Assembly: GCA_012838665.1 (NCBI GenBank)
Contig: DUOX01000012.1
Span: 24,936 to 88,935, forward strand
Direction of reading: 5' to 3'
Length of the DNA stretch: 64,000 nt
Source of the DNA: Clostridiales bacterium
GTDB taxonomy: Bacteria > Bacillota > Clostridia > Oscillospirales > Oscillospiraceae
The notes beneath the pieces were generated by a model, which searched no databases, was not told where the DNA came from, and worked only from the letters and a program-made list of their open reading frames with translations. The position numbers and the translations under genes were made by a program. Below, one piece after another: positions 1-64,000 of this stretch (positions are counted from its first letter, which is position 1; every line of letters starts with the position of its first letter).

Positions 1-2
1 GT

Positions 3-1643
3 GATGCAAACACAATTGCCACCACAATGGTTATGTTCGGCATGGGCGCCTCTGCCGCCGCTCTGTTCGCCCGTGTAGGCGGCGGAATCTTCACCAAGGC
101 TGCCGACGTAGGCGCCGACCTTGTGGGAAAGGTTGAGGCCGGAATCCCCGAGGACGACCCCCGTAACCCTGCCGTTATCGCCGACAACGTAGGGGACAAC
201 GTGGGTGACGTGGCCGGCATGGGCGCCGACCTTTACGAATCTTATGTTGGTTCAATTCTTGCCACATTTGCTATTGGCGCCGCTGCCGGCTACGGCTGGA
301 ACGGCATGCTCCTTCCGTTGGCAATCGCGGTTCTGGGCGTTGTCTGCTCGCTGCTTGGCTCTTTCCTGATCCGCACCAAGGAAAACGCCTCCCAGCGTGA
401 GCTTCTGGCCACTTTGCGCAAAGGCACCTACACCGCCGCCGCTCTGTGCGCCGTCCTTTCAGTCCCCCTGACCTGGTTCATAATGAAGGACGTTGACGGT
501 GCTAATTGGTGGGGCATCCTGATAGCCATCTTCTGCGGCCTGGCTGCGGGCTGCGGCATCGGCTTCATTACCGAATATTACACCTCAGATACTTATAAAC
601 CCACTCAGGGAGTTGCCGCCGCTTCGGAGACGGGCTCTGCCACCACCATCATCGGCGGTATCTCCGTGGGTATGCTTTCCACTGCGGCCCCCATCATCAT
701 CATCAGTATTGCCGTTATAATCAGCTTCCTCAGCGCCGGCGGAACCCTCAATACAAACGCCGCCAACTACGGATTCAGCTTTAATAACGGTCTCTATGGT
801 ATCGGCATATCTGCAATCGGAATGCTGGCTACCCTGGGCATCACATTGGCCACCGACGCTTACGGCCCTGTTGCCGACAACGCCGGCGGTATCGCCGAGA
901 TGGCCGGGCTGGGTGAAGAAGTGAGAAAACGCACTGACGCCCTGGACTCCCTGGGCAATACCACCGCGGCCACCGGCAAGGGATTTGCCATCGGTAGCGC
1001 TGCCCTTACCGCTCTTGCCCTTTTGGTCTCCTATGTTGACGTGGCCAAGGCTGAGATGGGCACAGCCACCATTGATCTTTCCATCACAAACCCCGCTGTC
1101 CTCGTGGGCCTGTTCATAGGCGCAATGCTGGTGTTCGTATTTACATCTCTCACCATGAGCGCCGTGCAGCGGGCCGCTCAAAACATCGTTGTGGAGGTCC
1201 GCCGCCAGTTCAGGGAAATTACCGGAATTATGGAAGGCAAGGCAGACCCCGACTACGAATTCTGCGTTGACCTCTGCACCCGCGGCGCCCTGAAGGAAAT
1301 GGTCACTCCCTCCCTGCTGGCCGTTGTTGTTCCCATTATCACCGGACTCATCCTCGGGGTTGAGGGCGTTGTCGGCCTTCTTGGCGGCTGCACCGTCATC
1401 GGTTTTGCCATGGCAGTGTTTATGTCCAACGCTGGCGGAGCCTGGGATAACGCTAAAAAGTACATTGAAGCTGGACACCACGGCGGGAAGGGAAGCGACT
1501 GCCACAAGGCTGCCGTTATCGGCGACACCGTTGGCGACCCCTTCAAGGACACCTCCGGCCCCTCTTTAAATATTCTTATTAAGCTGGTCAGCACCGTATC
1601 CATAGTATTTGTCAGACTTATCGTACATCTGTCCATATTCTGA
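3..1643 (+). CDS. hppA: Membrane-bound ion-pumping pyrophosphatase, K+-dependent type (3' part)
   Basis: The gene enters from the left edge, and 546 codons of the C-terminal part are visible. It hydrolyses pyrophosphate to pump H+ or Na+ across the cytoplasmic membrane. Visible signatures are the substrate-binding [17 protein letters not shown] stretch, many hydrophobic helices and the C-terminal [17 protein letters not shown] block that holds catalytic Asp/Lys residues. The motif [10 protein letters not shown] carries Ala where K+-independent enzymes carry Lys, so it belongs to the K+-dependent class. Whether it moves Na+ or H+ cannot be decided from what is visible. The start codon lies outside the window. 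Confidence 0.96.
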
Positions 1644-1663
1644 TAACAATTTCATAATATGCT

Positions 1664-1698
1664 AAACAGGAGACTGCCTTTCAGCAAGTCTCCTGTTT
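1664..1698 (+). terminator. Stem-loop after hppA
   Basis: An inverted repeat AAACAGGAGACTGC / GCAAGTCTCCTGTTT with one bulge lies 20 bp after the hppA stop. The T-tract is weak, so it is a probable rather than canonical intrinsic terminator. Confidence 0.5.
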
Positions 1699-1748
1699 AC
1701 TTTGTGGCTTGTATATTGTCCCAAAATAGGGGTAATTGCAAATATTAC

Positions 1749-1783
1749 AAAAAAATGACACCGCAGTTCCCCCTGCGGTGTCA
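1749..1783 (-). terminator. Intrinsic terminator of the SLH exoprotein gene
   Basis: Read on the minus strand, TGACACCGCAG pairs perfectly with CTGCGGTGTCA and is followed by seven T residues, just past the stop at 1810. This is a canonical rho-independent terminator. Confidence 0.85.
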
Positions 1784-1809
1784 TGGCTTCAATAAGCAGG
1801 ACCGGGTGG

Positions 1810-4080
1810 TTATGTCAGGGACTGTTTAAATCTCTGCATTATAGTGGCAACCTGGGCCCTGGTAGCGCTTTCCTGAGGTGCGAAGATAAGAGCGCCTTCC
1901 CGCTCCATTCCGTTTATAAGCTTTGCGCCTACAGCCCATTCCACGGCGGCACGTGCATAGGACGAGACAGCGCCTGAATCCCGGAAAGGTAAATCCGCGG
2001 CCACACCGGTGTTATGGCCTGCCCAGGCGGCGTAGCGGTACAAAATGGCGGCCATTTGCTCCCGGGTAACATCATCATCGGGCCTAAAACTTCCGTCGTC
2101 ATAGCCTTTGACTATTCCGTTTTGCGAGGCCCAGACAATGGCATCCGAATACCACTTTCCGGCAGCCACATCGGTAAAAGCTCCCTTATGGCCGTATACC
2201 TTGGGAGAGCCGGCCAGCCTGTGCAGCACCGTGGCGAACATGGCCCGGGACATATTCTCATCCGGGCAGAATTCCGTATCCGATACCCCGTTAAAAAGGC
2301 CCTCTTTGACCACAAAACTTACGGCATCAAAATACCATGCTCCCTGAGCGACGTCTTCAAATCTGCCGGGAGGATAGACTACCTTTACCGGAATTGTCAC
2401 GCTTTTGTCTCCCGCCGACACATTGATGCTCCCGGACGCAGGCCTGTCCGAGGCCGTAAATATGCCCGTGGCGCTTATGCCGCCAATATCGCCCTCAACA
2501 GACCAGTCGTAACAGTCATCGGAAGATATCAGCGGGCGACGGTTATATATGGCCTCGGCCGTTAAATCCACGCTTTGTTCCACCTGAATTTCCAGAGCGG
2601 ACACGGTTTTGCCGGTGGCTTCGTTTTTTATGCTTATTCTGTCTGGTGTATATATCACCGTCAGCGCCGCATCGGCTCCGGCAAGCCCCTCTGCCGTAAC
2701 GCTGACCGCTCCCGTGCCGGAACCGGAAGCCTTAAATACTCCATCAGGTCCGATGACCCCCAGGCCCTCCGTGACCGAATAGTTCACCTGCTGTGTCAAG
2801 GGCGCCGCAAAGCCAAACTCATCCGCCGACTTTGCGGTGAAACTGACCGTGGCCCCGGAGAGCATCTTCACCGAGTAGGGATATATAGCCAGCTGAGTGG
2901 CGATGCCTGTGGGTTTTTCCTTCGTCACAAGCATTATGTAGTTGGTCACAGCTCTCTGGTAACCGCCGGAAGGGCTGTTAATCTGGGACAGGGAGCTGTC
3001 TCCTATGTACATTGCATTCAGGCTTGTTGAACCGCCCCCGTCCATAATGGCAGCCTCCACGCAACCAAGCTCTATCAGCCGGTTCGCCACTTGGGTCATG
3101 GTTGCCCCCACACTGTGGCCGGATTTTCTCCCATCTATCGTATAGAGGACCAATGTCCCGTCAGTCTTTATTCCTATGGCGGTCCGGGGAGCGGCGGCAG
3201 CTTCCAGCCCGGACTCCGCGTTCCCGTTTGTAACAAGCTTGTAGAGGGAGCCTACGGCCCATTTTACATCATCCCACTCCGGGTCGCAGCTTACCTTTAA
3301 GGTTGCGGTATCCCCCGGCTTCAGGTTTTCGATTCCGTACTGTCTCCATTCATCGGCGGTTTCGGCAAGGCTCAGGACCATCTTGCCCTGGGGTATATCC
3401 ACCGGTCCATCCGATTCCAATATCTCCTCCACCAGCAAAGTCAATTCGCAGTTGACCGTCAGATCCCCCCCGTCGATTACGCTGACTATCACATCGTGGC
3501 CGGGAGTGCTGTTTCTGGTGGTGGACGCGTAATTTTCGGTATAAAGGGCGTAGTTATAGGTGGTGCGTGTCTTGTTGATGGTACTCACCGGGTAGTTCTG
3601 GTTGCAAAGCGTCAGAGTGGTCTTCAACGCGGGCCTGCCTATGATTGCAGTGCCGTCATCCCGGAACCCCACCGCCCAGTGGCCGCCGTCCGAGGACCTT
3701 AGTATTCCGTCAGTTATGACTATGCCCAGGGGCTGGTAGTCTGATGTGTTAAAATAGTCGCCGTTAATGCCGGCGATTACATGATAGCCTTTCGCCCTAA
3801 GCTGGTCGGCCATATTTGAAAAACTGCCGTAGCTCAATATTTTGGAGCCGTATGTAATCACTGGGAACACCGTGCTGTTAGGGGTATATTCGACATAGTT
3901 TTCCGTTCGGAAATCGGAGCCCGTCCAGTATACGCCCCGGGCCAGCTTCATGCCCACACCTAAATTGGTACCTGCCCCGTCTACCCTGTCGCCCAGTACA
4001 GAGGCCCAGGCTGCGCCGGTAAGCAATAGTGAAAGCACAAGGAAAAAAGCCGTTGTCCTATTGAATTTTCGTGTTTTCAT
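1810..4080 (-). CDS. Secreted phosphodiester glycosidase (NAGPA-like) domain protein with three SLH repeats
   Basis: The 756-aa protein begins with a signal peptide (basic n-region, hydrophobic residues about 10-27 ending near AWA). Residues about 30-390 match the phosphodiester glycosidase/NAGPA fold seen in bacterial exopolysaccharide proteins: INGDYFN, the GIVITDG turn and the IMDGGGSTSLN metal/active-site block. A linker with Ig-like beta-rich repeats follows (about 390-570). The last 190 residues hold three S-layer homology repeats (FEDVAQGAWYFDAV, FTDVAAGKWYSDAI, FRDSGAVSSYARAAV), which bind pyruvylated wall polymer. It is therefore a wall-anchored exoenzyme; its glycan substrate is unknown. 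It is monocistronic with its own terminator. Confidence 0.88.
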   Translation of the reverse strand: MKTRKFNRTTAFFLVLSLLLTGAAWASVLGDRVDGAGTNLGVGMKLARGVYWTGSDFRTENYVEYTPNSTVFPVITYGSKILSYGSFSNMADQLRAKGYHVIAGINGDYFNTSDYQPLGIVITDGILRSSDGGHWAVGFRDDGTAIIGRPALKTTLTLCNQNYPVSTINKTRTTYNYALYTENYASTTRNSTPGHDVIVSVIDGGDLTVNCELTLLVEEILESDGPVDIPQGKMVLSLAETADEWRQYGIENLKPGDTATLKVSCDPEWDDVKWAVGSLYKLVTNGNAESGLEAAAAPRTAIGIKTDGTLVLYTIDGRKSGHSVGATMTQVANRLIELGCVEAAIMDGGGSTSLNAMYIGDSSLSQINSPSGGYQRAVTNYIMLVTKEKPTGIATQLAIYPYSVKMLSGATVSFTAKSADEFGFAAPLTQQVNYSVTEGLGVIGPDGVFKASGSGTGAVSVTAEGLAGADAALTVIYTPDRISIKNEATGKTVSALEIQVEQSVDLTAEAIYNRRPLISSDDCYDWSVEGDIGGISATGIFTASDRPASGSINVSAGDKSVTIPVKVVYPPGRFEDVAQGAWYFDAVSFVVKEGLFNGVSDTEFCPDENMSRAMFATVLHRLAGSPKVYGHKGAFTDVAAGKWYSDAIVWASQNGIVKGYDDGSFRPDDDVTREQMAAILYRYAAWAGHNTGVAADLPFRDSGAVSSYARAAVEWAVGAKLINGMEREGALIFAPQESATRAQVATIMQRFKQSLT

Positions 4081-4361
4081 TATGTATATACCTTTCTTGG
4101 GGAAATATATTTATATCTGAAATTAAATCCGCAGGGCACAAAACTATCCGGATATTGCTAATGAAAATTTATCATGTTTAGTTATTTTTTTCAACCCGCG
4201 ATACTCATTTGACGACCCTAAGCTGACAACGTTTCCCTGCCGCATGGTTTTATATGCTTAAATTTTCAAAAAAGCAAAATTTCCGGGATTTTGGCACAGC
4301 AGGAATCTAAAATATTCATTTATTTGCGGCTTAAAAGCCGCCCAAGCGCTTCTTTACATAC

Positions 4362-4400
4362 GTAAATGAGGCCCTGCTCAAAGCGCAGGGCCTCATTTAC
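4362..4400. terminator. Strong bidirectional stem-loop
   Basis: GTAAATGAGGCCCTGC pairs with GCGCAGGGCCTCATTTAC almost perfectly. It lies between the SLH gene promoter region and the purine permease. No clear upstream gene on the plus strand needs it, so it may be a second-stage terminator for the minus-strand permease. Confidence 0.5.
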
Positions 4401-4435
4401 AATACAGCCTGTTTTCATTAAGCGGCCAAAACAAA

Positions 4436-4459
4436 AACAGGGTCAAAAGAGACCCTGTT
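4436..4459 (-). terminator. Intrinsic terminator of the purine permease
   Basis: On the minus strand AACAGGGTC / GACCCTGTT forms a 9-bp stem with a 6-nt loop and a T-rich tail. It lies 20 bp after the permease stop at 4480. Confidence 0.8.
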
Positions 4460-4479
4460 TTTTATACTAAAGAAATTCC

Positions 4480-5835
4480 TTAGATGATAGCCAGCAGTAC
4501 AAAGTTGAGTATGAAGAGTAATGCAGAAACCCAGAGAATGGGGTGGATTTCTTTTGCTTCCTTTTTAAAGATTTTAACTATGCAATAGAAAATAAATCCG
4601 GTGGCAATACCATAGGATATGCTGTAACACAGAGCCATAAAGACACCGGCAAAGAAAGCGGGAATGGCCGTATCCAGATCCGTCCACTCAATATCTCTGA
4701 AGGAGGACAGCATCATTACGCCAACCAACACAAGGGCGGGAGCCGTTGCGGCAGAGGGGATCGCGCTGACAAAGGTTGCAAGGAAAGCACTAAGGGCAAA
4801 GCATATGACAACTACCACGCTGGTAAGGCCGGTGCGTCCGCCGGCACCTATGCCAGCTGCGCTCTCCACATAGGTTGTGGTGTTGGAGGTACCGAAAATT
4901 GAACCGATAGATGTGGCTATGGCGTCTGCGAACAAGGCCCTATCCATCTTGGATTTGAAGCCGGCGCTGGATTCCATGGCTTTCTCGTCTTCCTCGCTGA
5001 AAATACCGCTGCGGCGGCCGGTTCCGATAAAGGTACCTATGGTGTCAAATGTGTCAGTAAGGGAGAAGGCAAAAATAGTCACCAGCACGAGGGGGATCTT
5101 CGCTGCGTCAGAAAACAGGGAACCAAGTCCCTCAGAGGTAAAAATGGCGCCGAAGGTGGTGGGCAGGGCCGCGCATGCCTCGCTGAAGCTTACCGTATCC
5201 GCGGTGGCTGTCAGGCCCATGGGGATACCAATAATGGTTGTGACAATGATTCCTATAAGTATAGCGCCCTTAACCTTGAGAACCAGGAGAACCACTGTAA
5301 GCACAAGGCCGATAATAAAGAGCCAAAATGCCGGCTGGTTCAGGGTGGCAAGGGCAGGAACACCTGCGTCGAAGTTGACAATTCCCACGTTAAGCACGCC
5401 TATGTATGCGATAAAGATGCCGATACCGCCGCCGATGGCGTTCTGAAGACTGCTGGGAATTGCTTTGATTATGTGCTTACGGATTTTTGTAACGGTAATA
5501 ATAATGTTGACAAGGCCGCAAATGAAGACCATCGACAATGCCTGCTGCCAGGTAAATCCGAGACCAAAGCAAACTGTGTAAACAAAGAATGCGTTAAGTC
5601 CCATTCCGGGGGCTTGGGCGTAGGGCACGTTGGCGAACAGGCCCATAACCAGTGTTCCGATGATGGATGATATAATGGTGGCAAGAAACACTGCGCCCCA
5701 TTCCATACCCGACTGGCTGAGTATGCTGGGGTTCACCGCAATTATGTAGGCCATGGTGAAAAACGTGGTAATACCTGCGATAATCTCCGTAGATACTGTA
5801 GTCCCGTTTTCCTTAAGTTTAAAAAACTTTTGCAT
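4480..5835 (-). CDS. NCS2-family purine permease (AzgA/PbuG type)
   Basis: A 451-aa, highly hydrophobic protein of about 12-14 transmembrane helices. The N-terminal STEIIAGITTFFTMAYIIAVNP segment (residues about 15-36) and the NxxTTYVESAAGIGAGGRTG block mark the AzgA branch of NCS2 transporters, which import hypoxanthine, guanine or adenine by ion symport. The start ATG at 5835 has a GGGGAGGA ribosome site. Specificity for hypoxanthine/guanine is inferred from the upstream riboswitch, whose key pyrimidine is C. Confidence 0.93.
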   Translation of the reverse strand: MQKFFKLKENGTTVSTEIIAGITTFFTMAYIIAVNPSILSQSGMEWGAVFLATIISSIIGTLVMGLFANVPYAQAPGMGLNAFFVYTVCFGLGFTWQQALSMVFICGLVNIIITVTKIRKHIIKAIPSSLQNAIGGGIGIFIAYIGVLNVGIVNFDAGVPALATLNQPAFWLFIIGLVLTVVLLVLKVKGAILIGIIVTTIIGIPMGLTATADTVSFSEACAALPTTFGAIFTSEGLGSLFSDAAKIPLVLVTIFAFSLTDTFDTIGTFIGTGRRSGIFSEEDEKAMESSAGFKSKMDRALFADAIATSIGSIFGTSNTTTYVESAAGIGAGGRTGLTSVVVVICFALSAFLATFVSAIPSAATAPALVLVGVMMLSSFRDIEWTDLDTAIPAFFAGVFMALCYSISYGIATGFIFYCIVKIFKKEAKEIHPILWVSALLFILNFVLLAII

Positions 5836-5876
5836 AAAAAAATCCTCCCCTTTTTATTACCCAACAAACGGAGGAT
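5836..5876 (-). terminator. Terminator-like hairpin overlapping the permease ribosome-binding site
   Basis: On the minus strand ATCCTCC (5876-5870) is complementary to GGAGGAT (5848-5842), which is also the Shine-Dalgarno of the permease, and six Ts run directly into the ATG. The element could stop transcription or hide the ribosome site. It is the likely expression platform of the purine riboswitch. Confidence 0.6.
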
Positions 5877-5963
5877 GAGAACCAAGCCAAACAACCTAGT
5901 TAAACTATAATTATAATAACCAGTCATGTCTACCGCTTTGTTTTACAGTAGACATGTAACTCC

Positions 5964-6034
5964 ACCTAATAGTCAAACAATTTACGGTTGTTTGGTAGAG
6001 ACTTGGGACCCATATCGTCCGAATTATATTAGGT
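5964..6034 (-). promoter_or_regulatory. Purine (guanine-class) riboswitch aptamer
   Basis: The minus-strand RNA has the full purine aptamer layout: P1 ACCTAAT/ATTAGGT, conserved TATAATTC, P2 GGAC with loop GATATGG and GTCC, CTCTACC at the junction, and P3 CAAACAA with loop CCGTAAA and TTGTTTG. The specificity base in GACTAT is C, as in guanine/hypoxanthine aptamers; adenine aptamers have U. It lies upstream of the NCS2 permease, a typical target. Confidence 0.95.
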
Positions 6035-6171
6035 AATATTTAGTTTAACAATATATTAACTTAAACAAGCCTTTTTGGCAATATCTTTTTTAAAGTTCGT
6101 CATATTGTCTATTGAGCGGTTTTAGGATAAGCAATATGTCAATACTGTCCTAAGACTGTTTCCTATGCTTG

Positions 6172-6687
6172 TTATAGCCGCTTACCGGCTTTAAACCTCC
6201 ACAAGCGGTTTCTGTCCTCCTCTGAAGCATAATCTATGCCTACCCGCTTGTCCGGTATGATTAGAAACCTTTGCCCGTCGTCCTCTATCCAGAAGTCGGG
6301 GCAGGAATTTATACAAATTTCATTGAATTGCCCGTCTATCTCAAGCCTCTTTGTTAGCCGACCGGGCCCGGGAAAGCCCTCACAGGCACGGATTAAAACC
6401 GCCTGGGGCAGGTCCACTTCACCGGTTACGATATTCAGCAGCCAGTTGATACCATAGCAGAGATAAACATATATGGTACCGCTCTCCCGGTACAAAACAC
6501 TGGCTCTTTTTGTACGGCCAAACCTAGCGTGGCAGGCGGTGTCCTCCTCCCCCCTGTAGCATTCGGTTTCCGTAATGCGGAGACGGATTTCATTGCCGTC
6601 GGGCAGGCGGCGCACAAGAATCTTTCCCACCAGATCCGGGCCTACTTCCAGGCAATCTCTTTGAAAAAAATCAGGACCAAGTTTCAA
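6172..6687 (-). CDS. mpg: DNA-3-methyladenine glycosylase (AAG/MPG family)
   Basis: A 171-aa cytoplasmic base-excision repair enzyme, slightly shorter than the usual 190-210 aa. It shows the family order: FFQRD and LVGKILVRR near the N-terminus, the catalytic-Glu block ITETECYRGEEDTACHA with downstream RTKRASVLY, then YVYLCYGINWLLNIVTG and the C-terminal GPGRLTKRL substrate-recognition motif. The family excises alkylated purines from DNA. It lies just after gatD on the same strand (21 bp), so it may be co-transcribed with murT-gatD. Confidence 0.93.
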   Translation of the reverse strand: MKLGPDFFQRDCLEVGPDLVGKILVRRLPDGNEIRLRITETECYRGEEDTACHARFGRTKRASVLYRESGTIYVYLCYGINWLLNIVTGEVDLPQAVLIRACEGFPGPGRLTKRLEIDGQFNEICINSCPDFWIEDDGQRFLIIPDKRVGIDYASEEDRNRLWRFKAGKRL

Positions 6688-6708
6688 GCTATCACCAAAC
6701 TTTCCATT

Positions 6709-7440
6709 CTATTTTTCCAACCTTGAAAGCATGAAATTATGGGCGTTGTTTTCCAGCGTATCATCCAGAGGCCCCAGAGCGCACCCCGGATATTTCCGCT
6801 CCAAGGCGGTCTGCAGGATAAAATCCGCCAAAGCCGGATTTTTGGGCAGCAGAGGGCCATGGCCATAGCTGCCGAAGAAGTTCTTGTACCGGGCACCCTC
6901 AGTGCCGTCTTCCCCGTTGTTGCCGTAACCCTTAATAACCCTGCCCAGGGGGGACACCCCCTCCCCCAGATATATGCGCCCGCTGTGGTTTTCAAAACTT
7001 ACAACACGGCTGCCCCCGGAATCTTCCCCGCACTCAAACAGGCAGTCCCCTGTCAGCCGTTCATGGCCCAGCCTGGTGTAAAAGTTTACAGCCCCGGCGC
7101 AGTCCACCCTGTCGCCCTCAGGTGTAATGCAGTATTTTCCCATGAGCTCATAACCTTCACAGACGGCAAGCACCGTTACTCCCGAGTCCACCGCAGCCAC
7201 AAGCTGGGCAGCCCTGCCGTTGTAAAGGTCGTTTATCAGGGGCTGCTGAGGTGTGGACATGCCGCCGCCAATAAAAATTATATCGAAATCGCAGAGATCC
7301 GCCGCCTCCCCCACGGGAAGCCCTATGGTTTGGACCTCAATCCCGCGCCATTGGAGACGCCTGCGCAGACAGATGATATTCCCCTGATCCCCATACAGGT
7401 TCAGCACATCCGGATATAACTGGCATATTTTAATTTCCAT
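6709..7440 (-). CDS. gatD: Lipid II isoglutaminyl synthase, glutamine amidotransferase subunit GatD
   Basis: A 243-aa class I glutaminase of the CobB/CobQ type. It releases ammonia from glutamine for MurT, which amidates the D-Glu of lipid II stem peptides. Signatures are KICQLYPDVLNLYGDQGN at the N-terminus, the nucleophile region VLAVCEGYELMG (Cys about residue 94) and the catalytic His in GSYGHGPLLPKNP. The ATG at 7440 with GGGAG eight bases upstream is preferred to the in-frame TTG at 7455. The start overlaps the end of murT, so the two are translationally coupled. Confidence 0.94.
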   Translation of the reverse strand: MEIKICQLYPDVLNLYGDQGNIICLRRRLQWRGIEVQTIGLPVGEAADLCDFDIIFIGGGMSTPQQPLINDLYNGRAAQLVAAVDSGVTVLAVCEGYELMGKYCITPEGDRVDCAGAVNFYTRLGHERLTGDCLFECGEDSGGSRVVSFENHSGRIYLGEGVSPLGRVIKGYGNNGEDGTEGARYKNFFGSYGHGPLLPKNPALADFILQTALERKYPGCALGPLDDTLENNAHNFMLSRLEK

Positions 7441-7445
7441 ATTAA

Positions 7446-8816
7446 CTACTCCCAAAAATCCTTCAAGCCATATTTTCCGGCAATTTTCTCCCTAAGCTCC
7501 ATCATTGCGCTGTAGGTGGGCATGATTACAACGGGCTTATCCTGCCCAGCCATGGCATCAATAAGCTGGTCATAATCCGGTATGACACGCAGCTTTTCTA
7601 CGGGCAGGCCTGCATACTTCAGGCGCAGGGCCATCTCATGTGCCCGGATGCCGGAAGCAATGACACCCGAAAGCCTGTCCCCCATGGTTCCGAGGATTTC
7701 AAAACTCACGTCCCAAATCCATGACACGTCCCTGCCGTCCCCCACATTGTCGTTGAGGCAGATGACAAAGAGGGCCTGCCCATCCATATTGGACAGGAAA
7801 TTCAGCACCTGGTTGCAGCCTGCGGGATTCTTGACAAGTATCATGCGGGCCGAAACCCCGCCGAGCGGGAGTTTCTCCATCCTGCCAAAGCCGCTTTCAA
7901 CCCCTGCCAGTGCCCTTGCGGCTGCATCTTTTGAAATACCCAGCGCCAGGGCAACTGCCATTCCGGCTGCGGCATTATAAATATTGTAGCCGCCGGGGAT
8001 GCTGATGCAGGCTACAAGAGTTTCGCCGTCTACCAGCATTTCCACCGTTGTGCTGTCGGCGCTCTGGTTCAGAATCTTCCCGACAGCCACCCGGGGCTGG
8101 GGCCGCTTATAGCCGCATTTGGGGCAGTTAAAGCCCCCCAGATGGCCGTAGGTGGAGTAATCGTATTCATATCTGGCCTTGCAGAAAATGCAGTGGGCGG
8201 CATCGGAGACTTCGGGGATGCGCTCCCTGTAAATCTCAGTATCCACACCATAGAAAATCACCTGGTTCTCAATTTCCCTGGCAATTGAGGCTGAAAGGGA
8301 GCAGTCGGCGTTCAGGCATATTACGGCGCTGGGGGAGTTTTTTATACCCGCTTTAACATTCTCCAGAGTATTCATGACATCCCCGAACCTGTCCAGCTGG
8401 TCCCCGAATATATTGGTAACCAACACTACGACGGGGTTTATATATTTACAAACCATTACGGAGGCGGCCTCGTCACATTCAATAACGGCGTAGTCGCATT
8501 TTGGTTTGCCCGTAACTTTTGAATGCATGGCAAACTCCGCCACTATGCCCTGAATCAGGTTGGCACCGGAACGGTTTGCGAAATAGCTGAGCCCTGCCTC
8601 CGTAAGTATCTGTTCCACAATCCGGGAACTGGTGGTCTTTCCGTTTGTGCCCGTTATCACGATGGTTTTCACGTCCCGGGCAAGGGTCCGAAGAATGTCC
8701 GGACAAATCTTCAGGGCCACCTTTCCCGGCAGGGCAGTGCCGCCCCTGCCCAATATCCGCAGGCCAAACCGTGTCAGCCTGCTTGCAATTATGGAAAATA
8801 TAATTCTAAGTTTCAT
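7446..8816 (-). CDS. murT: Lipid II isoglutaminyl synthase, Mur-ligase subunit MurT
   Basis: A 456-aa Mur-ligase-like ATPase that pairs with GatD. The P-loop TIVITGTNGKTTSS lies near residues 50-65, followed by the central ligase domain with the DEAAS/KCDYAVIECDE region. A four-cysteine ribbon insertion (CIFC...CPKC, about 200-230) is typical of MurT, and a DUF1727 C-terminal domain follows. The ATG at 8816 is chosen over the in-frame TTG at 8825. Neither has a strong Shine-Dalgarno. Confidence 0.94.
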   Translation of the reverse strand: MKLRIIFSIIASRLTRFGLRILGRGGTALPGKVALKICPDILRTLARDVKTIVITGTNGKTTSSRIVEQILTEAGLSYFANRSGANLIQGIVAEFAMHSKVTGKPKCDYAVIECDEAASVMVCKYINPVVVLVTNIFGDQLDRFGDVMNTLENVKAGIKNSPSAVICLNADCSLSASIAREIENQVIFYGVDTEIYRERIPEVSDAAHCIFCKARYEYDYSTYGHLGGFNCPKCGYKRPQPRVAVGKILNQSADSTTVEMLVDGETLVACISIPGGYNIYNAAAGMAVALALGISKDAAARALAGVESGFGRMEKLPLGGVSARMILVKNPAGCNQVLNFLSNMDGQALFVICLNDNVGDGRDVSWIWDVSFEILGTMGDRLSGVIASGIRAHEMALRLKYAGLPVEKLRVIPDYDQLIDAMAGQDKPVVIMPTYSAMMELREKIAGKYGLKDFWE

Positions 8817-8837
8817 ACTGCACAACAGCAGGGCGTT

Positions 8838-9896
8838 TTAGAATTCAAGGTATTCATAGGAATAGGCCCCGCCCTTCTCCTTAAAGTTTTTGGACAGTCC
8901 CGGGGTCACCACAACCCGGTTATCGTCGGTTATCAGAATAAGCTCACAGTCCCCGTATTCACGGTAGTATTCCAAGGCTCCCTCCTCCCCCAGGATAAAG
9001 AGGGCGGTGGAAAGGGCGTCTGAAAAAGCCCCGCTTTCACAGACAACGGTGACGGAAAGCAGGTTTGAGTCGGCCGGATAGCCGGTTTTAGGGTCTAAAA
9101 TGTGATGATAGACAACACCGTCTTTGGTAAAATAACGCTCATATGAGCCGGAGGTAACCACTGCCGCCTCCGCAATATCAAGAATGCCCACATAGCCACC
9201 CGTATTTTGGGGATCCTGAACCGCCACGGACCACAGGCTTCCGTCGGGCTTTATCCCCAGGGTCTGGACATCGCCGCCAAGGGAAATGATGGCGCTTTTA
9301 ACTCCTACCCCTTTCATGGCTTCCACGGCCTTCTGGGCGGCATATCCTTTAGCAAGGGCGCCGAAGGTCAGGGCCGCTCCATCGGGAACGGAGGCTTCAG
9401 CCCGCCCGGGGGCTAACCCGCCCCCCGATTTCACCTCAACGCCGTCCAGGCCCGCATCTTCCAAAAGGGCCTCAAGCTCTCCTGCGTCCGGGACCCGGTA
9501 TTGCTGGTCAATGAAGCCCCAGGCCCTGACTATTTTGTATATGCTGGGGTCAAGGGCCCCGCCGCTGCGCCTGTTTACCTGCCGGGCCACTTCCAGGAGA
9601 TTATAAATGTCAGAAGATACCTCAGTTAATTCCCCGGCATTTGCATTTATCCTGTATAAATCGCTGTCCTCTTTTTCCGGGTCCAGCCTGCTGTCCAGCT
9701 CGTTTATTATCTCATCTGCGACCTTTATTCCCTCATCGGCCTTGGGGCCGTAGGCGGTCAAAGACATAAAGGTGTCCATGGCAAAGAGCTGGTTCTCCTG
9801 TTTTTCGTTCTCCGTGCTGCAGCCCCAGAGAGGGATAAACAGGAAAAGAGCCAGGGCGGCCGCTATCAGCCTACATCTCCTCTCGGTGCTGCTCAT
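8838..9896 (-). CDS. apbE: ApbE-family FAD:protein FMN transferase, lipoprotein
   Basis: A 352-aa exported lipoprotein: an Arg-rich start, a hydrophobic stretch and the lipobox LWGC at about residue 26. ApbE enzymes use FAD and Mg2+ to attach FMN covalently to Thr/Ser of target flavoproteins such as Rnf or Nqr subunits. Family blocks seen are AMDTFMSLTAYG, DGAALTFGALAKGYAAQKA, GGDVQTLG and HHILDPKTGYPAD, then SDALSTALFILG with the metal-site Asp/Thr. Its 5' end overlaps the deleted aldo/keto reductase by 26 bp. Confidence 0.92.
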   Translation of the reverse strand: MSSTERRCRLIAAALALFLFIPLWGCSTENEKQENQLFAMDTFMSLTAYGPKADEGIKVADEIINELDSRLDPEKEDSDLYRINANAGELTEVSSDIYNLLEVARQVNRRSGGALDPSIYKIVRAWGFIDQQYRVPDAGELEALLEDAGLDGVEVKSGGGLAPGRAEASVPDGAALTFGALAKGYAAQKAVEAMKGVGVKSAIISLGGDVQTLGIKPDGSLWSVAVQDPQNTGGYVGILDIAEAAVVTSGSYERYFTKDGVVYHHILDPKTGYPADSNLLSVTVVCESGAFSDALSTALFILGEEGALEYYREYGDCELILITDDNRVVVTPGLSKNFKEKGGAYSYEYLEF

Positions 9897-10284
9897 AAAA
9901 ACTATTATAATCCTCCAGCATGTATTTTAAAAGTTCCGGAATATTCAAACCATAGGGACATTTGGACCTGCATTGCCCGCATTGCATGCAGTCTTTAATT
10001 CGGCTCATTTTCTCCCGCCACTCAGGGGTAAAATACTGCCGCCAGGGTGACCGGCGGAGAAGCATATTCATGACGATTTTATCCCTGACATGGGACAGGG
10101 CAAGGCCGATTTTTTCCTCGCTATCGGTATAGGAATTGGCCGTATCGAAAAAGTTTATGCCGCCGTCATAGGCCGCCTGGAGTATTTTAACGGCCTCTCC
10201 GGTTGAACAGCGCTGTATGGGCAGGCATCCCATTGCCGGCTTTGTCACGATAAGTCCCGTATTGCCAAGGCGAACCGTCTTCAT
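9871..10284 (-). pseudogene. Aldo/keto reductase with 4Fe-4S tail, large in-frame internal deletion
   Basis: The 137-aa frame starts as an aldo/keto reductase (RLGNTGLIVTKPAMGCLPIQ, GGINFFDTANSYTDSEEKIG). After about 75 residues it jumps to the C-terminal ferredoxin-like end of the 4Fe-4S-containing AKR family (CMQCGQCRSKCPYGL). Family members are about 320-380 aa, so roughly 200 residues of the barrel, including most catalytic residues, are missing without loss of frame. The ATG at 10284 has a GAGAGG site. It could yield a small iron-sulfur protein but not a working reductase. Confidence 0.8.
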
Positions 10285-10453
10285 ACATAAAGCCTCTCTT
10301 GTGTCTAATTTAAGCCGTATAATGGTTATATATAAATAAAATGCCAACTTATGTCGGAAGTATACCATAGAGCCTGCAAATCAGCAAGAATTCGTTGCAT
10401 AACTTAATCTTTACATTGACCAATATTTTTGCTATAATGTCTTTTGTTCATTT

Positions 10454-10529
10454 GCGCCCGTAGCTCAGTGGATAGAGTGTCAGACTCCGACTCTGAAGGT
10501 CGCTGGTTCAAGTCCAGTCGGGCGTACCA
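10454..10529 (+). tRNA. tRNA-Arg (CCG anticodon)
   Basis: A complete cloverleaf: acceptor GCGCCCG / CGGGCGT, D-stem GCTC/AGAG, anticodon stem TCAGA/TCTGA with loop CTCCGAC (anticodon CCG), T-arm with GGTTCAAGTCC, discriminator A and an encoded CCA. Confidence 0.95.
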
Positions 10530-10537
10530 AATAAGAG

Positions 10538-10583
10538 AGCCCGGAAGCCTTGATTTATCAATGGTTTCCGGGCTTTTATTTTT
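10538..10583 (+). terminator. Terminator of tRNA-Arg
   Basis: AGCCCGGAA pairs with TTTCCGGGCT over an 18-nt loop and is followed by a T-rich tract, directly after the tRNA. Confidence 0.75.
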
Positions 10584-10776
10584 CAGTTTTTTGGCTCTGC
10601 AAAAATGTCAAAAGTGCGTTTTTATGCGTTTTTACCCACCCAAGTGGGTAAAAATGGGTAAAATTTTTTAGATCATCAGACAAAAAATCTCCCCCACCAT
10701 TCATTAATCGGTGAGGGGTTATTTTTTATTATCATTTCCTAAAATTGCTAGTTCAATAACAAAAGGGGGTTGGGTT

Positions 10777-11022
10777 GTGGGAACGATATTATTAGAAATA
10801 AATGCAGATGAATGCACACTTACCGCGGCAACCTCTACAAGCGTTTCCGTGTATTTAATTGATCCGTATGATTTTTCAATATGTTGCGCCTGGATACCTA
10901 CCGCAGAATTAAGAATTGAAAAACGGGCTGGCGGCTATAGATGCACAAATTTAAATACCGGAACAAGTGCAAGGTTAACAGAAAAATTAGGGCACAAGAA
11001 ATTAAATGAAATTACATACTAA
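10777..11022 (+). CDS. Hypothetical 81-aa protein next to tRNA-Arg
   Basis: I do not recognise this protein. It starts at a GTG with AAAGGGGG seven bases upstream. It is a small globular-looking polypeptide (TILLEINADECTLTAATS...) with no signal peptide or membrane segment. A strong hairpin terminator (11032-11061) follows its stop. Its place beside a tRNA and a phage-like fragment suggests an integrated-element remnant. Confidence 0.55.
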   Translation: MGTILLEINADECTLTAATSTSVSVYLIDPYDFSICCAWIPTAELRIEKRAGGYRCTNLNTGTSARLTEKLGHKKLNEITY

Positions 11023-11031
11023 AGCATAAAC

Positions 11032-11061
11032 AATCCCCCCGGGTAATCCGAGAGGGGGATT
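11032..11061. terminator. Bidirectional hairpin between small phage-like genes
   Basis: AATCCCCCC pairs with GGGGGATT. On the plus strand it follows the 81-aa gene, and on the minus strand it follows the 65-aa frame. Confidence 0.6.
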
Positions 11062-11064
11062 TAT

Positions 11065-11336
11065 TCATTCAGATTCTTCAATTATTCTAAGCCGTGTTTC
11101 GTGATTGCCTATAAGCCTGCTATGCTCATCGAGTTTTTCATCCTGTTTTGCTTCGTGTGCCCAAATAGCTTTATGTTCTTTTTCGTTTTGGTTTTCGTTT
11201 TTCTGTATAGCTACGGTCAGCCCCGTATCGCCGCAGTATTTTCTGTCAGGCTGTTGCTCCACTTTACAACCGGTTTAATAAGCGCTGCGATAAGCCCCAC
11301 AAGAACCACGATAACGGTAACTACTTCCCACTCCAT
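11065..11336 (-). pseudogene. Phage-like small membrane/coiled-coil protein, frameshifted
   Basis: From ATG 11336, with GGAGG upstream, the frame reads MEWEVVTVIVVLVGLIAALI: one transmembrane helix and then a polar linker. It stops early after AAIRG. Restoring one G in the GGGG run near 11230 continues the reading into LTVAIQKNENQNE and a charged coiled coil ending LRIIEESE at 11065. The layout (helix plus coiled coil, about 90 aa) is like small proteins near phage lysis modules. It is most simply a decayed prophage gene; programmed frameshifting is not excluded. Confidence 0.6.
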
Positions 11337-11393
11337 AGGCCAGTCCTCCATTTGAACTTCTGGTAAGCCGCCAATACTGGTAAGTAAAGAAAA

Positions 11394-11415
11394 AGCGGCC
11401 GTAATTACGGCCGCT
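11394..11415 (-). terminator. Terminator of the pyrR-pyrP operon
   Basis: A perfect 22-bp palindrome, AGCGGCCGTAATTACGGCCGCT, is followed on the minus strand by TTTTTCTTTA, 25 bp after the permease stop. Confidence 0.85.
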
Positions 11416-11440
11416 CTTCTGGCTTTTATGCTATTTTTAA

Positions 11441-12853
11441 TTACTGGTTTGAAACGGCGTCGCTGTTTTTCTTTTCCCCGATGCTCAGAACGAGGTTGAG
11501 CAGAATTCCAAAGATGGCGGCTCCCGCAATGCAGGGTACATTGATGCCGAAGAAGGGGATGTTTCCGCCGAAGGCGTACTGCCCGCCGATGCCTATGACC
11601 ATTATGGAGGCAATTACCGCGATGTTCTTGGCGCTGAACATATCGACCTTCTTATCTATCATGATGGCAATACCCTGGGCTGCGATGGCGCCGAATAGGT
11701 ATATCTCAAGCCCGCCGATAACTGCGAGAGGTATACCGTATATGACCCTAATCAGAGGAGTAAAGAAGGAAATTACCATTGCAATTATTCCGGAAACCAG
11801 CAGTACAGGTACGGAAAACACCTTTGTAATGGCCATTGTGCTTATATTCTCTCCGTAGTTGGTTCCCGCGGGACCGCCCACGACACCGGAAATCATGTCG
11901 CAGATACCGTCGCCTATAAGGTTCATGTCCAGCATATCCGCCAGGCTGTAATTCATTTTCTTACCCTTTTGCTCGGCCAGGTTATTTACGTAAATATCAA
12001 GCTGATACACGTGGGCAGTAGATTCAGGGATTGTGGCTATGGCGATGGGCATTATGGCCGCTACTGCAGCCCAGGAGGCTTTTGGCAGAGAAAAGGCGGG
12101 CATGGCGAAAATGCTGCCGTCTCCCAGCTTCCATGTGGAGGCTGCCAGGACCTCAGGGGGAAGGCTGCGGAACAGGTTCAAGTCCGCGCCCCCTTCAGAT
12201 ACTATGATGCCGGCCACCGCGCAGCCTACTGCGGCCCCCAGAAGCAGGGGAAGCTGGCCCCAGAAGCCCTTCAGATACTTGGAGAAAAAGACGGTGGACA
12301 AAAGTGTCGCCAGGGAGACCACCCAAACCCAGCCAGAGCCGTGAGCACCAGAAGCATCGGCTACAGGGGCCGCATCCATCAATGCGTTGCCCGCAAGGGT
12401 AAGACCGATAACCATGGCTATGGAGCCTGTAATAGAGGGGGGCAGAATCTTTTCCACGGCGTTCCGTCCGGAAAATCTCACCAGTAAACCGGCGGCAATG
12501 GATACCAAACCGGAAGCGACTATGCCGAATTGAGCAATCTGTATGGCCTCCGTAGGAAGTATCCCGTTAACTTTGGAAAAACCCTGGGCCGCTGTAAGAC
12601 CAGATATTGCTGAAAGGTATGAGAAACTGGAGCCATAATACATTGGGATTTTTTTGCCTGTTATGAACACAAAGCATACGGTCGCCAAACCGCTGGCAAA
12701 AATCGTAGTGGAAACCTGGAAACCTGTAATCAGTGCTACTGTTACCGTAGCCGGAAACATGACGATAACCTGCTGTAGCGCGTATAGGAATAATTTCCAC
12801 GTTGTTGGCCGTTCATCAGGCAGGTAGCCAATGATGTTGTTTGTCTTGCTCAT
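11441..12853 (-). CDS. pyrP: Uracil permease (NCS2 family)
   Basis: A 470-aa polytopic permease related to UraA/PyrP, which imports uracil by proton symport. Visible features are the N-terminal ALQQVIVMFPATVTVALITG helix, the substrate-region TIPESTAHVYQLD with a conserved Glu, and the GxxGGPAGTNYGENIS motif typical of the uracil/xanthine branch. It follows pyrR by 38 bp and shares its attenuator and a downstream terminator, which supports uracil as substrate. Confidence 0.94.
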   Translation of the reverse strand: MSKTNNIIGYLPDERPTTWKLFLYALQQVIVMFPATVTVALITGFQVSTTIFASGLATVCFVFITGKKIPMYYGSSFSYLSAISGLTAAQGFSKVNGILPTEAIQIAQFGIVASGLVSIAAGLLVRFSGRNAVEKILPPSITGSIAMVIGLTLAGNALMDAAPVADASGAHGSGWVWVVSLATLLSTVFFSKYLKGFWGQLPLLLGAAVGCAVAGIIVSEGGADLNLFRSLPPEVLAASTWKLGDGSIFAMPAFSLPKASWAAVAAIMPIAIATIPESTAHVYQLDIYVNNLAEQKGKKMNYSLADMLDMNLIGDGICDMISGVVGGPAGTNYGENISTMAITKVFSVPVLLVSGIIAMVISFFTPLIRVIYGIPLAVIGGLEIYLFGAIAAQGIAIMIDKKVDMFSAKNIAVIASIMVIGIGGQYAFGGNIPFFGINVPCIAGAAIFGILLNLVLSIGEKKNSDAVSNQ

Positions 12854-12891
12854 TCAAAAACTCCTCTTTTCTTTATAAAATAGATTTAGAT

Positions 12892-13538
<647 letters not shown>

Positions 13539-13718
13539 AGCATCTCCGTACTGTCTTAAAGATTTGATATTTGAATTTTTTTTAATGCTAACACAAAAGC
13601 GGTCCAATTGCAAGAAAAAGTTTCAGGGCAAAAAAATTTCTCTTATGAAAATCCTACAATAGCCGGAACATTTCAAGCCCCCTGAGGCAAACCCAGGGAG
13701 ACAGCATATACAGAAACC

Positions 13719-14345
13719 TTATGTTTTTGCGACCATTACCTTTTCCACCAGATCCGCCACATCTTCGCAGCAGTCCACAGTGTGCTCCAGGAGCTGGTAT
13801 AGCTCCTTTTTCTTAATTATGGCAATGGGGTCGGTTTCGCGCTCGAAAAGGCGCCGCATGCCCTCTGCATAGGTGCGGTCGGCATCTTCCTCTATTCTGT
13901 TGACCTCCACAATACATTCATTTATTTTTACATGGTTTTTCCTGAAGTTCTTAAGAGCTTCTATAAGCTCGTCCAGCTTTTTGCAGGACAAAACAATATA
14001 ATCCACAAACTTGCGCAGATAGGTGTTGCTGTTCTGGACGTTGAGTATATAGATATGGTTTGCAACGGCGTCAATGCTGTCAGTGAGATTTTCTATCGCT
14101 TTGATTATCTCCACAATATCCGTTCGGTCTATGGGAGTAATAAAGGCCACATCAATCTTCCTAAGACACTGGTGGACGTGAACGTCGCCCTTGTGCTCAA
14201 TTTCCTTGATGGACTTAAGTTCAGCCTCCACAATACGATCGTCTGCAAATGCGGCCTGCAGTGCCTGCGCTGCCTCAAGGGAAATGGATATCCCATCTTC
14301 AAACATTTCAAAATAGTCCACGCTTTTTTTGCTTATCTTGCCCAT
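13719..14345 (-). CDS. DUF47 (PhoU-like) protein, partner of the phosphate transporter
   Basis: A 208-aa soluble, helical protein of the DUF47/PhoU-related family (SVDYFEMFEDGISISLEAAQAL near the start, DIVEIIKAIENLTDSIDAVANHI in the middle). Family members sit next to Pit transporters and are thought to modulate them. It lies 64 bp downstream of pit on the same strand, as expected. GGGAG lies nine bases before the ATG. Confidence 0.9.
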   Translation of the reverse strand: MGKISKKSVDYFEMFEDGISISLEAAQALQAAFADDRIVEAELKSIKEIEHKGDVHVHQCLRKIDVAFITPIDRTDIVEIIKAIENLTDSIDAVANHIYILNVQNSNTYLRKFVDYIVLSCKKLDELIEALKNFRKNHVKINECIVEVNRIEEDADRTYAEGMRRLFERETDPIAIIKKKELYQLLEHTVDCCEDVADLVEKVMVAKT

Positions 14346-14409
14346 AGTATGGATCTCCCTTTCTCATATAAAATGGTGCCGGCTCATTTGGTCTAGCGTT
14401 CCAGACAGT

Positions 14410-15399
14410 TTAAAACAGTGAAAACAAAAATCTAAAAACAGTTGCGAAAACGTACCCAAGTACTAGGCAAGCAGGGAAGGTGAGCACCCACGCAATCACC
14501 ATTTCCTTAGCGATTCCCCAATTAACAGACCCTACGCCCTTTGAGGCACCGGCACCCATCATGGCAGTGGCCTTTACGTTTGTGGTGCTAAGGGGAATAC
14601 CCAGTACCGTTGAGGCCAGCATGCTGCCGGAAGCGGCGACCTCGGCGGCAAAGCCCTGATACTTCTCAAGCTTTACCATATCTATGCCCATAGCTTTGAT
14701 AATCCGATGCCCTCCCACGGAGGTGCCCAAAGCCATTATGATCGAGCAGATTAGCATAATCCACAGGGGTATATTCATTGCTTCCCCGCTCCCCATGGTA
14801 TATACTCCGCCAACTACCAGGGCCAGGTAGAAAATACCCATAAACTTCTGACCATCCTGGGCTCCGTGGCTGAAAGCCATAAGGGAAGCGCTGATAATCT
14901 GTCCGACGGAAAAGAAATTTTCCGTTTTCCGGCGGTTGACGTTTCTGCAAATTATTTCAATCAGTCTTGTAAAGAAAAAACCCAGAAGGAATCCTGCTGT
15001 AGGTGAAACCACAAGTCCAATAATTACCCTTTGAATGGATTCCCAGTTAAATGCGCTTATACCGTTAAGGGAAATTCCGGCACCCATCAGACCTGCTATC
15101 AAGGCGTGGCTTTCACTGGTGGGTATGCCGTATCTCCAGGCTGAAACAGCCCACAATACTATGGATAGCTGCGCAGCCCCAAGAGTAACCAACGCATCTA
15201 TCCCGGTTCCAATGTCCACTATGCTGGCGGTAGTTGCGGCAACAGCCGTCCCCATGACCAACACGCCAAGGAAGTTGAAAACTGCTCCAAGGATAACGGC
15301 CGTCTTAGGACGAAGAACTCTTGTGGATATAACTGTTGCAATGGCATTTGGGGAATCCGTCCATCCATTGACAAAAATTGATGCGCAAACCAGCACCAC
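14410..15399 (-). CDS. pit: Inorganic phosphate transporter, Pit family
   Basis: A 329-aa polytopic protein of the Pit family, which imports phosphate as a metal-phosphate complex. The family repeat motif appears twice: NGWTDSPNAIATVISTR near the N-terminus and GIPLSTTNVKATAMMGAGAS near the C-terminus. The start is uncertain. The first usable codons are GTGs at 15399/15396 with no good ribosome site, yet the frame continues upstream without a stop into TATGLVIVVVLVCASIFV, completing the first membrane helix. The AGAAGGGG site near 15440 points to an ATG in another frame. Confidence 0.9.
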   Translation of the reverse strand: MVLVCASIFVNGWTDSPNAIATVISTRVLRPKTAVILGAVFNFLGVLVMGTAVAATTASIVDIGTGIDALVTLGAAQLSIVLWAVSAWRYGIPTSESHALIAGLMGAGISLNGISAFNWESIQRVIIGLVVSPTAGFLLGFFFTRLIEIICRNVNRRKTENFFSVGQIISASLMAFSHGAQDGQKFMGIFYLALVVGGVYTMGSGEAMNIPLWIMLICSIIMALGTSVGGHRIIKAMGIDMVKLEKYQGFAAEVAASGSMLASTVLGIPLSTTNVKATAMMGAGASKGVGSVNWGIAKEMVIAWVLTFPACLVLGYVFATVFRFLFSLF

Positions 15400-15479
15400 A
15401 ACTATTACAAGACCCGTAGCCGTAACGGCATCATCCCCTTCTAGGATATGTATTAATATTTAGTCAAATAGCTTTCGAC

Positions 15480-16474
15480 TGAATATACCATATTATTTGA
15501 ATTATCACAAGATTTTAAAAAAAAATCATGTACAAATTATTAGTTTATATTCTATATTTTTTGTAGTTTTAGTAAAGATAACATTTTAACTCCCCCGTTT
15601 GTAAAAACAAATCAAATAAATGGCGCGCCGCAAAAGCGTTTTTTCCACATCTTTTTATAGCTTACAACCAGCATTGTTGCTACCTCACAATTATATTGGA
15701 CATATTATAGTGGGAATTCTACATGTTTACAATAAATAACGTAATTATTTGGAATTCAGCGATAATTAAAAGATAGAAAGAGGATGAGCATGTCTATTCT
15801 CTGATTATACCATAATATTCCAACTGATACAACTAGTAAAGGCCGCAGAGTTCGATGGATTTGGAAATAGCTCTTAGTAAATTCTAAATTTACGCATACC
15901 AAATCTAATAGGGAAGCCTCCAAGGCTTCCCTATGTTATGTAGGCAATATAAATTTTTAGTAATCTGATTCTTGATTGAGGAGACTGTTGGATTCTTTAT
16001 AAAAATACGATTGTTGCAGTGTTATACAGTCAAATCAAACGAATGAGCAATTTTTCAGTCATTTCGATAATTATGCTATAATTTGCATGGCTCAGCTCAC
16101 GGCTTATACTGCCTTCCTGCGTCCAACATTCATAAGCCCTATTGTTGATACACGCCAACAGTTACATCCTTCAGTGAATTTTTTTTGAGCCGATAAGGAT
16201 ATTGATTGTTGACTAAATATCCACATATGTTTCAGTCGGAGTCATGCCAATTGCAGTTAGGTACGGAAAGCTATTTCTAAAGATATCTCGGTTTCTGCTA
16301 TCGAGCAGACCCGTATTGCCGGGCGGGCGGTGCGCCATTTGCCATTTAATACTTGTTTTTGTTTTTAATGAAAAAGGGCTTTAAGAAGTTCCACGGCAAC
16401 ATCCCGCGTCCACTCCGCCGAGCCTTCGTACCGGCCGATTTGTCGTTTAATCCTTATCTAAGTGTTCTTCAGTA
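15480..16474. other. About 1 kb without an intact gene
   Basis: AT-rich DNA with no supported complete gene. It holds a strong stem-loop at 15909-15933 (TAGGGAAGCCT / AGGCTTCCCTA). On the minus strand, two short protein-like stretches look like eroded coding DNA: 16213-16338 (41 codons, containing [19 protein letters not shown]) and about 16371-16450 (IGRYEGSAEWTRDVAVELL before a stop). I cannot name either. Confidence 0.4.
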
Positions 16475-17542
16475 CTAGTCTATAGGATATACCCAGCCGT
16501 AAGGGTCGCTCGTCCTGCCCCACTGTATGCCGGTCAGGATATCGTAAAGCTCCCGGGTCAGAAAACCTATCCTATTACCGCCTATGATATAGCTTTCATC
16601 CCTGTAAGAAATCTCCCCTATGGGGGATATAACCGCCGCCGTACCGGTGCCCCAGGCCTCCTGAAGGCTGCCGTCACGGGCGGCCTCTATCAGCTCATCA
16701 ATGGTGATGGGGCGCTCCTGAACCTCAATCCCTTTGTCCCCAAGTATCTCAATGCAGGACTTTCTGGTAATCCCAGGCAGCACGCTTCCGGAGAGCTCGG
16801 GGGTAACCACCGTCCCGTTTATCTTGAACATGACGTTCATGCTGCCCACTTCCTCTACATATCTGCGGTGGACGCCGTCCAGCCAGAGAACCTGGCTGAA
16901 GCCCTCCTCCTCCGCCTTCTCGCCTGCCCGGAGGGAAGCGGCGTAATTGCCGCCGCATTTGGCATGGCCAGTGCCGCCGCGGACGGCTCGGACGTCCCGG
17001 TCTTCTATTTTTATGCGCACGGGACTCATGCCGCCGGCGTAGTAGCTGCCCACGGGACTTGTTATTATGGCGAATAAATATGTACTGGAAACATGTACGC
17101 CCAGATGGGGGTCGGTGGCAATTACAAACGGCCGGATATACAGGGAGGTATCGGGAGCCGAGGGCACCCAGTCCCTGTCCACTTTCAGGAGGGTTACCAG
17201 TCCTTCCATGGAGAGTTCTTCAGGAATGCGGGGAATACACATCCGGTCCGCCGAATTATTCATCCTGCGGAAATTTTCCATGGGCCGGAAAAGCTGTATC
17301 CTCCCCTCAGGGGTCCGATAGGCCTTCATGCCCTCGAAAATCTCCTGGGCATAGTGAAAAACCATGGCGGAAGGCTCCAAAGAGATGGGGCCGTATGGCA
17401 CTATTCTGGGGTTTATCCAGCCCTGGCCCTCGACATAGTCCATTAAAAACATATGGTCGGAAAAATGCGTTCCAAAAGCAATCCCGTTTATATCCGGCTT
17501 TTCCTTGGGAACTGTGGTCAGTTGGATTTTGATTTTTTCCAT
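16475..17542 (-). CDS. ilvE: Branched-chain amino acid aminotransferase
   Basis: A 355-aa PLP enzyme (fold type IV) that transaminates Val, Leu and Ile with 2-oxoglutarate. Visible are YAQEIFEGMKAYR, the PLP lysine in GGTGHAKCGGNYAASL (about residue 196) and the signature EVGSMNVMFKINGTVVTPELSGSVLPGITR, split across the middle. The length is typical of the long bacterial/eukaryotic subgroup. It is monocistronic and divergent from the arginine operon. Confidence 0.96.
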   Translation of the reverse strand: MEKIKIQLTTVPKEKPDINGIAFGTHFSDHMFLMDYVEGQGWINPRIVPYGPISLEPSAMVFHYAQEIFEGMKAYRTPEGRIQLFRPMENFRRMNNSADRMCIPRIPEELSMEGLVTLLKVDRDWVPSAPDTSLYIRPFVIATDPHLGVHVSSTYLFAIITSPVGSYYAGGMSPVRIKIEDRDVRAVRGGTGHAKCGGNYAASLRAGEKAEEEGFSQVLWLDGVHRRYVEEVGSMNVMFKINGTVVTPELSGSVLPGITRKSCIEILGDKGIEVQERPITIDELIEAARDGSLQEAWGTGTAAVISPIGEISYRDESYIIGGNRIGFLTRELYDILTGIQWGRTSDPYGWVYPID

Positions 17543-17797
17543 GGTTCTTCCCTCTCAATCGATAACTATTTATCCTAATATAATTGCGCTCTCCATGTAT
17601 TTCAAGAAAAATTTGCTCCGTTATATATTCTTTGTAATAAAGTACCATCAGCCCTGCCTATTTGCCTTAGCACTTTTAGCGGTTTGCCGTATAAAAGAGG
17701 CGAAAAGCCCGGCTCCCCATAGGCAATTTGTGTAAACTCACAAATCAAAAGGCCATTTTATATCGGATATTTTGATTTATTAATATGCATCGGGCAA

Positions 17798-17855
17798 TTG
17801 ACATTTCTAAACATCCGTGTATAATATTCATATACTAGCAAATATTTATTCATCA
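17798..17855 (+). promoter_or_regulatory. Promoter of the argCJBDF operon with candidate ARG boxes
   Basis: TTGACA (17798-17803), a 16-nt spacer and TATAAT (17820-17825) form a strong sigma-A-type promoter 44 bp before argC. The -10 is embedded in TGTATAATATTCATA, and a second TTTATTCAT lies just downstream. Both resemble halves of the ArgR box TGAAT-N4-ATTCA, so arginine repression is likely but not proven. Confidence 0.65.
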
Positions 17856-17868
17856 TCGGAGACTGGTT

Positions 17869-18798
17869 ATGATTAAGGTTTTTATTGTGGGTTCCAGCGG
17901 GACTACCGGCCTGCGGCTGCAACAGCGCCTGCTTTCCCGGCCGGAGGTGGAGCTATTAACAATAGACGAGAAGAAGCGCAAAAACCCGGCAGAGCTGAAA
18001 AAGCTCATAGCCGCCTCGGATATTACCTTCCTGTGCCTGCCGGACGAGGCCGCAAGGCAGATGGCGGAGCTTGCCCGGGATACCTCTGCCCGAATTATTG
18101 ACACCTCCACCGCCCATCGGGTGGAGAAAGGCTGGCGCTACGGCTTTCCCGAACTGTCCGCCGGGCACTATATGGCAGTGGAAACAGGCACACGAATTGC
18201 CGTACCCGGCTGCCATGCCAGCGGCTTTGTCGCCCTTATTTATCCTCTTATAGTTTCAGGCATCCTGAATAAGGAGTACCCCCTGTCCTGCTTTTCCGTC
18301 ACAGGCTACAGCGGCGGCGGCAAGGCCATGATAAACGAATACGAAAGCCCCAAGCGGCCGCCGGAACTTCAGTCGCCCCGACAATACGCCCTGTCTCAGA
18401 AGCACAAGCACCTTAAGGAGATGACAGCGGTCTGCGGTCTGTCCTCCCCGCCTGCCTTTATCCCTACAGTGGCGGATTATTATTCCGGCATACATCTCAC
18501 TGTCCCCCTACACACGGCACTATTGTCAAAGAAGCCGGGGGTTGAGGGTATAAAAAACATCCTGACGGAGCACTACCAGGGCTGCCCACTTATAAGAGTA
18601 GTCGAACCGGAGGTCGACTTTATGGCCGCAGAGGCTCTGACCGGAAAGGATTACATGGAGATAAGCGTAACGGGCAACGATGACCGGGTACTGCTCCATG
18701 CCCGTTTTGATAACCTGGGCAAGGGCGCTTCCGGCGCGGCCATACAGTGTTTTAACATTATGTCCGGTCTCGAGGAGACCGCAGGACTGGTTATTTAA
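17869..18798 (+). CDS. argC: N-acetyl-gamma-glutamyl-phosphate reductase (short, type 2)
   Basis: A 309-aa NADP-dependent reductase, third step of ornithine synthesis. The nucleotide-binding VFIVGSSGTTGLRL opens the protein, and the active-site Cys is in VPGCHASGF (about residue 113). Its length and the FPEL/SAGHYMAV region fit the shorter type 2 form rather than the 340-aa type 1. CGGAGA lies eight bases before the ATG. It is the first gene of a tight argCJBDF operon. Confidence 0.94.
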   Translation: MIKVFIVGSSGTTGLRLQQRLLSRPEVELLTIDEKKRKNPAELKKLIAASDITFLCLPDEAARQMAELARDTSARIIDTSTAHRVEKGWRYGFPELSAGHYMAVETGTRIAVPGCHASGFVALIYPLIVSGILNKEYPLSCFSVTGYSGGGKAMINEYESPKRPPELQSPRQYALSQKHKHLKEMTAVCGLSSPPAFIPTVADYYSGIHLTVPLHTALLSKKPGVEGIKNILTEHYQGCPLIRVVEPEVDFMAAEALTGKDYMEISVTGNDDRVLLHARFDNLGKGASGAAIQCFNIMSGLEETAGLVI

Positions 18799-18828
18799 GT
18801 TTTCAAATCAATTTCTGGAGGAAATGCC

Positions 18829-20040
18829 ATGAAGATTATAAGCGGCGGTGTATGCGCCCCAAAGGGGTTTAAAGCCGCAGGCATATATTGCGGTATAAGG
18901 AAAAATAATTCAAAAAAGGATCTGGCCCTGATTGTCAGCGAAAAGAGGGCCGCCGCCGCCTGCGTTTACACCACAAATTTGGTGAAAGGGGCCCCTATAA
19001 CTGTTACAAAAAACAACGTGTCCGATAGCTATGCCCAGGCGGTAATCGTAAACAGCGGCAACGCCAATACCTGTAATGCCAACGGTGAGGAAATTGCCCT
19101 GGGTATGTGCGCCCTGGTGGAAAAACACGTTGGCGTCCCCGCGGCGGACGTAATCGTGGCCTCCACCGGCGTCATCGGGGAACCCCTGAGCCTGGAGCCC
19201 ATGGAAAAGGCCATGCCGGCCCTGGTGGCGGCCCTGGGCAATGACAGCGAAGGTGCCGCCTCTGCCATCATGACCACGGACACTATTAAGAAAGAGGCAG
19301 CCGTGGAATTTCAGCTCTCCGGCGTAAGCTGCCGCATGGGCGCCATTGCCAAGGGCAGCGGCATGATACATCCCAACATGGCCACCATGCTGGCCTTTAT
19401 AACCACCGACGCCGCCATCTCGCCGGAAATGCTGCGGAAGGCACTGTCGGAGGATGTGATGGACAGCTTCAATATGATAAGCGTGGACGGGGACACCTCC
19501 ACAAACGACATGGCGGCCATACTGGCCAACGGCCTTGCGGGAAATCCCCAGATTGACTCGGAAGGTGAAGATTATAAAACGTTTAAGTCCGCTCTGAGCC
19601 GGATTACATCCGCCCTATGCCGGAGTATAGCCAGGGACGGAGAGGGTGCCACTAAACTCATTCGCTGCACCGTAAACGGGGCCGCCTCCAAGGCCGCCGC
19701 CGTCGGCATAGCCAAGGCCATTATCCGCTCCCCTCTGGTGAAATGCGCCATGTTCGGCGCCGATGCCAATTGGGGCAGGGTACTCTGCGCCATAGGATAC
19801 GCGGGGGTTCAGGTGGATGTGGATAAGGTGGCTTTGAGTTTCTCCTCCCCCGCCGGGCAGGTGGAGGTGTGCAGAAACGGCAGGGGTATCCCCTTCTCCG
19901 AGGAACAGACGAAAAAAATACTCAGCCAGGACGAGGTCACCATAGCCGTTACCTTAGGCGACGGGAAGGCCGGCGCCACGGCCTACGGCTGCGACCTGAG
20001 CTACGACTATGTAAGGATAAACGGCGACTACCGTTCCTGA
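18829..20040 (+). CDS. argJ: Bifunctional ornithine acetyltransferase / N-acetylglutamate synthase
   Basis: A 403-aa self-cleaving enzyme that recycles the acetyl group from N-acetylornithine to glutamate. The cleavage motif HPNMATMLAF places the nucleophile at Thr186, splitting the chain into alpha and beta parts. The oxyanion-hole region VASTGVIGEPL and the C-terminal GDGKAGATAYGCDLSYDYV are present. Its presence means the operon uses the cyclic acetyl route, consistent with no argE nearby. GGAGG lies seven bases upstream. Confidence 0.96.
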   Translation: MKIISGGVCAPKGFKAAGIYCGIRKNNSKKDLALIVSEKRAAAACVYTTNLVKGAPITVTKNNVSDSYAQAVIVNSGNANTCNANGEEIALGMCALVEKHVGVPAADVIVASTGVIGEPLSLEPMEKAMPALVAALGNDSEGAASAIMTTDTIKKEAAVEFQLSGVSCRMGAIAKGSGMIHPNMATMLAFITTDAAISPEMLRKALSEDVMDSFNMISVDGDTSTNDMAAILANGLAGNPQIDSEGEDYKTFKSALSRITSALCRSIARDGEGATKLIRCTVNGAASKAAAVGIAKAIIRSPLVKCAMFGADANWGRVLCAIGYAGVQVDVDKVALSFSSPAGQVEVCRNGRGIPFSEEQTKKILSQDEVTIAVTLGDGKAGATAYGCDLSYDYVRINGDYRS

Positions 20041-20065
20041 TTACGGGTTATTCTGGAGGAAAAGC

Positions 20066-20923
20066 ATGGAAAACGAACTGACCACTGCCCAGCGGGCGAA
20101 GGTGCTGATTGAAGCCCTGCCCTATATACAGCAGTATAACAACAAAATAATCGTCATCAAATACGGCGGCAGCACCATGGTAAACGAGGGCCTGCAGCGG
20201 GCCGTCATGGGGGATATTGTGCTCCTCAGCCTCATAGGCGTCAAAGCGGTTCTTGTCCACGGCGGCGGGCCGGAGATTAACGAGGCCCTAAATAAGATGG
20301 GCAAAAAGACCGAATTTATAGGCGGGCTGCGCGTAACGGACCAGGAGACGGCACAGGTGGTGCAGATGGTTCTGGCCGGAAAGATTTCCAAGAACCTGGT
20401 TAACCTCATAGGCAACATCGGGGGTAGGGCCATCGGGCTTTCCGGCATAGACGGCCAGATGATAGAAGCTCGGAAAATGAGCGAAGAGCTGGGCTTTGTG
20501 GGGGACATTGTGAATGTCAACACCCAGCCCATTCTGGACGTGCTGGAAAAGGGCTATATCCCTGTTATATCCACCGTGGGTTTTGACAGGGAAGGCAACT
20601 GCTACAACATAAATGCCGACACCGCAGCCGCCCGCATTGCGGGCACCCTCAAAGCCGAAAGCTTAATCAACATGACGGACATTGCGGGACTGCTGCGGGA
20701 TAAAAACGACCCCAAATCCCTAATTAGCAAGCTCAATGTCAGCGACGCGCCACAGCTAATCCGGGACGGCGTCATATCGGGCGGCATGATACCCAAAGTA
20801 AACTGCTGCATTGAGGCCATACGCCGGGGCGTAAAGAAAGTTTTCATCATTGACGGGCGCATTCCCCACTCCATACTCATAGAAGTTCTCACCGACGAGG
20901 GTATCGGCACCATGTTCGTATAA
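20066..20923 (+). CDS. argB: Acetylglutamate kinase
   Basis: A 285-aa amino-acid kinase that phosphorylates N-acetylglutamate. Seen are IVIKYGGSTM at the N-terminus, LVHGGGPEIN (acetylglutamate site), NLVNLIGNIGGRAIGLSG and the ATP-site block GGMIPKVNCCIEAI. Lengths near 285-300 aa with these N-terminal residues occur in arginine-inhibitable forms. It begins 26 bp after argJ with a GGAGG site. Confidence 0.96.
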   Translation: MENELTTAQRAKVLIEALPYIQQYNNKIIVIKYGGSTMVNEGLQRAVMGDIVLLSLIGVKAVLVHGGGPEINEALNKMGKKTEFIGGLRVTDQETAQVVQMVLAGKISKNLVNLIGNIGGRAIGLSGIDGQMIEARKMSEELGFVGDIVNVNTQPILDVLEKGYIPVISTVGFDREGNCYNINADTAAARIAGTLKAESLINMTDIAGLLRDKNDPKSLISKLNVSDAPQLIRDGVISGGMIPKVNCCIEAIRRGVKKVFIIDGRIPHSILIEVLTDEGIGTMFV

Positions 20924-20960
20924 CGCCGCCCTTGCGCTCATTATTAAGGAGGCTGGTTCC

Positions 20961-22121
20961 GTGGACACAAAAAATCTTGACCAAAACTATATAGCCAACA
21001 CCTATGCTCGGTTTGACCTTGTGGCGGACCGGGGCAAAGGGGCCGTCGTTTACGACGAGAATGGAAAAAGATATATCGATTTGGGAAGCGGCATTGCTGT
21101 TTGCAGTTTTGGCATGGCGGACGACCACTGGGTGGCCGCCGTGACGGAGCAGCTGGGCAGGCTCCAGCATATGTCGAATCTCTACTACACCGCACCCCAG
21201 ACAAAGCTGGCAAAGCTGCTCTGCGAAAAAACAGGCATGAGCCGGGTCTTCTTCTGCAATTCGGGCGCTGAGGCCAACGAATGCGCCATTAAGGCGGCCA
21301 GGAAATACTCCTCCGACAAGTACGGCCCGGGACGCAGCAAGATAGTGAGTCTGATTAACAGCTTCCACGGCCGGACCATTGCCACCCTCTCCGCAACGGG
21401 CCAGGAGGCCCTGCATGTTGATTTCGACCCTTTTTTGCCCGGCTTTGCCCACGTGCCGGCCAACGATTTCGAAACCATGAAAACAGCCTGTGACGACAGC
21501 GTCTGCGCCATAATGATGGAGCTTGTACAGGGCGAAGGCGGGGTAATACCGCTGGACAGGGACTATGTGGCCGCCGTGTCCGAAATGGCGGCGGAGCGGG
21601 ACATACTCCTCATCATTGACGAGGTACAGACGGGAAACGGCCGCACCGGCAGCCTGTATGCGTATATGCAGTACGAAATTAAGCCCGATATTGTCACCAC
21701 GGCAAAGGGCCTTGCAGGGGGCCTGCCCATGGGCGCCGCCCTGCTGGGCGAAAAACTGAAGGACACACTCACCCCCGGCAGCCACGGCAGCACTTTTGGG
21801 GGAAACCCCGTCTGCACAGCAGGAGCCATATCCGTCATTTCCAGGCTGGACGAGGAGTTTCTTGCCTCCGTACGGGCCAAGGGGGAATATATAAAAAACG
21901 CCCTAAAAGGCGCTAAAGGCGTCCTGGGCGTGACGGGGATGGGGCTGATGATTGGAATTTCCATAGATAAACCCGCAAAAGCCGCCGCCGCCCGCTGCAT
22001 TGAGGCGGGCGCCATAGTCCTCACCGCCCACGAAAAGCTGCGCCTACTGCCTCCCCTGAATATAGGCATGGATGAGCTCCGGGAAGGAATCGAAATTTTG
22101 AAAGGAGTTCTTGCTCAATGA
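20961..22121 (+). CDS. argD: Acetylornithine aminotransferase
   Basis: A 386-aa class III PLP aminotransferase converting N-acetylglutamate semialdehyde to N-acetylornithine. Features are FFCNSGAEANECAIKAARKY, LMMELVQGEGGV and DEVQTGNGRTG, the PLP lysine in VTTAKGLAGGLPMGA and HGSTFGGNPV. It starts with GTG at 20961 behind AAGGAGG. Its end overlaps argF by four bases. Confidence 0.95.
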   Translation: MDTKNLDQNYIANTYARFDLVADRGKGAVVYDENGKRYIDLGSGIAVCSFGMADDHWVAAVTEQLGRLQHMSNLYYTAPQTKLAKLLCEKTGMSRVFFCNSGAEANECAIKAARKYSSDKYGPGRSKIVSLINSFHGRTIATLSATGQEALHVDFDPFLPGFAHVPANDFETMKTACDDSVCAIMMELVQGEGGVIPLDRDYVAAVSEMAAERDILLIIDEVQTGNGRTGSLYAYMQYEIKPDIVTTAKGLAGGLPMGAALLGEKLKDTLTPGSHGSTFGGNPVCTAGAISVISRLDEEFLASVRAKGEYIKNALKGAKGVLGVTGMGLMIGISIDKPAKAAAARCIEAGAIVLTAHEKLRLLPPLNIGMDELREGIEILKGVLAQ

Positions 22122-23029
22122 AACACCTGTTAAAACTGTCCGACCTGTCCGCCGGCGAAATCCTCGAAATCCTTAACCTGGCGGACCAGCTGAAGTATGA
22201 AAATAAAAACGGCATAGAGCACCCCCTTCTGAAGGGCAAGACTCTGGGCATGATTTTCCAGAAGAGTTCCACCCGCACAAGGGTCAGCTTTGAAGTGGGC
22301 ATGTACCAGCTTGGTGGGACAGCCCTGTTTTTAAGCTCCAGAGACCTGCAGATGGGCAGGGGCGAATCCATTGAGGACACAGCCCGGACTCTTTCCCGGT
22401 ATCTGGATGGCATTATGATACGTACTTATGACCAGTCCGAGGTGGAAAAGCTGGCTCAATATGGCAGCATACCCGTTATAAACGGCCTGACGGATTACGC
22501 CCACCCGTGTCAGGTGCTGGCGGACCTTATGACTATCAGGGAATACAAGCATAGCTTTAAGGATTTGAAACTGTGCTTTATAGGCGACGGGAATAACGTA
22601 GCCAACAGCCTTATCGTGGGCTGCATAAAGATGGGAATGAGTGTCAGCATCGCCTGTCCCGAGGAATACAGACCCGACGCCGAAATCATGGCCTGGGCAA
22701 AGGAAAACGGCGACTTTGCCTGTACCAGTAGCATCCCGGAGGCGGTGAAAGGCGCCCACGTGGTGTATACAGACGTCTGGGCCTCCATGGGCCAGGAAGA
22801 GGAAACGGAAAAGCGCAGGGCCGCCTTCGGGAGCTATCAGGTAAATGATGAAGTCATGGCCCTTGCGGACCCCGAAGCCATAGTGCTCCACTGCCTGCCC
22901 GCCCACAAGGGCGAGGAAATCACGTCGAAGGTCTTTGAGGAACACGCAGTGGAGATATTTGACCAGGCAGAAAACCGTCTCCACGCCCAAAAGGCAGTAA
23001 TGGTATTGCTCATGGGCAATCAGAAATAG
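22118..23029 (+). CDS. argF: Ornithine carbamoyltransferase
   Basis: A 303-aa enzyme making citrulline from ornithine and carbamoyl phosphate. The carbamoyl-phosphate motif FQKSSTRTRVSFEVG, the DYAHPCQVLADL segment and the ornithine-site HCLPAHKGEEI (catalytic Cys) are all present. The ATGA overlap with argD shows translational coupling. It is the last gene before the operon terminator; argG and argH are not in the window. Confidence 0.96.
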   Translation: MKHLLKLSDLSAGEILEILNLADQLKYENKNGIEHPLLKGKTLGMIFQKSSTRTRVSFEVGMYQLGGTALFLSSRDLQMGRGESIEDTARTLSRYLDGIMIRTYDQSEVEKLAQYGSIPVINGLTDYAHPCQVLADLMTIREYKHSFKDLKLCFIGDGNNVANSLIVGCIKMGMSVSIACPEEYRPDAEIMAWAKENGDFACTSSIPEAVKGAHVVYTDVWASMGQEEETEKRRAAFGSYQVNDEVMALADPEAIVLHCLPAHKGEEITSKVFEEHAVEIFDQAENRLHAQKAVMVLLMGNQK

Positions 23030-23043
23030 AATATGACAAAACT

Positions 23044-23070
23044 AAAGGCACGGCAAATTGCCGTGCCTTT
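23044..23070 (+). terminator. Terminator of the arg operon
   Basis: AAAGGCACGGCA pairs perfectly with TGCCGTGCCTTT, 15 bp after the argF stop. Confidence 0.8.
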
Positions 23071-23100
23071 CACGTTTCAAAAACAACCTGTCTAAAATCT

Positions 23101-24264
23101 TTACAGCACCCTGACTCTAAAAACTTCATCCATTGCCTTTATTCCCGCGGTGATTGCTCCGTTAATTTTAGTGCCGGTATCAATAATGGTGTAGGCATAT
23201 TCCCCGCGGGGCTTGTTTATCATGTGTTCCACGTTTATATCCTGACGCCCGATTAGGTCCAGAAAACGCTGGATCATACGGGGCACGTTCCTATGCATGA
23301 CGCAAAGGCGCGAAACCCCCATACGGTCAAGGCAAACAGTCGGCATGTTTACGGAATTTGTAATATTGCCGTTTTCAAGATAATCGAGAATTTCTTTAGC
23401 GGCCATAATGGCACACTTCTCCTCGCTTTCGGGAGTGGAGGCGCCCAGATGGGGAATGGGAACCACGTTGGGCACGCCGGCAAGAACTCCATTGGGGAAG
23501 TCGGTAACATAGCGGGCAACCTTGGTGGTGTCCAGGGCGGCCAGTATATCCTCATCGCAGACCAGCTCCCCCCTGGCAAGATTTATTATCCTCACGCCGT
23601 CCTTCATTTGCTTGATAGCCTCGGCATTTATTATGTGGTGGGTCTCGGAAGTATAAGGTACATGGATAGTGATATAATCGCTGTACCTGTAAATCGTTTC
23701 CAGGTCGTGAGCGTGCTTCACCGAACGGGAAAGCTGCCAGGCCGCGTCAACGGAAAGGTAGGGGTCATAACCGTAAACCTCCATTCCCAGAGCCACGGCG
23801 GTGTTGGCAATCTTGGCTCCCACCGCCCCGAGGCCGATTACGCCCAGGGTTTTGCCGTTAAGTTCCGGACCGGAGAAGCTGGATTTGCCCCGCTCCACCA
23901 TTCCGGCCACCTCGTCGCCCCTGTCGGCTATACTGCGCACCCATTCAATTCCGCCCAGAATATCTCTGGAGGCCATGAGCAACGCGCAAATGCAAAGCTC
24001 TTTAACGGCGTCTGCGTTTGCCCCGGGAGTGTTAAACACCACAATGCCGGCTTCGGTGCAGCGCTGAATCGGGATGTTGTTGGTGCCGGCCCCGGCCCTT
24101 GCTATGCAGACCAGTTCCGGGTTAAATTCGTACTCGTGGAGATTGGCACTGCGCACGAGAATGGCGTCGGGGTTTTCTTCCTTATCTGATATCTGGTATC
24201 CTGCTTTATCAAGTATTTCAAGTCCCACAGGAGCAATCTTGTTCATCGTTTTTATCTTATACAT
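23101..24264 (-). CDS. serA: D-3-phosphoglycerate dehydrogenase with ACT domain
   Basis: A 387-aa NAD-dependent enzyme for the first step of serine synthesis. The Rossmann motif GVIGLGAVGAKIA lies near residue 145. The catalytic Arg/Glu/His set is represented by NLARGELVCDE and PIPHLGASTPESEE, and a short ACT domain (residues about 315-387) may sense serine. Its start overlaps the end of serC by eight bases, so serC-serA form one unit. Confidence 0.94.
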   Translation of the reverse strand: MYKIKTMNKIAPVGLEILDKAGYQISDKEENPDAILVRSANLHEYEFNPELVCIARAGAGTNNIPIQRCTEAGIVVFNTPGANADAVKELCICALLMASRDILGGIEWVRSIADRGDEVAGMVERGKSSFSGPELNGKTLGVIGLGAVGAKIANTAVALGMEVYGYDPYLSVDAAWQLSRSVKHAHDLETIYRYSDYITIHVPYTSETHHIINAEAIKQMKDGVRIINLARGELVCDEDILAALDTTKVARYVTDFPNGVLAGVPNVVPIPHLGASTPESEEKCAIMAAKEILDYLENGNITNSVNMPTVCLDRMGVSRLCVMHRNVPRMIQRFLDLIGRQDINVEHMINKPRGEYAYTIIDTGTKINGAITAGIKAMDEVFRVRVL

Positions 24265-25348
24265 GATGTCTTACCTCGAATTCTTTCATAAACTCAACCA
24301 GGGCAACAACGCCCTCCATGGGCTGGGCATTATAGATGGATGCCCGCAAACCGCCGGCAAGCCTGTGGCCTTTCAGATTCAAGAGGCCCCTGGCGGCTGC
24401 TTCCTTGGCGAAAACCGCATCCAGGTCGGGATCACCCGTGTGGAAGGTTATGTTCATGTCTGAGCGGGAATCGGGCCTTACGCTGCTTCTAAACAGCCGG
24501 CTGTTGTCAAGGAAGTCGTAAACAAAAGCGGCTTTTTGGGATTTAAGAACCTCCATGCCCGCAACCCCGCCCTGCTCTTCCAGCCAGTCCAGCACAAGGC
24601 TGAGAATATAAATGTTCCAGCAGGGAGGCGTGTTGTACATGGAATCTTTGTCTATCATCAGTTTATAACCCATCATCAGCGGGGTGTACGGTAATTCGCG
24701 GCCGGCCAGGGATTTATCAATGATAACCACCGTCAGCCCGGCAGGGGCCATGTTTTTCTGAGCGCCGGCGAAAATAATGCCGTATTTGGATACGTCTATG
24801 GGCTTGGATAATATATTGGAGGACATATCGCAGACCAGAGGGACATCTCCCGTCTCGGGAACGTATTTCCACTCTGTGCCGTAAATTGTGTTGTTGGAGC
24901 AATAATAAAAATAGGAAGCCCCCGGATCAAGAACAAGCTGGGATTGGGAGGGGATATATGTATGCCCCTCCGCCTCAGAGGAAGCGGAAATATTTACCGT
25001 GCCGTATTTTTTTGCCTCCCTGGCGGCAACATTGGAAAAGTGGCCGGTAACGGCATAGTCAGCGCTGCCATTTTCGCCCATGAGGTTCATGGGCACCATG
25101 GAAAACTGGAGCGAAGCCCCACCTTGGAGAAACAGTATTTCGTGGCTATCCGGCACGGAAAGGGCCGATTTCAGCTTGACCTTCACGGAATCGAATATTT
25201 CCTGAAAGACGCTGCTGCGATGACTCATCTCCATGACAGACATACCGGAACCGCCGTAATTAGATATCTCCTTGCCTGCGCGATGCAGCACCTCGTCCGG
25301 CAGGACGGAGGGACCGGCGGAAAAGTTATAGGTCTTGTCTCTAGTCAT
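24257..25348 (-). CDS. serC: Phosphoserine aminotransferase
   Basis: A 363-aa class V PLP aminotransferase converting 3-phosphohydroxypyruvate to phosphoserine. Signatures are YNFSAGPSVLP at the start, LFLQGGASLQFSMVPMNL, the PLP lysine in FAGAQKNMAPAGLTVVI and the C-terminal GGLRASIYNA. The ATG at 25348 with GGGGGT upstream is chosen over the in-frame ATG at 25363, which lacks a ribosome site. It is the first gene of serC-serA. Confidence 0.95.
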   Translation of the reverse strand: MTRDKTYNFSAGPSVLPDEVLHRAGKEISNYGGSGMSVMEMSHRSSVFQEIFDSVKVKLKSALSVPDSHEILFLQGGASLQFSMVPMNLMGENGSADYAVTGHFSNVAAREAKKYGTVNISASSEAEGHTYIPSQSQLVLDPGASYFYYCSNNTIYGTEWKYVPETGDVPLVCDMSSNILSKPIDVSKYGIIFAGAQKNMAPAGLTVVIIDKSLAGRELPYTPLMMGYKLMIDKDSMYNTPPCWNIYILSLVLDWLEEQGGVAGMEVLKSQKAAFVYDFLDNSRLFRSSVRPDSRSDMNITFHTGDPDLDAVFAKEAAARGLLNLKGHRLAGGLRASIYNAQPMEGVVALVEFMKEFEVRHHV

Positions 25349-25382
25349 GGTCTTTACCCCCATAAAATTTTATAAGCACCAA

Positions 25383-25414
25383 CGCAGGGCGGGGCATATA
25401 TGCCGCCCTGCGCT
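25383..25414 (-). terminator. Stem-loop between mtaB and serC
   Basis: The minus strand carries GCAGGGCGGCATATATGCC with a partner CGCCCTGC after mtaB. The stem is strong, but the following T-tract is broken, so read-through into serC is possible. Confidence 0.45.
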
Positions 25415-25455
25415 GAGCCTTATAGTTATAACCATAACACTTTAATAAAGAAAAA

Positions 25456-26766
25456 TCAAACTGTGTAACCTACAAGTATTTTATCTTTAAGCCCTTCAAT
25501 TTTCACGTTTTTTACAAGTCCGCGAAGGTCTCTGCCTGGGACGGACACCTGGCAATAATTGTCCGCGTGTCCGATGCAAATGCCCTCCGCCTCCGTCTCA
25601 AAAAGTACGGGGAGGGTATCCCCGATGCAGGATTCCAAAAAGGCAATCTCCATGGCGTCGGCCACAGCCTGGGCCTGGGCAGCCCTTTTTGTCTTTACCA
25701 CCCGGCTCAGACGCCCCTCCATTTTAGCGGCCTTGGTACCTGGCCGTACGGAGTATGGGAAGATATGCATGGAGGAAAAGCTGCATTTTTGGATAAATTC
25801 CAAAGTGGAGGCATGCTGCTCCTCCGTTTCACCGGGGAAACCCACAATCAGGTCGGCGGTAAGCCCACAGCGGGGAAAGTATTCCCTCAGCAGCTCCGTC
25901 GCCTTAAAAAAGCGGGCAGTATCATATTTCCGGCCCATACGGCGCAGTATTTCGTCACAGCCGCTCTGCAGGGAGAGATGGAAGTGACGGCAGACCTTGC
26001 CCGCGGCCGCCAGACGGCGGCAAAACTCCCGGGTAATTATTGTAGGCTCCAATGAGCCCAGGCGCAGGCGTAGCCCCGGGGCAGCCCGGGCTATTGCCTT
26101 CACCACATCCGCAAGGCCGACACCGTTTCTAAAATCCTTGCCGTAGGAGGCTATTTCAATTCCGGTGATAACAAGTTCCCTGTAACCCTCCGACTCCAAG
26201 GCCGCTGCCTGGGCCGCGGCCTCCTCCAAAGGCAGGCTGAGCACCCTGCCCCTGGCATAGGGTATGACACAATAGGTGCAGAAGTTGTCGCAGCCATCCT
26301 GAATTTTAAGCATGGCCCGGGTGCGGCCCGATACGGAGCCGGCCGGCAGCTTCTCAAAACCTTGGCGTTTAAAGGGGTTATCAACAGAGCAGACCGGAGC
26401 AGGTTCGGTGCTGGTCCTGTTCTTCCTCTCCTTAACAAGGCGATGGATTTCCTCCACCAACTTCTTTCTGTCGCCGCTACCGAAAACTATATCCGCGCCA
26501 AGCTCCACCATCTCCTGAGGGCTGACCTGGGAAAAGCAGCCGCAGACCGCAACCACTGCACCGGGATTGCGGCTCTTCAGTCGGCGGATGGCCTGCCGCG
26601 ATTTGCGCCCGCTCTCTGCGGTAACAGCGCATGTGTTGATTATGACCACGTCCGCGCTGCCGTCCTCTTGGGCAGGGTTGTAGCCCCGCTCCTGCAGCAT
26701 GGTCTCTATGGCCTGGGTTTCATATTGGTTTACCTTGCAACCTAGGGTGGTAATCGAGTACTTCAT
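25456..26766 (-). CDS. mtaB: tRNA t6A37 methylthiotransferase MtaB
   Basis: A 436-aa radical-SAM enzyme that adds a methylthio group to N6-threonylcarbamoyladenosine at tRNA position 37. The MTTase N-terminal domain (TLGCKVNQYETQAIETML) carries three Cys for the auxiliary cluster. The radical-SAM motif CDNFCTYCVIPYARG sits at about residue 150, and a TRAM-like C-terminus ends the protein. The ATG at 26766 with AAGGA eight bases upstream is preferred over an upstream extension. It is divergent from the cysteine desulfurase. Confidence 0.94.
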   Translation of the reverse strand: MKYSITTLGCKVNQYETQAIETMLQERGYNPAQEDGSADVVIINTCAVTAESGRKSRQAIRRLKSRNPGAVVAVCGCFSQVSPQEMVELGADIVFGSGDRKKLVEEIHRLVKERKNRTSTEPAPVCSVDNPFKRQGFEKLPAGSVSGRTRAMLKIQDGCDNFCTYCVIPYARGRVLSLPLEEAAAQAAALESEGYRELVITGIEIASYGKDFRNGVGLADVVKAIARAAPGLRLRLGSLEPTIITREFCRRLAAAGKVCRHFHLSLQSGCDEILRRMGRKYDTARFFKATELLREYFPRCGLTADLIVGFPGETEEQHASTLEFIQKCSFSSMHIFPYSVRPGTKAAKMEGRLSRVVKTKRAAQAQAVADAMEIAFLESCIGDTLPVLFETEAEGICIGHADNYCQVSVPGRDLRGLVKNVKIEGLKDKILVGYTV

Positions 26767-26881
26767 GGTCAATTTCCTTGTAATAACGTTTGGATTGAGA
26801 TATAATCCCAAATGGCGGAAATCCGCCTTGAATTTTGGTGCGGGTTTGGCGCCCGTCACCTAAAGGCTTGGTGTATATTCT

Positions 26882-28033
26882 ATGCAAAATACCATGGAAA
26901 TCTATCTTGACAACGCATCTACCACACGGGTAAGCCCGGAAGCGGCCAGAGCCGCCCTTGAGATAATGACTGAAAACTACGGCAATCCCAGTTCCTCCCA
27001 TACAATGGGGCGTGTCGCAAAATCGGCTCTTGACACGGCCAGAGATCAACTGGCCAACGCCCTGGGAGCCTCTGACCCCGGGGAGATATTTTTCACCTCC
27101 GGGGGGACGGAATCCGACAACTGGGCAATACTTGCCGGGGCGGAGAGCATGCGCCGCCGGGGACGGCACATTATCAGCTCCATGGCGGAGCACGACGCAG
27201 TGCGGAAGGCTGTGGACGAGCTGGAGTCCAGAGGCTTTGAAGTCACTCGGCTGGTTCCGGAAGACGACGGCAGCATTTCGGTCCGCTCCGTGGCGGAAGC
27301 CCTGAGGGAGGACACGATACTTGTCTCCCTGATGATGGTAAACAACGAGACCGGAGCCATTACGGACATTGCCGCCATAGCGGGGGAGATAAAAAATTCG
27401 GGCTCCCCGGCCCTGCTCCACACGGACGCCATACAGGCTTTTCTGAAAGTACCCTTTTCGGCCAAAACTCTGGGAGTGGATTTGATATCCGTCAGCGGTC
27501 ACAAGATACACGCTCCAAAAGGCGTGGGCGCTCTGTACGTCAGGAGGGGCCTGAAACTGGCGCCCATAATTTTCGGCGGCGGCCAGGAAAGGGGATATCG
27601 CTCCGGCACGGAAGGCCTACCCCAGATTTGCGCCTTTGGCGAGGCTGTCCGGACAGGCAGAGAGCTTATGGAGCAGTCCATAGAACATATGAACAGTCTC
27701 CGGCAGTTGGCAATCAGAAGGCTCACCTCAGAAAACCCCGACCTTATGGTAATTGGCGGCGGTGCCCCCCATATTATAAGCCTCTCCCTGCCGGGATACA
27801 GAAGCGAGGTTCTGATGAACTTCCTGGAGGCTAAGGGGATATATATATCCAAAAGCTCCGCCTGCAAAAGAGGAGCCAGAAGCCATGTGCTGGAGGCCAT
27901 GGGGCTGAAAAACGAAATAATAGACGGGGCAATAAGGGTAAGCCTTTCCCGCTATACCACCCGGGAAGAGATAGAAATCTTTTGTGACGCGATAAAACAG
28001 GCCCGGGAAAGTCTTTTCAGGTCGCCCCGATAA
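26882..28033 (+). CDS. Cysteine desulfurase (NifS/IscS family)
   Basis: A 383-aa class V PLP enzyme that releases sulfur from cysteine for Fe-S clusters or tRNA thiolation. It shows IYLDNASTTRVSPEA, the PLP lysine in VSGHKIHAPKGVGALYV and the persulfide-forming Cys in SKSSACKRGARSHV. The start may be ATG 26882 or ATG 26894 (MEIYLDNA); both ribosome sites are weak. Pairing with mtaB suggests tRNA thio-modification, although mtaB itself takes sulfur differently. Confidence 0.93.
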   Translation: MQNTMEIYLDNASTTRVSPEAARAALEIMTENYGNPSSSHTMGRVAKSALDTARDQLANALGASDPGEIFFTSGGTESDNWAILAGAESMRRRGRHIISSMAEHDAVRKAVDELESRGFEVTRLVPEDDGSISVRSVAEALREDTILVSLMMVNNETGAITDIAAIAGEIKNSGSPALLHTDAIQAFLKVPFSAKTLGVDLISVSGHKIHAPKGVGALYVRRGLKLAPIIFGGGQERGYRSGTEGLPQICAFGEAVRTGRELMEQSIEHMNSLRQLAIRRLTSENPDLMVIGGGAPHIISLSLPGYRSEVLMNFLEAKGIYISKSSACKRGARSHVLEAMGLKNEIIDGAIRVSLSRYTTREEIEIFCDAIKQARESLFRSPR

Positions 28034-28224
28034 CTTTCCCGCCTTTAACTTGTACCCGCATATTCTACTCCAATCTCAAAAAAAGGTCAATAATGCCCCG
28101 TAAACACGACAGTTTATCGCAATAAGCAGGAACATCTTGGTTCCGCTGTAGCAGGGACAACTATATAAACTATATAATATAATAAGTATGTTCATTTAAT
28201 ATGATAGTTAATTTAAAAAAACAA

Positions 28225-28253
28225 TTGACTTTTTAACTGAGCGGAATTATAAT
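28225..28253 (+). promoter_or_regulatory. Promoter of the T-box / aminotransferase transcript
   Basis: TTGACT (28225-28230), a 17-nt spacer and TATAAT (28248-28253) lie immediately before the T-box leader. Confidence 0.75.
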
Positions 28254-28261
28254 CGATAAAA

Positions 28262-28557
28262 AAGCAGATACTGCGACACAGGCTATGATAAGGAGTAGTA
28301 AGCGCCGTACGAAACGCAGAGAGGGGCCGGCTGGTGCAAGGCCTCATGAGGAAAGCGCCGAAGCCGCCTTTGAGCCGTGGACGGAAAGGCAACTGCCAAG
28401 TACGCTCCTCCGGGTTTCTCCCGTTACAGGGAAGCGGTATGCGAGCCTGCTCAAGTACCGGCAGAGTGCGGGATAGGATTATCCCGAATTTAGGTGGTAC
28501 CACGGACAATATGTTCGCCCTAAACATTTTATAAAATGTTTAGGGCGTTTGTTTTTT
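28262..28557 (+). promoter_or_regulatory. T-box riboswitch leader, alanine specifier
   Basis: A full T-box leader: Stem I with an AGTA-type base, AGAGAG motif and GGCTGGTGCAAGGCC distal part (28316-28345), a specifier region GAAGCCGCCTTTGAG, the conserved T-box AATTTAGGTGGTACCACGG (28487-28505), and a 14-bp terminator stem CGCCCTAAACATTTT (28516-28547) with a T-tract. Two GCC triplets (28363-28368) occupy the specifier position, so either register reads alanine. The bulge TGGT matches a tRNA with discriminator A. Confidence 0.92.
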
Positions 28558-28570
28558 GGAGGAATGCAAG

Positions 28571-29785
28571 GTGAAAACAATTCGAAAGTCCCAAAAGCTG
28601 AATAATGTACGTTACGACGTCCGGGGCCCGGTGCTGGACGCCGCCATGGCGCTGGAGGCCAGGGGCGAAAAGATAATAAAGCTGAACATAGGCAATCCCT
28701 CCCCCTTTGGTTTCCGGGCGCCGGAGAAACTGCTTGCTACCGTCAGCGAAAATTTACACGTCGCTGAAGGCTACAGTGATTCCAAAGGCATACTGGAGGC
28801 CCGTGAAGCCATTGCGGAATACTACAAAAGTAAGGGCATAGAAGGGGTTACGCCCGATGACATTTACACGGGCAACGGGCTGTCCGAACTCATTACAATG
28901 TCCTTGCAGGCCCTTTTGGATGACGGGGACGATATCCTCGTTCCCTCCCCCGACTATCCCCTGTGGACGGCTGCGGCAACTTTGGCGGGCGGCAGGGCTG
29001 TCCACTATATCTGCGATGAGGCCTCCGAATGGATGCCCGACATTGGCGACATGCGCAGGAAAATCACCGGCCGTACCAAGGCCATCGTGGTGATAAACCC
29101 CAACAATCCCACCGGTGCATTATACAGCGCGGACATACTGCAGCAGATTGTGGCCCTTGCCCGGGAGCATAATTTAATTATTTTTGCCGATGAGATTTAC
29201 GACCGCCTGGTAATGGACGGCCATACCCACACGTCTATTGCCTCTTTGGCTCCGGACCTGTTTGTCATCACCATGAACGGCCTGTCAAAATCCCACCTAG
29301 TATGCGGTTATCGCTGCGGCTGGATGTGCCTTTCCGGTGATAAAACCAGAGCAAAGGATTATATCGACGGCCTGAACGTGCTGGCCTCCATGCGCCTTTG
29401 CTCCAACGTGCCGGCACAGTACGCCATTAAGGCCGCCCTGAACCGGAACGAGGATACACAGGCTCTATTAAAGCCAGGCGGGAGAATTTATGAACAGCGT
29501 GAATTCATCTGCAACGCCCTGTCCTCAATTGACGGGATTTCGCTGGTCAGACCCAAGGCGGCTTTTTACGTGTTCCCCAAAATAGACACAAAACGTTTCA
29601 ATATAACCGATGACGAGAGTTTTGTTCTGGATTTTCTCAGGAGCAAAAAGGTTCTTCTGGTGCAAGGAACCGGCTTTAACTGGCCCAACCCCGACCACTT
29701 CAGAATTGTGTATCTGCCCGAAATCAACATCCTCCGAGAGTCCATGACAAGGTTGAAAGAATTTCTGGCCACTTACCGGCAATAG
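28571..29785 (+). CDS. AlaA-like class I aminotransferase (glutamate-pyruvate type)
   Basis: A 404-aa PLP enzyme closest to the AlaA/YfbQ branch that makes alanine from pyruvate. Motifs are KLNIGNPSPFGF, GNGLSELI, INPNNPTGA, ADEIYDRLVMDG, the PLP lysine in NGLSKSHLVCGYRCGW and the C-terminal FRIVYLPEINIL. The GTG at 28571, eight bases after GGAGG, is the start. The upstream TTG lacks a site, and the ATG at 28565 is in another frame. The alanine-specific T-box supports alanine synthesis as its role. Confidence 0.9.
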   Translation: MKTIRKSQKLNNVRYDVRGPVLDAAMALEARGEKIIKLNIGNPSPFGFRAPEKLLATVSENLHVAEGYSDSKGILEAREAIAEYYKSKGIEGVTPDDIYTGNGLSELITMSLQALLDDGDDILVPSPDYPLWTAAATLAGGRAVHYICDEASEWMPDIGDMRRKITGRTKAIVVINPNNPTGALYSADILQQIVALAREHNLIIFADEIYDRLVMDGHTHTSIASLAPDLFVITMNGLSKSHLVCGYRCGWMCLSGDKTRAKDYIDGLNVLASMRLCSNVPAQYAIKAALNRNEDTQALLKPGGRIYEQREFICNALSSIDGISLVRPKAAFYVFPKIDTKRFNITDDESFVLDFLRSKKVLLVQGTGFNWPNPDHFRIVYLPEINILRESMTRLKEFLATYRQ

Positions 29786-29850
29786 TTTTAATACTAAGAT
29801 GCCAAGATTTTTTCATTTGGCACCTTTAATCGGGAAACATCCAAGATGTC

Positions 29851-29889
29851 AAAAGCGTGCGTTCTGCGGTATTTGGAACGCACGCTTTT
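29851..29889. terminator. Bidirectional terminator between convergent genes
   Basis: AAAAGCGTGCGTTC pairs with GAACGCACGCTTTT. It serves the aminotransferase on the plus strand and the glycohydrolase on the minus strand. Confidence 0.8.
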
Positions 29890-29891
29890 GT

Positions 29892-30674
29892 CTATTTCAG
29901 TATTTTATAAAACTCTTCAACTACCGCCAGTAGTTTCGGGTCAAGGTATCCTGCCGCCTGCTGCCAAATGCTGTCCGGTACTCCGTAATAAGCCTCCGCT
30001 ATGCCTCCTGCGATGGCGGCAATGGTGTCACTGTCGCCGCCCGCAGAAATCGCTTTGCGGATTGCGCCCTCAAAGGAGGTGCTTTCAAAGAACGCGGAAA
30101 GGGCAACGGGCATGGTGCCCTGGCTGGACACATCAAACCTGTATGTACTGCGGATTTTATCTATCTCAGGCAGGTTGTACTCCCGGGCGGCCCGCTCCCG
30201 GAGGGCCGCTATGTCCTCTCCTTTTCTGGCGCGGAAAATTAGCTCCGCGGTCAGCGCGGCGGCCTTAATCCCCTCGGGGTGGTTATGCGTGGGCATGGCG
30301 GTCAGGCTTCCCAAATGCCTTGCTTCTTCAACGGATGAAGCAAGCCAACCTGCAGCGGAGCAGCGCATTGGGGCGCCGTTTCCCCAGGATCCATAAGGCC
30401 TCGGAGTGTCACTATTAATCCATTCGCCAAATCTAGCGCCATATCCCCTGTTGGGATAGCGCCGGCCGTAGAACTGCATTTTCTCTGTCAATGCAGCAAG
30501 AATCTGCACATCAGAATCTCCCCTGGTATTCATCAGCGCTTCCGCCACGGCAATGGTCATTACGGTGTCGTCGGTGAAAAAACAGTCCTCTCTAAAAAGC
30601 GGGAAGTCCTCCGCCCGGTAATTGTCAAATTCGTAAATGGACCCGACAATGTCTCCTATTATTACGCCTTTCAT
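29892..30674 (-). CDS. ADP-ribosylglycohydrolase family protein
   Basis: A 260-aa DraG/ARH-fold protein. The family removes ADP-ribose from proteins, nucleic acids or small molecules using two Mg2+ ions. The metal ligands appear in FFTDDTVMTIAVAEAL and SAGGDSDTIAAIAGGIAEAYYG, with GNGAPMRCSAAGWLA between. The ATG at 30674 has GGGGAGG seven bases upstream. No toxin or ADP-ribosyltransferase gene sits next to it, so its substrate is unknown. Confidence 0.9.
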   Translation of the reverse strand: MKGVIIGDIVGSIYEFDNYRAEDFPLFREDCFFTDDTVMTIAVAEALMNTRGDSDVQILAALTEKMQFYGRRYPNRGYGARFGEWINSDTPRPYGSWGNGAPMRCSAAGWLASSVEEARHLGSLTAMPTHNHPEGIKAAALTAELIFRARKGEDIAALRERAAREYNLPEIDKIRSTYRFDVSSQGTMPVALSAFFESTSFEGAIRKAISAGGDSDTIAAIAGGIAEAYYGVPDSIWQQAAGYLDPKLLAVVEEFYKILK

Positions 30675-30828
30675 AGGCAAGCCTCCCCAAAAAAGCTTTT
30701 TCGTATCCAGCCTAACGCTTTTTATGCATTTATGCAATAGGCAGCATCCTTATTGTTTTCCCCATGCAACAAGATGGGCATGGCCCCATCTGAATGGAAA
30801 ACCATGCCCATTTGTTATTCCACTGAAA

Positions 30829-31080
30829 TCATTTTGACGGCGGTACCACTATTACCAGGTCGGACAAGGGGAAAGAATAGCAGGGGTGAATATAACCGTA
30901 TTTCTCATCTGCCATGTGGCGGTAATCCATCTGCTTTGGTATATACACCTTTCCGCTGGCCAGATATGAATGGCACCGTAGTGTAAAAAGTCAATCTGGC
31001 CCGGGGTGGCGCCCAAATAACCCCACTGAGTGCAGAGGATATTTTGCGCCATCCAGGCGTATTGCAAGTCAATAGAATAA
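30829..31080 (-). pseudogene. C-terminal fragment of an unknown protein, frameshifted
   Basis: One minus-strand frame reads YAWMAQNILCTQWGYLGA and TPGQIDFLHYGAIHIWP. It then gives way, near 30960, to another frame reading KVYIPKQMDYRHMADEKYGY and SFPLSDLVIVVPPSK before a stop at 30829. Together they look like one coherent C-terminus with a single frame change. There is no start codon, and the 5' end runs into the terminator of the next gene. I do not recognise the family. Confidence 0.4.
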
Positions 31081-31095
31081 TCGGTAAAATAAATA

Positions 31096-31120
31096 ACCCC
31101 CCGAACATATTGTTTGGGGG
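31096..31120. terminator. Terminator after the nucleosidase
   Basis: CCCCCC and GGGGGG flank a 13-nt partly paired loop, with T-rich DNA on both outer sides. It lies 24 bp past the nucleosidase stop on the minus strand. Confidence 0.7.
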
Positions 31121-31143
31121 GCTTTTTGTATCTGCTCTGCCTT

Positions 31144-31821
31144 TTAAATCTTTTTAATAATCTTGGTTGTCAGCTCCAAACATATTCGTGCGGATTCGTT
31201 TATCGTGTTTTTAAACTCCTCCGCCCCGCCTTCGACGCTGTCGGATACGGTTTTTATAAGCATGCAGGGAACCTTGTTTCTGTTGCAGGTTAGGACAACT
31301 CCCGCCGCCTCCATTTCGCAAATATCCGCATTGAACATATCATGCAGTCCTTCTTTTTTCTCTTTTGAGGAAATGAATTTATCGCCGGAGGCGCAGATTA
31401 CTTTCTTTAACGTGGGCTCGATTTCTATGGCCTTGTCCACGATTTCTTTTGTTGTAGGTATGTAAACGCTGGGATAATCCGGATATCTTCCGACACAGCA
31501 GTCATAAATATCAGAGGTATCAAAATCATAGTGGACAACGCTTTCCACGATGCAGGTTTTTGTCAGCGTCATTTCCTGCGTCAACCCGCCTACGACGCCG
31601 AAGTTCACAATAAAATCAACATTGAGCTTGGATATTAAAAACTGTGTTGCCATGGCTGCGGCAATCTGCCCTACGCCGCTGCTGATGACAAACAAATTGT
31701 GTTCTCCCAACTTATACTGGAACACCGTATAACCTGTAAATTGCAGTTCTTGAACCGGCATTCCAAATTTATCCATCACCGCATCAATTTCAATGGCCAC
31801 TATCATTCCTATGTTTTTCAT
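31144..31821 (-). CDS. Nucleoside phosphorylase-fold nucleosidase (MTA/SAH nucleosidase-like)
   Basis: A 225-aa protein of the PNP/UDP superfamily resembling 5'-methylthioadenosine/S-adenosylhomocysteine nucleosidase. Seen are IGMIVAIEIDAV at the start, VISSGVGQIAAAMATQ, NFGVVGGL, the purine-site CEMEAAGVVLTCNR and the catalytic-Asp region KTVSDSVEGGAEEF. The substrate is inferred from family resemblance and could be another purine nucleoside. GGGGAG lies six bases before the ATG. Confidence 0.85.
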   Translation of the reverse strand: MKNIGMIVAIEIDAVMDKFGMPVQELQFTGYTVFQYKLGEHNLFVISSGVGQIAAAMATQFLISKLNVDFIVNFGVVGGLTQEMTLTKTCIVESVVHYDFDTSDIYDCCVGRYPDYPSVYIPTTKEIVDKAIEIEPTLKKVICASGDKFISSKEKKEGLHDMFNADICEMEAAGVVLTCNRNKVPCMLIKTVSDSVEGGAEEFKNTINESARICLELTTKIIKKI

Positions 31822-31999
31822 TTAAAACTCCCCGGTTTATATTCTTAAAAAACTTACTTCAGCTCTTTCAAGTAAAAATATCATTACCGGATAACAATGT
31901 CAATTAATACAAAAAGGGGCGGCATAAGAGGCAATTAAAAGCAACTTTCTCCCTGAAAGCATACTATATTAGTGATGAATCAAGAAAGGAAAGAAATAT

Positions 32000-32482
32000 A
32001 TGAGAAATTATTTTAACCCATGCTGTCCTATGAACGATAGGAGTTATTGGATGCATGCAAGCCGATTAAATGATTATGGAGACTACCCCTTTGTTATTAA
32101 TATTGAAAACGCGACATTGGAAAACCGCTACTTTCGCACTGCCTTATGGACAGGAACGCATTTACAGCTCACCCTGATGAGCATAAAGCCCGGTGAAGAA
32201 ATCGGATTGGAAATTCATCCGGACCTGGACCAGTTCTTGCGTATTGAACAGGGCTGGGGAATTGTTATGATGGGAAAAAGTAAGGATAAGCTGGATTTCC
32301 AAAGACGGGTCCGGGACGATTATGCAATTGTAATACCCGCCGGAACATGGCATAATCTAATCAATACAGGCCGTGTGCCTCTGAAGCTGTACTCCATATA
32401 CGCACCTCCCCAGCACCCTCATGGCACGGTACATGTGACAAGGCGGGACGCAGAAGAACAGGAAGAACACTACAGCTATTAA
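32000..32482 (+). CDS. Cupin-domain protein
   Basis: A 160-aa single-domain cupin. The metal-binding motifs are GLEIHPDLDQFLRIEQG (motif 1, with His and Glu ligands) and IPAGTWHNLINTG (motif 2, with His). Proteins of this size and pattern are often annotated as mannose-6-phosphate-isomerase-like cupins, but the ligand is not predictable. AGGAAAG precedes the ATG, and a strong terminator follows directly. Confidence 0.88.
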   Translation: MRNYFNPCCPMNDRSYWMHASRLNDYGDYPFVINIENATLENRYFRTALWTGTHLQLTLMSIKPGEEIGLEIHPDLDQFLRIEQGWGIVMMGKSKDKLDFQRRVRDDYAIVIPAGTWHNLINTGRVPLKLYSIYAPPQHPHGTVHVTRRDAEEQEEHYSY

Positions 32483-32488
32483 AAGTAA

Positions 32489-32525
32489 CCCCGCCGGCAT
32501 GAAGGCAGCTGCCGGCGGGGTTTTT
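32489..32525 (+). terminator. Terminator of the cupin gene
   Basis: CCCCGCCGGCA pairs with TGCCGGCGGGG and is followed by TTTTT, seven bases after the cupin stop. Confidence 0.88.
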
Positions 32526-32530
32526 GCCGT

Positions 32531-32671
32531 CTATCCGGCCATAAACAATTCAATGTCGGAATCTACGGTGTCTATACCGGCAATTCCAAACTTCTCCACC
32601 AAAACCTTCGCCACATTTGGAGACAGGAAACCCGGGAGAGTGGGGCCCAGATGGATGTTCTTAACGCCCAT
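32531..32671 (-). pseudogene. C-terminal 46 codons of hydroxylamine reductase (hybrid cluster protein)
   Basis: The frame reads [20 protein letters not shown] and then [12 protein letters not shown], the conserved C-terminal end of Hcp, which is normally about 530-550 aa. None of the cluster-binding region is present. Unusually, the fragment starts at an ATG with AAGGAGA nine bases upstream and ends at a normal stop, so it could still be translated. It is most simply the remnant of a deleted hcp gene. Confidence 0.7.
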
Positions 32672-32799
32672 TTTGTCTTTTTCTCCTTTCCAAATTTTAT
32701 CTATTGAATTTAATCAATGGATGCAGGAGTAACTGGGATTACGCTCATGTCTAATATGGTGTTATACTGGTATATTTTATCATAACGTAGAGCTAAAAT

Positions 32800-33135
32800 C
32801 ATCAACAAAATCCTGTTTTTACCCCTGTTAATGTTAATTTTGAGGAAATATCATCAGAGAAGATTTCATCCCAGTTAAAGGCAGAACCTTAGGATATACC
32901 AATGGAAAATGGATATCGGGCATATTCCGTATATCTGACCTATACTCCAAAGGAAGTCGGAGCTTTTGAAGTAAATGATATTGTTTTTACCACATCCAGA
33001 GGGGAACAATTAACCTATCCCCTTGGTTCTATTACTTTTGTTATCGACAATGACGATTCCGGATTAATAAATACATGGGAAGTTATTACAACATCTTGTC
33101 TTATCGATATTAACGGAAAGGCTTATTTTTATTAG
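32800..33135 (+). pseudogene. Fragment of an unknown protein with a nonsense codon
   Basis: An open stretch (VNFEEISSEKISSQLKAEP) is broken by TAG at 32890. It resumes in the same frame as MENGYRAYSVYLTYTPKEVG and GSITFVIDNDDSGLINTWEV, ending at 33135. An ATG at 32902 with AGGA upstream could start a 77-aa product. The beta-rich sequence resembles a domain of a secreted protein, but I cannot name it. Confidence 0.4.
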
Positions 33136-33206
33136 AAATGTAATTTAGGGCAGTATTATAACATCAAAAAATCCTTATATTGCTTGGCCATTGCCTCCCG
33201 TCGTAG

Positions 33207-33214
33207 CATACAAC
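33207..33214 (+). promoter_or_regulatory. Candidate sigma-E -10 element of spoIIID
   Basis: CATACAAC matches the mother-cell sigma-E -10 consensus CATACAHT except for the last base. The -35 (GCCATT, 15 nt upstream) is weak. spoIIID is sigma-E-transcribed in model sporulators. Confidence 0.35.
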
Positions 33215-33266
33215 ATTGTATTCCGGCATAAGATGTTTTACGGAATATATGTCGGGAGTGATGGAT

Positions 33267-33407
33267 GTGAGGGCTAACATCGAGGAGCGCGCCTGCGAAT
33301 TGGCAGAATACATCATAGAAAACAAAGCTACGGTGCGCGCGGCTGCAAAACAATTCGGCATTAGCAAAAGCACCGTACATACAGTAGTAACAATATGGAA
33401 CGGTTAA
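33267..33407 (+). pseudogene. spoIIID: spoIIID, N-terminal part, interrupted by a 12.3-kb element
   Basis: From the GTG at 33267 (GGGAG eight bases upstream), the first 38 codons read as SpoIIID, the mother-cell DNA-binding regulator of sporulation. The sequence RANIEERACELAEYIIENK is followed by the helix-turn-helix AAAKQFGISKSTVH. At 33381 the sequence leaves the family and stops eight codons later (TVVTIWNG). The missing C-terminal half lies at 45703-45846. The break is at ACCGTACATA (33372-33381), and joining the halves restores an 82-aa protein. This piece alone is unlikely to function. Confidence 0.92.
33372..33381 (+). repeat. attL core repeat of the spoIIID element
   Basis: ACCGTACATA, identical to 45703-45712. 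Flanking bases differ on each side, so the core is 10 bp. It encodes Thr-Val-His of the SpoIIID recognition region. Confidence 0.85.
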
Positions 33408-33428
33408 TATGGCTATAAAAATATAAGT

Positions 33429-33450
33429 AAAGGAGGCTTATGCCTCCTTT
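33429..33450 (+). terminator. Hairpin just inside the left end of the element
   Basis: AAAGGAGGC pairs with GCCTCCTTTTTT, a compact canonical terminator after the truncated spoIIID reading frame. Confidence 0.75.
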
Positions 33451-33494
33451 TTTGATTCTTCATTGTTCAAAGAATCCGCTATCAATTACAGCTT

Positions 33495-33623
33495 TTACTT
33501 AGCATTGAAATATAAGTAATGTAGATAACGATAGAGAACTTCTTCTAATTCTTTCTCGGTTCCTGGATTAATTACCCTCACTCTCCGTCCATCTTCATAT
33601 GTTCTTTCATATACTACTTTCAT
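33495..33623 (-). CDS. Hypothetical 42-aa protein
   Basis: I do not recognise this small protein. It starts at ATG 33623 with AGAGGTG six bases upstream and reads MKVVYERTYEDGRRVRVINP, then a Leu/Tyr-rich helix, ending at 33495. It is charged, has no membrane segment and is well formed as a gene (ribosome site, full stop). It lies just inside the left end of the element, where an excision accessory protein could sit, but nothing shows that function. Confidence 0.5.
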   Translation of the reverse strand: MKVVYERTYEDGRRVRVINPGTEKELEEVLYRYLHYLYFNAK

Positions 33624-33691
33624 TTTGAGCACCTCTTCTTCTAAAATTACTTCTGATCCCCTCCATATTATAACCTTCTATTTATGTTTAG

Positions 33692-33787
33692 CTTCGGGAC
33701 CTTAGCGTTCACAAGGCAAACTATGAGGAATTGCGAGACCTTGAGGAACGAGAGAAACGCAAAGAGAAAGAGCACGGTCGTGAATGA
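33692..33787 (+). pseudogene. C-terminal scrap of a charged protein
   Basis: An open stretch without a start reads LRDLSVHKANYEELRDLEER and a Lys/Glu-rich tail ending at 33787. The style resembles C-termini of mobilisation or replication proteins of Gram-positive elements, but this is a guess. Confidence 0.3.
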
Positions 33788-33862
33788 CCGTGCTCCAGTC
33801 AGCGTCGGAACGATGCGTAGCCACAGATGAAATCTGTGTTAAAGGGGTTCGGGGATGTTTCC

Positions 33863-33911
33863 CAGACAAGCGATTTATAGGCTCCTGCTTCGGCAGGAGC
33901 TTATAAATTTT
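33863..33911. other. Strong hairpin in non-coding DNA of the element
   Basis: GCTCCTGC-TTCG-GCAGGAGC forms a perfect 8-bp stem with a UUCG-type loop, extended by TTTATA/TTATAAA. It lies in about 250 bp with no gene, flanked by CAAGC and GCTTG. It may be a terminator or a remnant of a transfer or replication site. Confidence 0.4.
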
Positions 33912-34030
33912 GCACGAGTGGGTACCGCCGTGCCCTGCTTGCCAAGTATGTTTCTAACTTTATCGTAAGAGACCCCTATCGTAAAAACTCACAAGCAGTC
34001 CTTCTTTGGACGGCATTTTTATCGGTTGAT

Positions 34031-34200
34031 CTATTTTTCATCTCCGTGCAATATCCAATCGGCATCGCATCCAAACTCAAAAGCAATGACTTTTGCAAGG
34101 GAGGGCGAGAGTGTGGCAAATTTATTTGTATCTCCGGTCAGCGTGTAAACATAATTCTCGGAAACTCCGATACGCTTTGCAAATTCTCTTTTGGAGATTT
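34031..34200 (-). pseudogene. C-terminal fragment of an XRE-type helix-turn-helix regulator
   Basis: The minus-strand frame reads KISKREFAKRIGVSENYVYT, then SPSLAKVIAFEFGCDADWIL, and stops at 34031. This is most of a lambda-repressor-like DNA-binding domain. The N-terminus is missing: the frame runs straight into a sensor-protein fragment at about 34200, so the junction is probably a deletion. Confidence 0.6.
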
Positions 34201-34591
34201 TCTGTTATCGGTGACAGATACCTGAGGGCAAAGAAATAACAGCATCCAATTGTGGCCGTCAGAAGGAGCAGAACAAGCAATACGATCCGCAGCGTATCAT
34301 CTGCTACCCATCTGTCATAGTCCTGTTTCGGAATAAGTACTGTCAAAGACAAGCCGCTTCCATCCTTACAGAGGCTTGTCTGTTTTGTCATTCCAACGTA
34401 TGAGGATGTTTTTCCCTGGAATAAGGTAAGGCCGCTTCCAAAGGAAGATGAAGTAAAATCTCCCGCCGGCGCTAAATAATACCCATTTGTAAATCCGCAA
34501 AAAAGGTTATAATCGTTGCCGGACTTCCCGATAAGGCGGAATCGGTGAGCCCATGGTCCGTTATCAATATATTCATGAATAAAACGCAGCT
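34195..34591 (-). pseudogene. Fragment of a membrane sensor protein
   Basis: Without a start codon, the frame reads about 130 residues of an extracytoplasmic sensor-like region (HRFRLIGKSGNDYNLFCGFT, then GSGLTLFQGKTSSYVGMTKQ). A transmembrane helix (IVLLVLLLLTATIGCCYFFA) and the HAMP-like RYLSPITENL follow. The output domain is missing, and the frame meets the XRE fragment. Both ends are lost, so it is a remnant of a one- or two-component sensor. Confidence 0.55.
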
Positions 34592-34592
34592 A

Positions 34593-35690
34593 TTACAGCT
34601 TGTCCTGGTTAATCCGGGCACTTTTTTTATCCTGTAAAATACCTTCCAGTATATCATCTCCCAGTCTTTCTATTGTCCTGCCCTCCAGGCGCAGGTCGCG
34701 GCCAAGAGCGGCGGACGCAATATTAATTAACGCGGTGCAAATAGGGGTCTTTACATTATACTTTAAACCAAAAGTTTCAAGAAGGACCAGCCCCTGGGGC
34801 ACATCCTCTGAAATATATCTGGAATCAACTACAACGGGTCCCTTTGCCCGTGTGGGCATGCCGGCATACCAAAAGAAAACTTCTTTAGCGTCCCGGCTGT
34901 CATCCAGGGTATTACGATATTTACAGGCTTCCACGTAGGAAAGGCGCTCACATCCCAGTTTCTCCATTACGTCCATCTTCTCGCTGTCCAGCGCCTCAAG
35001 AATACGCCAAACACTGGGGGTAAAAACCTCGTGATACATGCAGTAATCACCTTTGGTCTTTTCAATACGGGGAATACTCATAATAGCGCCCACAGTATGC
35101 ACAATCAGGTTGGGGTTATGAAGTCCCGCTTCAATTACAGAGGGAAGATATACAAAGGGAAAACCAAGCTTGTCCAGCTTCTCTTGGGCATCTTTCGTAC
35201 GGCTTGCGGGATATATGCCCAGTGGGTTGCGCACATTTCGAAAGCCAATTCTTATAGTTCCCGGTTCACTGATTCTGCAATCCAGAAAAGAACTTTGCGC
35301 TTCGACTATGGTCAAGTCGATGTTTGAGCAATGCTTCAGCACATATGAGGTAGAAAGATAGCCGGGGTTTAACAGAAGGATTTGGCCGTCCCGAAGATTA
35401 GGCTTTATGCGTTTAATCAGATCTTCATGATAATTTGTCTGTATGTAAACGATAACAATGTTACTTTCGCTGATAAGAGATATATCCCTGGTTACGCGTT
35501 TGATTCTCGCAACTTTCGTTTCACCGTTTTCGATAAGATTAACCACGCCACCATGTTCTAAAAGAAAGTTAAAATTCCGGTCATGCATGGCGTTGGATGT
35601 CTTGATTAATGTCACCTCATGACCTTTCAAGCTTAATTCTGCGGCTACCGCCGTACCGCCATTACCGGCGCCTAAAATGGATATATTCAA
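34593..35690 (-). CDS. NAD/NADP octopine/nopaline (opine) dehydrogenase family protein
   Basis: A 365-aa two-domain oxidoreductase. The N-terminal Rossmann motif is NISILGAGNGGTAVAAELSL. The C-terminal octopine-dehydrogenase domain includes HTVGAIMSIPRIE with a conserved His in the active-site region. The family reductively condenses an amino acid with a 2-oxo acid to make opines, including metallophores such as staphylopine; the substrate here is unknown. The four-base ATGA overlap with the upstream ATP-grasp gene shows translational coupling, so the two probably make one product. Confidence 0.85.
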   Translation of the reverse strand: MNISILGAGNGGTAVAAELSLKGHEVTLIKTSNAMHDRNFNFLLEHGGVVNLIENGETKVARIKRVTRDISLISESNIVIVYIQTNYHEDLIKRIKPNLRDGQILLLNPGYLSTSYVLKHCSNIDLTIVEAQSSFLDCRISEPGTIRIGFRNVRNPLGIYPASRTKDAQEKLDKLGFPFVYLPSVIEAGLHNPNLIVHTVGAIMSIPRIEKTKGDYCMYHEVFTPSVWRILEALDSEKMDVMEKLGCERLSYVEACKYRNTLDDSRDAKEVFFWYAGMPTRAKGPVVVDSRYISEDVPQGLVLLETFGLKYNVKTPICTALINIASAALGRDLRLEGRTIERLGDDILEGILQDKKSARINQDKL

Positions 35691-36820
35691 TTTAACACCC
35701 CTTCTATTTCAAAATTGATATTAGTAAACTCGTCTTCATTTAAAAATATCGCATTCAACACCGACTCTGTAAGATCCCCAAAGAGCGGGCCGCAGCTTAC
35801 CTGATTCATTGCGGGAGCGCCATTGTATTCGATTAATACCGGGTCTCCATCCTGGTCAATACAAAAATCCCAGCCGATAATCCGGAAGTGGGGAATGTCC
35901 CTATGCGCCCTGCGGACAGACTCTAAAACCCGGTCATATGAAGGAACTATGATATCAGCAAAGATGGTTCCGCCCGGGTGGCTCGTCGTCCATTGTGAGC
36001 GCCTGTTTATCGCCTCCATTGCAAGCCTTCCATCAGGAAAAATGGGGCAGGCAAGACCACCGGCGGAAACATTATCAAGGCGCGAACCCCCCACACCCAT
36101 ACGAAGGATGGCGGAAGAAATATGAACCTCGCCTTGGAATAAAAATGATATAACCCGTATGGTATTTATTGATTCCTTGTGTATGGACGCCAAAACTTCA
36201 TGCTGTGAGACGACTTCCTGAACGATATATTCAGTACCATAGGATTTTAACAAGTCCTCAAAATTTATGTTATCGGTGCCTTTTTCATAGAAAAATATAT
36301 CTACACCTTCGCCGCTGTATATGGCGGGTTTAATAACAAACCTGTCCTCAGACTCCAAAAGGAACTTTGCCTGAGCGAAACTAATAATATTTCCGTAACC
36401 ATCAAAAAAACAATTATTACTGTTTTTTATAATGGTTCGCAGCTGTTTTAAATAAGGAAAAAGCTGCTTATAAAAGCATTTATCAGTGTAGGCATGGCGA
36501 AAACTGGGCTTGTTAAACGCAGGGTAGATTTTTTGCCAATAAATATCCTCGGGTATGTAGCGTGGATCGTACTTTTCATCCTTGAAGCAATACAGGTCAT
36601 ACCACATTTTCTTTGGCTTAATACCGTACTTTTTCCAAAAGGAAAGAACTTGGGAGCGGTAAAGATGATTGCTGCCCCGGTAGCCGCCTTTAATAGTCGC
36701 CAGTTGGCGCCGACAGGCTTTTCGTGCCTTTCTCGCCTCATTAAAAAGATCAACTTTTTGATAAATGGAACGGCATAACTTTTCCCAGCTTCCGGCTTGA
36801 TTTATTCTCCTTGTTTTCAT
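35687..36820 (-). CDS. Sugar-transfer-associated ATP-grasp domain protein
   Basis: A 377-aa ATP-grasp protein. The ATP-grasp core spans about residues 130-370, with DRFVIKPAIYSGEGVDIFFY (nucleotide-binding Lys), YIVQEVVSQHEVLASIH and the metal-binding end IIGWDFCIDQDGDPVLIEYN. The family ligates carboxylates to amines or thiols and is often found in surface-polymer loci. ATG 36820 with AGGTGA five bases upstream is the start. The in-frame upstream extension is remnant DNA of a second opine dehydrogenase. It is the first intact gene of a two-gene unit. Confidence 0.82.
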   Translation of the reverse strand: MKTRRINQAGSWEKLCRSIYQKVDLFNEARKARKACRRQLATIKGGYRGSNHLYRSQVLSFWKKYGIKPKKMWYDLYCFKDEKYDPRYIPEDIYWQKIYPAFNKPSFRHAYTDKCFYKQLFPYLKQLRTIIKNSNNCFFDGYGNIISFAQAKFLLESEDRFVIKPAIYSGEGVDIFFYEKGTDNINFEDLLKSYGTEYIVQEVVSQHEVLASIHKESINTIRVISFLFQGEVHISSAILRMGVGGSRLDNVSAGGLACPIFPDGRLAMEAINRRSQWTTSHPGGTIFADIIVPSYDRVLESVRRAHRDIPHFRIIGWDFCIDQDGDPVLIEYNGAPAMNQVSCGPLFGDLTESVLNAIFLNEDEFTNINFEIEGVLN

Positions 36821-36821
36821 A

Positions 36822-37052
36822 TTATTCACCTGCTCCCCTTGCAGGATTTGTTGTAAGACAGCTTTTCCTAATGAGCTTAGGATTATGCAGGACAGCTCGG
36901 CAAATCCTGCCGCCGTTCCCAAGAAGAAAACTAAAATTGCCGTCATGCGTAGCACGAGATGTTTTAATCAGGGGCACTTCATGACCCCGCAGACTTAGGT
37001 CCGCCGCTACCGCAGTGCCCGCATGACCGGCACCGTGGATTGAAATATGCAT
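36822..37052 (-). pseudogene. N-terminal remnant of a second opine dehydrogenase
   Basis: The ATG at 37052, with GGGTGATGG upstream, opens HISIHGAGHAGTAVAADLSL and then GHEVPLIKTSRATHDGNFSF, a close copy of the first 55 residues of the neighbouring dehydrogenase. The frame then runs into unrelated sequence and ends at 36822. This is the stump of a tandem duplicate, consistent with an original dehydrogenase/ATP-grasp/dehydrogenase array or recombination between copies. Confidence 0.75.
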
Positions 37053-37496
37053 TCCATCACCCTTTCTAATAATTCTAAAAAAGTTTTTGCAATAGATAGC
37101 GTAAAAAAACGGGGATTGGCCTGACCCGGGATTTTTACTTGATAAAAACGAGCTGATAACAGCCAAGAAGGAGCATTTCCAAATTCCTAAATACCGCTTT
37201 TGATTGACCTTGCGGCATAGTTTTATATTTGTATGCAGTAGTAGAATTTACTATGGAGATTGACTATAAAACACCTCGTTATCCTGTATCTCCAGTTAAT
37301 GAAATGCCCCAACAGGAACAATAAACAGTATCGTTTTCATTTTCCCAAATATCCAATAATTGAATTACAGTTATGAATATATTAATATAATAACACAAAT
37401 GATACAATTTTTTCAAATTCCACTGAATTATAAAAAAGCTCATTTACATATTTTAAAATGGTTATTGATCGTAAACGGGTATAGTATTAGACATAA
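37053..37496. other. Non-coding gap in the element
   Basis: No supported gene. A 23-codon frame starting ATGGAGATTGAC at about 37254 (IDYKTPRYPVSPVNEMPQQE) looks like a scrap of a small protein. The rest is AT-rich. Confidence 0.3.
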
Positions 37497-37757
37497 ATGA
37501 CAAATGTCAATAACCTTGAGGAAGTTAGCGGTATTCCCGGGAGAGATGGAACTGGACCTTTGGGCGCCGGACCAATGACCGGAAGAGGTTCCGGGTTTTG
37601 CAAGGGCGCCAATGTAGTAAGTTATGGCGGTCCTGGCCTCGGTTCAGGCCCGGGTCCCACTTTCAGGCGGGGGGGGGTCTGCAGGGGCTTTGCAATTAAT
37701 GAAGCGGCTCCGGAAACACAAAGCTTCAGTCAATGTATACGGCCTGCTCCCAGTTAA
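37497..37757 (+). pseudogene. DUF5320-like Gly-rich small protein, degraded
   Basis: The sequence GRDGTGPLGAGPMTGRGSGF followed by a Gly-rich tail is the hallmark of the small DUF5320-type proteins found beside Mrp/NBP35 and NifX-like genes in anaerobes. After about 60 codons the reading changes to sequence belonging to the following mrp remnant, so the two genes seem fused by deletion. Confidence 0.6.
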
Positions 37758-38279
37758 AACCAGGACTGGTATTGATATCATGTCTGTAAATTTACTTTTG
37801 AAAAACGATGCCGACCCAGTTATCTGGAGGGGGCGGTTATCGGCGGCGCGGTTAAGCAGTTCTGGACGGATGTTATCTGGAGCGATGTGGATTTCATGTT
37901 CATCGATATGCCACCGGGCACCGGCGATGTTCCCCTTACTGTATTTCAATCCATTGCTGTTGATGGGATCATTGTTGTAACCTCGCCTCAGGAACTTGTA
38001 TCCATGATTGTATCCAAGGCTGTTAAAATGGCTGAGATGATGGACATACCCATTATCGGCCTGGTGGAAAACATGTCCTATTTTGAATGCCCGGATTGCG
38101 GTAAGGAACACAAAATTTTCGGTGAAAGCCATATTGATGAAATTGCAGATGAGCATAATCTAAAAGTTCTTGCGAAACTGCCGATTGACGAGGATTTCAG
38201 CGGCCTGCGATAAGGGCATGATAGAACTCTTTGACGGCAATTGGCTTGAGCCTGTGGCAAAAATATTGGAAGAAATATA
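37700..38279 (+). pseudogene. Mrp/NBP35-family Fe-S carrier ATPase, truncated and frameshifted
   Basis: Three frames together spell the central and C-terminal parts of an Mrp/NBP35 P-loop protein: LLPVKTRTGIDIMSVNLLLK, then DFMFIDMPPGTGDVPLTVFQ with NMSYFECPDCGKEHKIFG (the CxxC motif), then CDKGMIELFDGNWLEPVAKI. One frame change lies near 37835 in a run of Gs, another near 38205. The N-terminal P-loop is missing. The gene is dead. Confidence 0.8.
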
Positions 38280-38331
38280 AAGCGTATAATAAAGCGCGCG
38301 CTTTAAGCGGGCGATAAAACAATGATAAGAA

Positions 38332-38480
38332 TTGCGATAGCAAGCGAAAACGATTCGTCAGCAGAGCTTTTAGGCATTGCGCTAACCTCAATATTTTTGA
38401 AACTGGAAATAGCGGCAAGGTGATTACCTATTCCCGCTATGTGGATTACAATTACGGAGACTTTGCGGAAAGCCAACTAC
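38332..38480 (+). pseudogene. NifX/NifB-like iron-molybdenum cofactor domain protein, frameshifted
   Basis: The ATG at 38332 reads IRIAIASENDSSAELLG. A frame change near 38373 then leads to HCANLNIFETGNSGKVITYS, the pattern of dinitrogenase iron-molybdenum cofactor (NifX-like) domains. It breaks off at the promoter of the following riboswitch. Together with the DUF5320-like and Mrp remnants it forms a decayed copy of a common anaerobe gene set. Confidence 0.6.
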
Positions 38481-38509
38481 TTGACAAATACGTCCAAATC
38501 TGTTATCCT
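38481..38509 (+). promoter_or_regulatory. Promoter of the riboswitch / FecCD importer transcript
   Basis: TTGACA (38481-38486), a 17-nt spacer and TATCCT (38504-38509) lie 20 bp before the aptamer. Confidence 0.7.
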
Positions 38510-38528
38510 CTTTTCAGAAAAGTTAATA

Positions 38529-38652
38529 GTTTCCGTGCCTTGCGATCTAAGGGCTTTGCCTATGATCGTCTGGCCCAAGCGGCGCTTAAAGCGCTAAGCT
38601 TGTGGGGTTGATGTTGGAAACGATACAGCCTTTCCGTGTTTGAGAAGGAGAC
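38529..38652 (+). promoter_or_regulatory. Moco/Tuco-type riboswitch aptamer upstream of the ABC importer
   Basis: This RNA shares a conserved layout with the minus-strand element at 43358-43464 and with the E. coli moaA molybdenum-cofactor leader. P1 is GTTTCC/GGAGAC, P2 GCCTTGCGATC/GATCGTCTGGC, and a small P3 is GGGCTTTGCC. A GGCC junction leads to a stem-loop (GCGCTTAAAGCGC). The GGAAACG loop and the 3' signature GCCTTTCCGTGTTTGAGAAGG follow. P1 and P2 differ in sequence from the other copy but keep pairing, so the fold is supported by covariation. Ligand assignment (Mo or W cofactor) rests on resemblance. Confidence 0.78.
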
Positions 38653-38703
38653 AAAACTCTGAGATGACCTTTATTTAAAGGTATCTTATTACTTGTGGTA
38701 TGC

Positions 38704-38737
38704 AAGGCTGTTTTGTACTTCAAAACAGCCTTTTTAT
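38704..38737 (+). terminator. Riboswitch-controlled terminator before the importer
   Basis: AAGGCTGTTTTG pairs with CAAAACAGCCTT, followed by a T-rich tail, 52 bp after the aptamer and 60 bp before the permease. It is the likely expression platform. Confidence 0.85.
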
Positions 38738-38757
38738 TTTTACCGGAATGAAAAATA

Positions 38758-38782
38758 AGCTTGGGCAGGCCCTGCCCAAGCT
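38758..38782 (+). repeat. Perfect inverted repeat abutting the permease ribosome site
   Basis: AGCTTGGGCAGG and CCCTGCCCAAGCT form a perfect hairpin ending one base before the GGAAAG ribosome site of the permease gene. It could limit ribosome access or protect the transcript 5' end after riboswitch release. Confidence 0.55.
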
Positions 38783-38796
38783 GGAAAGAAATGGGT

Positions 38797-39816
38797 ATGA
38801 AAAAAAGGAAGAAACTCCCCTATGGCACAGTGGTGCTGATTCTTTTCATATTGCTTGTTGGCGCTGTTATACTTTCTTTTATGCTGGGGCGCTATCCCGT
38901 GCCCCCGAGAGAGCTGCTGGGAATACTGCTGTCCAAAGTTTTCACGGTGGAGCCATTTTGGAACGACACGATGGAGCTGGTGCTGTTTAATATACGCCTA
39001 CCCCGCATACTATTGGCCTGTCTTGTGGGGTGCTGCCTTTCTGCGGCAGGCACCGCGTATCAGGGTGTTTTACAGAACCCCATGGCGGCGCCGGATATTC
39101 TGGGCGCCTCCTCGGGAGCGGCCTTTGGAGCGGCCCTTGCCATTCTTTTTAACCGAAACAGTTGGACGGTAATAATATCAGCCTTCGTATTCAGCCTTAT
39201 GACGGTTGCGCTTGTAATATTTATCGGGGAGAGAAGCAGGGGTAAAAAAGTGCTGGGTCTGATACTCTCCGGCATAATGATTAGCTCTCTGTTTTCCGCC
39301 GCGACCTCCTTTGTTAAGCTGGTGGCGGACCCCTCAAACCAGCTGCCCGCTATTACCTATTGGCTTATGGGCAGCCTGGCGGGGACAAAACGCGGCGAGC
39401 TGCTGTTTGCGGTATTCCCCATGGCTGGCGGCCTGATTCCACTGCTCTTGCTGCGCTGGCGCATTAATGTGCTCACCTTGGGAGATGACGAGGCGCGCAC
39501 CATGGGCGTAAACGCGGCAGCTTTGCGGACCATAGTGATAATCTGCGCCACTCTTGTTACTGCTGCCAGCGTATCCGTCAGCGGCATGATAGGGTGGGTT
39601 GGCCTTGTAATACCCCATTTCGCCAGGAGGATGGTGGGCAATAACTACAAGCACCTTATGCCTGCTTCCATGATATTGGGTGCCATATTCCTGCTGTTGG
39701 TGGACAATGTTTCCCGTAATCTGCTTGCCATGGAGATACCCATAGGCATATTGACGGCATTTATCGGGGCGCCCTTCTTTATATATTTGATTACCAGAGA
39801 AGGTGAAAGGTATTGA
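38797..39816 (+). CDS. FecCD-family ABC transporter permease (possible molybdate/tungstate MolB-like)
   Basis: A 339-aa polytopic permease of about 10 helices from the family importing siderophores, B12 and, in MolBCA, molybdate/tungstate. Signatures are NIRLPRILLACLVGCCLSAAG, QGVLQNPMAAPDILGASSGA and SGMIGWVGLVIPHFARRMVG (ATPase-coupling region). ATG 38797, eight bases after GGAAAG, is preferred over ATG 38791. It is first in a permease/ATPase/binding-protein operon behind a Moco-type riboswitch, which argues for an oxyanion rather than an iron chelate. Confidence 0.92.
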   Translation: MKKRKKLPYGTVVLILFILLVGAVILSFMLGRYPVPPRELLGILLSKVFTVEPFWNDTMELVLFNIRLPRILLACLVGCCLSAAGTAYQGVLQNPMAAPDILGASSGAAFGAALAILFNRNSWTVIISAFVFSLMTVALVIFIGERSRGKKVLGLILSGIMISSLFSAATSFVKLVADPSNQLPAITYWLMGSLAGTKRGELLFAVFPMAGGLIPLLLLRWRINVLTLGDDEARTMGVNAAALRTIVIICATLVTAASVSVSGMIGWVGLVIPHFARRMVGNNYKHLMPASMILGAIFLLLVDNVSRNLLAMEIPIGILTAFIGAPFFIYLITREGERY

Positions 39817-40583
39817 GCATACAGGTAAACAATTTAAGCTTCAGCTACGGCGACAACCATGTACTGAAGGACGTGAGTTTCACCGCAAATGATGGGGAGC
39901 TTATGGCGGTTCTGGGACCCAACGGCGTGGGCAAAAGCACCCTTTTCCGCTGTATGCTGGGCCTTTTGCGTGAATATAAGGGCGAGACACTCATAAATGG
40001 GGAAAGCACAAGGGACATGAGCGCCAGAGAGCTGGCAAGGCGTGTGGCATATATCCCCCAATCCCATTATCCCGCCTTTAATTATAGCGTCTTTGACATG
40101 GTGCTGATGGGAACAATGGCCCAGGTATCCAGTATTTCCTCACCGGGGAAAAGACAGCTTGACCTGGCGGACAAAGCTTTGGCGCGGCTTAAAATATCCC
40201 ATCTGCGAAACAGAGGCTACACCCAAATAAGCGGCGGGGAGCGCCAGCTTACCCTAATTGCCCGGGCCCTGGTCCAGGAGGCGAAGGTGCTGATTATGGA
40301 TGAGCCCACGTCAAACCTTGACTATGGCAACCAGCTTAGGGTTATGGCGGAGATTAAGTCCCTGGCGGAAGAGGGCTATACGATAATTGAATCCACACAT
40401 AGCCCCGACCAGGCGTTTATGTACGCCAACAGAATACTGGCTATCCTTGACGGCCAGGTACTTGCCCTGGGCTCCCCCAGGGAGACGATTAACCAAGAGC
40501 TGATAAGGAAACTCTATGGAGTGGACGTGGAGATCCACAGCTTTAAAAATGACAGTATCAGGATTTTTGTTCCTGATTTATAA
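39813..40583 (+). CDS. ABC transporter ATP-binding protein (FecE/MolC-like)
   Basis: A 256-aa ATPase with Walker A GPNGVGKSTLFRCMLG, Q-loop around YIPQSHYPAFNYSVFDM, signature ISGGERQLTLIARALVQ, Walker B VLIMDEPTSNLDYGNQ and H-loop STHSPDQA. It starts with TTG at 39813, overlapping the permease stop by four bases behind GAAAGG, so translation is coupled. It energises the importer. Confidence 0.94.
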   Translation: MSIQVNNLSFSYGDNHVLKDVSFTANDGELMAVLGPNGVGKSTLFRCMLGLLREYKGETLINGESTRDMSARELARRVAYIPQSHYPAFNYSVFDMVLMGTMAQVSSISSPGKRQLDLADKALARLKISHLRNRGYTQISGGERQLTLIARALVQEAKVLIMDEPTSNLDYGNQLRVMAEIKSLAEEGYTIIESTHSPDQAFMYANRILAILDGQVLALGSPRETINQELIRKLYGVDVEIHSFKNDSIRIFVPDL

Positions 40584-40607
40584 TAATCAAAATGTGAGGT
40601 GTTAATA

Positions 40608-41744
40608 ATGAAAAATCGTATTCTTGCTTATACACTTGCGGCGCTGATGATTCTTTCATTGCTGACAGGCTGTGCAAAGGAAAGCCCCAATGAGGATGCG
40701 GTGGCGCCGGATGTCAGCCAGGTGCCGGCAGAGAGCGAGGCTCCCGGGGCAACAGAGCCCGCTCGGGAAGATTTTGTGTTTACAGATGATTGTGGCCGTC
40801 AGGTGGAAGTTCAGGGTGAAATAAGCAGAATAGTCCCTACCGGCCCAATAGCTCAAATTGCGCTTTTTGCCATTGCGCCGGAAATGATTGTTGGCCTTGC
40901 TTCTGAATGGGACAGCATTGCCAAGGACATTTTGGACGCTGAGTATTACAACCTGCCCCAAATAGGGCATATCTATGGCGGCAAAGGCGAGGTTAACCTT
41001 GAAGAGCTGGCCCTTCTGGCTCCACAGCTTCTTATTGATATCGGCGAAGCAAAAAGCAGCGTGGCGGAAGATCTGGACACCCTGCAGGAGCAGACGGGGA
41101 TAACCTGTGTCCACATTGAAGCCACCTTGGAGACCATGCCTCAGGTCTACCGCAAATTAGGGCGGCTTCTGGGCAGGGAGGAAAGAGGAGAGGACCTTGC
41201 GGAGTATTGTCAGAGGATATATGACAGGACCATGGATATAATTAATCAGGTCGGGGACAACCGGGCGGACGTACTTTATTGCCTGGGCCCCGAAGGCCTG
41301 AACGTCCTTGCAAAGGATTCTTACCACGCGGAGCTTATCGATATGCTCACAAATAACGTTGCCGTTGTGGACGAGCCGTCCTCCAAAGGTACCGGCAATG
41401 AGGTGGATATGGAACAGCTGCTCCTCTGGAATCCCGACTATATTATTTTTGCGCCGGAGGTGTCCCTTGATTCCCTTGTCAAAGAACCCTCCTGGCAGCA
41501 GATGAAGGCCATTTCCCAGGGAAATTATATTAAAGTGCCTTTCGGACCGTTCAACTGGATGGGAATGCCGCCTTCCGTGCAGCGTTATCTGGGGCTGATA
41601 TGGCTTCCCGCCGCCCTGTACCCCGACTATGTGGACTACGACGCATACGAGGAGATAGCGGAATATTTCCGGCTGTTCTACCACAGCGAGCTTTCAAGGG
41701 AGCTCTTTGACGAACTGACCCAGAACTCTTTCATTCAGAAATAA
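40608..41744 (+). CDS. ABC transporter substrate-binding lipoprotein (BtuF/MolA fold)
   Basis: A 378-aa lipoprotein with signal peptide and lipobox LLTGC (Cys about 22), then an acidic/Pro linker (to about 60). The two-lobed class III fold follows, opening with FTDDCGRQVEVQGEISRIVP and ending in PSVQRYLGLIWLPAALYPDY. The class binds B12, haem, chelates or, in MolA, molybdate/tungstate. ATG 40608 with GAGGTG six bases upstream is the start. Substrate specificity is inferred from the riboswitch. Confidence 0.92.
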   Translation: MKNRILAYTLAALMILSLLTGCAKESPNEDAVAPDVSQVPAESEAPGATEPAREDFVFTDDCGRQVEVQGEISRIVPTGPIAQIALFAIAPEMIVGLASEWDSIAKDILDAEYYNLPQIGHIYGGKGEVNLEELALLAPQLLIDIGEAKSSVAEDLDTLQEQTGITCVHIEATLETMPQVYRKLGRLLGREERGEDLAEYCQRIYDRTMDIINQVGDNRADVLYCLGPEGLNVLAKDSYHAELIDMLTNNVAVVDEPSSKGTGNEVDMEQLLLWNPDYIIFAPEVSLDSLVKEPSWQQMKAISQGNYIKVPFGPFNWMGMPPSVQRYLGLIWLPAALYPDYVDYDAYEEIAEYFRLFYHSELSRELFDELTQNSFIQK

Positions 41745-41747
41745 TGC

Positions 41748-41782
41748 AAATGAGGCCCCGCGCATGGCGCGGGGCCTCATTT
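41748..41782. terminator. Bidirectional terminator between importer and NTPase
   Basis: AAATGAGGCCCCGCGC pairs with GCGCGGGGCCTCATTT and is T-rich on the plus side. It separates convergent transcripts. Confidence 0.85.
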
Positions 41783-41805
41783 GGTTTTACAACACTCTCA
41801 AAAAA

Positions 41806-42333
41806 CTAACATTTGATAAGCCGTGAAAGCTCCCGGGCCAGCAGTTCGGGCAGGCTGTCGCGATTTTTTTCATCCACGGTGATTATTGTCACACCGGGAT
41901 TCTGCCGAATTTGATTTAGCCAGCCGCCTGCTGAATTTCTTATGACGCCAAATACCGGAAGCCTGCCTTCAATTGATTCAAGCACAGCAGACTGAAATCT
42001 CCGCGCATGGCGTTCCATTTTTCCCAGTTCGTCCATAACTATCAAATCAGCCGCTTTTGCCGCATTCAGAATATATTGCGCACCCAGTATATCAAATCGT
42101 TCGGTCAATACACACGGCGCCTGTCCCCGTTGAAACCGGGCCACAACGTACTCATCATCGTAGCTTGGCAGTTGCCCGAACTCCCCTATATACAGTCGCC
42201 TGTTATCGTCAAGGCGGTTTTCACTAAAGTATGTCTGGAATCCCCCGCATTTGGCGCCCAAAAGCGAAAGTGTTTTTTTAATAACGGTGCTTTTGCCAAT
42301 GCGGATTTCTCCCGTTAAAAAAATATGTTTCAT
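41806..42333 (-). CDS. THEP1-like nucleoside-triphosphatase (P-loop)
   Basis: A 175-aa P-loop NTPase of the THEP1/NTPase_1 type. Walker A is TGEIRIGKSTVIKKTL at residues 6-21, Walker B is ADLIVMDELGKME (about 100), and GVIRNS lies near the C-terminus. The biological role of the family is unknown. ATG 42333, with GGGGG five bases upstream, is chosen over in-frame starts at 42345 and 42408. It is last in a unit with the methyltransferase and a small ORF under a Moco-type riboswitch, which suggests a cofactor-handling task. Confidence 0.85.
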   Translation of the reverse strand: MKHIFLTGEIRIGKSTVIKKTLSLLGAKCGGFQTYFSENRLDDNRRLYIGEFGQLPSYDDEYVVARFQRGQAPCVLTERFDILGAQYILNAAKAADLIVMDELGKMERHARRFQSAVLESIEGRLPVFGVIRNSAGGWLNQIRQNPGVTIITVDEKNRDSLPELLARELSRLIKC

Positions 42334-42414
42334 AGTAACCCCCATATCTCCGTCCAGCGCACTAATAATAGAAGTACCGAAGCGGAGGAATTTGCTCTCC
42401 GAGTCCATCCGAAA

Positions 42415-43113
42415 TCAGCAATCCGTCGTGACATGCCATACGGACGGCTTGATAATCAGTTCTAAATTCTTGCGATAAGGAAGGTAAAAAGGATAATCCG
42501 CATTTCCAGTATTAATCAAGGTGGACAAAGTGTCCTCCAGAGTCTCGGCCCCTCCGAAAGTCGAGATATAATCCCGGGCGTCCTCAACTGATTTCAGCGG
42601 CTGTCCAAATTCCAGAGAAAACGTTAAAGTCAGGTGCTCTCCCCTTTCGGTGGGGAGGTTCAGGCACCATACCGAAGTACCTCCGTCTGAACGCACATGG
42701 CTGTCCAGATTCGTACGGTCTATGATAATCAGCCTTTTACGGCAGAGACTGCGAAAAAACAAGTCTTTGTCCGACCTTCTCCCCGCTGACACCATTACAA
42801 TATTATCCCAGAGGGGCCTGTCCCTCAAACTTAGCCAGTCTCTTTCAACAACCTCCAGTAAGGATATTCCGCGCCGCTGGAGCTCATTCCGCAGCCAGCC
42901 AATCGCTCTGGTATCTTTGTCTATGGCGGTAACCCTGTAACCCCGGGATGCCAGCTCCAGCGCCAGATAACCGATTCCGCACCCCATGTCGCAGACCGTC
43001 TCATTCTTTGGAAGGAAATTTGTTAAAACATCTGCGAGCTTCTGTCCAAAGCCCGTAAAGGCCACCGCCGCAGCATACCAGTTAATTGTCTTTTCCGACC
43101 AAGTAAAAGCCAT
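42415..43113 (-). CDS. Class I SAM-dependent methyltransferase of unknown substrate
   Basis: A 232-aa Rossmann methyltransferase. The SAM-binding motif ETVCDMGCGIGYLALELASR lies at residues 38-57, the acidic end of the second strand is VTAIDKD, and a DNIVMVSAG motif IV-like region follows. The rest is not diagnostic of any known target. GGTGGTG precedes the ATG, and the upstream small ORF stops three bases before it, so translation is coupled. Riboswitch control links it to molybdenum/tungsten cofactor status. Confidence 0.85.
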   Translation of the reverse strand: MAFTWSEKTINWYAAAVAFTGFGQKLADVLTNFLPKNETVCDMGCGIGYLALELASRGYRVTAIDKDTRAIGWLRNELQRRGISLLEVVERDWLSLRDRPLWDNIVMVSAGRRSDKDLFFRSLCRKRLIIIDRTNLDSHVRSDGGTSVWCLNLPTERGEHLTLTFSLEFGQPLKSVEDARDYISTFGGAETLEDTLSTLINTGNADYPFYLPYRKNLELIIKPSVWHVTTDC

Positions 43114-43116
43114 ATA

Positions 43117-43263
43117 TTACACCACCAGTTTAATATCAACTTCCGGTCTCAGACATCCAGTTGCAACCCGGCGCTCCGGTAGATGCCGTTTAATTTGCGC
43201 GGCAGTTACTTTTCCCGATTCAGTCAATTTTGCTCCGTGGAAACAACAAACGATGCGGAGCAA
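43117..43263 (-). CDS. Small 48-aa protein ahead of the methyltransferase
   Basis: A short frame reading LRIVCCFHGAKLTESGKVTA, then HLPERRVATGCLRPEVDIKL, ending in a stop three bases before the methyltransferase ATG. The likely start is TTG 43263, nine bases after GGGAGCGGAAG; an ATG at 43287 in the same frame lacks a ribosome site. Three Cys and one His could bind metal. It lies after the riboswitch terminator, so it is the first translated unit of the operon. The family is not recognised. Confidence 0.5.
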   Translation of the reverse strand: MLRIVCCFHGAKLTESGKVTAAQIKRHLPERRVATGCLRPEVDIKLVV

Positions 43264-43304
43264 GGGAAAAAACTTCCGCTCCCACATTTAAAAAGCCAAG
43301 TAGT

Positions 43305-43339
43305 AAAAAAATGCCACCTTCACGTGTCGTAAGATGGCA
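43305..43339 (-). terminator. Riboswitch-controlled terminator before the small ORF/methyltransferase operon
   Basis: On the minus strand TGCCATCTT pairs with AAGGTGGCA (one mismatch) and is followed by seven Ts. It lies 18 bases past the aptamer and about 40 bases before the small ORF. Confidence 0.88.
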
Positions 43340-43357
43340 AGATAACGGCATATTATC

Positions 43358-43464
43358 TATTCCTTCTCAAACACGGAAGGCACAGCCGTTTCCGACCATA
43401 CCCTGGAACCATACGGTTCGGCCTCACCCCCATAGCCGTGCCGTAGGCGGAGAGGCTTGGAATA
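43358..43464 (-). promoter_or_regulatory. Moco/Tuco-type riboswitch aptamer upstream of the methyltransferase/NTPase operon
   Basis: On the minus strand, P1 is TATTCC/GGAATA and P2 is GCCTC/GAGGC with a small inner GCCTACGGC hairpin. GGCCGAACCGTATGGTTCCAGGG and a CGGAAACG loop follow, then the 3' signature GCCTTCCGTGTTTGAGAAGG. The blocks AGCCTCT, GGCCG..AC, CCAGGG and GCCT-CCGT-TG-AAGG recur in the E. coli moaA Moco leader in the same order. A second copy of the same fold lies at 38529-38652. Confidence 0.8.
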
Positions 43465-43498
43465 TCAAGTTGCGATTTATTTGGTTATGTTTGAAATC

Positions 43499-43527
43499 AT
43501 TATAATGTTCAATCTTTTTCATGTCAA
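43499..43527 (-). promoter_or_regulatory. Promoter of the riboswitch / methyltransferase operon
   Basis: A perfect TTGACA (43527-43522), 17-nt spacer, TATAAT (43504-43499) on the minus strand, 35 bp before the aptamer. Confidence 0.85.
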
Positions 43528-43529
43528 GC

Positions 43530-43906
43530 ATAAGCAGGCATATATGCTTCTAAGGTGTTAAACCCGTAATAGGCCTGTAAAACATATCTTTTGATTCTCC
43601 CTTTTCCCAACTTAAACCTGTAAAGTATCCCGGTCAATACTCTGCAGGTTTTTCTTTTTTGGGCCTTGAATCCCCTTATATTGTTATGATTATAAGAATA
43701 AACCAGAAATTAATTTTCTGATATTTCATTATATTCAAACAACCGTGCTAAAAAAATACCCCGCCGACAAATTGTGTTTTTATACTCGGTGGTAATTTTA
43801 CAGTAAACGGCATAGACATCATAGTGTGAACATGATAAATTCGGAGCTTTTTAATACATAAATTTTGTCCGGTAGAACTATTAAACGAACGGAGGTGGTA
43901 TCTGCT
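43530..43906. other. Non-coding gap before the recombinase module
   Basis: About 370 bp of AT-rich DNA without a supported gene. It should contain the promoter of the 67-aa gene and recombinase. CATAGACA at 43811-43818 is a poor match to a sigma-E -10, and I see no convincing -35. Confidence 0.35.
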
Positions 43907-44110
43907 GTGGCAAAGCATAAATTAAATTATCGAATTCACAACCCAAATACGGCAGAGACCACTGCCAACTTTTTGCTTAGATTGCTTATTGAAGCAAATC
44001 AAAAAAAAGTGGAACTCTCAATCCTCGCCGCAACCCAAATTAATCCCCCAATACCGGAAGATTCAAAAAACATACTGCATGAAAAGAGTATTCCACATTT
44101 TCATAGTTAG
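43907..44110 (+). CDS. Hypothetical 67-aa protein upstream of the recombinase
   Basis: It starts at GTG 43907, eight bases after GGAGGTGG, one of the strongest ribosome sites in the element. The sequence KHKLNYRIHNPNTAETTANF, then LLRLLIEANQKKVELSILAA, is small, basic to neutral and partly helical. I do not recognise a family. Its position 67 bp ahead of the serine recombinase on the same strand fits a recombination directionality factor or regulator, but this is inference from context. Confidence 0.65.
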   Translation: MAKHKLNYRIHNPNTAETTANFLLRLLIEANQKKVELSILAATQINPPIPEDSKNILHEKSIPHFHS

Positions 44111-44177
44111 TGGGTTGCGCACGCGGGTTTCTCAAGCATTGGGAAGCCCGCTAATAATATTAGGAAGGTAGCTCAGT

Positions 44178-45713
44178 ATGAATATAGCAGCATATTGTCG
44201 TGTTTCGACTGACAAGGAGGACCAATTAAACAGCTTGGAAGCCCAGAAGCGTTTTTTTGCAGAGTATGCAGAAAAGAACGGACATGCCCTTTTAAGAATT
44301 TATGCTGACGAAGGCATTTCCGGCACCAAGACAAAAAACCGCAAGGAATTTCTGCGTCTTATGAAAGACGCAGAAAGTGGTTTGTTTGATATGATAGTAG
44401 TAAAAGACATTTCCCGTTTTGCCAGAAACACCGTTGATCTGCTGGATAACATTCGCAAGTTAAAGTCTTTGGGAATTGAAGTTTTATTTCTCACGGCAAA
44501 TATGACAAGCATGGGCAACAGCGAATTTGTGCTTACCGTTTTTGGGGCATTAGCGCAAGAAGAATCGGCTAACACATCCAAGCGCATTAAATTCGGAAAA
44601 AAGATTAATGCCGAACGGGGGCGGGTACCAAACATTGTTTATGGTTATGATAAGACTCTCGGGGATTATTTTAATCTTACAATAAACGAGAAGGAAGCGG
44701 ATACTGTCAGGCAAATATTTAACTGGTATGTGTTCGAAGGCTACGGAGCCTCAAAAATAGCCAATATGCTTAATGAGCGGGGGTTGAAAACAAAGCGTGG
44801 CTGCCTGTGGAGTCAAAACGCGATTTGCCGCATTCTTACCAACGAGCTGTATATTGGAAAAATCATAAATGGCAAACAGGAAGTGGTTGACTTCCTCACC
44901 GGGCAAAGGATTGGCAAAAAAGAGGACGAGTGGTTTGTTAATGAACGCCCCGATTTGGCCATAGTTGATGCCAAAATATTTGAAAAGGCTCAATTGGTCA
45001 TGTCCGAACGGAGACAAGCCTTCAAATTGAACAAAGAGCGTCAAAGCAATAAACACCTGTTTTCTACGCTTATCAAGTGCAAAGAATGCGGATGGTCCTT
45101 CAGACGTACAGTTCGCACTTATAAAAATACTTATGTGCGCTGGGTTTGCTCCGGACATAACGGGCGGGGAGCAGAAAGCTGCCCCAATGCCGTTACAATT
45201 GATGAAGGCGGATTAATTAATACTTTAGAATACTATTTCACCGAAATCCTGAAATCTAAAAAGAACATCATAAACCATGTCGTCAAACAATTCAATCAGA
45301 TTTATAAGGCAAAAAACGAGAATATAGAGTACGAAAAAGAACTCAATTCAAAACTGGCGAAGTTAAAAAAGGAACGACAAAAATATATGGATATGTATGT
45401 TGATGACATCATATCTCGTGAAGAGCTGAATTCCCTGACTGAAGAGCTAAAAGCAGAAATGGGACAGATAGAAGATGAATTAAAGCTGGTAAGTCTCAAT
45501 ATAACAAAAGGCGAACAGCTGGAATCCATTATTCAAAACACTTTTACCTCTATAGAAAGCATAGTCGATATCCGGGAAATGACCAACGCGCAGCTTAAGC
45601 AGATTATTGAAAAAATAGCAGTAGATAAAGACGGTAATGTCGATATATATTTGCGTTTGCTTTCAGATTTGGGCTTGGGCAAAACCGCTCTAATTAGTGA
45701 CAACCGTACATAA
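44178..45713 (+). CDS. Large serine recombinase of the spoIIID element
   Basis: A 511-aa site-specific recombinase. The resolvase-type catalytic domain carries the nucleophile in AAYCRVSTDKEDQ (Ser10) and active-site Arg residues in KDISRFARNTVDLLDN. A recombinase domain (residues about 160-260, GYGASKIANMLNERG), a zinc ribbon (CKECGWSFRR...CSGH) and a coiled coil (about 370-450) follow, typical of integrases of phages and skin elements (SpoIVCA class). The last codons and the TAA stop are formed by attR, so excision or integration rewrites the gene's 3' end. It is the likely enzyme that excises the element from spoIIID. Confidence 0.95.
   Translation: MNIAAYCRVSTDKEDQLNSLEAQKRFFAEYAEKNGHALLRIYADEGISGTKTKNRKEFLRLMKDAESGLFDMIVVKDISRFARNTVDLLDNIRKLKSLGIEVLFLTANMTSMGNSEFVLTVFGALAQEESANTSKRIKFGKKINAERGRVPNIVYGYDKTLGDYFNLTINEKEADTVRQIFNWYVFEGYGASKIANMLNERGLKTKRGCLWSQNAICRILTNELYIGKIINGKQEVVDFLTGQRIGKKEDEWFVNERPDLAIVDAKIFEKAQLVMSERRQAFKLNKERQSNKHLFSTLIKCKECGWSFRRTVRTYKNTYVRWVCSGHNGRGAESCPNAVTIDEGGLINTLEYYFTEILKSKKNIINHVVKQFNQIYKAKNENIEYEKELNSKLAKLKKERQKYMDMYVDDIISREELNSLTEELKAEMGQIEDELKLVSLNITKGEQLESIIQNTFTSIESIVDIREMTNAQLKQIIEKIAVDKDGNVDIYLRLLSDLGLGKTALISDNRT
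45703..45712 (+). repeat. attR core repeat of the spoIIID element
   Basis: ACCGTACATA, identical to attL at 33372-33381. It overlaps both the recombinase stop and the resumption of spoIIID. Confidence 0.85.
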
Positions 45714-45846
45714 AGATATATCCGAGCGGCTGGAACATATCAATCGTTCACTCCATCTTCAAGTTAAAGAAATATTGGAGAAAAACAAGGCAGAGAGGCA
45801 CATAAGGGGCGGCATAGCGACAAGAAAAAAATATCGCGGAGAATAG
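45703..45846 (+). pseudogene. spoIIID: spoIIID, C-terminal part, beyond the intervening element
   Basis: From the repeat onward the frame reads TVHKDISERLEHINRSLHLQ, then VKEILEKNKAERHIRGGIAT and a basic tail, ending at TAG 45846. This is the conserved C-terminal half of SpoIIID, including the basic extension that contacts DNA. It has no start codon of its own. Joined at the repeat to 33267-33381 it makes a complete 82-aa protein with no gap, added codon or stop, so the gene is intact except for the insertion. Confidence 0.92.
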
Positions 45847-45999
45847 GGCAACCTGACCTCATTGCTGTAAAGCAGCCGTCAGCAAGCCAGGCTTCCCGGT
45901 ATATTGATAAGGCTTTTGGAGCGGATAAACAATCCATTTCCGAATGCGCCTGCAGTCTTACCATCTTATCTAAAGGCTGACTTTTCCTTATTGCCCGTT

Positions 46000-46030
46000 G
46001 GGGCGGACTAAAACCAGTCCGCCCCGTTTT
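46000..46030 (+). terminator. Terminator after spoIIID
   Basis: GGGGCGGACT pairs with AGTCCGCCCC, followed by GTTTT. It separates spoIIID from spoVAD. Confidence 0.8.
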
Positions 46031-46132
46031 CATGGATTTTTTCATTTTCCATGGGAAAAATAAAAGAAACAGATTTCAAGTAAGTTGTAAACTGCCTCAT
46101 AAACAAGACATAATAACAATCGGAGTGAAGCC

Positions 46133-47155
46133 ATGAGCACGAAGCATATCGGAAAGCAGACGGTTATTCTTCAAAAACCTCCCTCTATTGTGGCGGGAGC
46201 CTCCGTAGTAGGAGAAAAGGAGGGTAACGGCCCTCTGAGAAGATGCTTTGACTATATCAGCAATGATTCATATTTTGGGGAAAAAAGCTGGGAAAAAGCT
46301 GAAAGCGTCATGCTCAAGCAGTGTTTTTCCCTTGTTGCAAACAAGGCCAGGATAGCTCCCTCGGATATCGAGTATATTTTCAGCGGCGACCTGTTAAACC
46401 AGTGTGTCGGCTCCACCTTTGCCCTCAGGGAATCGGGCATCCCCTTTTTCGGATTGTTTGGGGCCTGCTCCACCATGGCCGAAGCCCTGTCCTTGGCCGC
46501 AATATTCATTGACGGAGGATTCTGTGACTGTGCGGCGGCCCTCACAAGCTCCCATTTTTGCTCGGCGGAACGGCAATTCCGTCACCCCCTGGAATACGGC
46601 GGGCAGCGCCCTCCCACATCTCAATGGACAGTCACGGGCGCCGGCGCGTTGATACTGAAATCCGAAGGTCCCGGCCCCTATGTGACCCATATTACCACGG
46701 GCAAAATTGTAGACGCCGGCGTCACCGATGCCAACAACATGGGCGCCGCGATGGCTCCGGCGGCATATGACACCCTAAAGACCCATTTTGAAGACACGGG
46801 CCGTAAACCCAATGACTATGACGCCATCGTTACCGGAGACCTGGGCGGCGTGGGCCGGGAAGTAATCCTTGATTTTTTTGCCGCGGACGGGATGGACCTG
46901 AGCTCCATACTCATGGACTGCGGCCTGCTTATCTTTGACACCGAAACCCAAGACGTGCATGCCGGAGGCAGCGGCTGCGGCTGTTCTGCCGCTGTGCTTG
47001 CCAGCCATCTCCTGCCGGAAATGACGGGCGGGCGGTGGAAAAGACTGCTCTTTGCCGCCACCGGAGCCCTCATGTCCCCGGTCACCACCCAGCAGGGGGA
47101 AAGCATACCGAGCATATGCCATGCCGTGGCTCTGGACATGAACAGGGAGTGTTAA
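46133..47155 (+). CDS. spoVAD: Stage V sporulation protein AD
   Basis: A 340-aa thiolase-fold spore protein that binds dipicolinic acid and helps load it into the forespore. Diagnostic stretches are FGLFGACSTMAEALSLAAIF (thiolase-like nucleophile-elbow region), CSAERQFRHPLEYGGQRPPTSQWTVTGAGA (split) and GSGCGCSAAVLASHLLPEM. GGAGTG lies six bases before the ATG. A weak sigma-G/F-like promoter (GTAAA, 17 nt, CATAATA) lies just upstream. spoVAE follows directly, while spoVAC is not present here. Confidence 0.95.
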   Translation: MSTKHIGKQTVILQKPPSIVAGASVVGEKEGNGPLRRCFDYISNDSYFGEKSWEKAESVMLKQCFSLVANKARIAPSDIEYIFSGDLLNQCVGSTFALRESGIPFFGLFGACSTMAEALSLAAIFIDGGFCDCAAALTSSHFCSAERQFRHPLEYGGQRPPTSQWTVTGAGALILKSEGPGPYVTHITTGKIVDAGVTDANNMGAAMAPAAYDTLKTHFEDTGRKPNDYDAIVTGDLGGVGREVILDFFAADGMDLSSILMDCGLLIFDTETQDVHAGGSGCGCSAAVLASHLLPEMTGGRWKRLLFAATGALMSPVTTQQGESIPSICHAVALDMNREC

Positions 47156-47156
47156 T

Positions 47157-47525
47157 ATGGACGTCATTTGGGATTATATTAAGTCCTTTTTGATAGGGGG
47201 GGCACTTTGCATTATAGGACAGATATTAATTGACAAAACTAAGCTGACTCCGGCAAGGATACTGGCCACCTACGTCACCGCCGGCGTGTTCCTGGGGGCG
47301 GTGGGAGTATACGAACCTTTTGCCAAGTGGGCGGGAGCCGGAGCCACGGTGCCTCTTACGGGGTTTGGCAACCTTCTGGCCAGGGGCGTCCGCAAGGCAG
47401 TAGCAGAAAAGGGCGTGCTGGGGGCCTTCACCGGCGGCTTTACCGCCGCTGCGGCCGGAATTTGCGCCGCAATCTTTTTTGGCTATATAGTGGCCCTGAT
47501 ATTTAAACCCAGAGATAAAAACTGA
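47157..47525 (+). CDS. spoVAE: Stage V sporulation protein AE
   Basis: A 122-aa membrane protein with about four helices, the AEb-type component of the SpoVA dipicolinic-acid channel. The GGALCIIGQILIDKTKLTPA start and PLTGFGNLLARGVRKAVAEK loop are typical. The ATG at 47157 comes one base after the spoVAD stop (47155), so the genes are co-translated. Confidence 0.93.
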   Translation: MDVIWDYIKSFLIGGALCIIGQILIDKTKLTPARILATYVTAGVFLGAVGVYEPFAKWAGAGATVPLTGFGNLLARGVRKAVAEKGVLGAFTGGFTAAAAGICAAIFFGYIVALIFKPRDKN

Positions 47526-47551
47526 TACAATTTTGTATAAAAACACAACCC

Positions 47552-47579
47552 CGGAGGGCAGACATTGTCTGTCCTCCGA
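47552..47579. terminator. Hairpin between spoVAE and the DUF975 gene
   Basis: CGGAGGGCAGAC pairs with GTCTGTCCTCCG around a short loop. It has a poor T-tract but is well placed between convergent genes. Confidence 0.55.
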
Positions 47580-47597
47580 GGATAATTTCCGCTGATT

Positions 47598-48353
47598 TTA
47601 ATGCTCCCAGGGGGGCCTTTCGCCCCTGCCGCCTTCTCCCGAGCCTCCGTGCCACCCGTCAAAGTCTGCGCCGCCGGGCATATGCGCCAGGGCGTTGTAG
47701 TAATTTGCATAGGTGACTTCCGCATAGGGCAACGTCCATAAGACTACAAATGGTATAATACTCAGCATGCCCCAGCCTATAAAGCTCAAATCCAGCACGA
47801 ACAGTTCCCACTTGCGCCCCATCATCATGCGCTTGCTGGCTCTTATGCACTCCAAAGCCGTCATATCAGGATTGTCCAGCATAATGTAAAGAGCCTGGCG
47901 GTACCTGTAGGTGGCAACTATACCAGGTATAATTAAAAGCAAACTCCAGAGGAATATAAAAACCCCCATCAGGATATGGAGCCATAGGACCTTAAAGAAT
48001 ATGGCAAAGCCGTCAAACAGATTGCCGTATCCGGCGCTAACGCGGCGGCTGATATTAAGAGAATAGATGGTAAAGCCGACCCCTATCATCATAGTCATTA
48101 TGGAAAGGGCTAAACTTATAAGGTCAGCCATAGTTGAAGTATATGGCAAAACCCGACTGAAATACATCTCCCCCTCAGCGAAAGCCTCCAGCGTCTGTTG
48201 AAGCAGGCGGTATTGGCCGGTAACTTTCAGGGAAAGATACTCCAGTATTAGACCTATCAGCAAATATACCAGAGTAACCAAAAAAACGCTGGGTTTTGCC
48301 TGTCTCATGGCCTGTTTGGCATCTGTCTTAATGGCGGCACGGCTTATTCCCAT
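47598..48353 (-). CDS. DUF975 family membrane protein
   Basis: A 251-aa polytopic protein of the DUF975 family. It opens with RAAIKTDAKQAMRQAKPSVF, contains about five to six helices and has the conserved WSLLLIIPGIVATYRYRQAL and ALECIRASKRMMMGRKWELF segments. The C-terminus is Gly/His-rich. Function is unknown for the family. ATG 48353 with AGGAGG six bases upstream is the start. Confidence 0.88.
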   Translation of the reverse strand: MGISRAAIKTDAKQAMRQAKPSVFLVTLVYLLIGLILEYLSLKVTGQYRLLQQTLEAFAEGEMYFSRVLPYTSTMADLISLALSIMTMMIGVGFTIYSLNISRRVSAGYGNLFDGFAIFFKVLWLHILMGVFIFLWSLLLIIPGIVATYRYRQALYIMLDNPDMTALECIRASKRMMMGRKWELFVLDLSFIGWGMLSIIPFVVLWTLPYAEVTYANYYNALAHMPGGADFDGWHGGSGEGGRGERPPWEH

Positions 48354-48523
48354 ACTATACCTCCTAATTTCAAGCCCTGTAATGGACGGCACAAATAAAA
48401 AGATCACATTTTTCATTTATAATTATCATTTATAATTATATTGTATATATTACATTAAAGACAATACATTACCATAATAATATAAATTTATGTAAATAAT
48501 CTTTATGTAAATAATCGATTTTA

Positions 48524-48560
48524 TATAAAAAGGGGGCCGGTTTTTATAAACTGGCCCCTT
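48524..48560 (-). terminator. Terminator of rpsF-ssb-rpsR
   Basis: On the minus strand AAGGGGCCAG pairs with CCGGCCCCCTT (near-perfect) and is followed by a T/A-rich tail, 31 bp past the rpsR stop. Confidence 0.7.
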
Positions 48561-48590
48561 TACTGGTTAATCAGTTCTTGAAGGCATATA

Positions 48591-48827
48591 TTAATCCGTC
48601 ACATAGGGCAAGAGGGCCAATTGACGTGCTCTCTTAACCGCCTCTGTGAGCTGGCGCTGGTGACGGGCGCAGGTTCCGGTGGTCCTGCGGGGCAGGATCT
48701 TGCTGCGCTCAGACATAAAGCGCCGAAGCTTTGAGATATCTTTATAATCTATATGCTGGCACTTGTCGACACAGAATTGGCAAACCTTTTTGCGTTTGCG
48801 GTTTCTTTTTTCCTTGTCGTTAGCCAA
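48591..48827 (-). CDS. rpsR: 30S ribosomal protein S18
   Basis: A 78-aa basic ribosomal protein. [20 protein letters not shown] and [20 protein letters not shown] are the S18 core. The N-terminal [15 protein letters not shown] keeps several Cys, the zinc-containing type. It is third in the conserved rpsF-ssb-rpsR operon. Confidence 0.97.
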
Positions 48828-48846
48828 AACTCTTTCCTCCTATCTT

Positions 48847-49275
48847 TTAAAATGGCAGGTCATCCTCATCGTCATCTAGCTCGGCAAAAGCAGACCCGCC
48901 ATATGCATCAGGCTGGAAACTGCTGCCGGAAGCTTCATTTCCATCACGGCTTCTCTTGCTCTCTCCAAAATAGATATTTTCCACGACTACCTCCGCGCTG
49001 CGGCGTTTACCGCCTTCACGATCGGTCCAGTCTCTGATCTGCAGCCGGCCGGCTACAACGGCCATACTGCCTTTAAAAAAATATTTGGAGACAAACTCGG
49101 CAGTAGAACGCCAGGCCACACAGTCGATGAAGTCTGTCTGTTTTTCACCGCTATCCCTGCTGACATAATCCCTGTCAACGGCCAGTGTAAAGGACGCCAC
49201 TGGTATTTGATTCTGGGTATAGCGAAGTTCAGGGTCTCGGGTCAATCGCCCCATAATTGTGATGTGATTTAACAT
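48847..49275 (-). CDS. ssb: Single-stranded DNA-binding protein
   Basis: A 142-aa OB-fold protein for replication and repair. LNHITIMGRLTRDPELRYTQ starts it, and the aromatic ssDNA-binding core follows. It ends in the acidic tail DDDEDDLPF that recruits partner proteins. ATG 49275 with GGGGGAAG upstream is chosen over 49293. It lies between rpsF and rpsR. Confidence 0.97.
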   Translation of the reverse strand: MLNHITIMGRLTRDPELRYTQNQIPVASFTLAVDRDYVSRDSGEKQTDFIDCVAWRSTAEFVSKYFFKGSMAVVAGRLQIRDWTDREGGKRRSAEVVVENIYFGESKRSRDGNEASGSSFQPDAYGGSAFAELDDDEDDLPF

Positions 49276-49289
49276 ACTACTTCCCCCTA

Positions 49290-49586
49290 TCACTCATACC
49301 GTACGGTAATGAGGGAACGCATGATGCCATCGGTAATCCTGAAAATACGATCCAGCTCAGCGGGGAAGCTGGGAGCAGATGTAAACTTAATCAGCACATA
49401 ATACCCTTCGGAAATATAGTTGATTTTATAGGCCAGCTTGCGCTTGCCCATCTCCTCTATTTCGTCGAGGGTGCCGTTCTGCTCGATAAGCGTCTTGAAC
49501 TTGTCAACGAGAGCTGCAATTTCTTCCTCGCTGAGGTTGGGGTTGATGATGAACATCACCTCATATTTTTCGCTCGTCTTTGCCAC
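49290..49586 (-). CDS. rpsF: 30S ribosomal protein S6
   Basis: A 98-aa ribosomal protein: EKYEVMFIINPNLSEEEIAA at the start and GKRKLAYKINYISEGYYVLI in the middle. The start is GTG 49586, five to six bases after GGAGGTG; the upstream in-frame extension is leader DNA. It is the first gene of rpsF-ssb-rpsR. Confidence 0.96.
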   Translation of the reverse strand: MAKTSEKYEVMFIINPNLSEEEIAALVDKFKTLIEQNGTLDEIEEMGKRKLAYKINYISEGYYVLIKFTSAPSFPAELDRIFRITDGIMRSLITVRYE

Positions 49587-49729
49587 TTTAGCACCTCCTT
49601 CTGGACTTATGGCCCTCAAAAATGAGAGCAAGGATAACCTGTTCTTACATGAACAGGCTATATAATTATATATAAGTTTTGTGGAATGTCAAGAAAAATA
49701 TTGATAAGGGCGATTCCTGCAGAAATTAA

Positions 49730-49754
49730 GAGGTGAGGACCGTGCCCTCACCTC
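49730..49754 (-). terminator. Stem-loop after nifJ
   Basis: GAGGTGAGG pairs with CCTCACCTC directly past the nifJ stop on the minus strand. The tail is only moderately T-rich. Confidence 0.55.
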
Positions 49755-49761
49755 AGTTAAT

Positions 49762-52700
49762 CTACTTCTCGTACATTGCCCTCTGCCTTTGCAGCATTTC
49801 GTACTTGGCCCTGGCATTTTCCTCAGCCTCTTTAAAGAGCGTTTCTGCCCTTTCCGGGAAGCTGCGGGTCAGGGAGCTATAGCGCACTTCGCCCATAATA
49901 AAGTCTCTATAGCTCTTGCTGGGAGCCTTGCTGTCAATGGTCAGGGGGTTTTTGCCCTCGGCCTCAAGGCGCGGGTCAAAGCGGAAAAGGTGCCAGTAGC
50001 CGGCTTCAACGGCTTCCCTGGAAATCTGCTGTGACCTGCCCATGCCTAGCTTTGCGCCGTGGTTTATGCAGGGGGAATAGCATATAATCAGGGACGGCCC
50101 ATCATAACTCTCGGCCTCCAGTATGGCCTTCAGGGTCTGCTGGTAGTTGGCCCCCATTGCTATCTGGGCAACATAAACATATCCGTAGGACATGGCAATC
50201 TGGGCCAGATCCTTCTTCTTAATTGCCTTTCCCGCAGCGGCAAACTGAGCCACCTGGCCTATCTGGCTGGCTTTGGAGGCCTGACCGCCGGTGTTGGAAT
50301 AGACCTCGGTGTCAAATACCAGAATGTTGATGTTCTCGCCGCTGGCCAGCACGTGGTCAAGGCCGCCGAAGCCGATATCGTAGGCCCAGCCGTCACCGCC
50401 GAACACCCATACGGAGGGTTTGTTCAGCAAGTCGGAGTTGGCGATAACATAGGCAACATCGTAATCGTTTTCATAACCGCTTTCTTTAGCCTGGCGGCAG
50501 AGCCGGAGAAGCTCCTGCCCTGCTGCATGGGCCTTTTTGGCGTCGTCCCGGTTTTCCAGCCATTCGGCTGCCGCCGCTTTGAAGTATTCATTATTCGCAA
50601 GATTTGTGACAGCGGTAATAAGCCCCGCCCTGCGCTGCTTAACCGCCTGGAGCATGCCAAATCCGAATTCCGCATTGTCTTCAAACAGGGAGTTTGCCCA
50701 GGCAGGCCCTCTGCCCTCGCGGTTGACGGTGTACGGTACGCCGGGCGCCGAGCCACCCCAGATAGAAGAGCAGCCTGTGGCGTTGGCAATATACATTCTG
50801 TCACCAAAGAGCTGGGTTACCAGCTTTGCGTACGGGGTCTCGCCGCAGCCGGCGCAGGCGCCGGAGAACTCCAGAAGCGGGGGATTGAACTGGCTGCCCT
50901 TGACGGTGTTCTCCGCAAAAGGCACGGGCTTGGAACTGACCTTTTCGTATGCATAGTCAAAGACCTTCTGGACATGCTTCATCTCTTCGATGGGGGTCAT
51001 CTCCAGGGCCTTATCCTTGGCAGGACAGACGTTAAAGCAGCTGCCGCAGCCGGTGCAGTCCATAACACTGGGGATAATGGAAAAGCCGTAATTCTCGCAG
51101 CCCTTGCCCAGCATCTTAATGGTCTGAGTTCCCTCGGGAGCCCCGGCAAGTTCATCCCGGTCAAACACAAAGGGACGGATGACGGCGTGAGGGCAGACGT
51201 AAGAGCACTGGTTGCACTGGATGCAGTTTTCGGGAATCCACCTGGGCACCTCCACTGCGATGCCGCGCTTTTCATAGGCGGCGGTGCCGGAGGGCAGAAC
51301 CCCGGAGGCGGTGTCCAGGAAGGCGGAGACGGGCAGTTTGTCGCCCTGCATGGCGTTTACGGGGATTAATACATCCTTTACGTATTTCACCACCTCTTCC
51401 CTGTCGCCCTTGACCTCGGTTTCCACGGGGCTGGAAGATGCGTTCTTCCACTCCGCAGGAACCTCTATGGCATTGAGTTTTTCAAGGCCGGCGTCCACTG
51501 CGTCCAGATTCATTTTAACAATGTTTTCGCCCTTGTTGCCATAAGTGGCGACAATGGCCTCCTTCATATACTTGACGGCATCATCAATGGGAAGGATGTT
51601 TGCCAGTTTGAAGAAGGCGGCCTGAAGTATGGAGTTGGTCTTGTTGCCAAGTCCAATCTCACGGCCAATGCTTATGGCGTCTATTGTATAGACTTTGATG
51701 TTGTTATCGGCAATATAACGCTTCGCGTCATCCGGCAGGTGCTTGCCCAGTTCCTCGGCGTTATCATAGGCGCAGTTGATAAGGAAGGTCCCGCCGGGCT
51801 TGACGTCCTGAACCATTTTATATTTTGACAGGTAGGAGGGATTATGGCAGGCCACAAAATTCGCCTTTGTAATGTAATAGGTGCTCTTAATGGGGCTATC
51901 GCCAAAGCGCAGGTGGCTTATGGTAATGCCACCTGACTTCTTGGAGTCGTACTGGAAGTACGCCTGGACATTTTTGTTGGTGTAATCGCCTATAATCTTA
52001 ATGCTGTTCTTGTTGGCGCCCACGGTGCCGTCGCTTCCCAGTCCCCAGAACTTGCAGGAGATAATATCCGCAGGAGTGGTATCCGGCTCCTCCGTGATGG
52101 GGATGCTCCTGCCGGTAACATCGTCTACGATGCCGATGGCAAAGCTGTGGATGGGCTTTTCAGGCTGGATGTTGCGGAATGCGGAAATAATAGCTCCGGG
52201 AGGCACATCCTTTGAAGCAAGGCCATAGCGGCCGCCAAAAACGCCGACCCCGGACATGTGGGTACCAGCCAGTGCGGAAACCACGTCCAGATACAGGGGC
52301 TCGCCGGGTGCGCCGGGCTCCTTGGTGCGGTCGAGAACCGCTATTCTCTTCACCGTGGCAGGCAGGGCCTCCAGCAGGTGCTTTTGGGAAAACGGCCTGT
52401 ACAGGCGGACTTTCACAAGCCCCACCTTTTCGCCTCTGGCGCGGAGATAGTCCACAACCTCCTCCGCAGCCTCGCAAACGCTGCCCATGGCCACCAGGAC
52501 ATACTCAGCGTCGGGGGCGCCGTAATAGTTAAAGAGCTTATAGTTGCTGCCTATTTTGGCGTTAATCGTGTCCATGTATTCTTCTACAATTGCGGGTATG
52601 GCATCATACTTGGGGTTTGCAGCCTCCCGTATCTGGAAGAATATATCACCGTTCTGGGCGCTGCCCCGGAGATTGGGCCGCTCGGGGCTTGCGGCGTGCT

Positions 52701-53313
52701 TGCGGAAATCCCTGATGGCGTCCCAATCCACCATTGAAGCCAGGTCGTCATAGTCCCAGACCTCAATCTTCTGCATCTCGTGGGAGGTGCGGAAACCGTC
52801 AAAGAAGTGCAGGAAGGGAACCCTGCCCTTAATGGCAGCCAGGTGGGCGACGGCGCCCAGATCCATAGCCTCCTGGGGACTGTTTGAGGCCAGCATGGCA
52901 TAACCTGTCTGCCGGCATGCATAAATATCAGAATGGTCTCCGAATATAGAGAGAGCATGAGTAGCTATGGTACGTGCGGAAACGTGTAAAACTGAGGGCA
53001 GGTACTCTCCGGCCATTTTATACATGTTGGGTATCATGAGTAGAAGGCCCTGGGAGGCGGTATAAGTGGTTGTAAGGGCACCGGCCGTAAGGCTACCATG
53101 GACCGCTCCGGCGGCGCCGCCCTCGGACTGCATCTCCACCACATTTACTGTTTGGCCAAAGATATTCTTAAGTCCGGAAGCCGACCATTTGTCCACATAT
53201 TCCGCCATGGTGGATGAAGGCGTTATGGGATAGATAGCGGCAACCTCCGTAAAGGCATAGGAAACATGGGCGGCTGCGGTATTTCCGTCCATGGTTTTCA
53301 GTTTTCTTGCCAT
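49762..53313 (-). CDS. nifJ: Pyruvate:ferredoxin (flavodoxin) oxidoreductase
   Basis: A 1183-aa single-chain enzyme converting pyruvate and CoA to acetyl-CoA, CO2 and reduced ferredoxin, central to clostridial energy metabolism. Domains in order are the pyrimidine-binding domain ([20 protein letters not shown]), the transketolase C-like and gamma domains, a two-cluster ferredoxin insert ([12 protein letters not shown] and [12 protein letters not shown], about 690-760), then the TPP domain with [12 protein letters not shown] and [26 protein letters not shown] lies eight bases before the ATG. It is monocistronic. Confidence 0.97.
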   Translation of the reverse strand: [1183 protein letters not shown]

Positions 53314-53625
53314 TTTATCATCTCCTTTGCGATAGCTATTATTTGCAGAAATGGATATATTTAATTATTAGTGCTACATTTTATCATTATTCTTCCAATA
53401 AGTAAATCAAGAAAGCGGAAAAGGAACAATTTTGTTACTTTGCCCTTAAGAATTAAGATTTTAGGGACTTGTTTTTGATAAGTGCATGCAGATACAAGGC
53501 TCCTTTTGAGGGATTAGAAAACCAGTTTAGGCAAATAATACTTGTGATTTATCCTATAATGTTATATAATACTATGCTATCCGATGGTTATCGGTTGGAC
53601 TGCTAAAGGGAAGGAGAGTCTTTCG
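53314..53625. other. Intergenic gap between nifJ and the Asp23 gene
   Basis: AT-rich divergent promoter region. I see no gene and no recognisable RNA element. Confidence 0.4.
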
Positions 53626-53979
53626 ATGGTGAGAATTGAGAATGATAAAGGCACAATAAGCATCACCAGCGATGTTTTTACCAATATAGCCGGTGACGCG
53701 GCTACCAACTGCTTTGGCGTCAAAGGCATGGCCGGCCGCTCCAGAGAAAGCGGCCTGGTGCAGCTCCTTCGGCGGGATTCCATGTCTAAAGGTGTTTTTA
53801 TCAGTTTCGATAACGGCGGCAGCATTTCCATAGAACTGCACATCGTCGTAGATCACGGGGTCAATCTCAATGCGCTGTGCAAAAGCATAATAAGCGAGGT
53901 CAGCTATAAAGTCAGCAGCGCCACCGGTGTTCCGGTGAAAAAAGTGGACGTTTACGTTGACTCCATGATTATTGACTAA
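53626..53979 (+). CDS. Asp23/Gls24 (YloU-like) family protein
   Basis: A 117-aa DUF322/Asp23 protein: GTISITSDVFTNIAGDAATN at the start and VDHGVNLNALCKSIISEVSY in the middle. In Firmicutes yloU and yloV are adjacent; that arrangement is seen here with the DAK2 protein 38 bp downstream. ATG 53626 with GGAGAG upstream is the start. It is a cell-envelope or membrane-associated protein of unclear role. Confidence 0.9.
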   Translation: MVRIENDKGTISITSDVFTNIAGDAATNCFGVKGMAGRSRESGLVQLLRRDSMSKGVFISFDNGGSISIELHIVVDHGVNLNALCKSIISEVSYKVSSATGVPVKKVDVYVDSMIID

Positions 53980-54017
53980 GGAACCTTTTTCCAAAGGTTC
54001 TGCGGAGGTGCTTTCAA

Positions 54018-55658
54018 ATGAGAGAATATATAGACGGGATTGCTTTGAGAGACATGGTGCTGTGCGCCTATGACGCTCTTGAAGCAAACCGTCAGCATAT
54101 AAACGAACTTAATGTGTTCCCGGTGCCCGATGGGGACACCGGCACAAATATGAGTCTCACCATGAGCGCTGCTGTCACCGAACTGAATAAAAAGCAGCCC
54201 TCCTCGGTAGATTCTGTCGCCGAGGTGACCGCTTCCGCTCTCCTTAGGGGCGCCAGAGGCAATTCCGGCGTGATACTCTCCCTGCTGTTTCGGGGCATGG
54301 CAAAGAGCCTGAAAGGCAAAACAAACGCCGACGCCCTGGACCTGGCTCAGGCCATGACCGAGGGGGTTGACGTCGCATATAAGGCTGTTATGAAGCCCAC
54401 CGAGGGCACCATTCTTACCGTATCCCGGATGGCGGCCAGCTCCGCAATGGAGTTTGCCCAGGCGGGAAGCGATGTAGAGCTCATGCTGGTCTGCGCTCTT
54501 GAGTCTGCCAAAGACGCTTTGGCGGAAACAATTAACCAGAACCCGGTACTCAAGCGGGCGGGTGTTATTGACGCGGGCGGACAGGGCTATGTGGTCATTC
54601 TAGATGCCATGCTGGCCTCTCTCCAGGGGCGGGCCATCGCCGCTGCCAAACCCGTTGAGAAGCCAATTAAAGAATCGGCGGATTTCTCCAGTTTTAAAAC
54701 CGAGGATATTACATTCGCTTACTGTACAGAATTCATCATAAGCCGCTCCAACGAAAAGTCCCCTGACCTGCTCCGCGCCTTTTTGGAAACCCTGGGCGAC
54801 AGCGTTGTGGTTGTGGACGATGACGAGATAATCAAGACCCATATACACACAAACCAGCCGGGGCAGGTGATAACCGAAGCCCTTACCTACGGCCCCCTGC
54901 TTACGGTCAAGATAGAAAACATGCGCGAACAGCATACAAATCTGGGCGGAGAAAGCGATGGGGCGGGCAGCCCCGGGGAGGCCGAAATCGCTCCTCCGGA
55001 GAAAAAATACGGCTCCGTGGCTGTCTGTGCCGGCGAGGGAATGGAAAAGTTATTCCGGGAGCTGGGGGTGGACCGCATAGTAACCGGCGGCCAGACCATG
55101 AACCCCTCCACCGAGGATATACTGCGGGAAATCAATCAAACCCCGGCGGAAATCGTTTTTGTATTCCCTAACAACAAGAACATTATTATGGCGGCAGAGC
55201 AATGCATACCACTGTCTGAAAAGAAAATAATAGTTATCCCCACCAAAACCGTACCTCAGGGAGTATCCGCAATGCTGAACATGGATACATACGCCGAGGA
55301 GGATGAGCTTGTAGCGTCCCTCAATGACTCTGTATCCAACGTTCGCACAGCCCTTGTAACTTACGCCGCCAGGGATTCCGAATTTGACGGCCACAGCATC
55401 AGCGCCGGAGAATACCTGGCGATGCTGGACGGCTCCCTTATAGGCAGCTTTAACGACTTCTCCCGCCTCCTTGATAAGTTAATTGAGACCTTCAAGGAAT
55501 ATGACCCGGAGTTTATTTCCATCTACTTCGGGGAGGAAGTTGACGAAGACAGCGCCGAGGATGTATGTAGCACTATCGCAAGCCACTTTCCCGACGCAGA
55601 GGTTAACCTCATTAACGGCGGACAGCCTGTTTACTACTATATGATTTCATTGGAGTAA
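54018..55658 (+). CDS. DAK2 domain protein, YloV/FakA-like
   Basis: A 546-aa protein. The N-terminal DAK2/DhaL kinase domain carries NVFPVPDGDTGTNMSLTMSA (ATP/Mg Asp cluster) and RGARGNSGVILSLLFRGMAK. The middle domain and a DegV-like C-terminal part (GGQTMNPSTEDILREI) complete the FakA architecture. In staphylococci FakA phosphorylates fatty acids held by FakB (DegV). The partner FakB is not in the window. It is co-transcribed with the Asp23 gene. Confidence 0.93.
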   Translation: MREYIDGIALRDMVLCAYDALEANRQHINELNVFPVPDGDTGTNMSLTMSAAVTELNKKQPSSVDSVAEVTASALLRGARGNSGVILSLLFRGMAKSLKGKTNADALDLAQAMTEGVDVAYKAVMKPTEGTILTVSRMAASSAMEFAQAGSDVELMLVCALESAKDALAETINQNPVLKRAGVIDAGGQGYVVILDAMLASLQGRAIAAAKPVEKPIKESADFSSFKTEDITFAYCTEFIISRSNEKSPDLLRAFLETLGDSVVVVDDDEIIKTHIHTNQPGQVITEALTYGPLLTVKIENMREQHTNLGGESDGAGSPGEAEIAPPEKKYGSVAVCAGEGMEKLFRELGVDRIVTGGQTMNPSTEDILREINQTPAEIVFVFPNNKNIIMAAEQCIPLSEKKIIVIPTKTVPQGVSAMLNMDTYAEEDELVASLNDSVSNVRTALVTYAARDSEFDGHSISAGEYLAMLDGSLIGSFNDFSRLLDKLIETFKEYDPEFISIYFGEEVDEDSAEDVCSTIASHFPDAEVNLINGGQPVYYYMISLE

Positions 55659-55676
55659 AGACCAAAAAACAAATAA

Positions 55677-55712
55677 AGCAAGGTCCCGGACGCAGGAGTC
55701 CGGGACCTTGCT
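55677..55712. terminator. Bidirectional terminator after the DAK2 gene
   Basis: AGCAAGGTCCCGGAC pairs perfectly with GTCCGGGACCTTGCT around a 6-nt loop, between convergent genes. Confidence 0.88.
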
Positions 55713-55762
55713 TTGTATTGAAAAAAGTATTAAAGCAGGGGAATCGAGGCTCTTGTTTTGAT

Positions 55763-56545
55763 TTACCCTTTTTCCTCCAGGTTTTCCACTAGGACCACAG
55801 TGGTGAGAAGCAGCAGAACGGCCGTGGCTAAAAACATCAATTGTCTGCCCATTGTAAGGCTGTCGGCCAGAACGACAATGCACATATATCCGCCCAGGCC
55901 GCAGAAGTATATGGCGGGCAGGGGCCTGGCCCTGCCAAAAGCATAACCGGACAGGAAATAAAACCCCAAGAGGGCGGCGGAAATTGCCAGTATCTCTATG
56001 GCATAAACCCAAACCGTTGGGTTTGCCGCATGTTCCTTGTAAGAGACTATGAGCCAAAAACAGAACTGGGCAACCGGCACCACCGAGCAGAGGCACTTGG
56101 CGCCTGTGTCCAAATTGTTTTTTGTGCCGTTCAGCAGTACGGGCACGGCTACTCCCGAGCCGGCGGCCAGCAGGGCCAGAGTTCTGAATAAAGTGGGATA
56201 TTCGCTGTGCCCGGCGGCAATAAACAGCCATGTAGCCCCCGCAACCATTAAAAATCCGAAGGCAATATAGCCCAGGGGGTAAAAAACAGTGCGTCCCCTG
56301 AATGCAGATTCAAATTCTCTGGGCGCCTTGTACTTCCTAAGTCCCATTACAATAACGGCAAAGGCAAGGGCAGTTACAACACAAAAAACTGCAACGATAT
56401 AACTTAAAGCCGCGCCCGGGGCTGCAAGCCCCGTTTCCTTGTCAAATACGATAAGGTTCTGCATCCACCGAAGCAGTAAACTGAATGCTCCCATGACAAA
56501 TAAAAAAACACATATTTTCCATGCTTTTTTTTGCATATTCCGCAT
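55763..56545 (-). CDS. Hypothetical polytopic membrane protein
   Basis: A 260-aa protein with about seven hydrophobic segments (for example KICVFLFVMGAFSLLLRWMQ, ALAFAVIVMGL, VYAIEILAISAALLGFYFLS) and short basic loops. No enzyme or transporter motif is visible and I do not recognise the family. ATG 56545 has only a weak ribosome site. It is divergent from spoIID, with about 100 bp between. Confidence 0.8.
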   Translation of the reverse strand: MRNMQKKAWKICVFLFVMGAFSLLLRWMQNLIVFDKETGLAAPGAALSYIVAVFCVVTALAFAVIVMGLRKYKAPREFESAFRGRTVFYPLGYIAFGFLMVAGATWLFIAAGHSEYPTLFRTLALLAAGSGVAVPVLLNGTKNNLDTGAKCLCSVVPVAQFCFWLIVSYKEHAANPTVWVYAIEILAISAALLGFYFLSGYAFGRARPLPAIYFCGLGGYMCIVVLADSLTMGRQLMFLATAVLLLLTTVVLVENLEEKG

Positions 56546-56648
56546 AATTATAAACCTGACCTAGTAATTTTAATATTAGCTTATTTTATAACTCTTTTCC
56601 CAAACCGTCAATAATTTTTTCTGACCAGGAAGGTCAATGGAGGGTCCA

Positions 56649-57674
56649 ATGATAAAACGCACCGTTATTATTTCAATCATTCTTCTGATAGCCGCGCTTT
56701 GCCTGCCTCTACTTTTCGTCGGGAAATCGGCAAGCCAAACGCCGGAAGAAACCAACGCGCCGTCCCCCTCCCCCACCGATCCGGCGCCCTCTGCCGACCC
56801 GGTTAAACACGTCTATAGTCCTGGGAAGGACAGCGGCATAGGCTTCACCTCCCTTATAGATGGCAAGCCAATGGATGTAACCATGGAGGCATATTTGCCC
56901 CATGTGCTGGCCGGGGAAATGCCCGCCGCCTTCGAGGCGGAGGCCTTAAAGGCACAGGCGGTGGCCGCTCGGACATACATACTCTTCTTTATTAATTCCG
57001 AAAATCCCCGGCACCCCCAGGCGGATGTGTGCGGAGACGCCAACTGCTGCAAGGCCTATCTGAGCGAGGAGGCCCTAAGGGAGAGATGGGGCGACAAATA
57101 TGAGGAATATTGGCAAAAGATGCTCTCTGCCGTGGCCGAAACCGACGGCCAGTGCCTTACATGGGAAGGTCAGGTCATCCAGGCGGCATTTCACTCCTCT
57201 TCTTACGGCAAGACCGAGGACAGCGGAAACATCTGGGCTTCTCTCCCTTATCTTGTCAGCGTAGACAGCCCCGAAACGGAGGCGGACGTGCCAAATTACA
57301 TCACCACGGTGGAGGTGTCCCCGGAGGACTTCCGCCGGACCATACTGGACGGTTTTCCCAATGCGGCCCTGGGCAACGACCCCGCTCTGTGGCTGGGGGA
57401 AATCAGCTATAACGACAGCGGCCGGGTGGACAGGGCCATCATCGGCGGCGCGGAGGTGACCGGCATTCAGCTGAGGGGGCTTTTCTCTCTCCGTTCCGCC
57501 GCCTTCCAGCTGGAATACACGGGAGAATACTTTCTTTTCACGGTAACCGGTTATGGCCATGGTGTGGGCTTAAGCCAATACGGGGCAAACGTTATGGCCA
57601 AGTCCGGCAAAACCTATGATGAGATACTGTCCCACTATTACCCGGGCACGGAGCTTATCTTTTCTGCCGACTGA
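56649..57674 (+). CDS. spoIID: SpoIID/LytB-family lytic transglycosylase
   Basis: A 341-aa protein with an N-terminal membrane anchor (IISIILLIAALCLPLLFV), a Pro/Ser-rich linker and the SpoIID domain. SpoIID degrades peptidoglycan during forespore engulfment. The catalytic Glu is in HVLAGEMPAAFEAEALKAQA, the metal-site Cys/Asp are in DVCGDANCCKAYLS, and the C-terminal GYGHGVGLSQYGANVMAKSG is the family signature. ATG 56649 follows GGAGGG. Its place near other sporulation genes fits the engulfment enzyme. Confidence 0.93.
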   Translation: MIKRTVIISIILLIAALCLPLLFVGKSASQTPEETNAPSPSPTDPAPSADPVKHVYSPGKDSGIGFTSLIDGKPMDVTMEAYLPHVLAGEMPAAFEAEALKAQAVAARTYILFFINSENPRHPQADVCGDANCCKAYLSEEALRERWGDKYEEYWQKMLSAVAETDGQCLTWEGQVIQAAFHSSSYGKTEDSGNIWASLPYLVSVDSPETEADVPNYITTVEVSPEDFRRTILDGFPNAALGNDPALWLGEISYNDSGRVDRAIIGGAEVTGIQLRGLFSLRSAAFQLEYTGEYFLFTVTGYGHGVGLSQYGANVMAKSGKTYDEILSHYYPGTELIFSAD

Positions 57675-58027
57675 TTTAAAGCGTCACACTTGTTTTTTCC
57701 TTCTTTTGTTGTATATATTTTTTTACACACCTTTAAAAACTACGGCAGAGAACAATGGATGGGAAAACTGAATATACGTCCTAAAAGGGCTTTACGGACA
57801 GGCAAGAAGGGCCTTATTGCACCCGGGGGCTGCTCCGTGCTTGGAGATAGAGATATTTTCTGCCCTAAGCTTTGAGCTTGCGGGACGCGAATCGGCGGTC
57901 GCCCCATGGGGCGGCCTTCTGTGTATGTACAAGCCCCCAAATAGCCGGGTAAATTCGTCTTTTCTTCCCTTTTTCCGCAATAAAAAATATAATTATTAAT
58001 AAACTGTCAATTCATGTATCAGAGTAC
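57675..58027. other. Gap between spoIID and hrcA
   Basis: About 350 bp without a supported gene. It has GC-rich stems (CCCTAAGC/GCTTGCGGG near 57873-57895 and CGCCCC-AT-GGGGCG near 57900) that could be a small RNA or terminators. I found no match to a known RNA family by eye. Confidence 0.35.
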
Positions 58028-58056
58028 TTGACAATGGTTATTATTAGTGATAAATT
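58028..58056 (+). promoter_or_regulatory. Promoter of the hrcA-grpE-dnaK-dnaJ operon
   Basis: TTGACA (58028-58033), a 17-nt spacer and TAAATT (58051-58056), overlapping the CIRCE operator. Confidence 0.8.
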
Positions 58057-58081
58057 AGCACTCAAAGGTTGAGAGTGCCAA
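58055..58081 (+). promoter_or_regulatory. CIRCE operator
   Basis: TTAGCACTC, nine bases, GAGTGCCAA: the HrcA-binding inverted repeat with one mismatch to the consensus arm GAGTGCTAA. It lies at the transcription start, so HrcA represses the operon it belongs to and heat relieves the repression. Confidence 0.96.
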
Positions 58082-58116
58082 CAAGGAAAGTATCCAGGCG
58101 CAGGTGGTGAAGCGTT

Positions 58117-59205
58117 TTGAAATTTAGCGACCGAAAGAAGAGAATTTTAACTGCGATTATCGAAAACTACATTGAATCTGCGGAGCCTGTGGGCTCCAAA
58201 ACCATCTCCCGAACCTCCGGCCTGGGGCTTTCTTCCGCCACAATAAGAAACGAGATGGCGGAGCTTACGGCCATGGGGTATTTGGAACAGCCTCACACCT
58301 CCGCCGGGCGCGTTCCGTCCCCAAAGGGCTATCGTCTGTATGTCAACGAGCTGATGCGTAAGTATAAGCTGTCATTGGAGGAGATGCAGGCGATTAACTA
58401 CAGCCTGAGCCAGAAAGCTCATCAACTCGACATGCTTATGGGCAATATCGGGCGTCTGGCCTCCCAGCTCACCAACTATCCCGCCCTTGCCCTGGCAGCC
58501 CCGACACCTGCCACCATCCAGCGCTTCGACCTTATATATATTGACTCGAACACCTTTATTATCGTTGCGCTTTTAAGCAACAATACCGTAAAAAACAAGC
58601 TCATTCACTTGCCTTTTTCCGTCGAGCAGGGCATGGTTCAAAAACTCTCCACCCTTTTCAATGTCAATTTAACCGGTATTACCGAGGACAAGATTACCAA
58701 TATTCTCATTGACACTTTGGAGCGGGCCTCCGGGGATACCATGGGACTTGTCTCCGTTATCGCCGGCTTTGCCATTGAAGTGCTCCACAAGTCACAAGCG
58801 GGCGAGGCCGTTATTGCCGGCGCTCCCAATCTTCTTCGGCTACCGGAGTTTCGGGACCCGGAAAAGGCCCATCGGGTGATGAGCTATCTGTCCGACATTA
58901 ACCATCTTTTGGAGCTTTCGGAACTAAAAAACGAAAACCGGATTTCAGACAACGTTAAGGTTTATATAGGCCCCGAAAACATCGCCGAGGAGCTACAGGA
59001 TTCCAGCGTGGTACTGGCAGGCTATAATGCGGGAGATAATATGCAGGGGCTTATAGGGGTAGTAGGACCCACCAGGATGGACTATTCCAGGGTGGCGGCC
59101 AAGCTAAGCTATATTGCAGAAGGCTTGAGCTTGCTGCTGGCCAGTGGTGAAGCCCCTCGGGGATTTGATAAACTTATGATCAAAGGAGATGATATAGATG
59201 AGTAA
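58117..59205 (+). CDS. hrcA: Heat-inducible transcription repressor HrcA
   Basis: A 362-aa repressor that binds CIRCE with help from GroEL. The N-terminal winged helix contains KKRILTAIIENYIESAEPVG and SSATIRNEMAELTAMGYLEQ, and the C-terminal part ends VVGPTRMDYSRVAAKLSYIA. It starts with TTG at 58117 with GGTGG upstream. It is the first gene after the CIRCE operator. Confidence 0.96.
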   Translation: MKFSDRKKRILTAIIENYIESAEPVGSKTISRTSGLGLSSATIRNEMAELTAMGYLEQPHTSAGRVPSPKGYRLYVNELMRKYKLSLEEMQAINYSLSQKAHQLDMLMGNIGRLASQLTNYPALALAAPTPATIQRFDLIYIDSNTFIIVALLSNNTVKNKLIHLPFSVEQGMVQKLSTLFNVNLTGITEDKITNILIDTLERASGDTMGLVSVIAGFAIEVLHKSQAGEAVIAGAPNLLRLPEFRDPEKAHRVMSYLSDINHLLELSELKNENRISDNVKVYIGPENIAEELQDSSVVLAGYNAGDNMQGLIGVVGPTRMDYSRVAAKLSYIAEGLSLLLASGEAPRGFDKLMIKGDDIDE

Positions 59206-59851
59206 GAAGAAGGACGCAGCCCGGGATAACCATCAAAACACGGGTTGTGAAGAGAGCAGGGGTTCCCCGGATACCGAAGTCTCTCCTGAGGAAACTGCAT
59301 GCCCCATTACAGAGAAGGAGGCTGCAAAACCTGCCACAGCAGAGGAAAACACAAGCCCCGCCTCAGAGGAAACCGCAAGTTCCTCAAAAGAGGATGAGTT
59401 AGCCGTTTTATCTGCTGAGATTCAGTTTTTGAAGGATGAACTGGCCGTTGAACGGGACAAGTACCTCCGCCTGCTGGCCGAATATGACAATTATCGCAAG
59501 CGCAGCCAAAAGGAACGCGAAAACATATTTACAGACGTTCAGGCTGAAACGGTTACCAGATTCCTGCCGGTTTACGACAACCTGGCCCGGGCCCTCGCCC
59601 AGGAAACCGCCGACGAGGCCTATCGCAAGGGCGTGGAGATGATAATGGCTCAGTTTCGGGAAATACTTGAAAAATTTGGGGTCACTGAGATTGAGGCATT
59701 GGGCAAAAAGTTTGACCCCGAACTCCACAATGCCGTAATGCACACCGTGGACGAGAATCATGGTGAAAACGAAATTGTGGAGGAATTCCTAAAGGGCTTT
59801 AAGATGGGCGATAGGGTTATAAGATACTCCGTAGTAAAAGTGGCCAACTAA
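59198..59851 (+). CDS. grpE: Nucleotide exchange factor GrpE
   Basis: A 217-aa DnaK cochaperone. A long acidic, low-complexity N-terminus (to about residue 65) precedes a coiled coil and the conserved EYDNYRKRSQKERENIFTDV and GVTEIEALGKKFDPELHNAV. It overlaps hrcA by eight bases with an AAAGGAG site inside hrcA. Confidence 0.96.
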   Translation: MSKKKDAARDNHQNTGCEESRGSPDTEVSPEETACPITEKEAAKPATAEENTSPASEETASSSKEDELAVLSAEIQFLKDELAVERDKYLRLLAEYDNYRKRSQKERENIFTDVQAETVTRFLPVYDNLARALAQETADEAYRKGVEMIMAQFREILEKFGVTEIEALGKKFDPELHNAVMHTVDENHGENEIVEEFLKGFKMGDRVIRYSVVKVAN

Positions 59852-59927
59852 GCTTTAGTCTATAGTCTTGATTTATGACGGGAATTTACGCCTTGTAATA
59901 AACTGAATATTTGGAGGTAACACAATT

Positions 59928-61766
59928 ATGGGTAAAATCATAGGAATAGATTTAGGTACAACAAACTCATGCGTGGCTGTAATGGAGGGTGGCGAGCCTG
60001 TAGTAATTCCAAACGCAGAGGGGAGCCGCACAACTCCCTCCGTTGTAGCCTTTTCCAAAACCGGAGAGCGCATGGTAGGCCAGGTGGCAAAGCGTCAGGC
60101 TATCACCAACCCTGACCGCACCATAATGTCTATCAAACGGGAGATGGGCTCTGACTACAAGGTTAAAATAGACAATAAGCAGTATTCTCCTCCGGAGATA
60201 TCTGCCATGGTGCTTCAGAAGCTGAAAGCCGATGCCGAGAGTTATCTGGGTTCCCCGGTAACCGAAGCGGTTATCACCGTCCCGGCCTATTTTACTGACA
60301 GTCAGCGTCAGGCCACCAAGGACGCGGGCCGTATTGCCGGCCTGGACGTCAAGCGCATTATTAACGAGCCTACTGCTGCGGCGCTGGCCTACGGCCTTGA
60401 CAAAGAAACCGACCAGAAGATTATGGTCTACGACCTGGGCGGCGGCACCTTTGACGTCTCCGTTCTGGAAATTGGCGACGGCGTTATAGAAGTCCTTGCC
60501 ACTGCCGGCAACAACCGCCTGGGCGGCGACGACTTTGACGAATGCATAGTCAAGTACCTGCTGGAGGAATTCAGGAAGGAAACCGGTATTGACCTCTCCA
60601 CGGATAAGGTGGCCATGCAAAGGCTGCGTGAAGCCGCTGAAAAGGCAAAAATCGAACTGTCCAGCGTCACAACCACTAACGTTAACCTCCCGTATATAAC
60701 GGCAGACGCCAGCGGCCCCAAACACATGGACATAACCCTTACAAGGGCAAAATTCAACGAGCTCACCAGACATCTGGTGGATAAGACCAAGGGCCCCGTA
60801 AAACAGGCCCTGTCCGACGCCGGCCTTTCGCCCCAGCAGCTTTTCAAGGTGTTGCTGGTAGGCGGCTCCACCCGCATACCAGCCGTGCAGGAAGCTGTCA
60901 AGGCACTTACCGGCAAGGATCTTTTTAAAGGCATCAATCCCGACGAGTGCGTGGCCATGGGCGCCGCCATTCAGGGCGGTGTTCTAGGCGGCGACGTGGA
61001 AGGCATACTCCTTCTGGACGTCACCCCCCTGTCCCTGGGGATTGAGACCCTGGGCGGCGTATTTACGCGCCTAATCGAGCGCAACACCACCATACCTACC
61101 AGAAAGAGCCAAGTTTTCTCCACCGCCGCCGATAACCAGACTTCCGTCGAAATACATGTGCTTCAGGGCGAGCGTGAAATGGCCCAGTATAATAAAACTC
61201 TTGGCCGCTTCCACCTGCACGGTATCCCTCCCGCACCCAGGGGCGTTCCTCAAATTGAGGTCACCTTTGACATCGACGCCAACGGAATAGTAAACGTCTC
61301 CGCTAAAGACCTGGGCACCGGTAAGGAGCAGGCTATCACAATCACCGCTTCCTCCAATCTCTCCAAGGAGGAAATCGAAAGGGCAGTACGGGAGGCCGAG
61401 CAGTACGCGGCGGATGACAAAAAGCACAAGGAAGAGGTGGATATCCGCAACCAGGGCGACCAGATGGTCTACCAGACGGAAAAGACCCTCTCCGAGATGG
61501 GCGATAAAATGGATCCCGCAGACAAGAGCGAGATTGAAAACGCCCTTAGCGCACTAAAAACCGCCCTTTCCGGCACCGACACAAATTCCATAAAGTCAGC
61601 CACCGAATCCCTGACCCAGGTATTCTATAAAGTCTCCGAAAAACTATACAGGCAGTCCGCGCCTCAGGACGGTGACAATGCAAGCGCCGGCGGAAGTTCA
61701 GATGCCGGTCAGCAGTATTATGATGCAGACTACGAGGTAGTGGACGACGATGATAAAGACAAATAA
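59928..61766 (+). CDS. dnaK: Molecular chaperone DnaK (Hsp70)
   Basis: A 612-aa Hsp70: [20 protein letters not shown] at the N-terminus, [20 protein letters not shown] in the ATPase domain and [14 protein letters not shown]. The substrate-binding domain starts near residue 360 ([20 protein letters not shown]), and a lid and acidic tail end in [12 protein letters not shown]. It is of standard length. Confidence 0.98.
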
Positions 61767-61834
61767 AGAAAAGTCAATGGCGGGGTACCGCTATGCTCCC
61801 TAAATGCGGCTGCGGCCGCAATACCTCCGGTTCG

Positions 61835-61857
61835 GCGGGCGCACCCGGTGCGCCCGC
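61835..61857 (+). other. GC-rich hairpin between dnaK and dnaJ
   Basis: GCGGGCGCAC pairs with GTGCGCCCGC with a 3-nt loop. It lacks a T-tract, so it probably tunes transcript stability or partial termination between the two genes. Confidence 0.55.
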
Positions 61858-61880
61858 ATTTACCGGATTGAGGTGAACAT

Positions 61881-63014
61881 ATGGCAGAAAAACGAGATTA
61901 TTATGAAGTTTTGGGCGTCAGTAAAGGCGTCTCTGAGGCTGAAATAAAAAATGCCTACCGCAAACTGGCCAAGGAAAACCACCCTGACCTTAATCCCGGG
62001 GATAAGGAAGCCGAGGCCCGTTTTAAAGAGATAAACGAAGCCTACGAGGTGCTATCAGACCCCGACAAGCGTTTAAAATACGACCAATTCGGCCATGCGG
62101 CCTTTGATCCTTCCGGCTTTGGCGGCGGTTCGGGCTTCACCGGGGGCTTTAGCGACCTTGGAGATATTTTTGGCGATATTTTCAGCGGTTTTGGCGATAT
62201 TTTCGGAGGCGCCCGAGCCAGAAGCGGCCCGCAACGGGGGGACAGCATACGAATCAGACTTTCAGTCAACTTTGAAGAGGCGGCCTTCGGCTGCACCAAA
62301 GAGATAAACATAGACCGCGTAGAGGGGTGCGATGAATGCGGCGGTTCCGGCTGCGAAAAGGGCACCACCCCCGAAATTTGTTCCAGATGCAACGGAACCG
62401 GCACAGTCCGCACCCAGCAGCGCATTGCTTTTGGAACCTTCGCTTCAACCAGCACATGCCCCAATTGCGGCGGCTCCGGCAAAATAATACATCAGCCCTG
62501 CCCCGGCTGCCGGGGCAGCGGCAAAATACAAAAGCAGCGCAAAATCTCTGTGAACATACCCGCAGGAATTGACGATGGGCAGACAATCTCCCTGCGAGGC
62601 CAGGGCCACGCCGGTACAAACGGCGGCGGGCCCGGCGACCTGCTCATTACCGTGGCCGTCCGTAGCCATCCTCTTTTCCAAAGGGAGGGCAGCAGCGTGC
62701 TGTATTCCATGCCCATAAGCTTTGTACAGGCCGCCCTGGGCGCGGATCTGAAGGTTCCCACCCTGGACGGCAAAGTTAAATATAGCCTGCCCGCAGGCAC
62801 TCAAACGGGAACCGTCTTCCGCTTAAAAGGCAAGGGCATCCCTCATCTCAGGGGCAGCGGACGGGGCGACCAGTACGTCACAGTCCATGTGGAGGTGCCC
62901 CGCGATCTGACTGCAGCCCAAAAGGAACTGCTCCGGAAATTCGGGGAGGCCATGGGCGAAAATGTTGACCCTCCCAAAAGCGGTATTTTCGATAAGAAAA
63001 AGAAGAAAAAATAA
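61881..63014 (+). CDS. dnaJ: Chaperone DnaJ (Hsp40)
   Basis: A 377-aa type A J-protein. The J-domain (residues 4-70) has the HPD motif in [19 protein letters not shown] Gly/Phe region follows, and four CxxCxGxG-type zinc repeats ([32 protein letters not shown]) span about 145-215, followed by the C-terminal substrate domains. The tail is very Lys-rich. It closes the heat-shock operon. Confidence 0.97.
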
Positions 63015-63020
63015 ATCAAC

Positions 63021-63053
63021 AAACCCGATTTATGCAGTGCATAAATCGGGTTT
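63021..63053 (+). terminator. Terminator of the heat-shock operon
   Basis: AAACCCGATTTATGCA pairs with TGCATAAATCGGGTTT, a 16-bp near-perfect stem with a T-tail right after dnaJ. Confidence 0.88.
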
Positions 63054-63130
63054 TGCCGTATGCCTTACCCATTTAATCTAAACGGTTCCGATAACTTCCA
63101 GCATACCCAGAACGGCTTGACCTCTTTCTA

Positions 63131-63420
63131 TCAGGGCCATGTTTCCACAAATTGGATATGCTCCGCAAGCGGCAAGTCGAAATTTGACAGGGGCATATCA
63201 TAATCCAGGCTAATTAGCCCTTTCCGGTTAAGGCTGGATATAATCCTTCCGCCTTGTCTCTGTCCCTGTGCTCCAGATAAACCGGCTCATTGGAATCTTT
63301 TTTGCGCACAACGGGCAAAAAAGGTATCTCCGCAAATTTCTACAGCATGGATACCTCCCCCGGTGTCAGGACAAGCCTTCTGCCGCAGCAGGCACCGCAG
63401 TGCGTTCTCCCGCAGTCTCT
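63131..63420 (-). pseudogene. Cys-rich small protein of unknown family, with nonsense codon and frameshift
   Basis: The minus strand reads RTHCGACCGRRLVLTPGEVS and then ML followed by TAG at about 63341. It continues in frame as KFAEIPFLPVVRKKDSNEPV. Near 63250 the frame changes to SLNRKGLISLDYDMPLSNFD and stops at 63131. The whole looks like one protein with a Cys cluster followed by a winged-helix-like part. At least two lesions make it inactive. I cannot name the family. Confidence 0.6.
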
Positions 63421-63544
63421 ACCAACCTTTCTAGTAGGTTTATAGTATTATATGCTCACGCATATTCTGTGTCAATAGCAATCCTGTATTTTTTATTTGA
63501 AAAACTTTTTGCCCAGTATATAATAGGGTCAGGAGGGGATATCA

Positions 63545-63976
63545 ATGTTGGTCTCGACAAGGGGGCGTTATGCGCTGCGTGTGATGATTGATCTTGCCGA
63601 ACATCAGGGTGAGGGTTATATTCCCCTGAAAGAAATCGCGGAGCGCCAGGAGATCTCGGAGAAGTATTTGGAAAATATCCTTAAAATTCTTGTTAGAAAT
63701 AAAGTTCTTATCGGCCTTAGAGGCAAGGGCGGCGGATACCGCCTGGCCAAGTCCCCGGATTTATATACTGTGGGCAGCATACTGCGCATGACGGAGGGAA
63801 GTCTTGCCCCGGTGGCATGTTTGGCAGAGGATGCTGAACGGTGTTCCCGGATGGCAAGCTGTCCCACTCTTCCCATGTGGACAAAACTGGACAAGATGAT
63901 TACTGAGTTTTTTGACAGCATTACAATTGCCGACCTGATGAGTTCTTCCCTGCCGGGAGACAATTATGTGATATAG
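63545..63976 (+). CDS. Rrf2-family transcriptional regulator (IscR-like)
   Basis: A 143-aa winged-helix regulator. STRGRYALRVMIDLAEHQGE opens it, IPLKEIAERQEISEKYLENI is the helix-turn-helix and LRGKGGGYRLAKSP is the wing. Three Cys in the loop PVACLAEDAERCSRMASCP are spaced for an Fe-S cluster. It probably senses Fe-S or redox status and controls the next genes, which are beyond the window. A promoter (TTGAAA, 16 nt, TATAAT) and GGAGGGG site precede the ATG. Confidence 0.93.
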   Translation: MLVSTRGRYALRVMIDLAEHQGEGYIPLKEIAERQEISEKYLENILKILVRNKVLIGLRGKGGGYRLAKSPDLYTVGSILRMTEGSLAPVACLAEDAERCSRMASCPTLPMWTKLDKMITEFFDSITIADLMSSSLPGDNYVI

Positions 63977-64000
63977 GCAAACAAAAAAGACCGCTCCAAA

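Follow-up and report, generated by a model that had tools for sequence, protein, structure and literature searches.

A spoIIID gene found in two pieces raises the question of whether it has been lost or can be restored by removal of the DNA lying between them. The gene lies in the window, i.e. the whole stretch of 64,000 nucleotides that was analysed, from a Clostridiales bacterium whose genome is a 61-contig draft of 1.76 Mb with 97.99% completeness. SpoIIID acts before sigK, as established in B. subtilis. We think it likely that spoIIID is split here by a 12,331-bp site-specific mobile element that its own large serine recombinase (LSR), probably steered by a small protein termed HNPN, would excise in the mother cell as sporulation proceeds, so restoring the 82-codon gene.

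The insert separates codons 38 and 39 of spoIIID, between STVH and KDIS. The 5′ part (33267..33380, plus strand) has a GTG start and comprises codons 1-38, ending SKSTVH, and the 3′ part (45712..45846, plus strand) comprises codons 39-82 and the stop codon, beginning KDISERL. The sequence-only reading had placed the two boundaries at these positions, and the reading frames and profile matches bear this out. The product of the 5′ half matches Pfam SpoIIID (PF12116, E = 5.4e-16). In a search of the whole genome TIGR02844 gave 65.5 bits for the 3′ half and 48.5 bits for the 5′ half, both below the cut-off of 111.5 bits. Without excision the gene encodes a truncated product of 46 aa ending TVVTIWNG (33267..33407, plus strand, stop codon at 33405-33407).

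The repeat reported at both junctions is present as the 10-bp core ACCGTACATA, on the plus strand in each case. The copy in attL lies at 33372-33381, with the right attP arm next to it, extending to about 33406, and that in attR at 45703-45712, with the left attP arm at about 45681-45702. There are two copies in the window against an expected mean of 0.05, and two copies occurred in none of 100 shuffles. The intervening element (33381..45711) has a G+C content of 45.4%, and its 10-kb flanks 50.2% and 51.4%. The attP inverted repeat is centred on CA and matches at 17 of 25 positions in the window element and 20 of 25 in a phage (L168); four neighbouring centres gave 3-10. Fusion of the spoIIID halves at the repeat generates a complete, in-frame protein of 82 aa, so that the joined translation confirms what had been proposed, and the joined junction (attB) is a AGCACCGTACATAAAGAT-type sequence. 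Among the observations that the sequence-only reading had named as counting against it are a second intact spoIIID and a different ancestral junction in relatives, and on both the outcome favors that reading. No second intact copy was found in the window's genome at its 97.99% completeness, and uninterrupted spoIIID reads through the same site, as SKST[VI]H[KR]D, in all 30 of the best-scoring intact loci. We rejected an ordinary pseudogene, as the halves are open and conserved and meet at one fixed codon boundary. An intein or group II intron was set aside, given the LSR and att repeats of the insert.

As had been claimed, the 12.3-kb insert ends in a large serine recombinase, the last gene (44178..45713, plus strand). 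The protein of 511 aa has Resolvase (PF00239, E = 9e-35), Recombinase (PF07508, E = 4.4e-24) and Zn_ribbon_recom (PF13408, E = 2.2e-11) domains and matches the phrog_95 integrase with E = 3.3e-119. The resolvase catalytic, recombinase and zinc-ribbon domains are accompanied by an inverted-repeat attP, as expected of an LSR. The gene for HNPN (43907..44110, plus strand; 67 aa, with a GTG start after GGAGGTGG) was recognized by similarity to relatives.

The other genes with assigned families are cargo. Those on the minus strand encode an octopine/nopaline-type dehydrogenase (34593..35690; PF02317, E = 1.7e-42), an ATP-grasp protein (35687..36955; PF14397, E = 1.1e-36), an NTPase_1 family NTPase (41806..42408; PF03266, E = 1.8e-27) and a methyltransferase (42415..43113; PF05175, E = 3.6e-9). 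On the plus strand are a DUF5320 small protein (37497..37757; PF17253, E = 1.2e-12), a partial Mrp/NUBPL-type P-loop NTPase covering only 112-215 of the 246 profile positions (37887..38213; PF10609, E = 2.2e-40), a FecCD-type permease (38761..39816; PF01032, E = 1.7e-89), an ABC ATPase (39813..40583; PF00005, E = 4.9e-32) and a periplasmic-binding-type protein (40599..41744; PF01497, E = 8.6e-16) of an importer whose substrate is probably of the iron-siderophore/cobalamin type. The nine cargo proteins gave no PHROGs match to head, tail or packaging families at E ≤ 1e-5, matching ABC transporter and unknown families only. Two further small ORFs had no match; the scans covered them and the nine cargo proteins.

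The element sits within a sporulation gene, is flanked by direct repeats and carries its own site-specific recombinase, and its precise excision is predicted to give an intact frame from the sole copy in the assembly. In these respects it is of the skin type. As the host gene is spoIIID it is not a skin element proper, for which the host is sigK, and the sigma-K-like match of this genome is unbroken (2-224 of 227).

The single locus noted at first proves, on sequence comparison, to be one member of a widespread family of elements that includes free phages. The window LSR is 69-74% identical to those of 80 named LSR loci, which include named Lachnospiraceae and Oscillospiraceae. The 3′ half of spoIIID directly follows the LSR in 76 of the 80, beginning 1-157 nt past the last aligned LSR residue. 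Both halves are in view in 17 of the 80 loci, and all 17 are cut at the same codons (after STVH or STIH, before KD). Culturable isolates with the LSR next to the 3′ half include Extibacter muris DSM 28560 (L086), Schaedlerella arabinosiphila DSM 106076 (L052, in which both halves are in view), Agathobaculum butyriciproducens DSM 100391 (L042) and Blautia schinkii (L050). Within the family the LSR is found in 14 of 200 genomes, with the 3′ half adjoining in 13, and within the order in 14 of 394 genomes across 8 families, with the 3′ half adjoining in every case. Of 22 family genomes searched again, 21 gave no full-length spoIIID, although a few of these may be contig breaks, and none was found in any of 10 order genomes. 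One genome (G109) has an LSR of 58% identity together with an intact spoIIID, and this counts against our main reading. Element sizes range from 2.6 to about 35 kb; one of 2,565 bp (L157) has, together with the LSR and a weak HNPN match, a further open frame some 157 codons long on the opposite strand.

Some of these data would also suit an alternative in which a plain mobile element with site-specific integration, or a decayed prophage, takes spoIIID for its attB, in a host where sporulation is lost or nearly lost and no developmental excision occurs. We regard this as unlikely, though it is the likeliest of the alternatives. Occurrence is patchy, and sister species carry a whole spoIIID. There are signs that the elements have moved between hosts, because LSR identity can far exceed that of the spoIIID 3′ halves (99% against 80% for L050/L055, and 93% against 52% for L034/L035). 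A search with an attP pattern returned four viral contigs, corresponding to two phages, on which this LSR is accompanied by an intact attP. Among deposited phages there was one LSR match, MT838016, on which no literature was found; it carries the spoIIID 3′ half, which rules it out as a free phage junction. Deposited plasmids gave no LSR match. The genome, at 1.76 Mb, is also small. Against this reading, sigma-K-like and sigma-E-like genes are present in the window's genome. SpoIVA occurs in each of the 21 genomes whose spoIIID is split or partial, which weighs little because it also occurs in 169 of 200 family genomes. Moreover, the 3′ halves of relatives are stop-free in 76 of 76, and the median dN/dS of split spoIIID is 0.21 (576 pairs; 77 rows of 3′ halves, including the window's row taken one base out of frame), similar to the 0.18 (101 pairs) of intact spoIIID. 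This signal could be older than the insertion, since there are sister species without the element.

HNPN was found in 70 of the 80 LSR loci in addition to the window, and because of this association with the LSR we consider it a candidate recombination directionality factor (RDF). It was not found in 10 loci, six of which have no more than 167-1,615 nt of sequence before the LSR; L104, L109, L085 and L098 were still without it when 2.4-10 kb upstream was searched. The window protein is 29-52% identical to 50 relatives and is matched by the HNPN profile at E = 5.6e-21, being itself in the seed. HNPN has no Pfam or NCBIfam match, a single-sequence search returned one near-identical protein, and the profile had no credible match among PDB sequences. 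The AlphaFold model is mostly two helices and, with pTM 0.42, too uncertain to support a comparison of folds. A known phage family was rejected: a stretch of the window matched phrog_38621 at E = 0.007, and this was not repeated among 51 members.

Promoter sequences bear on when the two proteins might be made. The motif NTATTT-N11..15-CATA, defined post hoc on the same sequences, precedes HNPN in 43 of 67 regions (shuffle mean 0.3, maximum 3) and the LSR in 1 of 81. Sigma-A-like sites show the opposite distribution, preceding the LSR in 56 of 81 regions (shuffle mean 18.3, maximum 24) and HNPN in 2 of 67. Among 20 upstream regions of native spoIVA genes, 10 have a similar CATA motif, with −35 variants defined after inspection of spoIVA (shuffle mean 0.8). 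In relatives, then, the HNPN promoter appears to be mostly of mother-cell type (sigma-E-like) and the LSR promoter of vegetative type, as in the C. difficile skin, and the former argues against a plain mobile element. The window itself lends that alternative some support, lacking a recognizable sporulation-type promoter. Its HNPN upstream region matches the conserved promoter at chance level (409 of 1000 shuffles score equally high), and the gap of approximately 70 nt that separates HNPN from the LSR contains only one weak sigma-70-like site (9 of 12), of a kind found 10 times in the scanned region and 6.5 times in shuffles.

In the mother-cell excision that we favor, sigma-E, active in the mother cell, would switch on HNPN. 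HNPN would then turn the LSR from integration to excision, and the LSR would recombine attL and attR at the central CA dinucleotide of the CAT (His38) codon. Excision would gate the step from sigma-E to sigma-K, and the element, kept in the forespore, would be inherited through the spore. HNPN expression should be independent of SpoIIID, because SpoIIID is the product of excision.

Excision might instead occur with re-integration in vegetative cells, whether through phase variation or through phage induction; sporulation would then be restricted to the subpopulation with a joined spoIIID. A vegetative-type promoter before the LSR, seen at 56 of 81 loci, and the same module in phage relatives are consistent with this. 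Yet the sporulation-type promoter of HNPN in 43 of 67 regions points the other way, as does, weakly, the lack of a match to the attP pattern in any integrated locus, the pattern being strict and the circle rarely expected in assemblies; we judge vegetative switching to be quite improbable. An artefact of assembly or binning, conceivable for a window from a 61-contig draft, is refuted for the element family as a whole by the identical junction in 17 of 17 loci, by a genome on a single contig with the halves 6.7 kb apart (G207) and by the 69-74% identity of the window LSR to those of the 80 loci, and for the window itself we give it hardly any credence.

The published accounts consulted name sigK (PMC5025042), gerE (PMC5595907), spsM and yabG as hosts of sporulation gene-intervening elements, and library searches for an element interrupting spoIIID listed none. 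On this footing the element is a member of the class with a new host gene, spoIIID, and is widespread in Clostridia, its excision and the timing of excision being what we infer. A close parallel is the C. difficile skin in sigK (LSR CD1231, RDF CD1234; PMC5025042). In both, the LSR gene directly precedes the 3′ part of the interrupted gene, attL and attR have a short common core within inverted repeats, and a vegetative-type LSR promoter is paired with a sporulation-type partner promoter (for the spoIIID element, in relatives). The C. difficile LSR is under sigma-A and its RDF under sigma-E plus SpoIIID. Besides the different host gene, CD1234 requires SpoIIID for full expression (PMC5025042), which would be impossible here before spoIIID is joined. 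HNPN is likened to CD1234 by its promoter type in relatives. The B. subtilis skin likewise splits a mother-cell regulator gene and has its own serine recombinase, SpoIVCA, but the host is sigK and spoIVCA is itself under sigma-E and SpoIIID, which is involved in skin control in both species (PMC5025042). The gin element of Bacillus cereus ATCC 10987 (GirC, GirX) resembles ours in being a non-phage element in a small regulator gene with an LSR plus a separate RDF, and has a common core of 9 bp; it differs in its gerE host, three LSRs, length of 28.6 kb and other cargo (PMC5595907). SP-beta in spsM (SprA, SprB) and yin in yabG are prophage or prophage-like elements integrated at sporulation genes, but the host genes are different, and spsM concerns spore surface polysaccharide rather than early mother-cell regulation.

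We lean slightly towards a broader view, that an unreported lineage of temperate phages and cargo elements has spoIIID as its standard site of integration in gut Clostridia, and that in dozens of species the sigma-E to sigma-K step has become a switch at the level of DNA, with a constitutive recombinase and a new family of HNPN directionality factors activated by sigma-E without SpoIIID. If true, a DNA rearrangement would come a step ahead of sigK in the cascade of the mother cell, because SpoIIID acts first. Spores probably transfer gut bacteria of the Lachnospiraceae and Oscillospiraceae between hosts. Where annotation shows a 'broken' spoIIID, the organism may nonetheless be a spore-former, and the attB junction would provide a simple marker of mother-cell development in bacteria that are difficult to investigate. 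SpoIIID-independent control of HNPN would be a testable difference from the skin elements of C. difficile and B. subtilis. The element also offers a new LSR paired with a candidate RDF, for which the att sites are defined. In the window the LSR stop codon (45711-45713) overlaps both the att core and the start of the 3′ half of spoIIID.

The sequence-only reading had proposed that spoIIID is split by a 12.3-kb insert with its own serine recombinase, and the window bore this out. Codons 1-38 occupy 33267-33380; codons 39-82 and the stop codon occupy 45712-45846, with spoVAD (46133-47155) directly 3′. The proposed junction repeat, the 10-mer ACCGTACATA, is present at both junctions and nowhere else in the window, and fusion there gives the expected in-frame protein of 82 aa (...AAKQFGISKSTVH-KDISERLEHINRSL...). 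The surrounding assembly comprises 1.76 Mb in 61 contigs and is 97.99% complete, the window being bases 24,936-88,935 of contig 48. A second intact spoIIID was sought genome-wide with the SpoIIID profile TIGR02844 (E <= 0.001); these two pieces gave partial matches, and there were no others.

The insert is 12,331 bp long, with a G+C content of 45.4%, below that of the flanks (50.2% and 51.4%). Cargo genes are followed by HNPN, a small protein gene (43907-44110, + strand), and finally by the 511-aa large serine recombinase (LSR; 44178-45713, + strand). The cargo includes a FecCD-type importer, an NTPase_1 protein, a methyltransferase, an octopine-type dehydrogenase, an ATP-grasp protein, and a DUF5320 protein followed by a partial Mrp-type NTPase (37497-38213); the last two are possibly decaying cargo. 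None of nine cargo proteins matched phage head, tail or packaging families. A perfect sigma-70 consensus promoter (12/12) lies on the - strand at 43499-43527, directed at the methyltransferase and NTPase genes.

Comparison of sequences indicates that spoIIID elements are a family and not a single case. A scan with one genome per species gave 145 loci with LSR relatives. The best 80 of these were examined, and have LSRs 69-74% identical to that of the window over the best segment. At 76 of the 80 the spoIIID 3′ half starts 1-157 nt past the last aligned LSR residue; the taxa include Blautia, Extibacter muris, Schaedlerella, Sporofaciens, Pseudoflavonifractor, Agathobaculum, Angelakisella and [Ruminococcus] torques. 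The remaining four loci are L039, L046, L049 and L090, where the L090 contig ends at that point. The 5′ half is visible at 17 of the 80 loci; at the other 63 it falls outside the fetched stretch, which is uninformative both ways. In all 17 the junction lies between STVH or STIH and KD, and the elements are 3.75-10.4 kb long.

Within the family of the window, TIGR02844 matches 158 of 200 genomes. The LSR (E <= 1e-150) is found in 14 of the 200, adjoined by the spoIIID 3′ half in 13; the exception, G109, has a whole spoIIID plus a 58%-identical LSR. We re-searched 22 family genomes chosen for partial matches or an LSR, and full-length spoIIID was absent from 21, although contig breaks rather than splits may explain some of these (G110, G135, G075 and others with the halves on separate contigs). 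Both halves share a contig in 11 of the 22, spaced from ~2.5 kb (G038) to ~35 kb (G181). Seven of 12 fetched family stretches contain both halves, cut between STVH and KD in every case, including G044, whose LSR is more distantly related (45% identical). Across the order, the LSR (E <= 1e-180) occurs in 14 of 394 genomes from 8 families, and the 3′ half adjoins it in all 14. Ten newly searched order genomes with the LSR, including the single-contig G207, gave no spoIIID match over the cut-off; the 3′ half was found in all ten and the 5′ half in nine.

Comparison with relatives for an uninterrupted spoIIID had been suggested as a check, and such relatives were found. In genus g23, for instance, the gene is whole in G022 and G117 and split in G181 and G472, and both forms also occur within genera g30, g45, g64 and g74. 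Loci L050 and L055 have LSR DNA that is 99% identical and spoIIID 3′ halves that are 80% identical; the corresponding values for L034 and L035 are 93% and 52%. Over 2,910 pairs, LSR and 3′-half identity have a correlation of 0.25. Judged by these identities, the histories of the LSR and its host gene differ, and the element is mobile between hosts. At L039, L046 and L049 close LSR relatives are not adjacent to spoIIID, with att-like sequence 3′ of the LSR and then different DNA. In L070 the spoIIID 3′ half is duplicated (2238-2360 and 4870-4992), the copies being ~2.5 kb apart, 94% identical over 157 bp and each preceded by att-like sequence; the one next to the LSR may move together with the element.

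An LSR (66-69% identical) and HNPN are also present on four IMG/VR contigs of 50-119 kb. No spoIIID halves were found in the 21.5 kb fetched from each, and an intact attP, the junction expected on the excised circle, lies directly 3′ of the LSR (e.g. GTTCTGATTAGTGACTCCTGTACATACAGGAGTAACAAAATAGAACGG). Three of these contigs share 99.995-100% identity over 21.5 kb and represent the same phage, making two phages in all. The phage-type genes of L168 encode a DNA polymerase and a head maturation protease; those of L171 encode a DNA polymerase, a DNA ligase and tail-fibre proteins. A consensus attP pattern, which is strict and which the attP of the window would itself fail to match, gave no hits in the viral collection beyond these four contigs, and no hits among the other LSR loci. 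MT838016.1 (L176), deposited as 'Bacteriophage sp.', has a spoIIID 3′ half after the LSR (3638-3760), and at least that part is therefore an integrated bacterial locus.

The attP of the window, rebuilt from both element ends, is an inverted repeat about the dinucleotide CA with 17 of 25 positions symmetric, compared with 3-8 at four neighboring centers; in L168 the values are 20 of 25 and 5-10. Since this CA sits within the CAT (His38) codon, crossover is predicted there. Counted from the final aligned residue of the LSR, the K codon follows at a distance of 1 mod 3 in 76/76 loci, and after a single base in 48. In the window the LSR stop codon TAA takes its T from the end of the core CAT and the remaining bases from the start of the spoIIID 3′ half, and T+AA is found at the junction in 64 of the 76. 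The integrated LSR ends in the host gene at 511 aa, and on the circle its frame (45681-45713 and 33381-33420) would add 12 residues over attP (...TYSSNNMERLIWL). Of 17 other elements, 16 have an LSR frame that would likewise continue beyond the junction on the circle.

LSR excision requires a directionality factor, according to PMC5025042 and PMC5595907. Clustering of element ORFs singled out, apart from the LSR, a conserved small protein encoded on the same strand, HNPN, and this is the best candidate for that factor. Larger clusters are encoded opposite the LSR and resemble antisense frames of it. HNPN is ~50-70 residues long and contains the motif LNYRFHNPN...TADYILKIFIEAN. Its profile matches in 70 of the 80 loci plus the window, always 5′ of the LSR on the same strand (71/71), and gave no match in L053, L078, L084, L085, L095, L098, L100, L102, L104 and L109. 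Opposite-strand HNPN was seen in L158 and L121. Weak HNPN-like matches lie beside distant LSRs in L156 (E 9.5e-5) and L157 (E 3.5e-4); L157 is the smallest element (2,565 bp), containing the LSR, the weak HNPN-like frame and a ~157-codon open frame on the other strand. The window HNPN has no family match in Pfam or NCBIfam. The profile finds 3,095 database proteins at E <= 1e-3, and the legible names among 120 matches listed are hypothetical or uncharacterised protein.

Sufficient sequence for a promoter scan was present 5′ of HNPN in 67 of 71 cases. The element GGACTATTT-N13-TTTCATAGTTATG in relaxed form, a pattern picked after inspecting these same sequences, is found in 43/67 against 0.3 in shuffles, with a spacer of 13 in 42 of the 43. 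SpoIVA is sigma-E dependent in B. subtilis, and for comparison we took 20 native spoIVA upstream regions, the plus-strand cases from 169 family genomes with a match; the start codon is uncertain in several of the 20. A CATA-N2..3-[AT]TG -10 element occurs in 10 of these 20 (shuffle mean 0.8), in 50/67 HNPN regions and in 1/81 LSR regions; nine of the 20 have a similar -35 at the same spacing. The LSR has a vegetative-type promoter in 56/81 regions (shuffle mean 18.3). A GTAACAGA-type motif resembling an attP arm occurs in 50/81 (shuffle 0.3); GTAACAGA(ACG) is located between promoter and LSR start, and the LSR may autoregulate. In the window, the best site 5′ of HNPN is no better than chance (409/1000 shuffles as high), and this mismatch leaves a genuine gap in the case for the window. 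The HNPN-LSR gap there is ~70 nt with a weak sigma-70-like site, so the two may form one operon.

In the most likely mechanism, whose final steps are drawn by analogy with C. difficile, LSR from vegetative cells would integrate the circle into spoIIID. During sporulation, active sigma-E in the mother cell would lead to HNPN synthesis, attL and attR would recombine to make spoIIID whole and expressed, and the element would be retained in the spore. In C. difficile, CD1231 is expressed constitutively, and CD1234 is controlled by sigma-E and SpoIIID (PMC5025042). The partner here, in contrast, should be SpoIIID-independent, because otherwise the switch could not start. Sporulation gene elements among the matches listed in the open literature are in sigK, gerE, spsM and yabG, with spoIIID not among the host genes listed; subscription papers and preprints lie outside these, and a report elsewhere is possible.

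Several observations bear on whether the split gene is still in use. The 41 examined codons of the 3′ half are free of stop codons in 76/76 relatives. For pairs with 0.1 < dS < 2, the median dN/dS of the 3′ halves is 0.21 when split and 0.18 when intact, and that of the 5′ halves 0.16 (34 pairs) and 0.11 (155 pairs), of which signal part may be older than the insertion. SpoIVA is found in 21/21 genomes with split or partial spoIIID, compared with 169/200 in the family. The genome of the window has an unbroken sigma-K-type match and a sigma-E-type match, neither at the cut-off, the sigma assignment being our own reading. Contig 4 of G149 has partial sigma-K-type matches at 133835-134188 and 141113-141469. 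The best sigma-K-type gene is also partial in G029, G197, G050, G038 and G181, all with split or partial spoIIID. The partial matches share a contig in G149 and G181, and in the others lie on separate contigs or are represented by one part only. In some species both mother-cell regulators may be interrupted.
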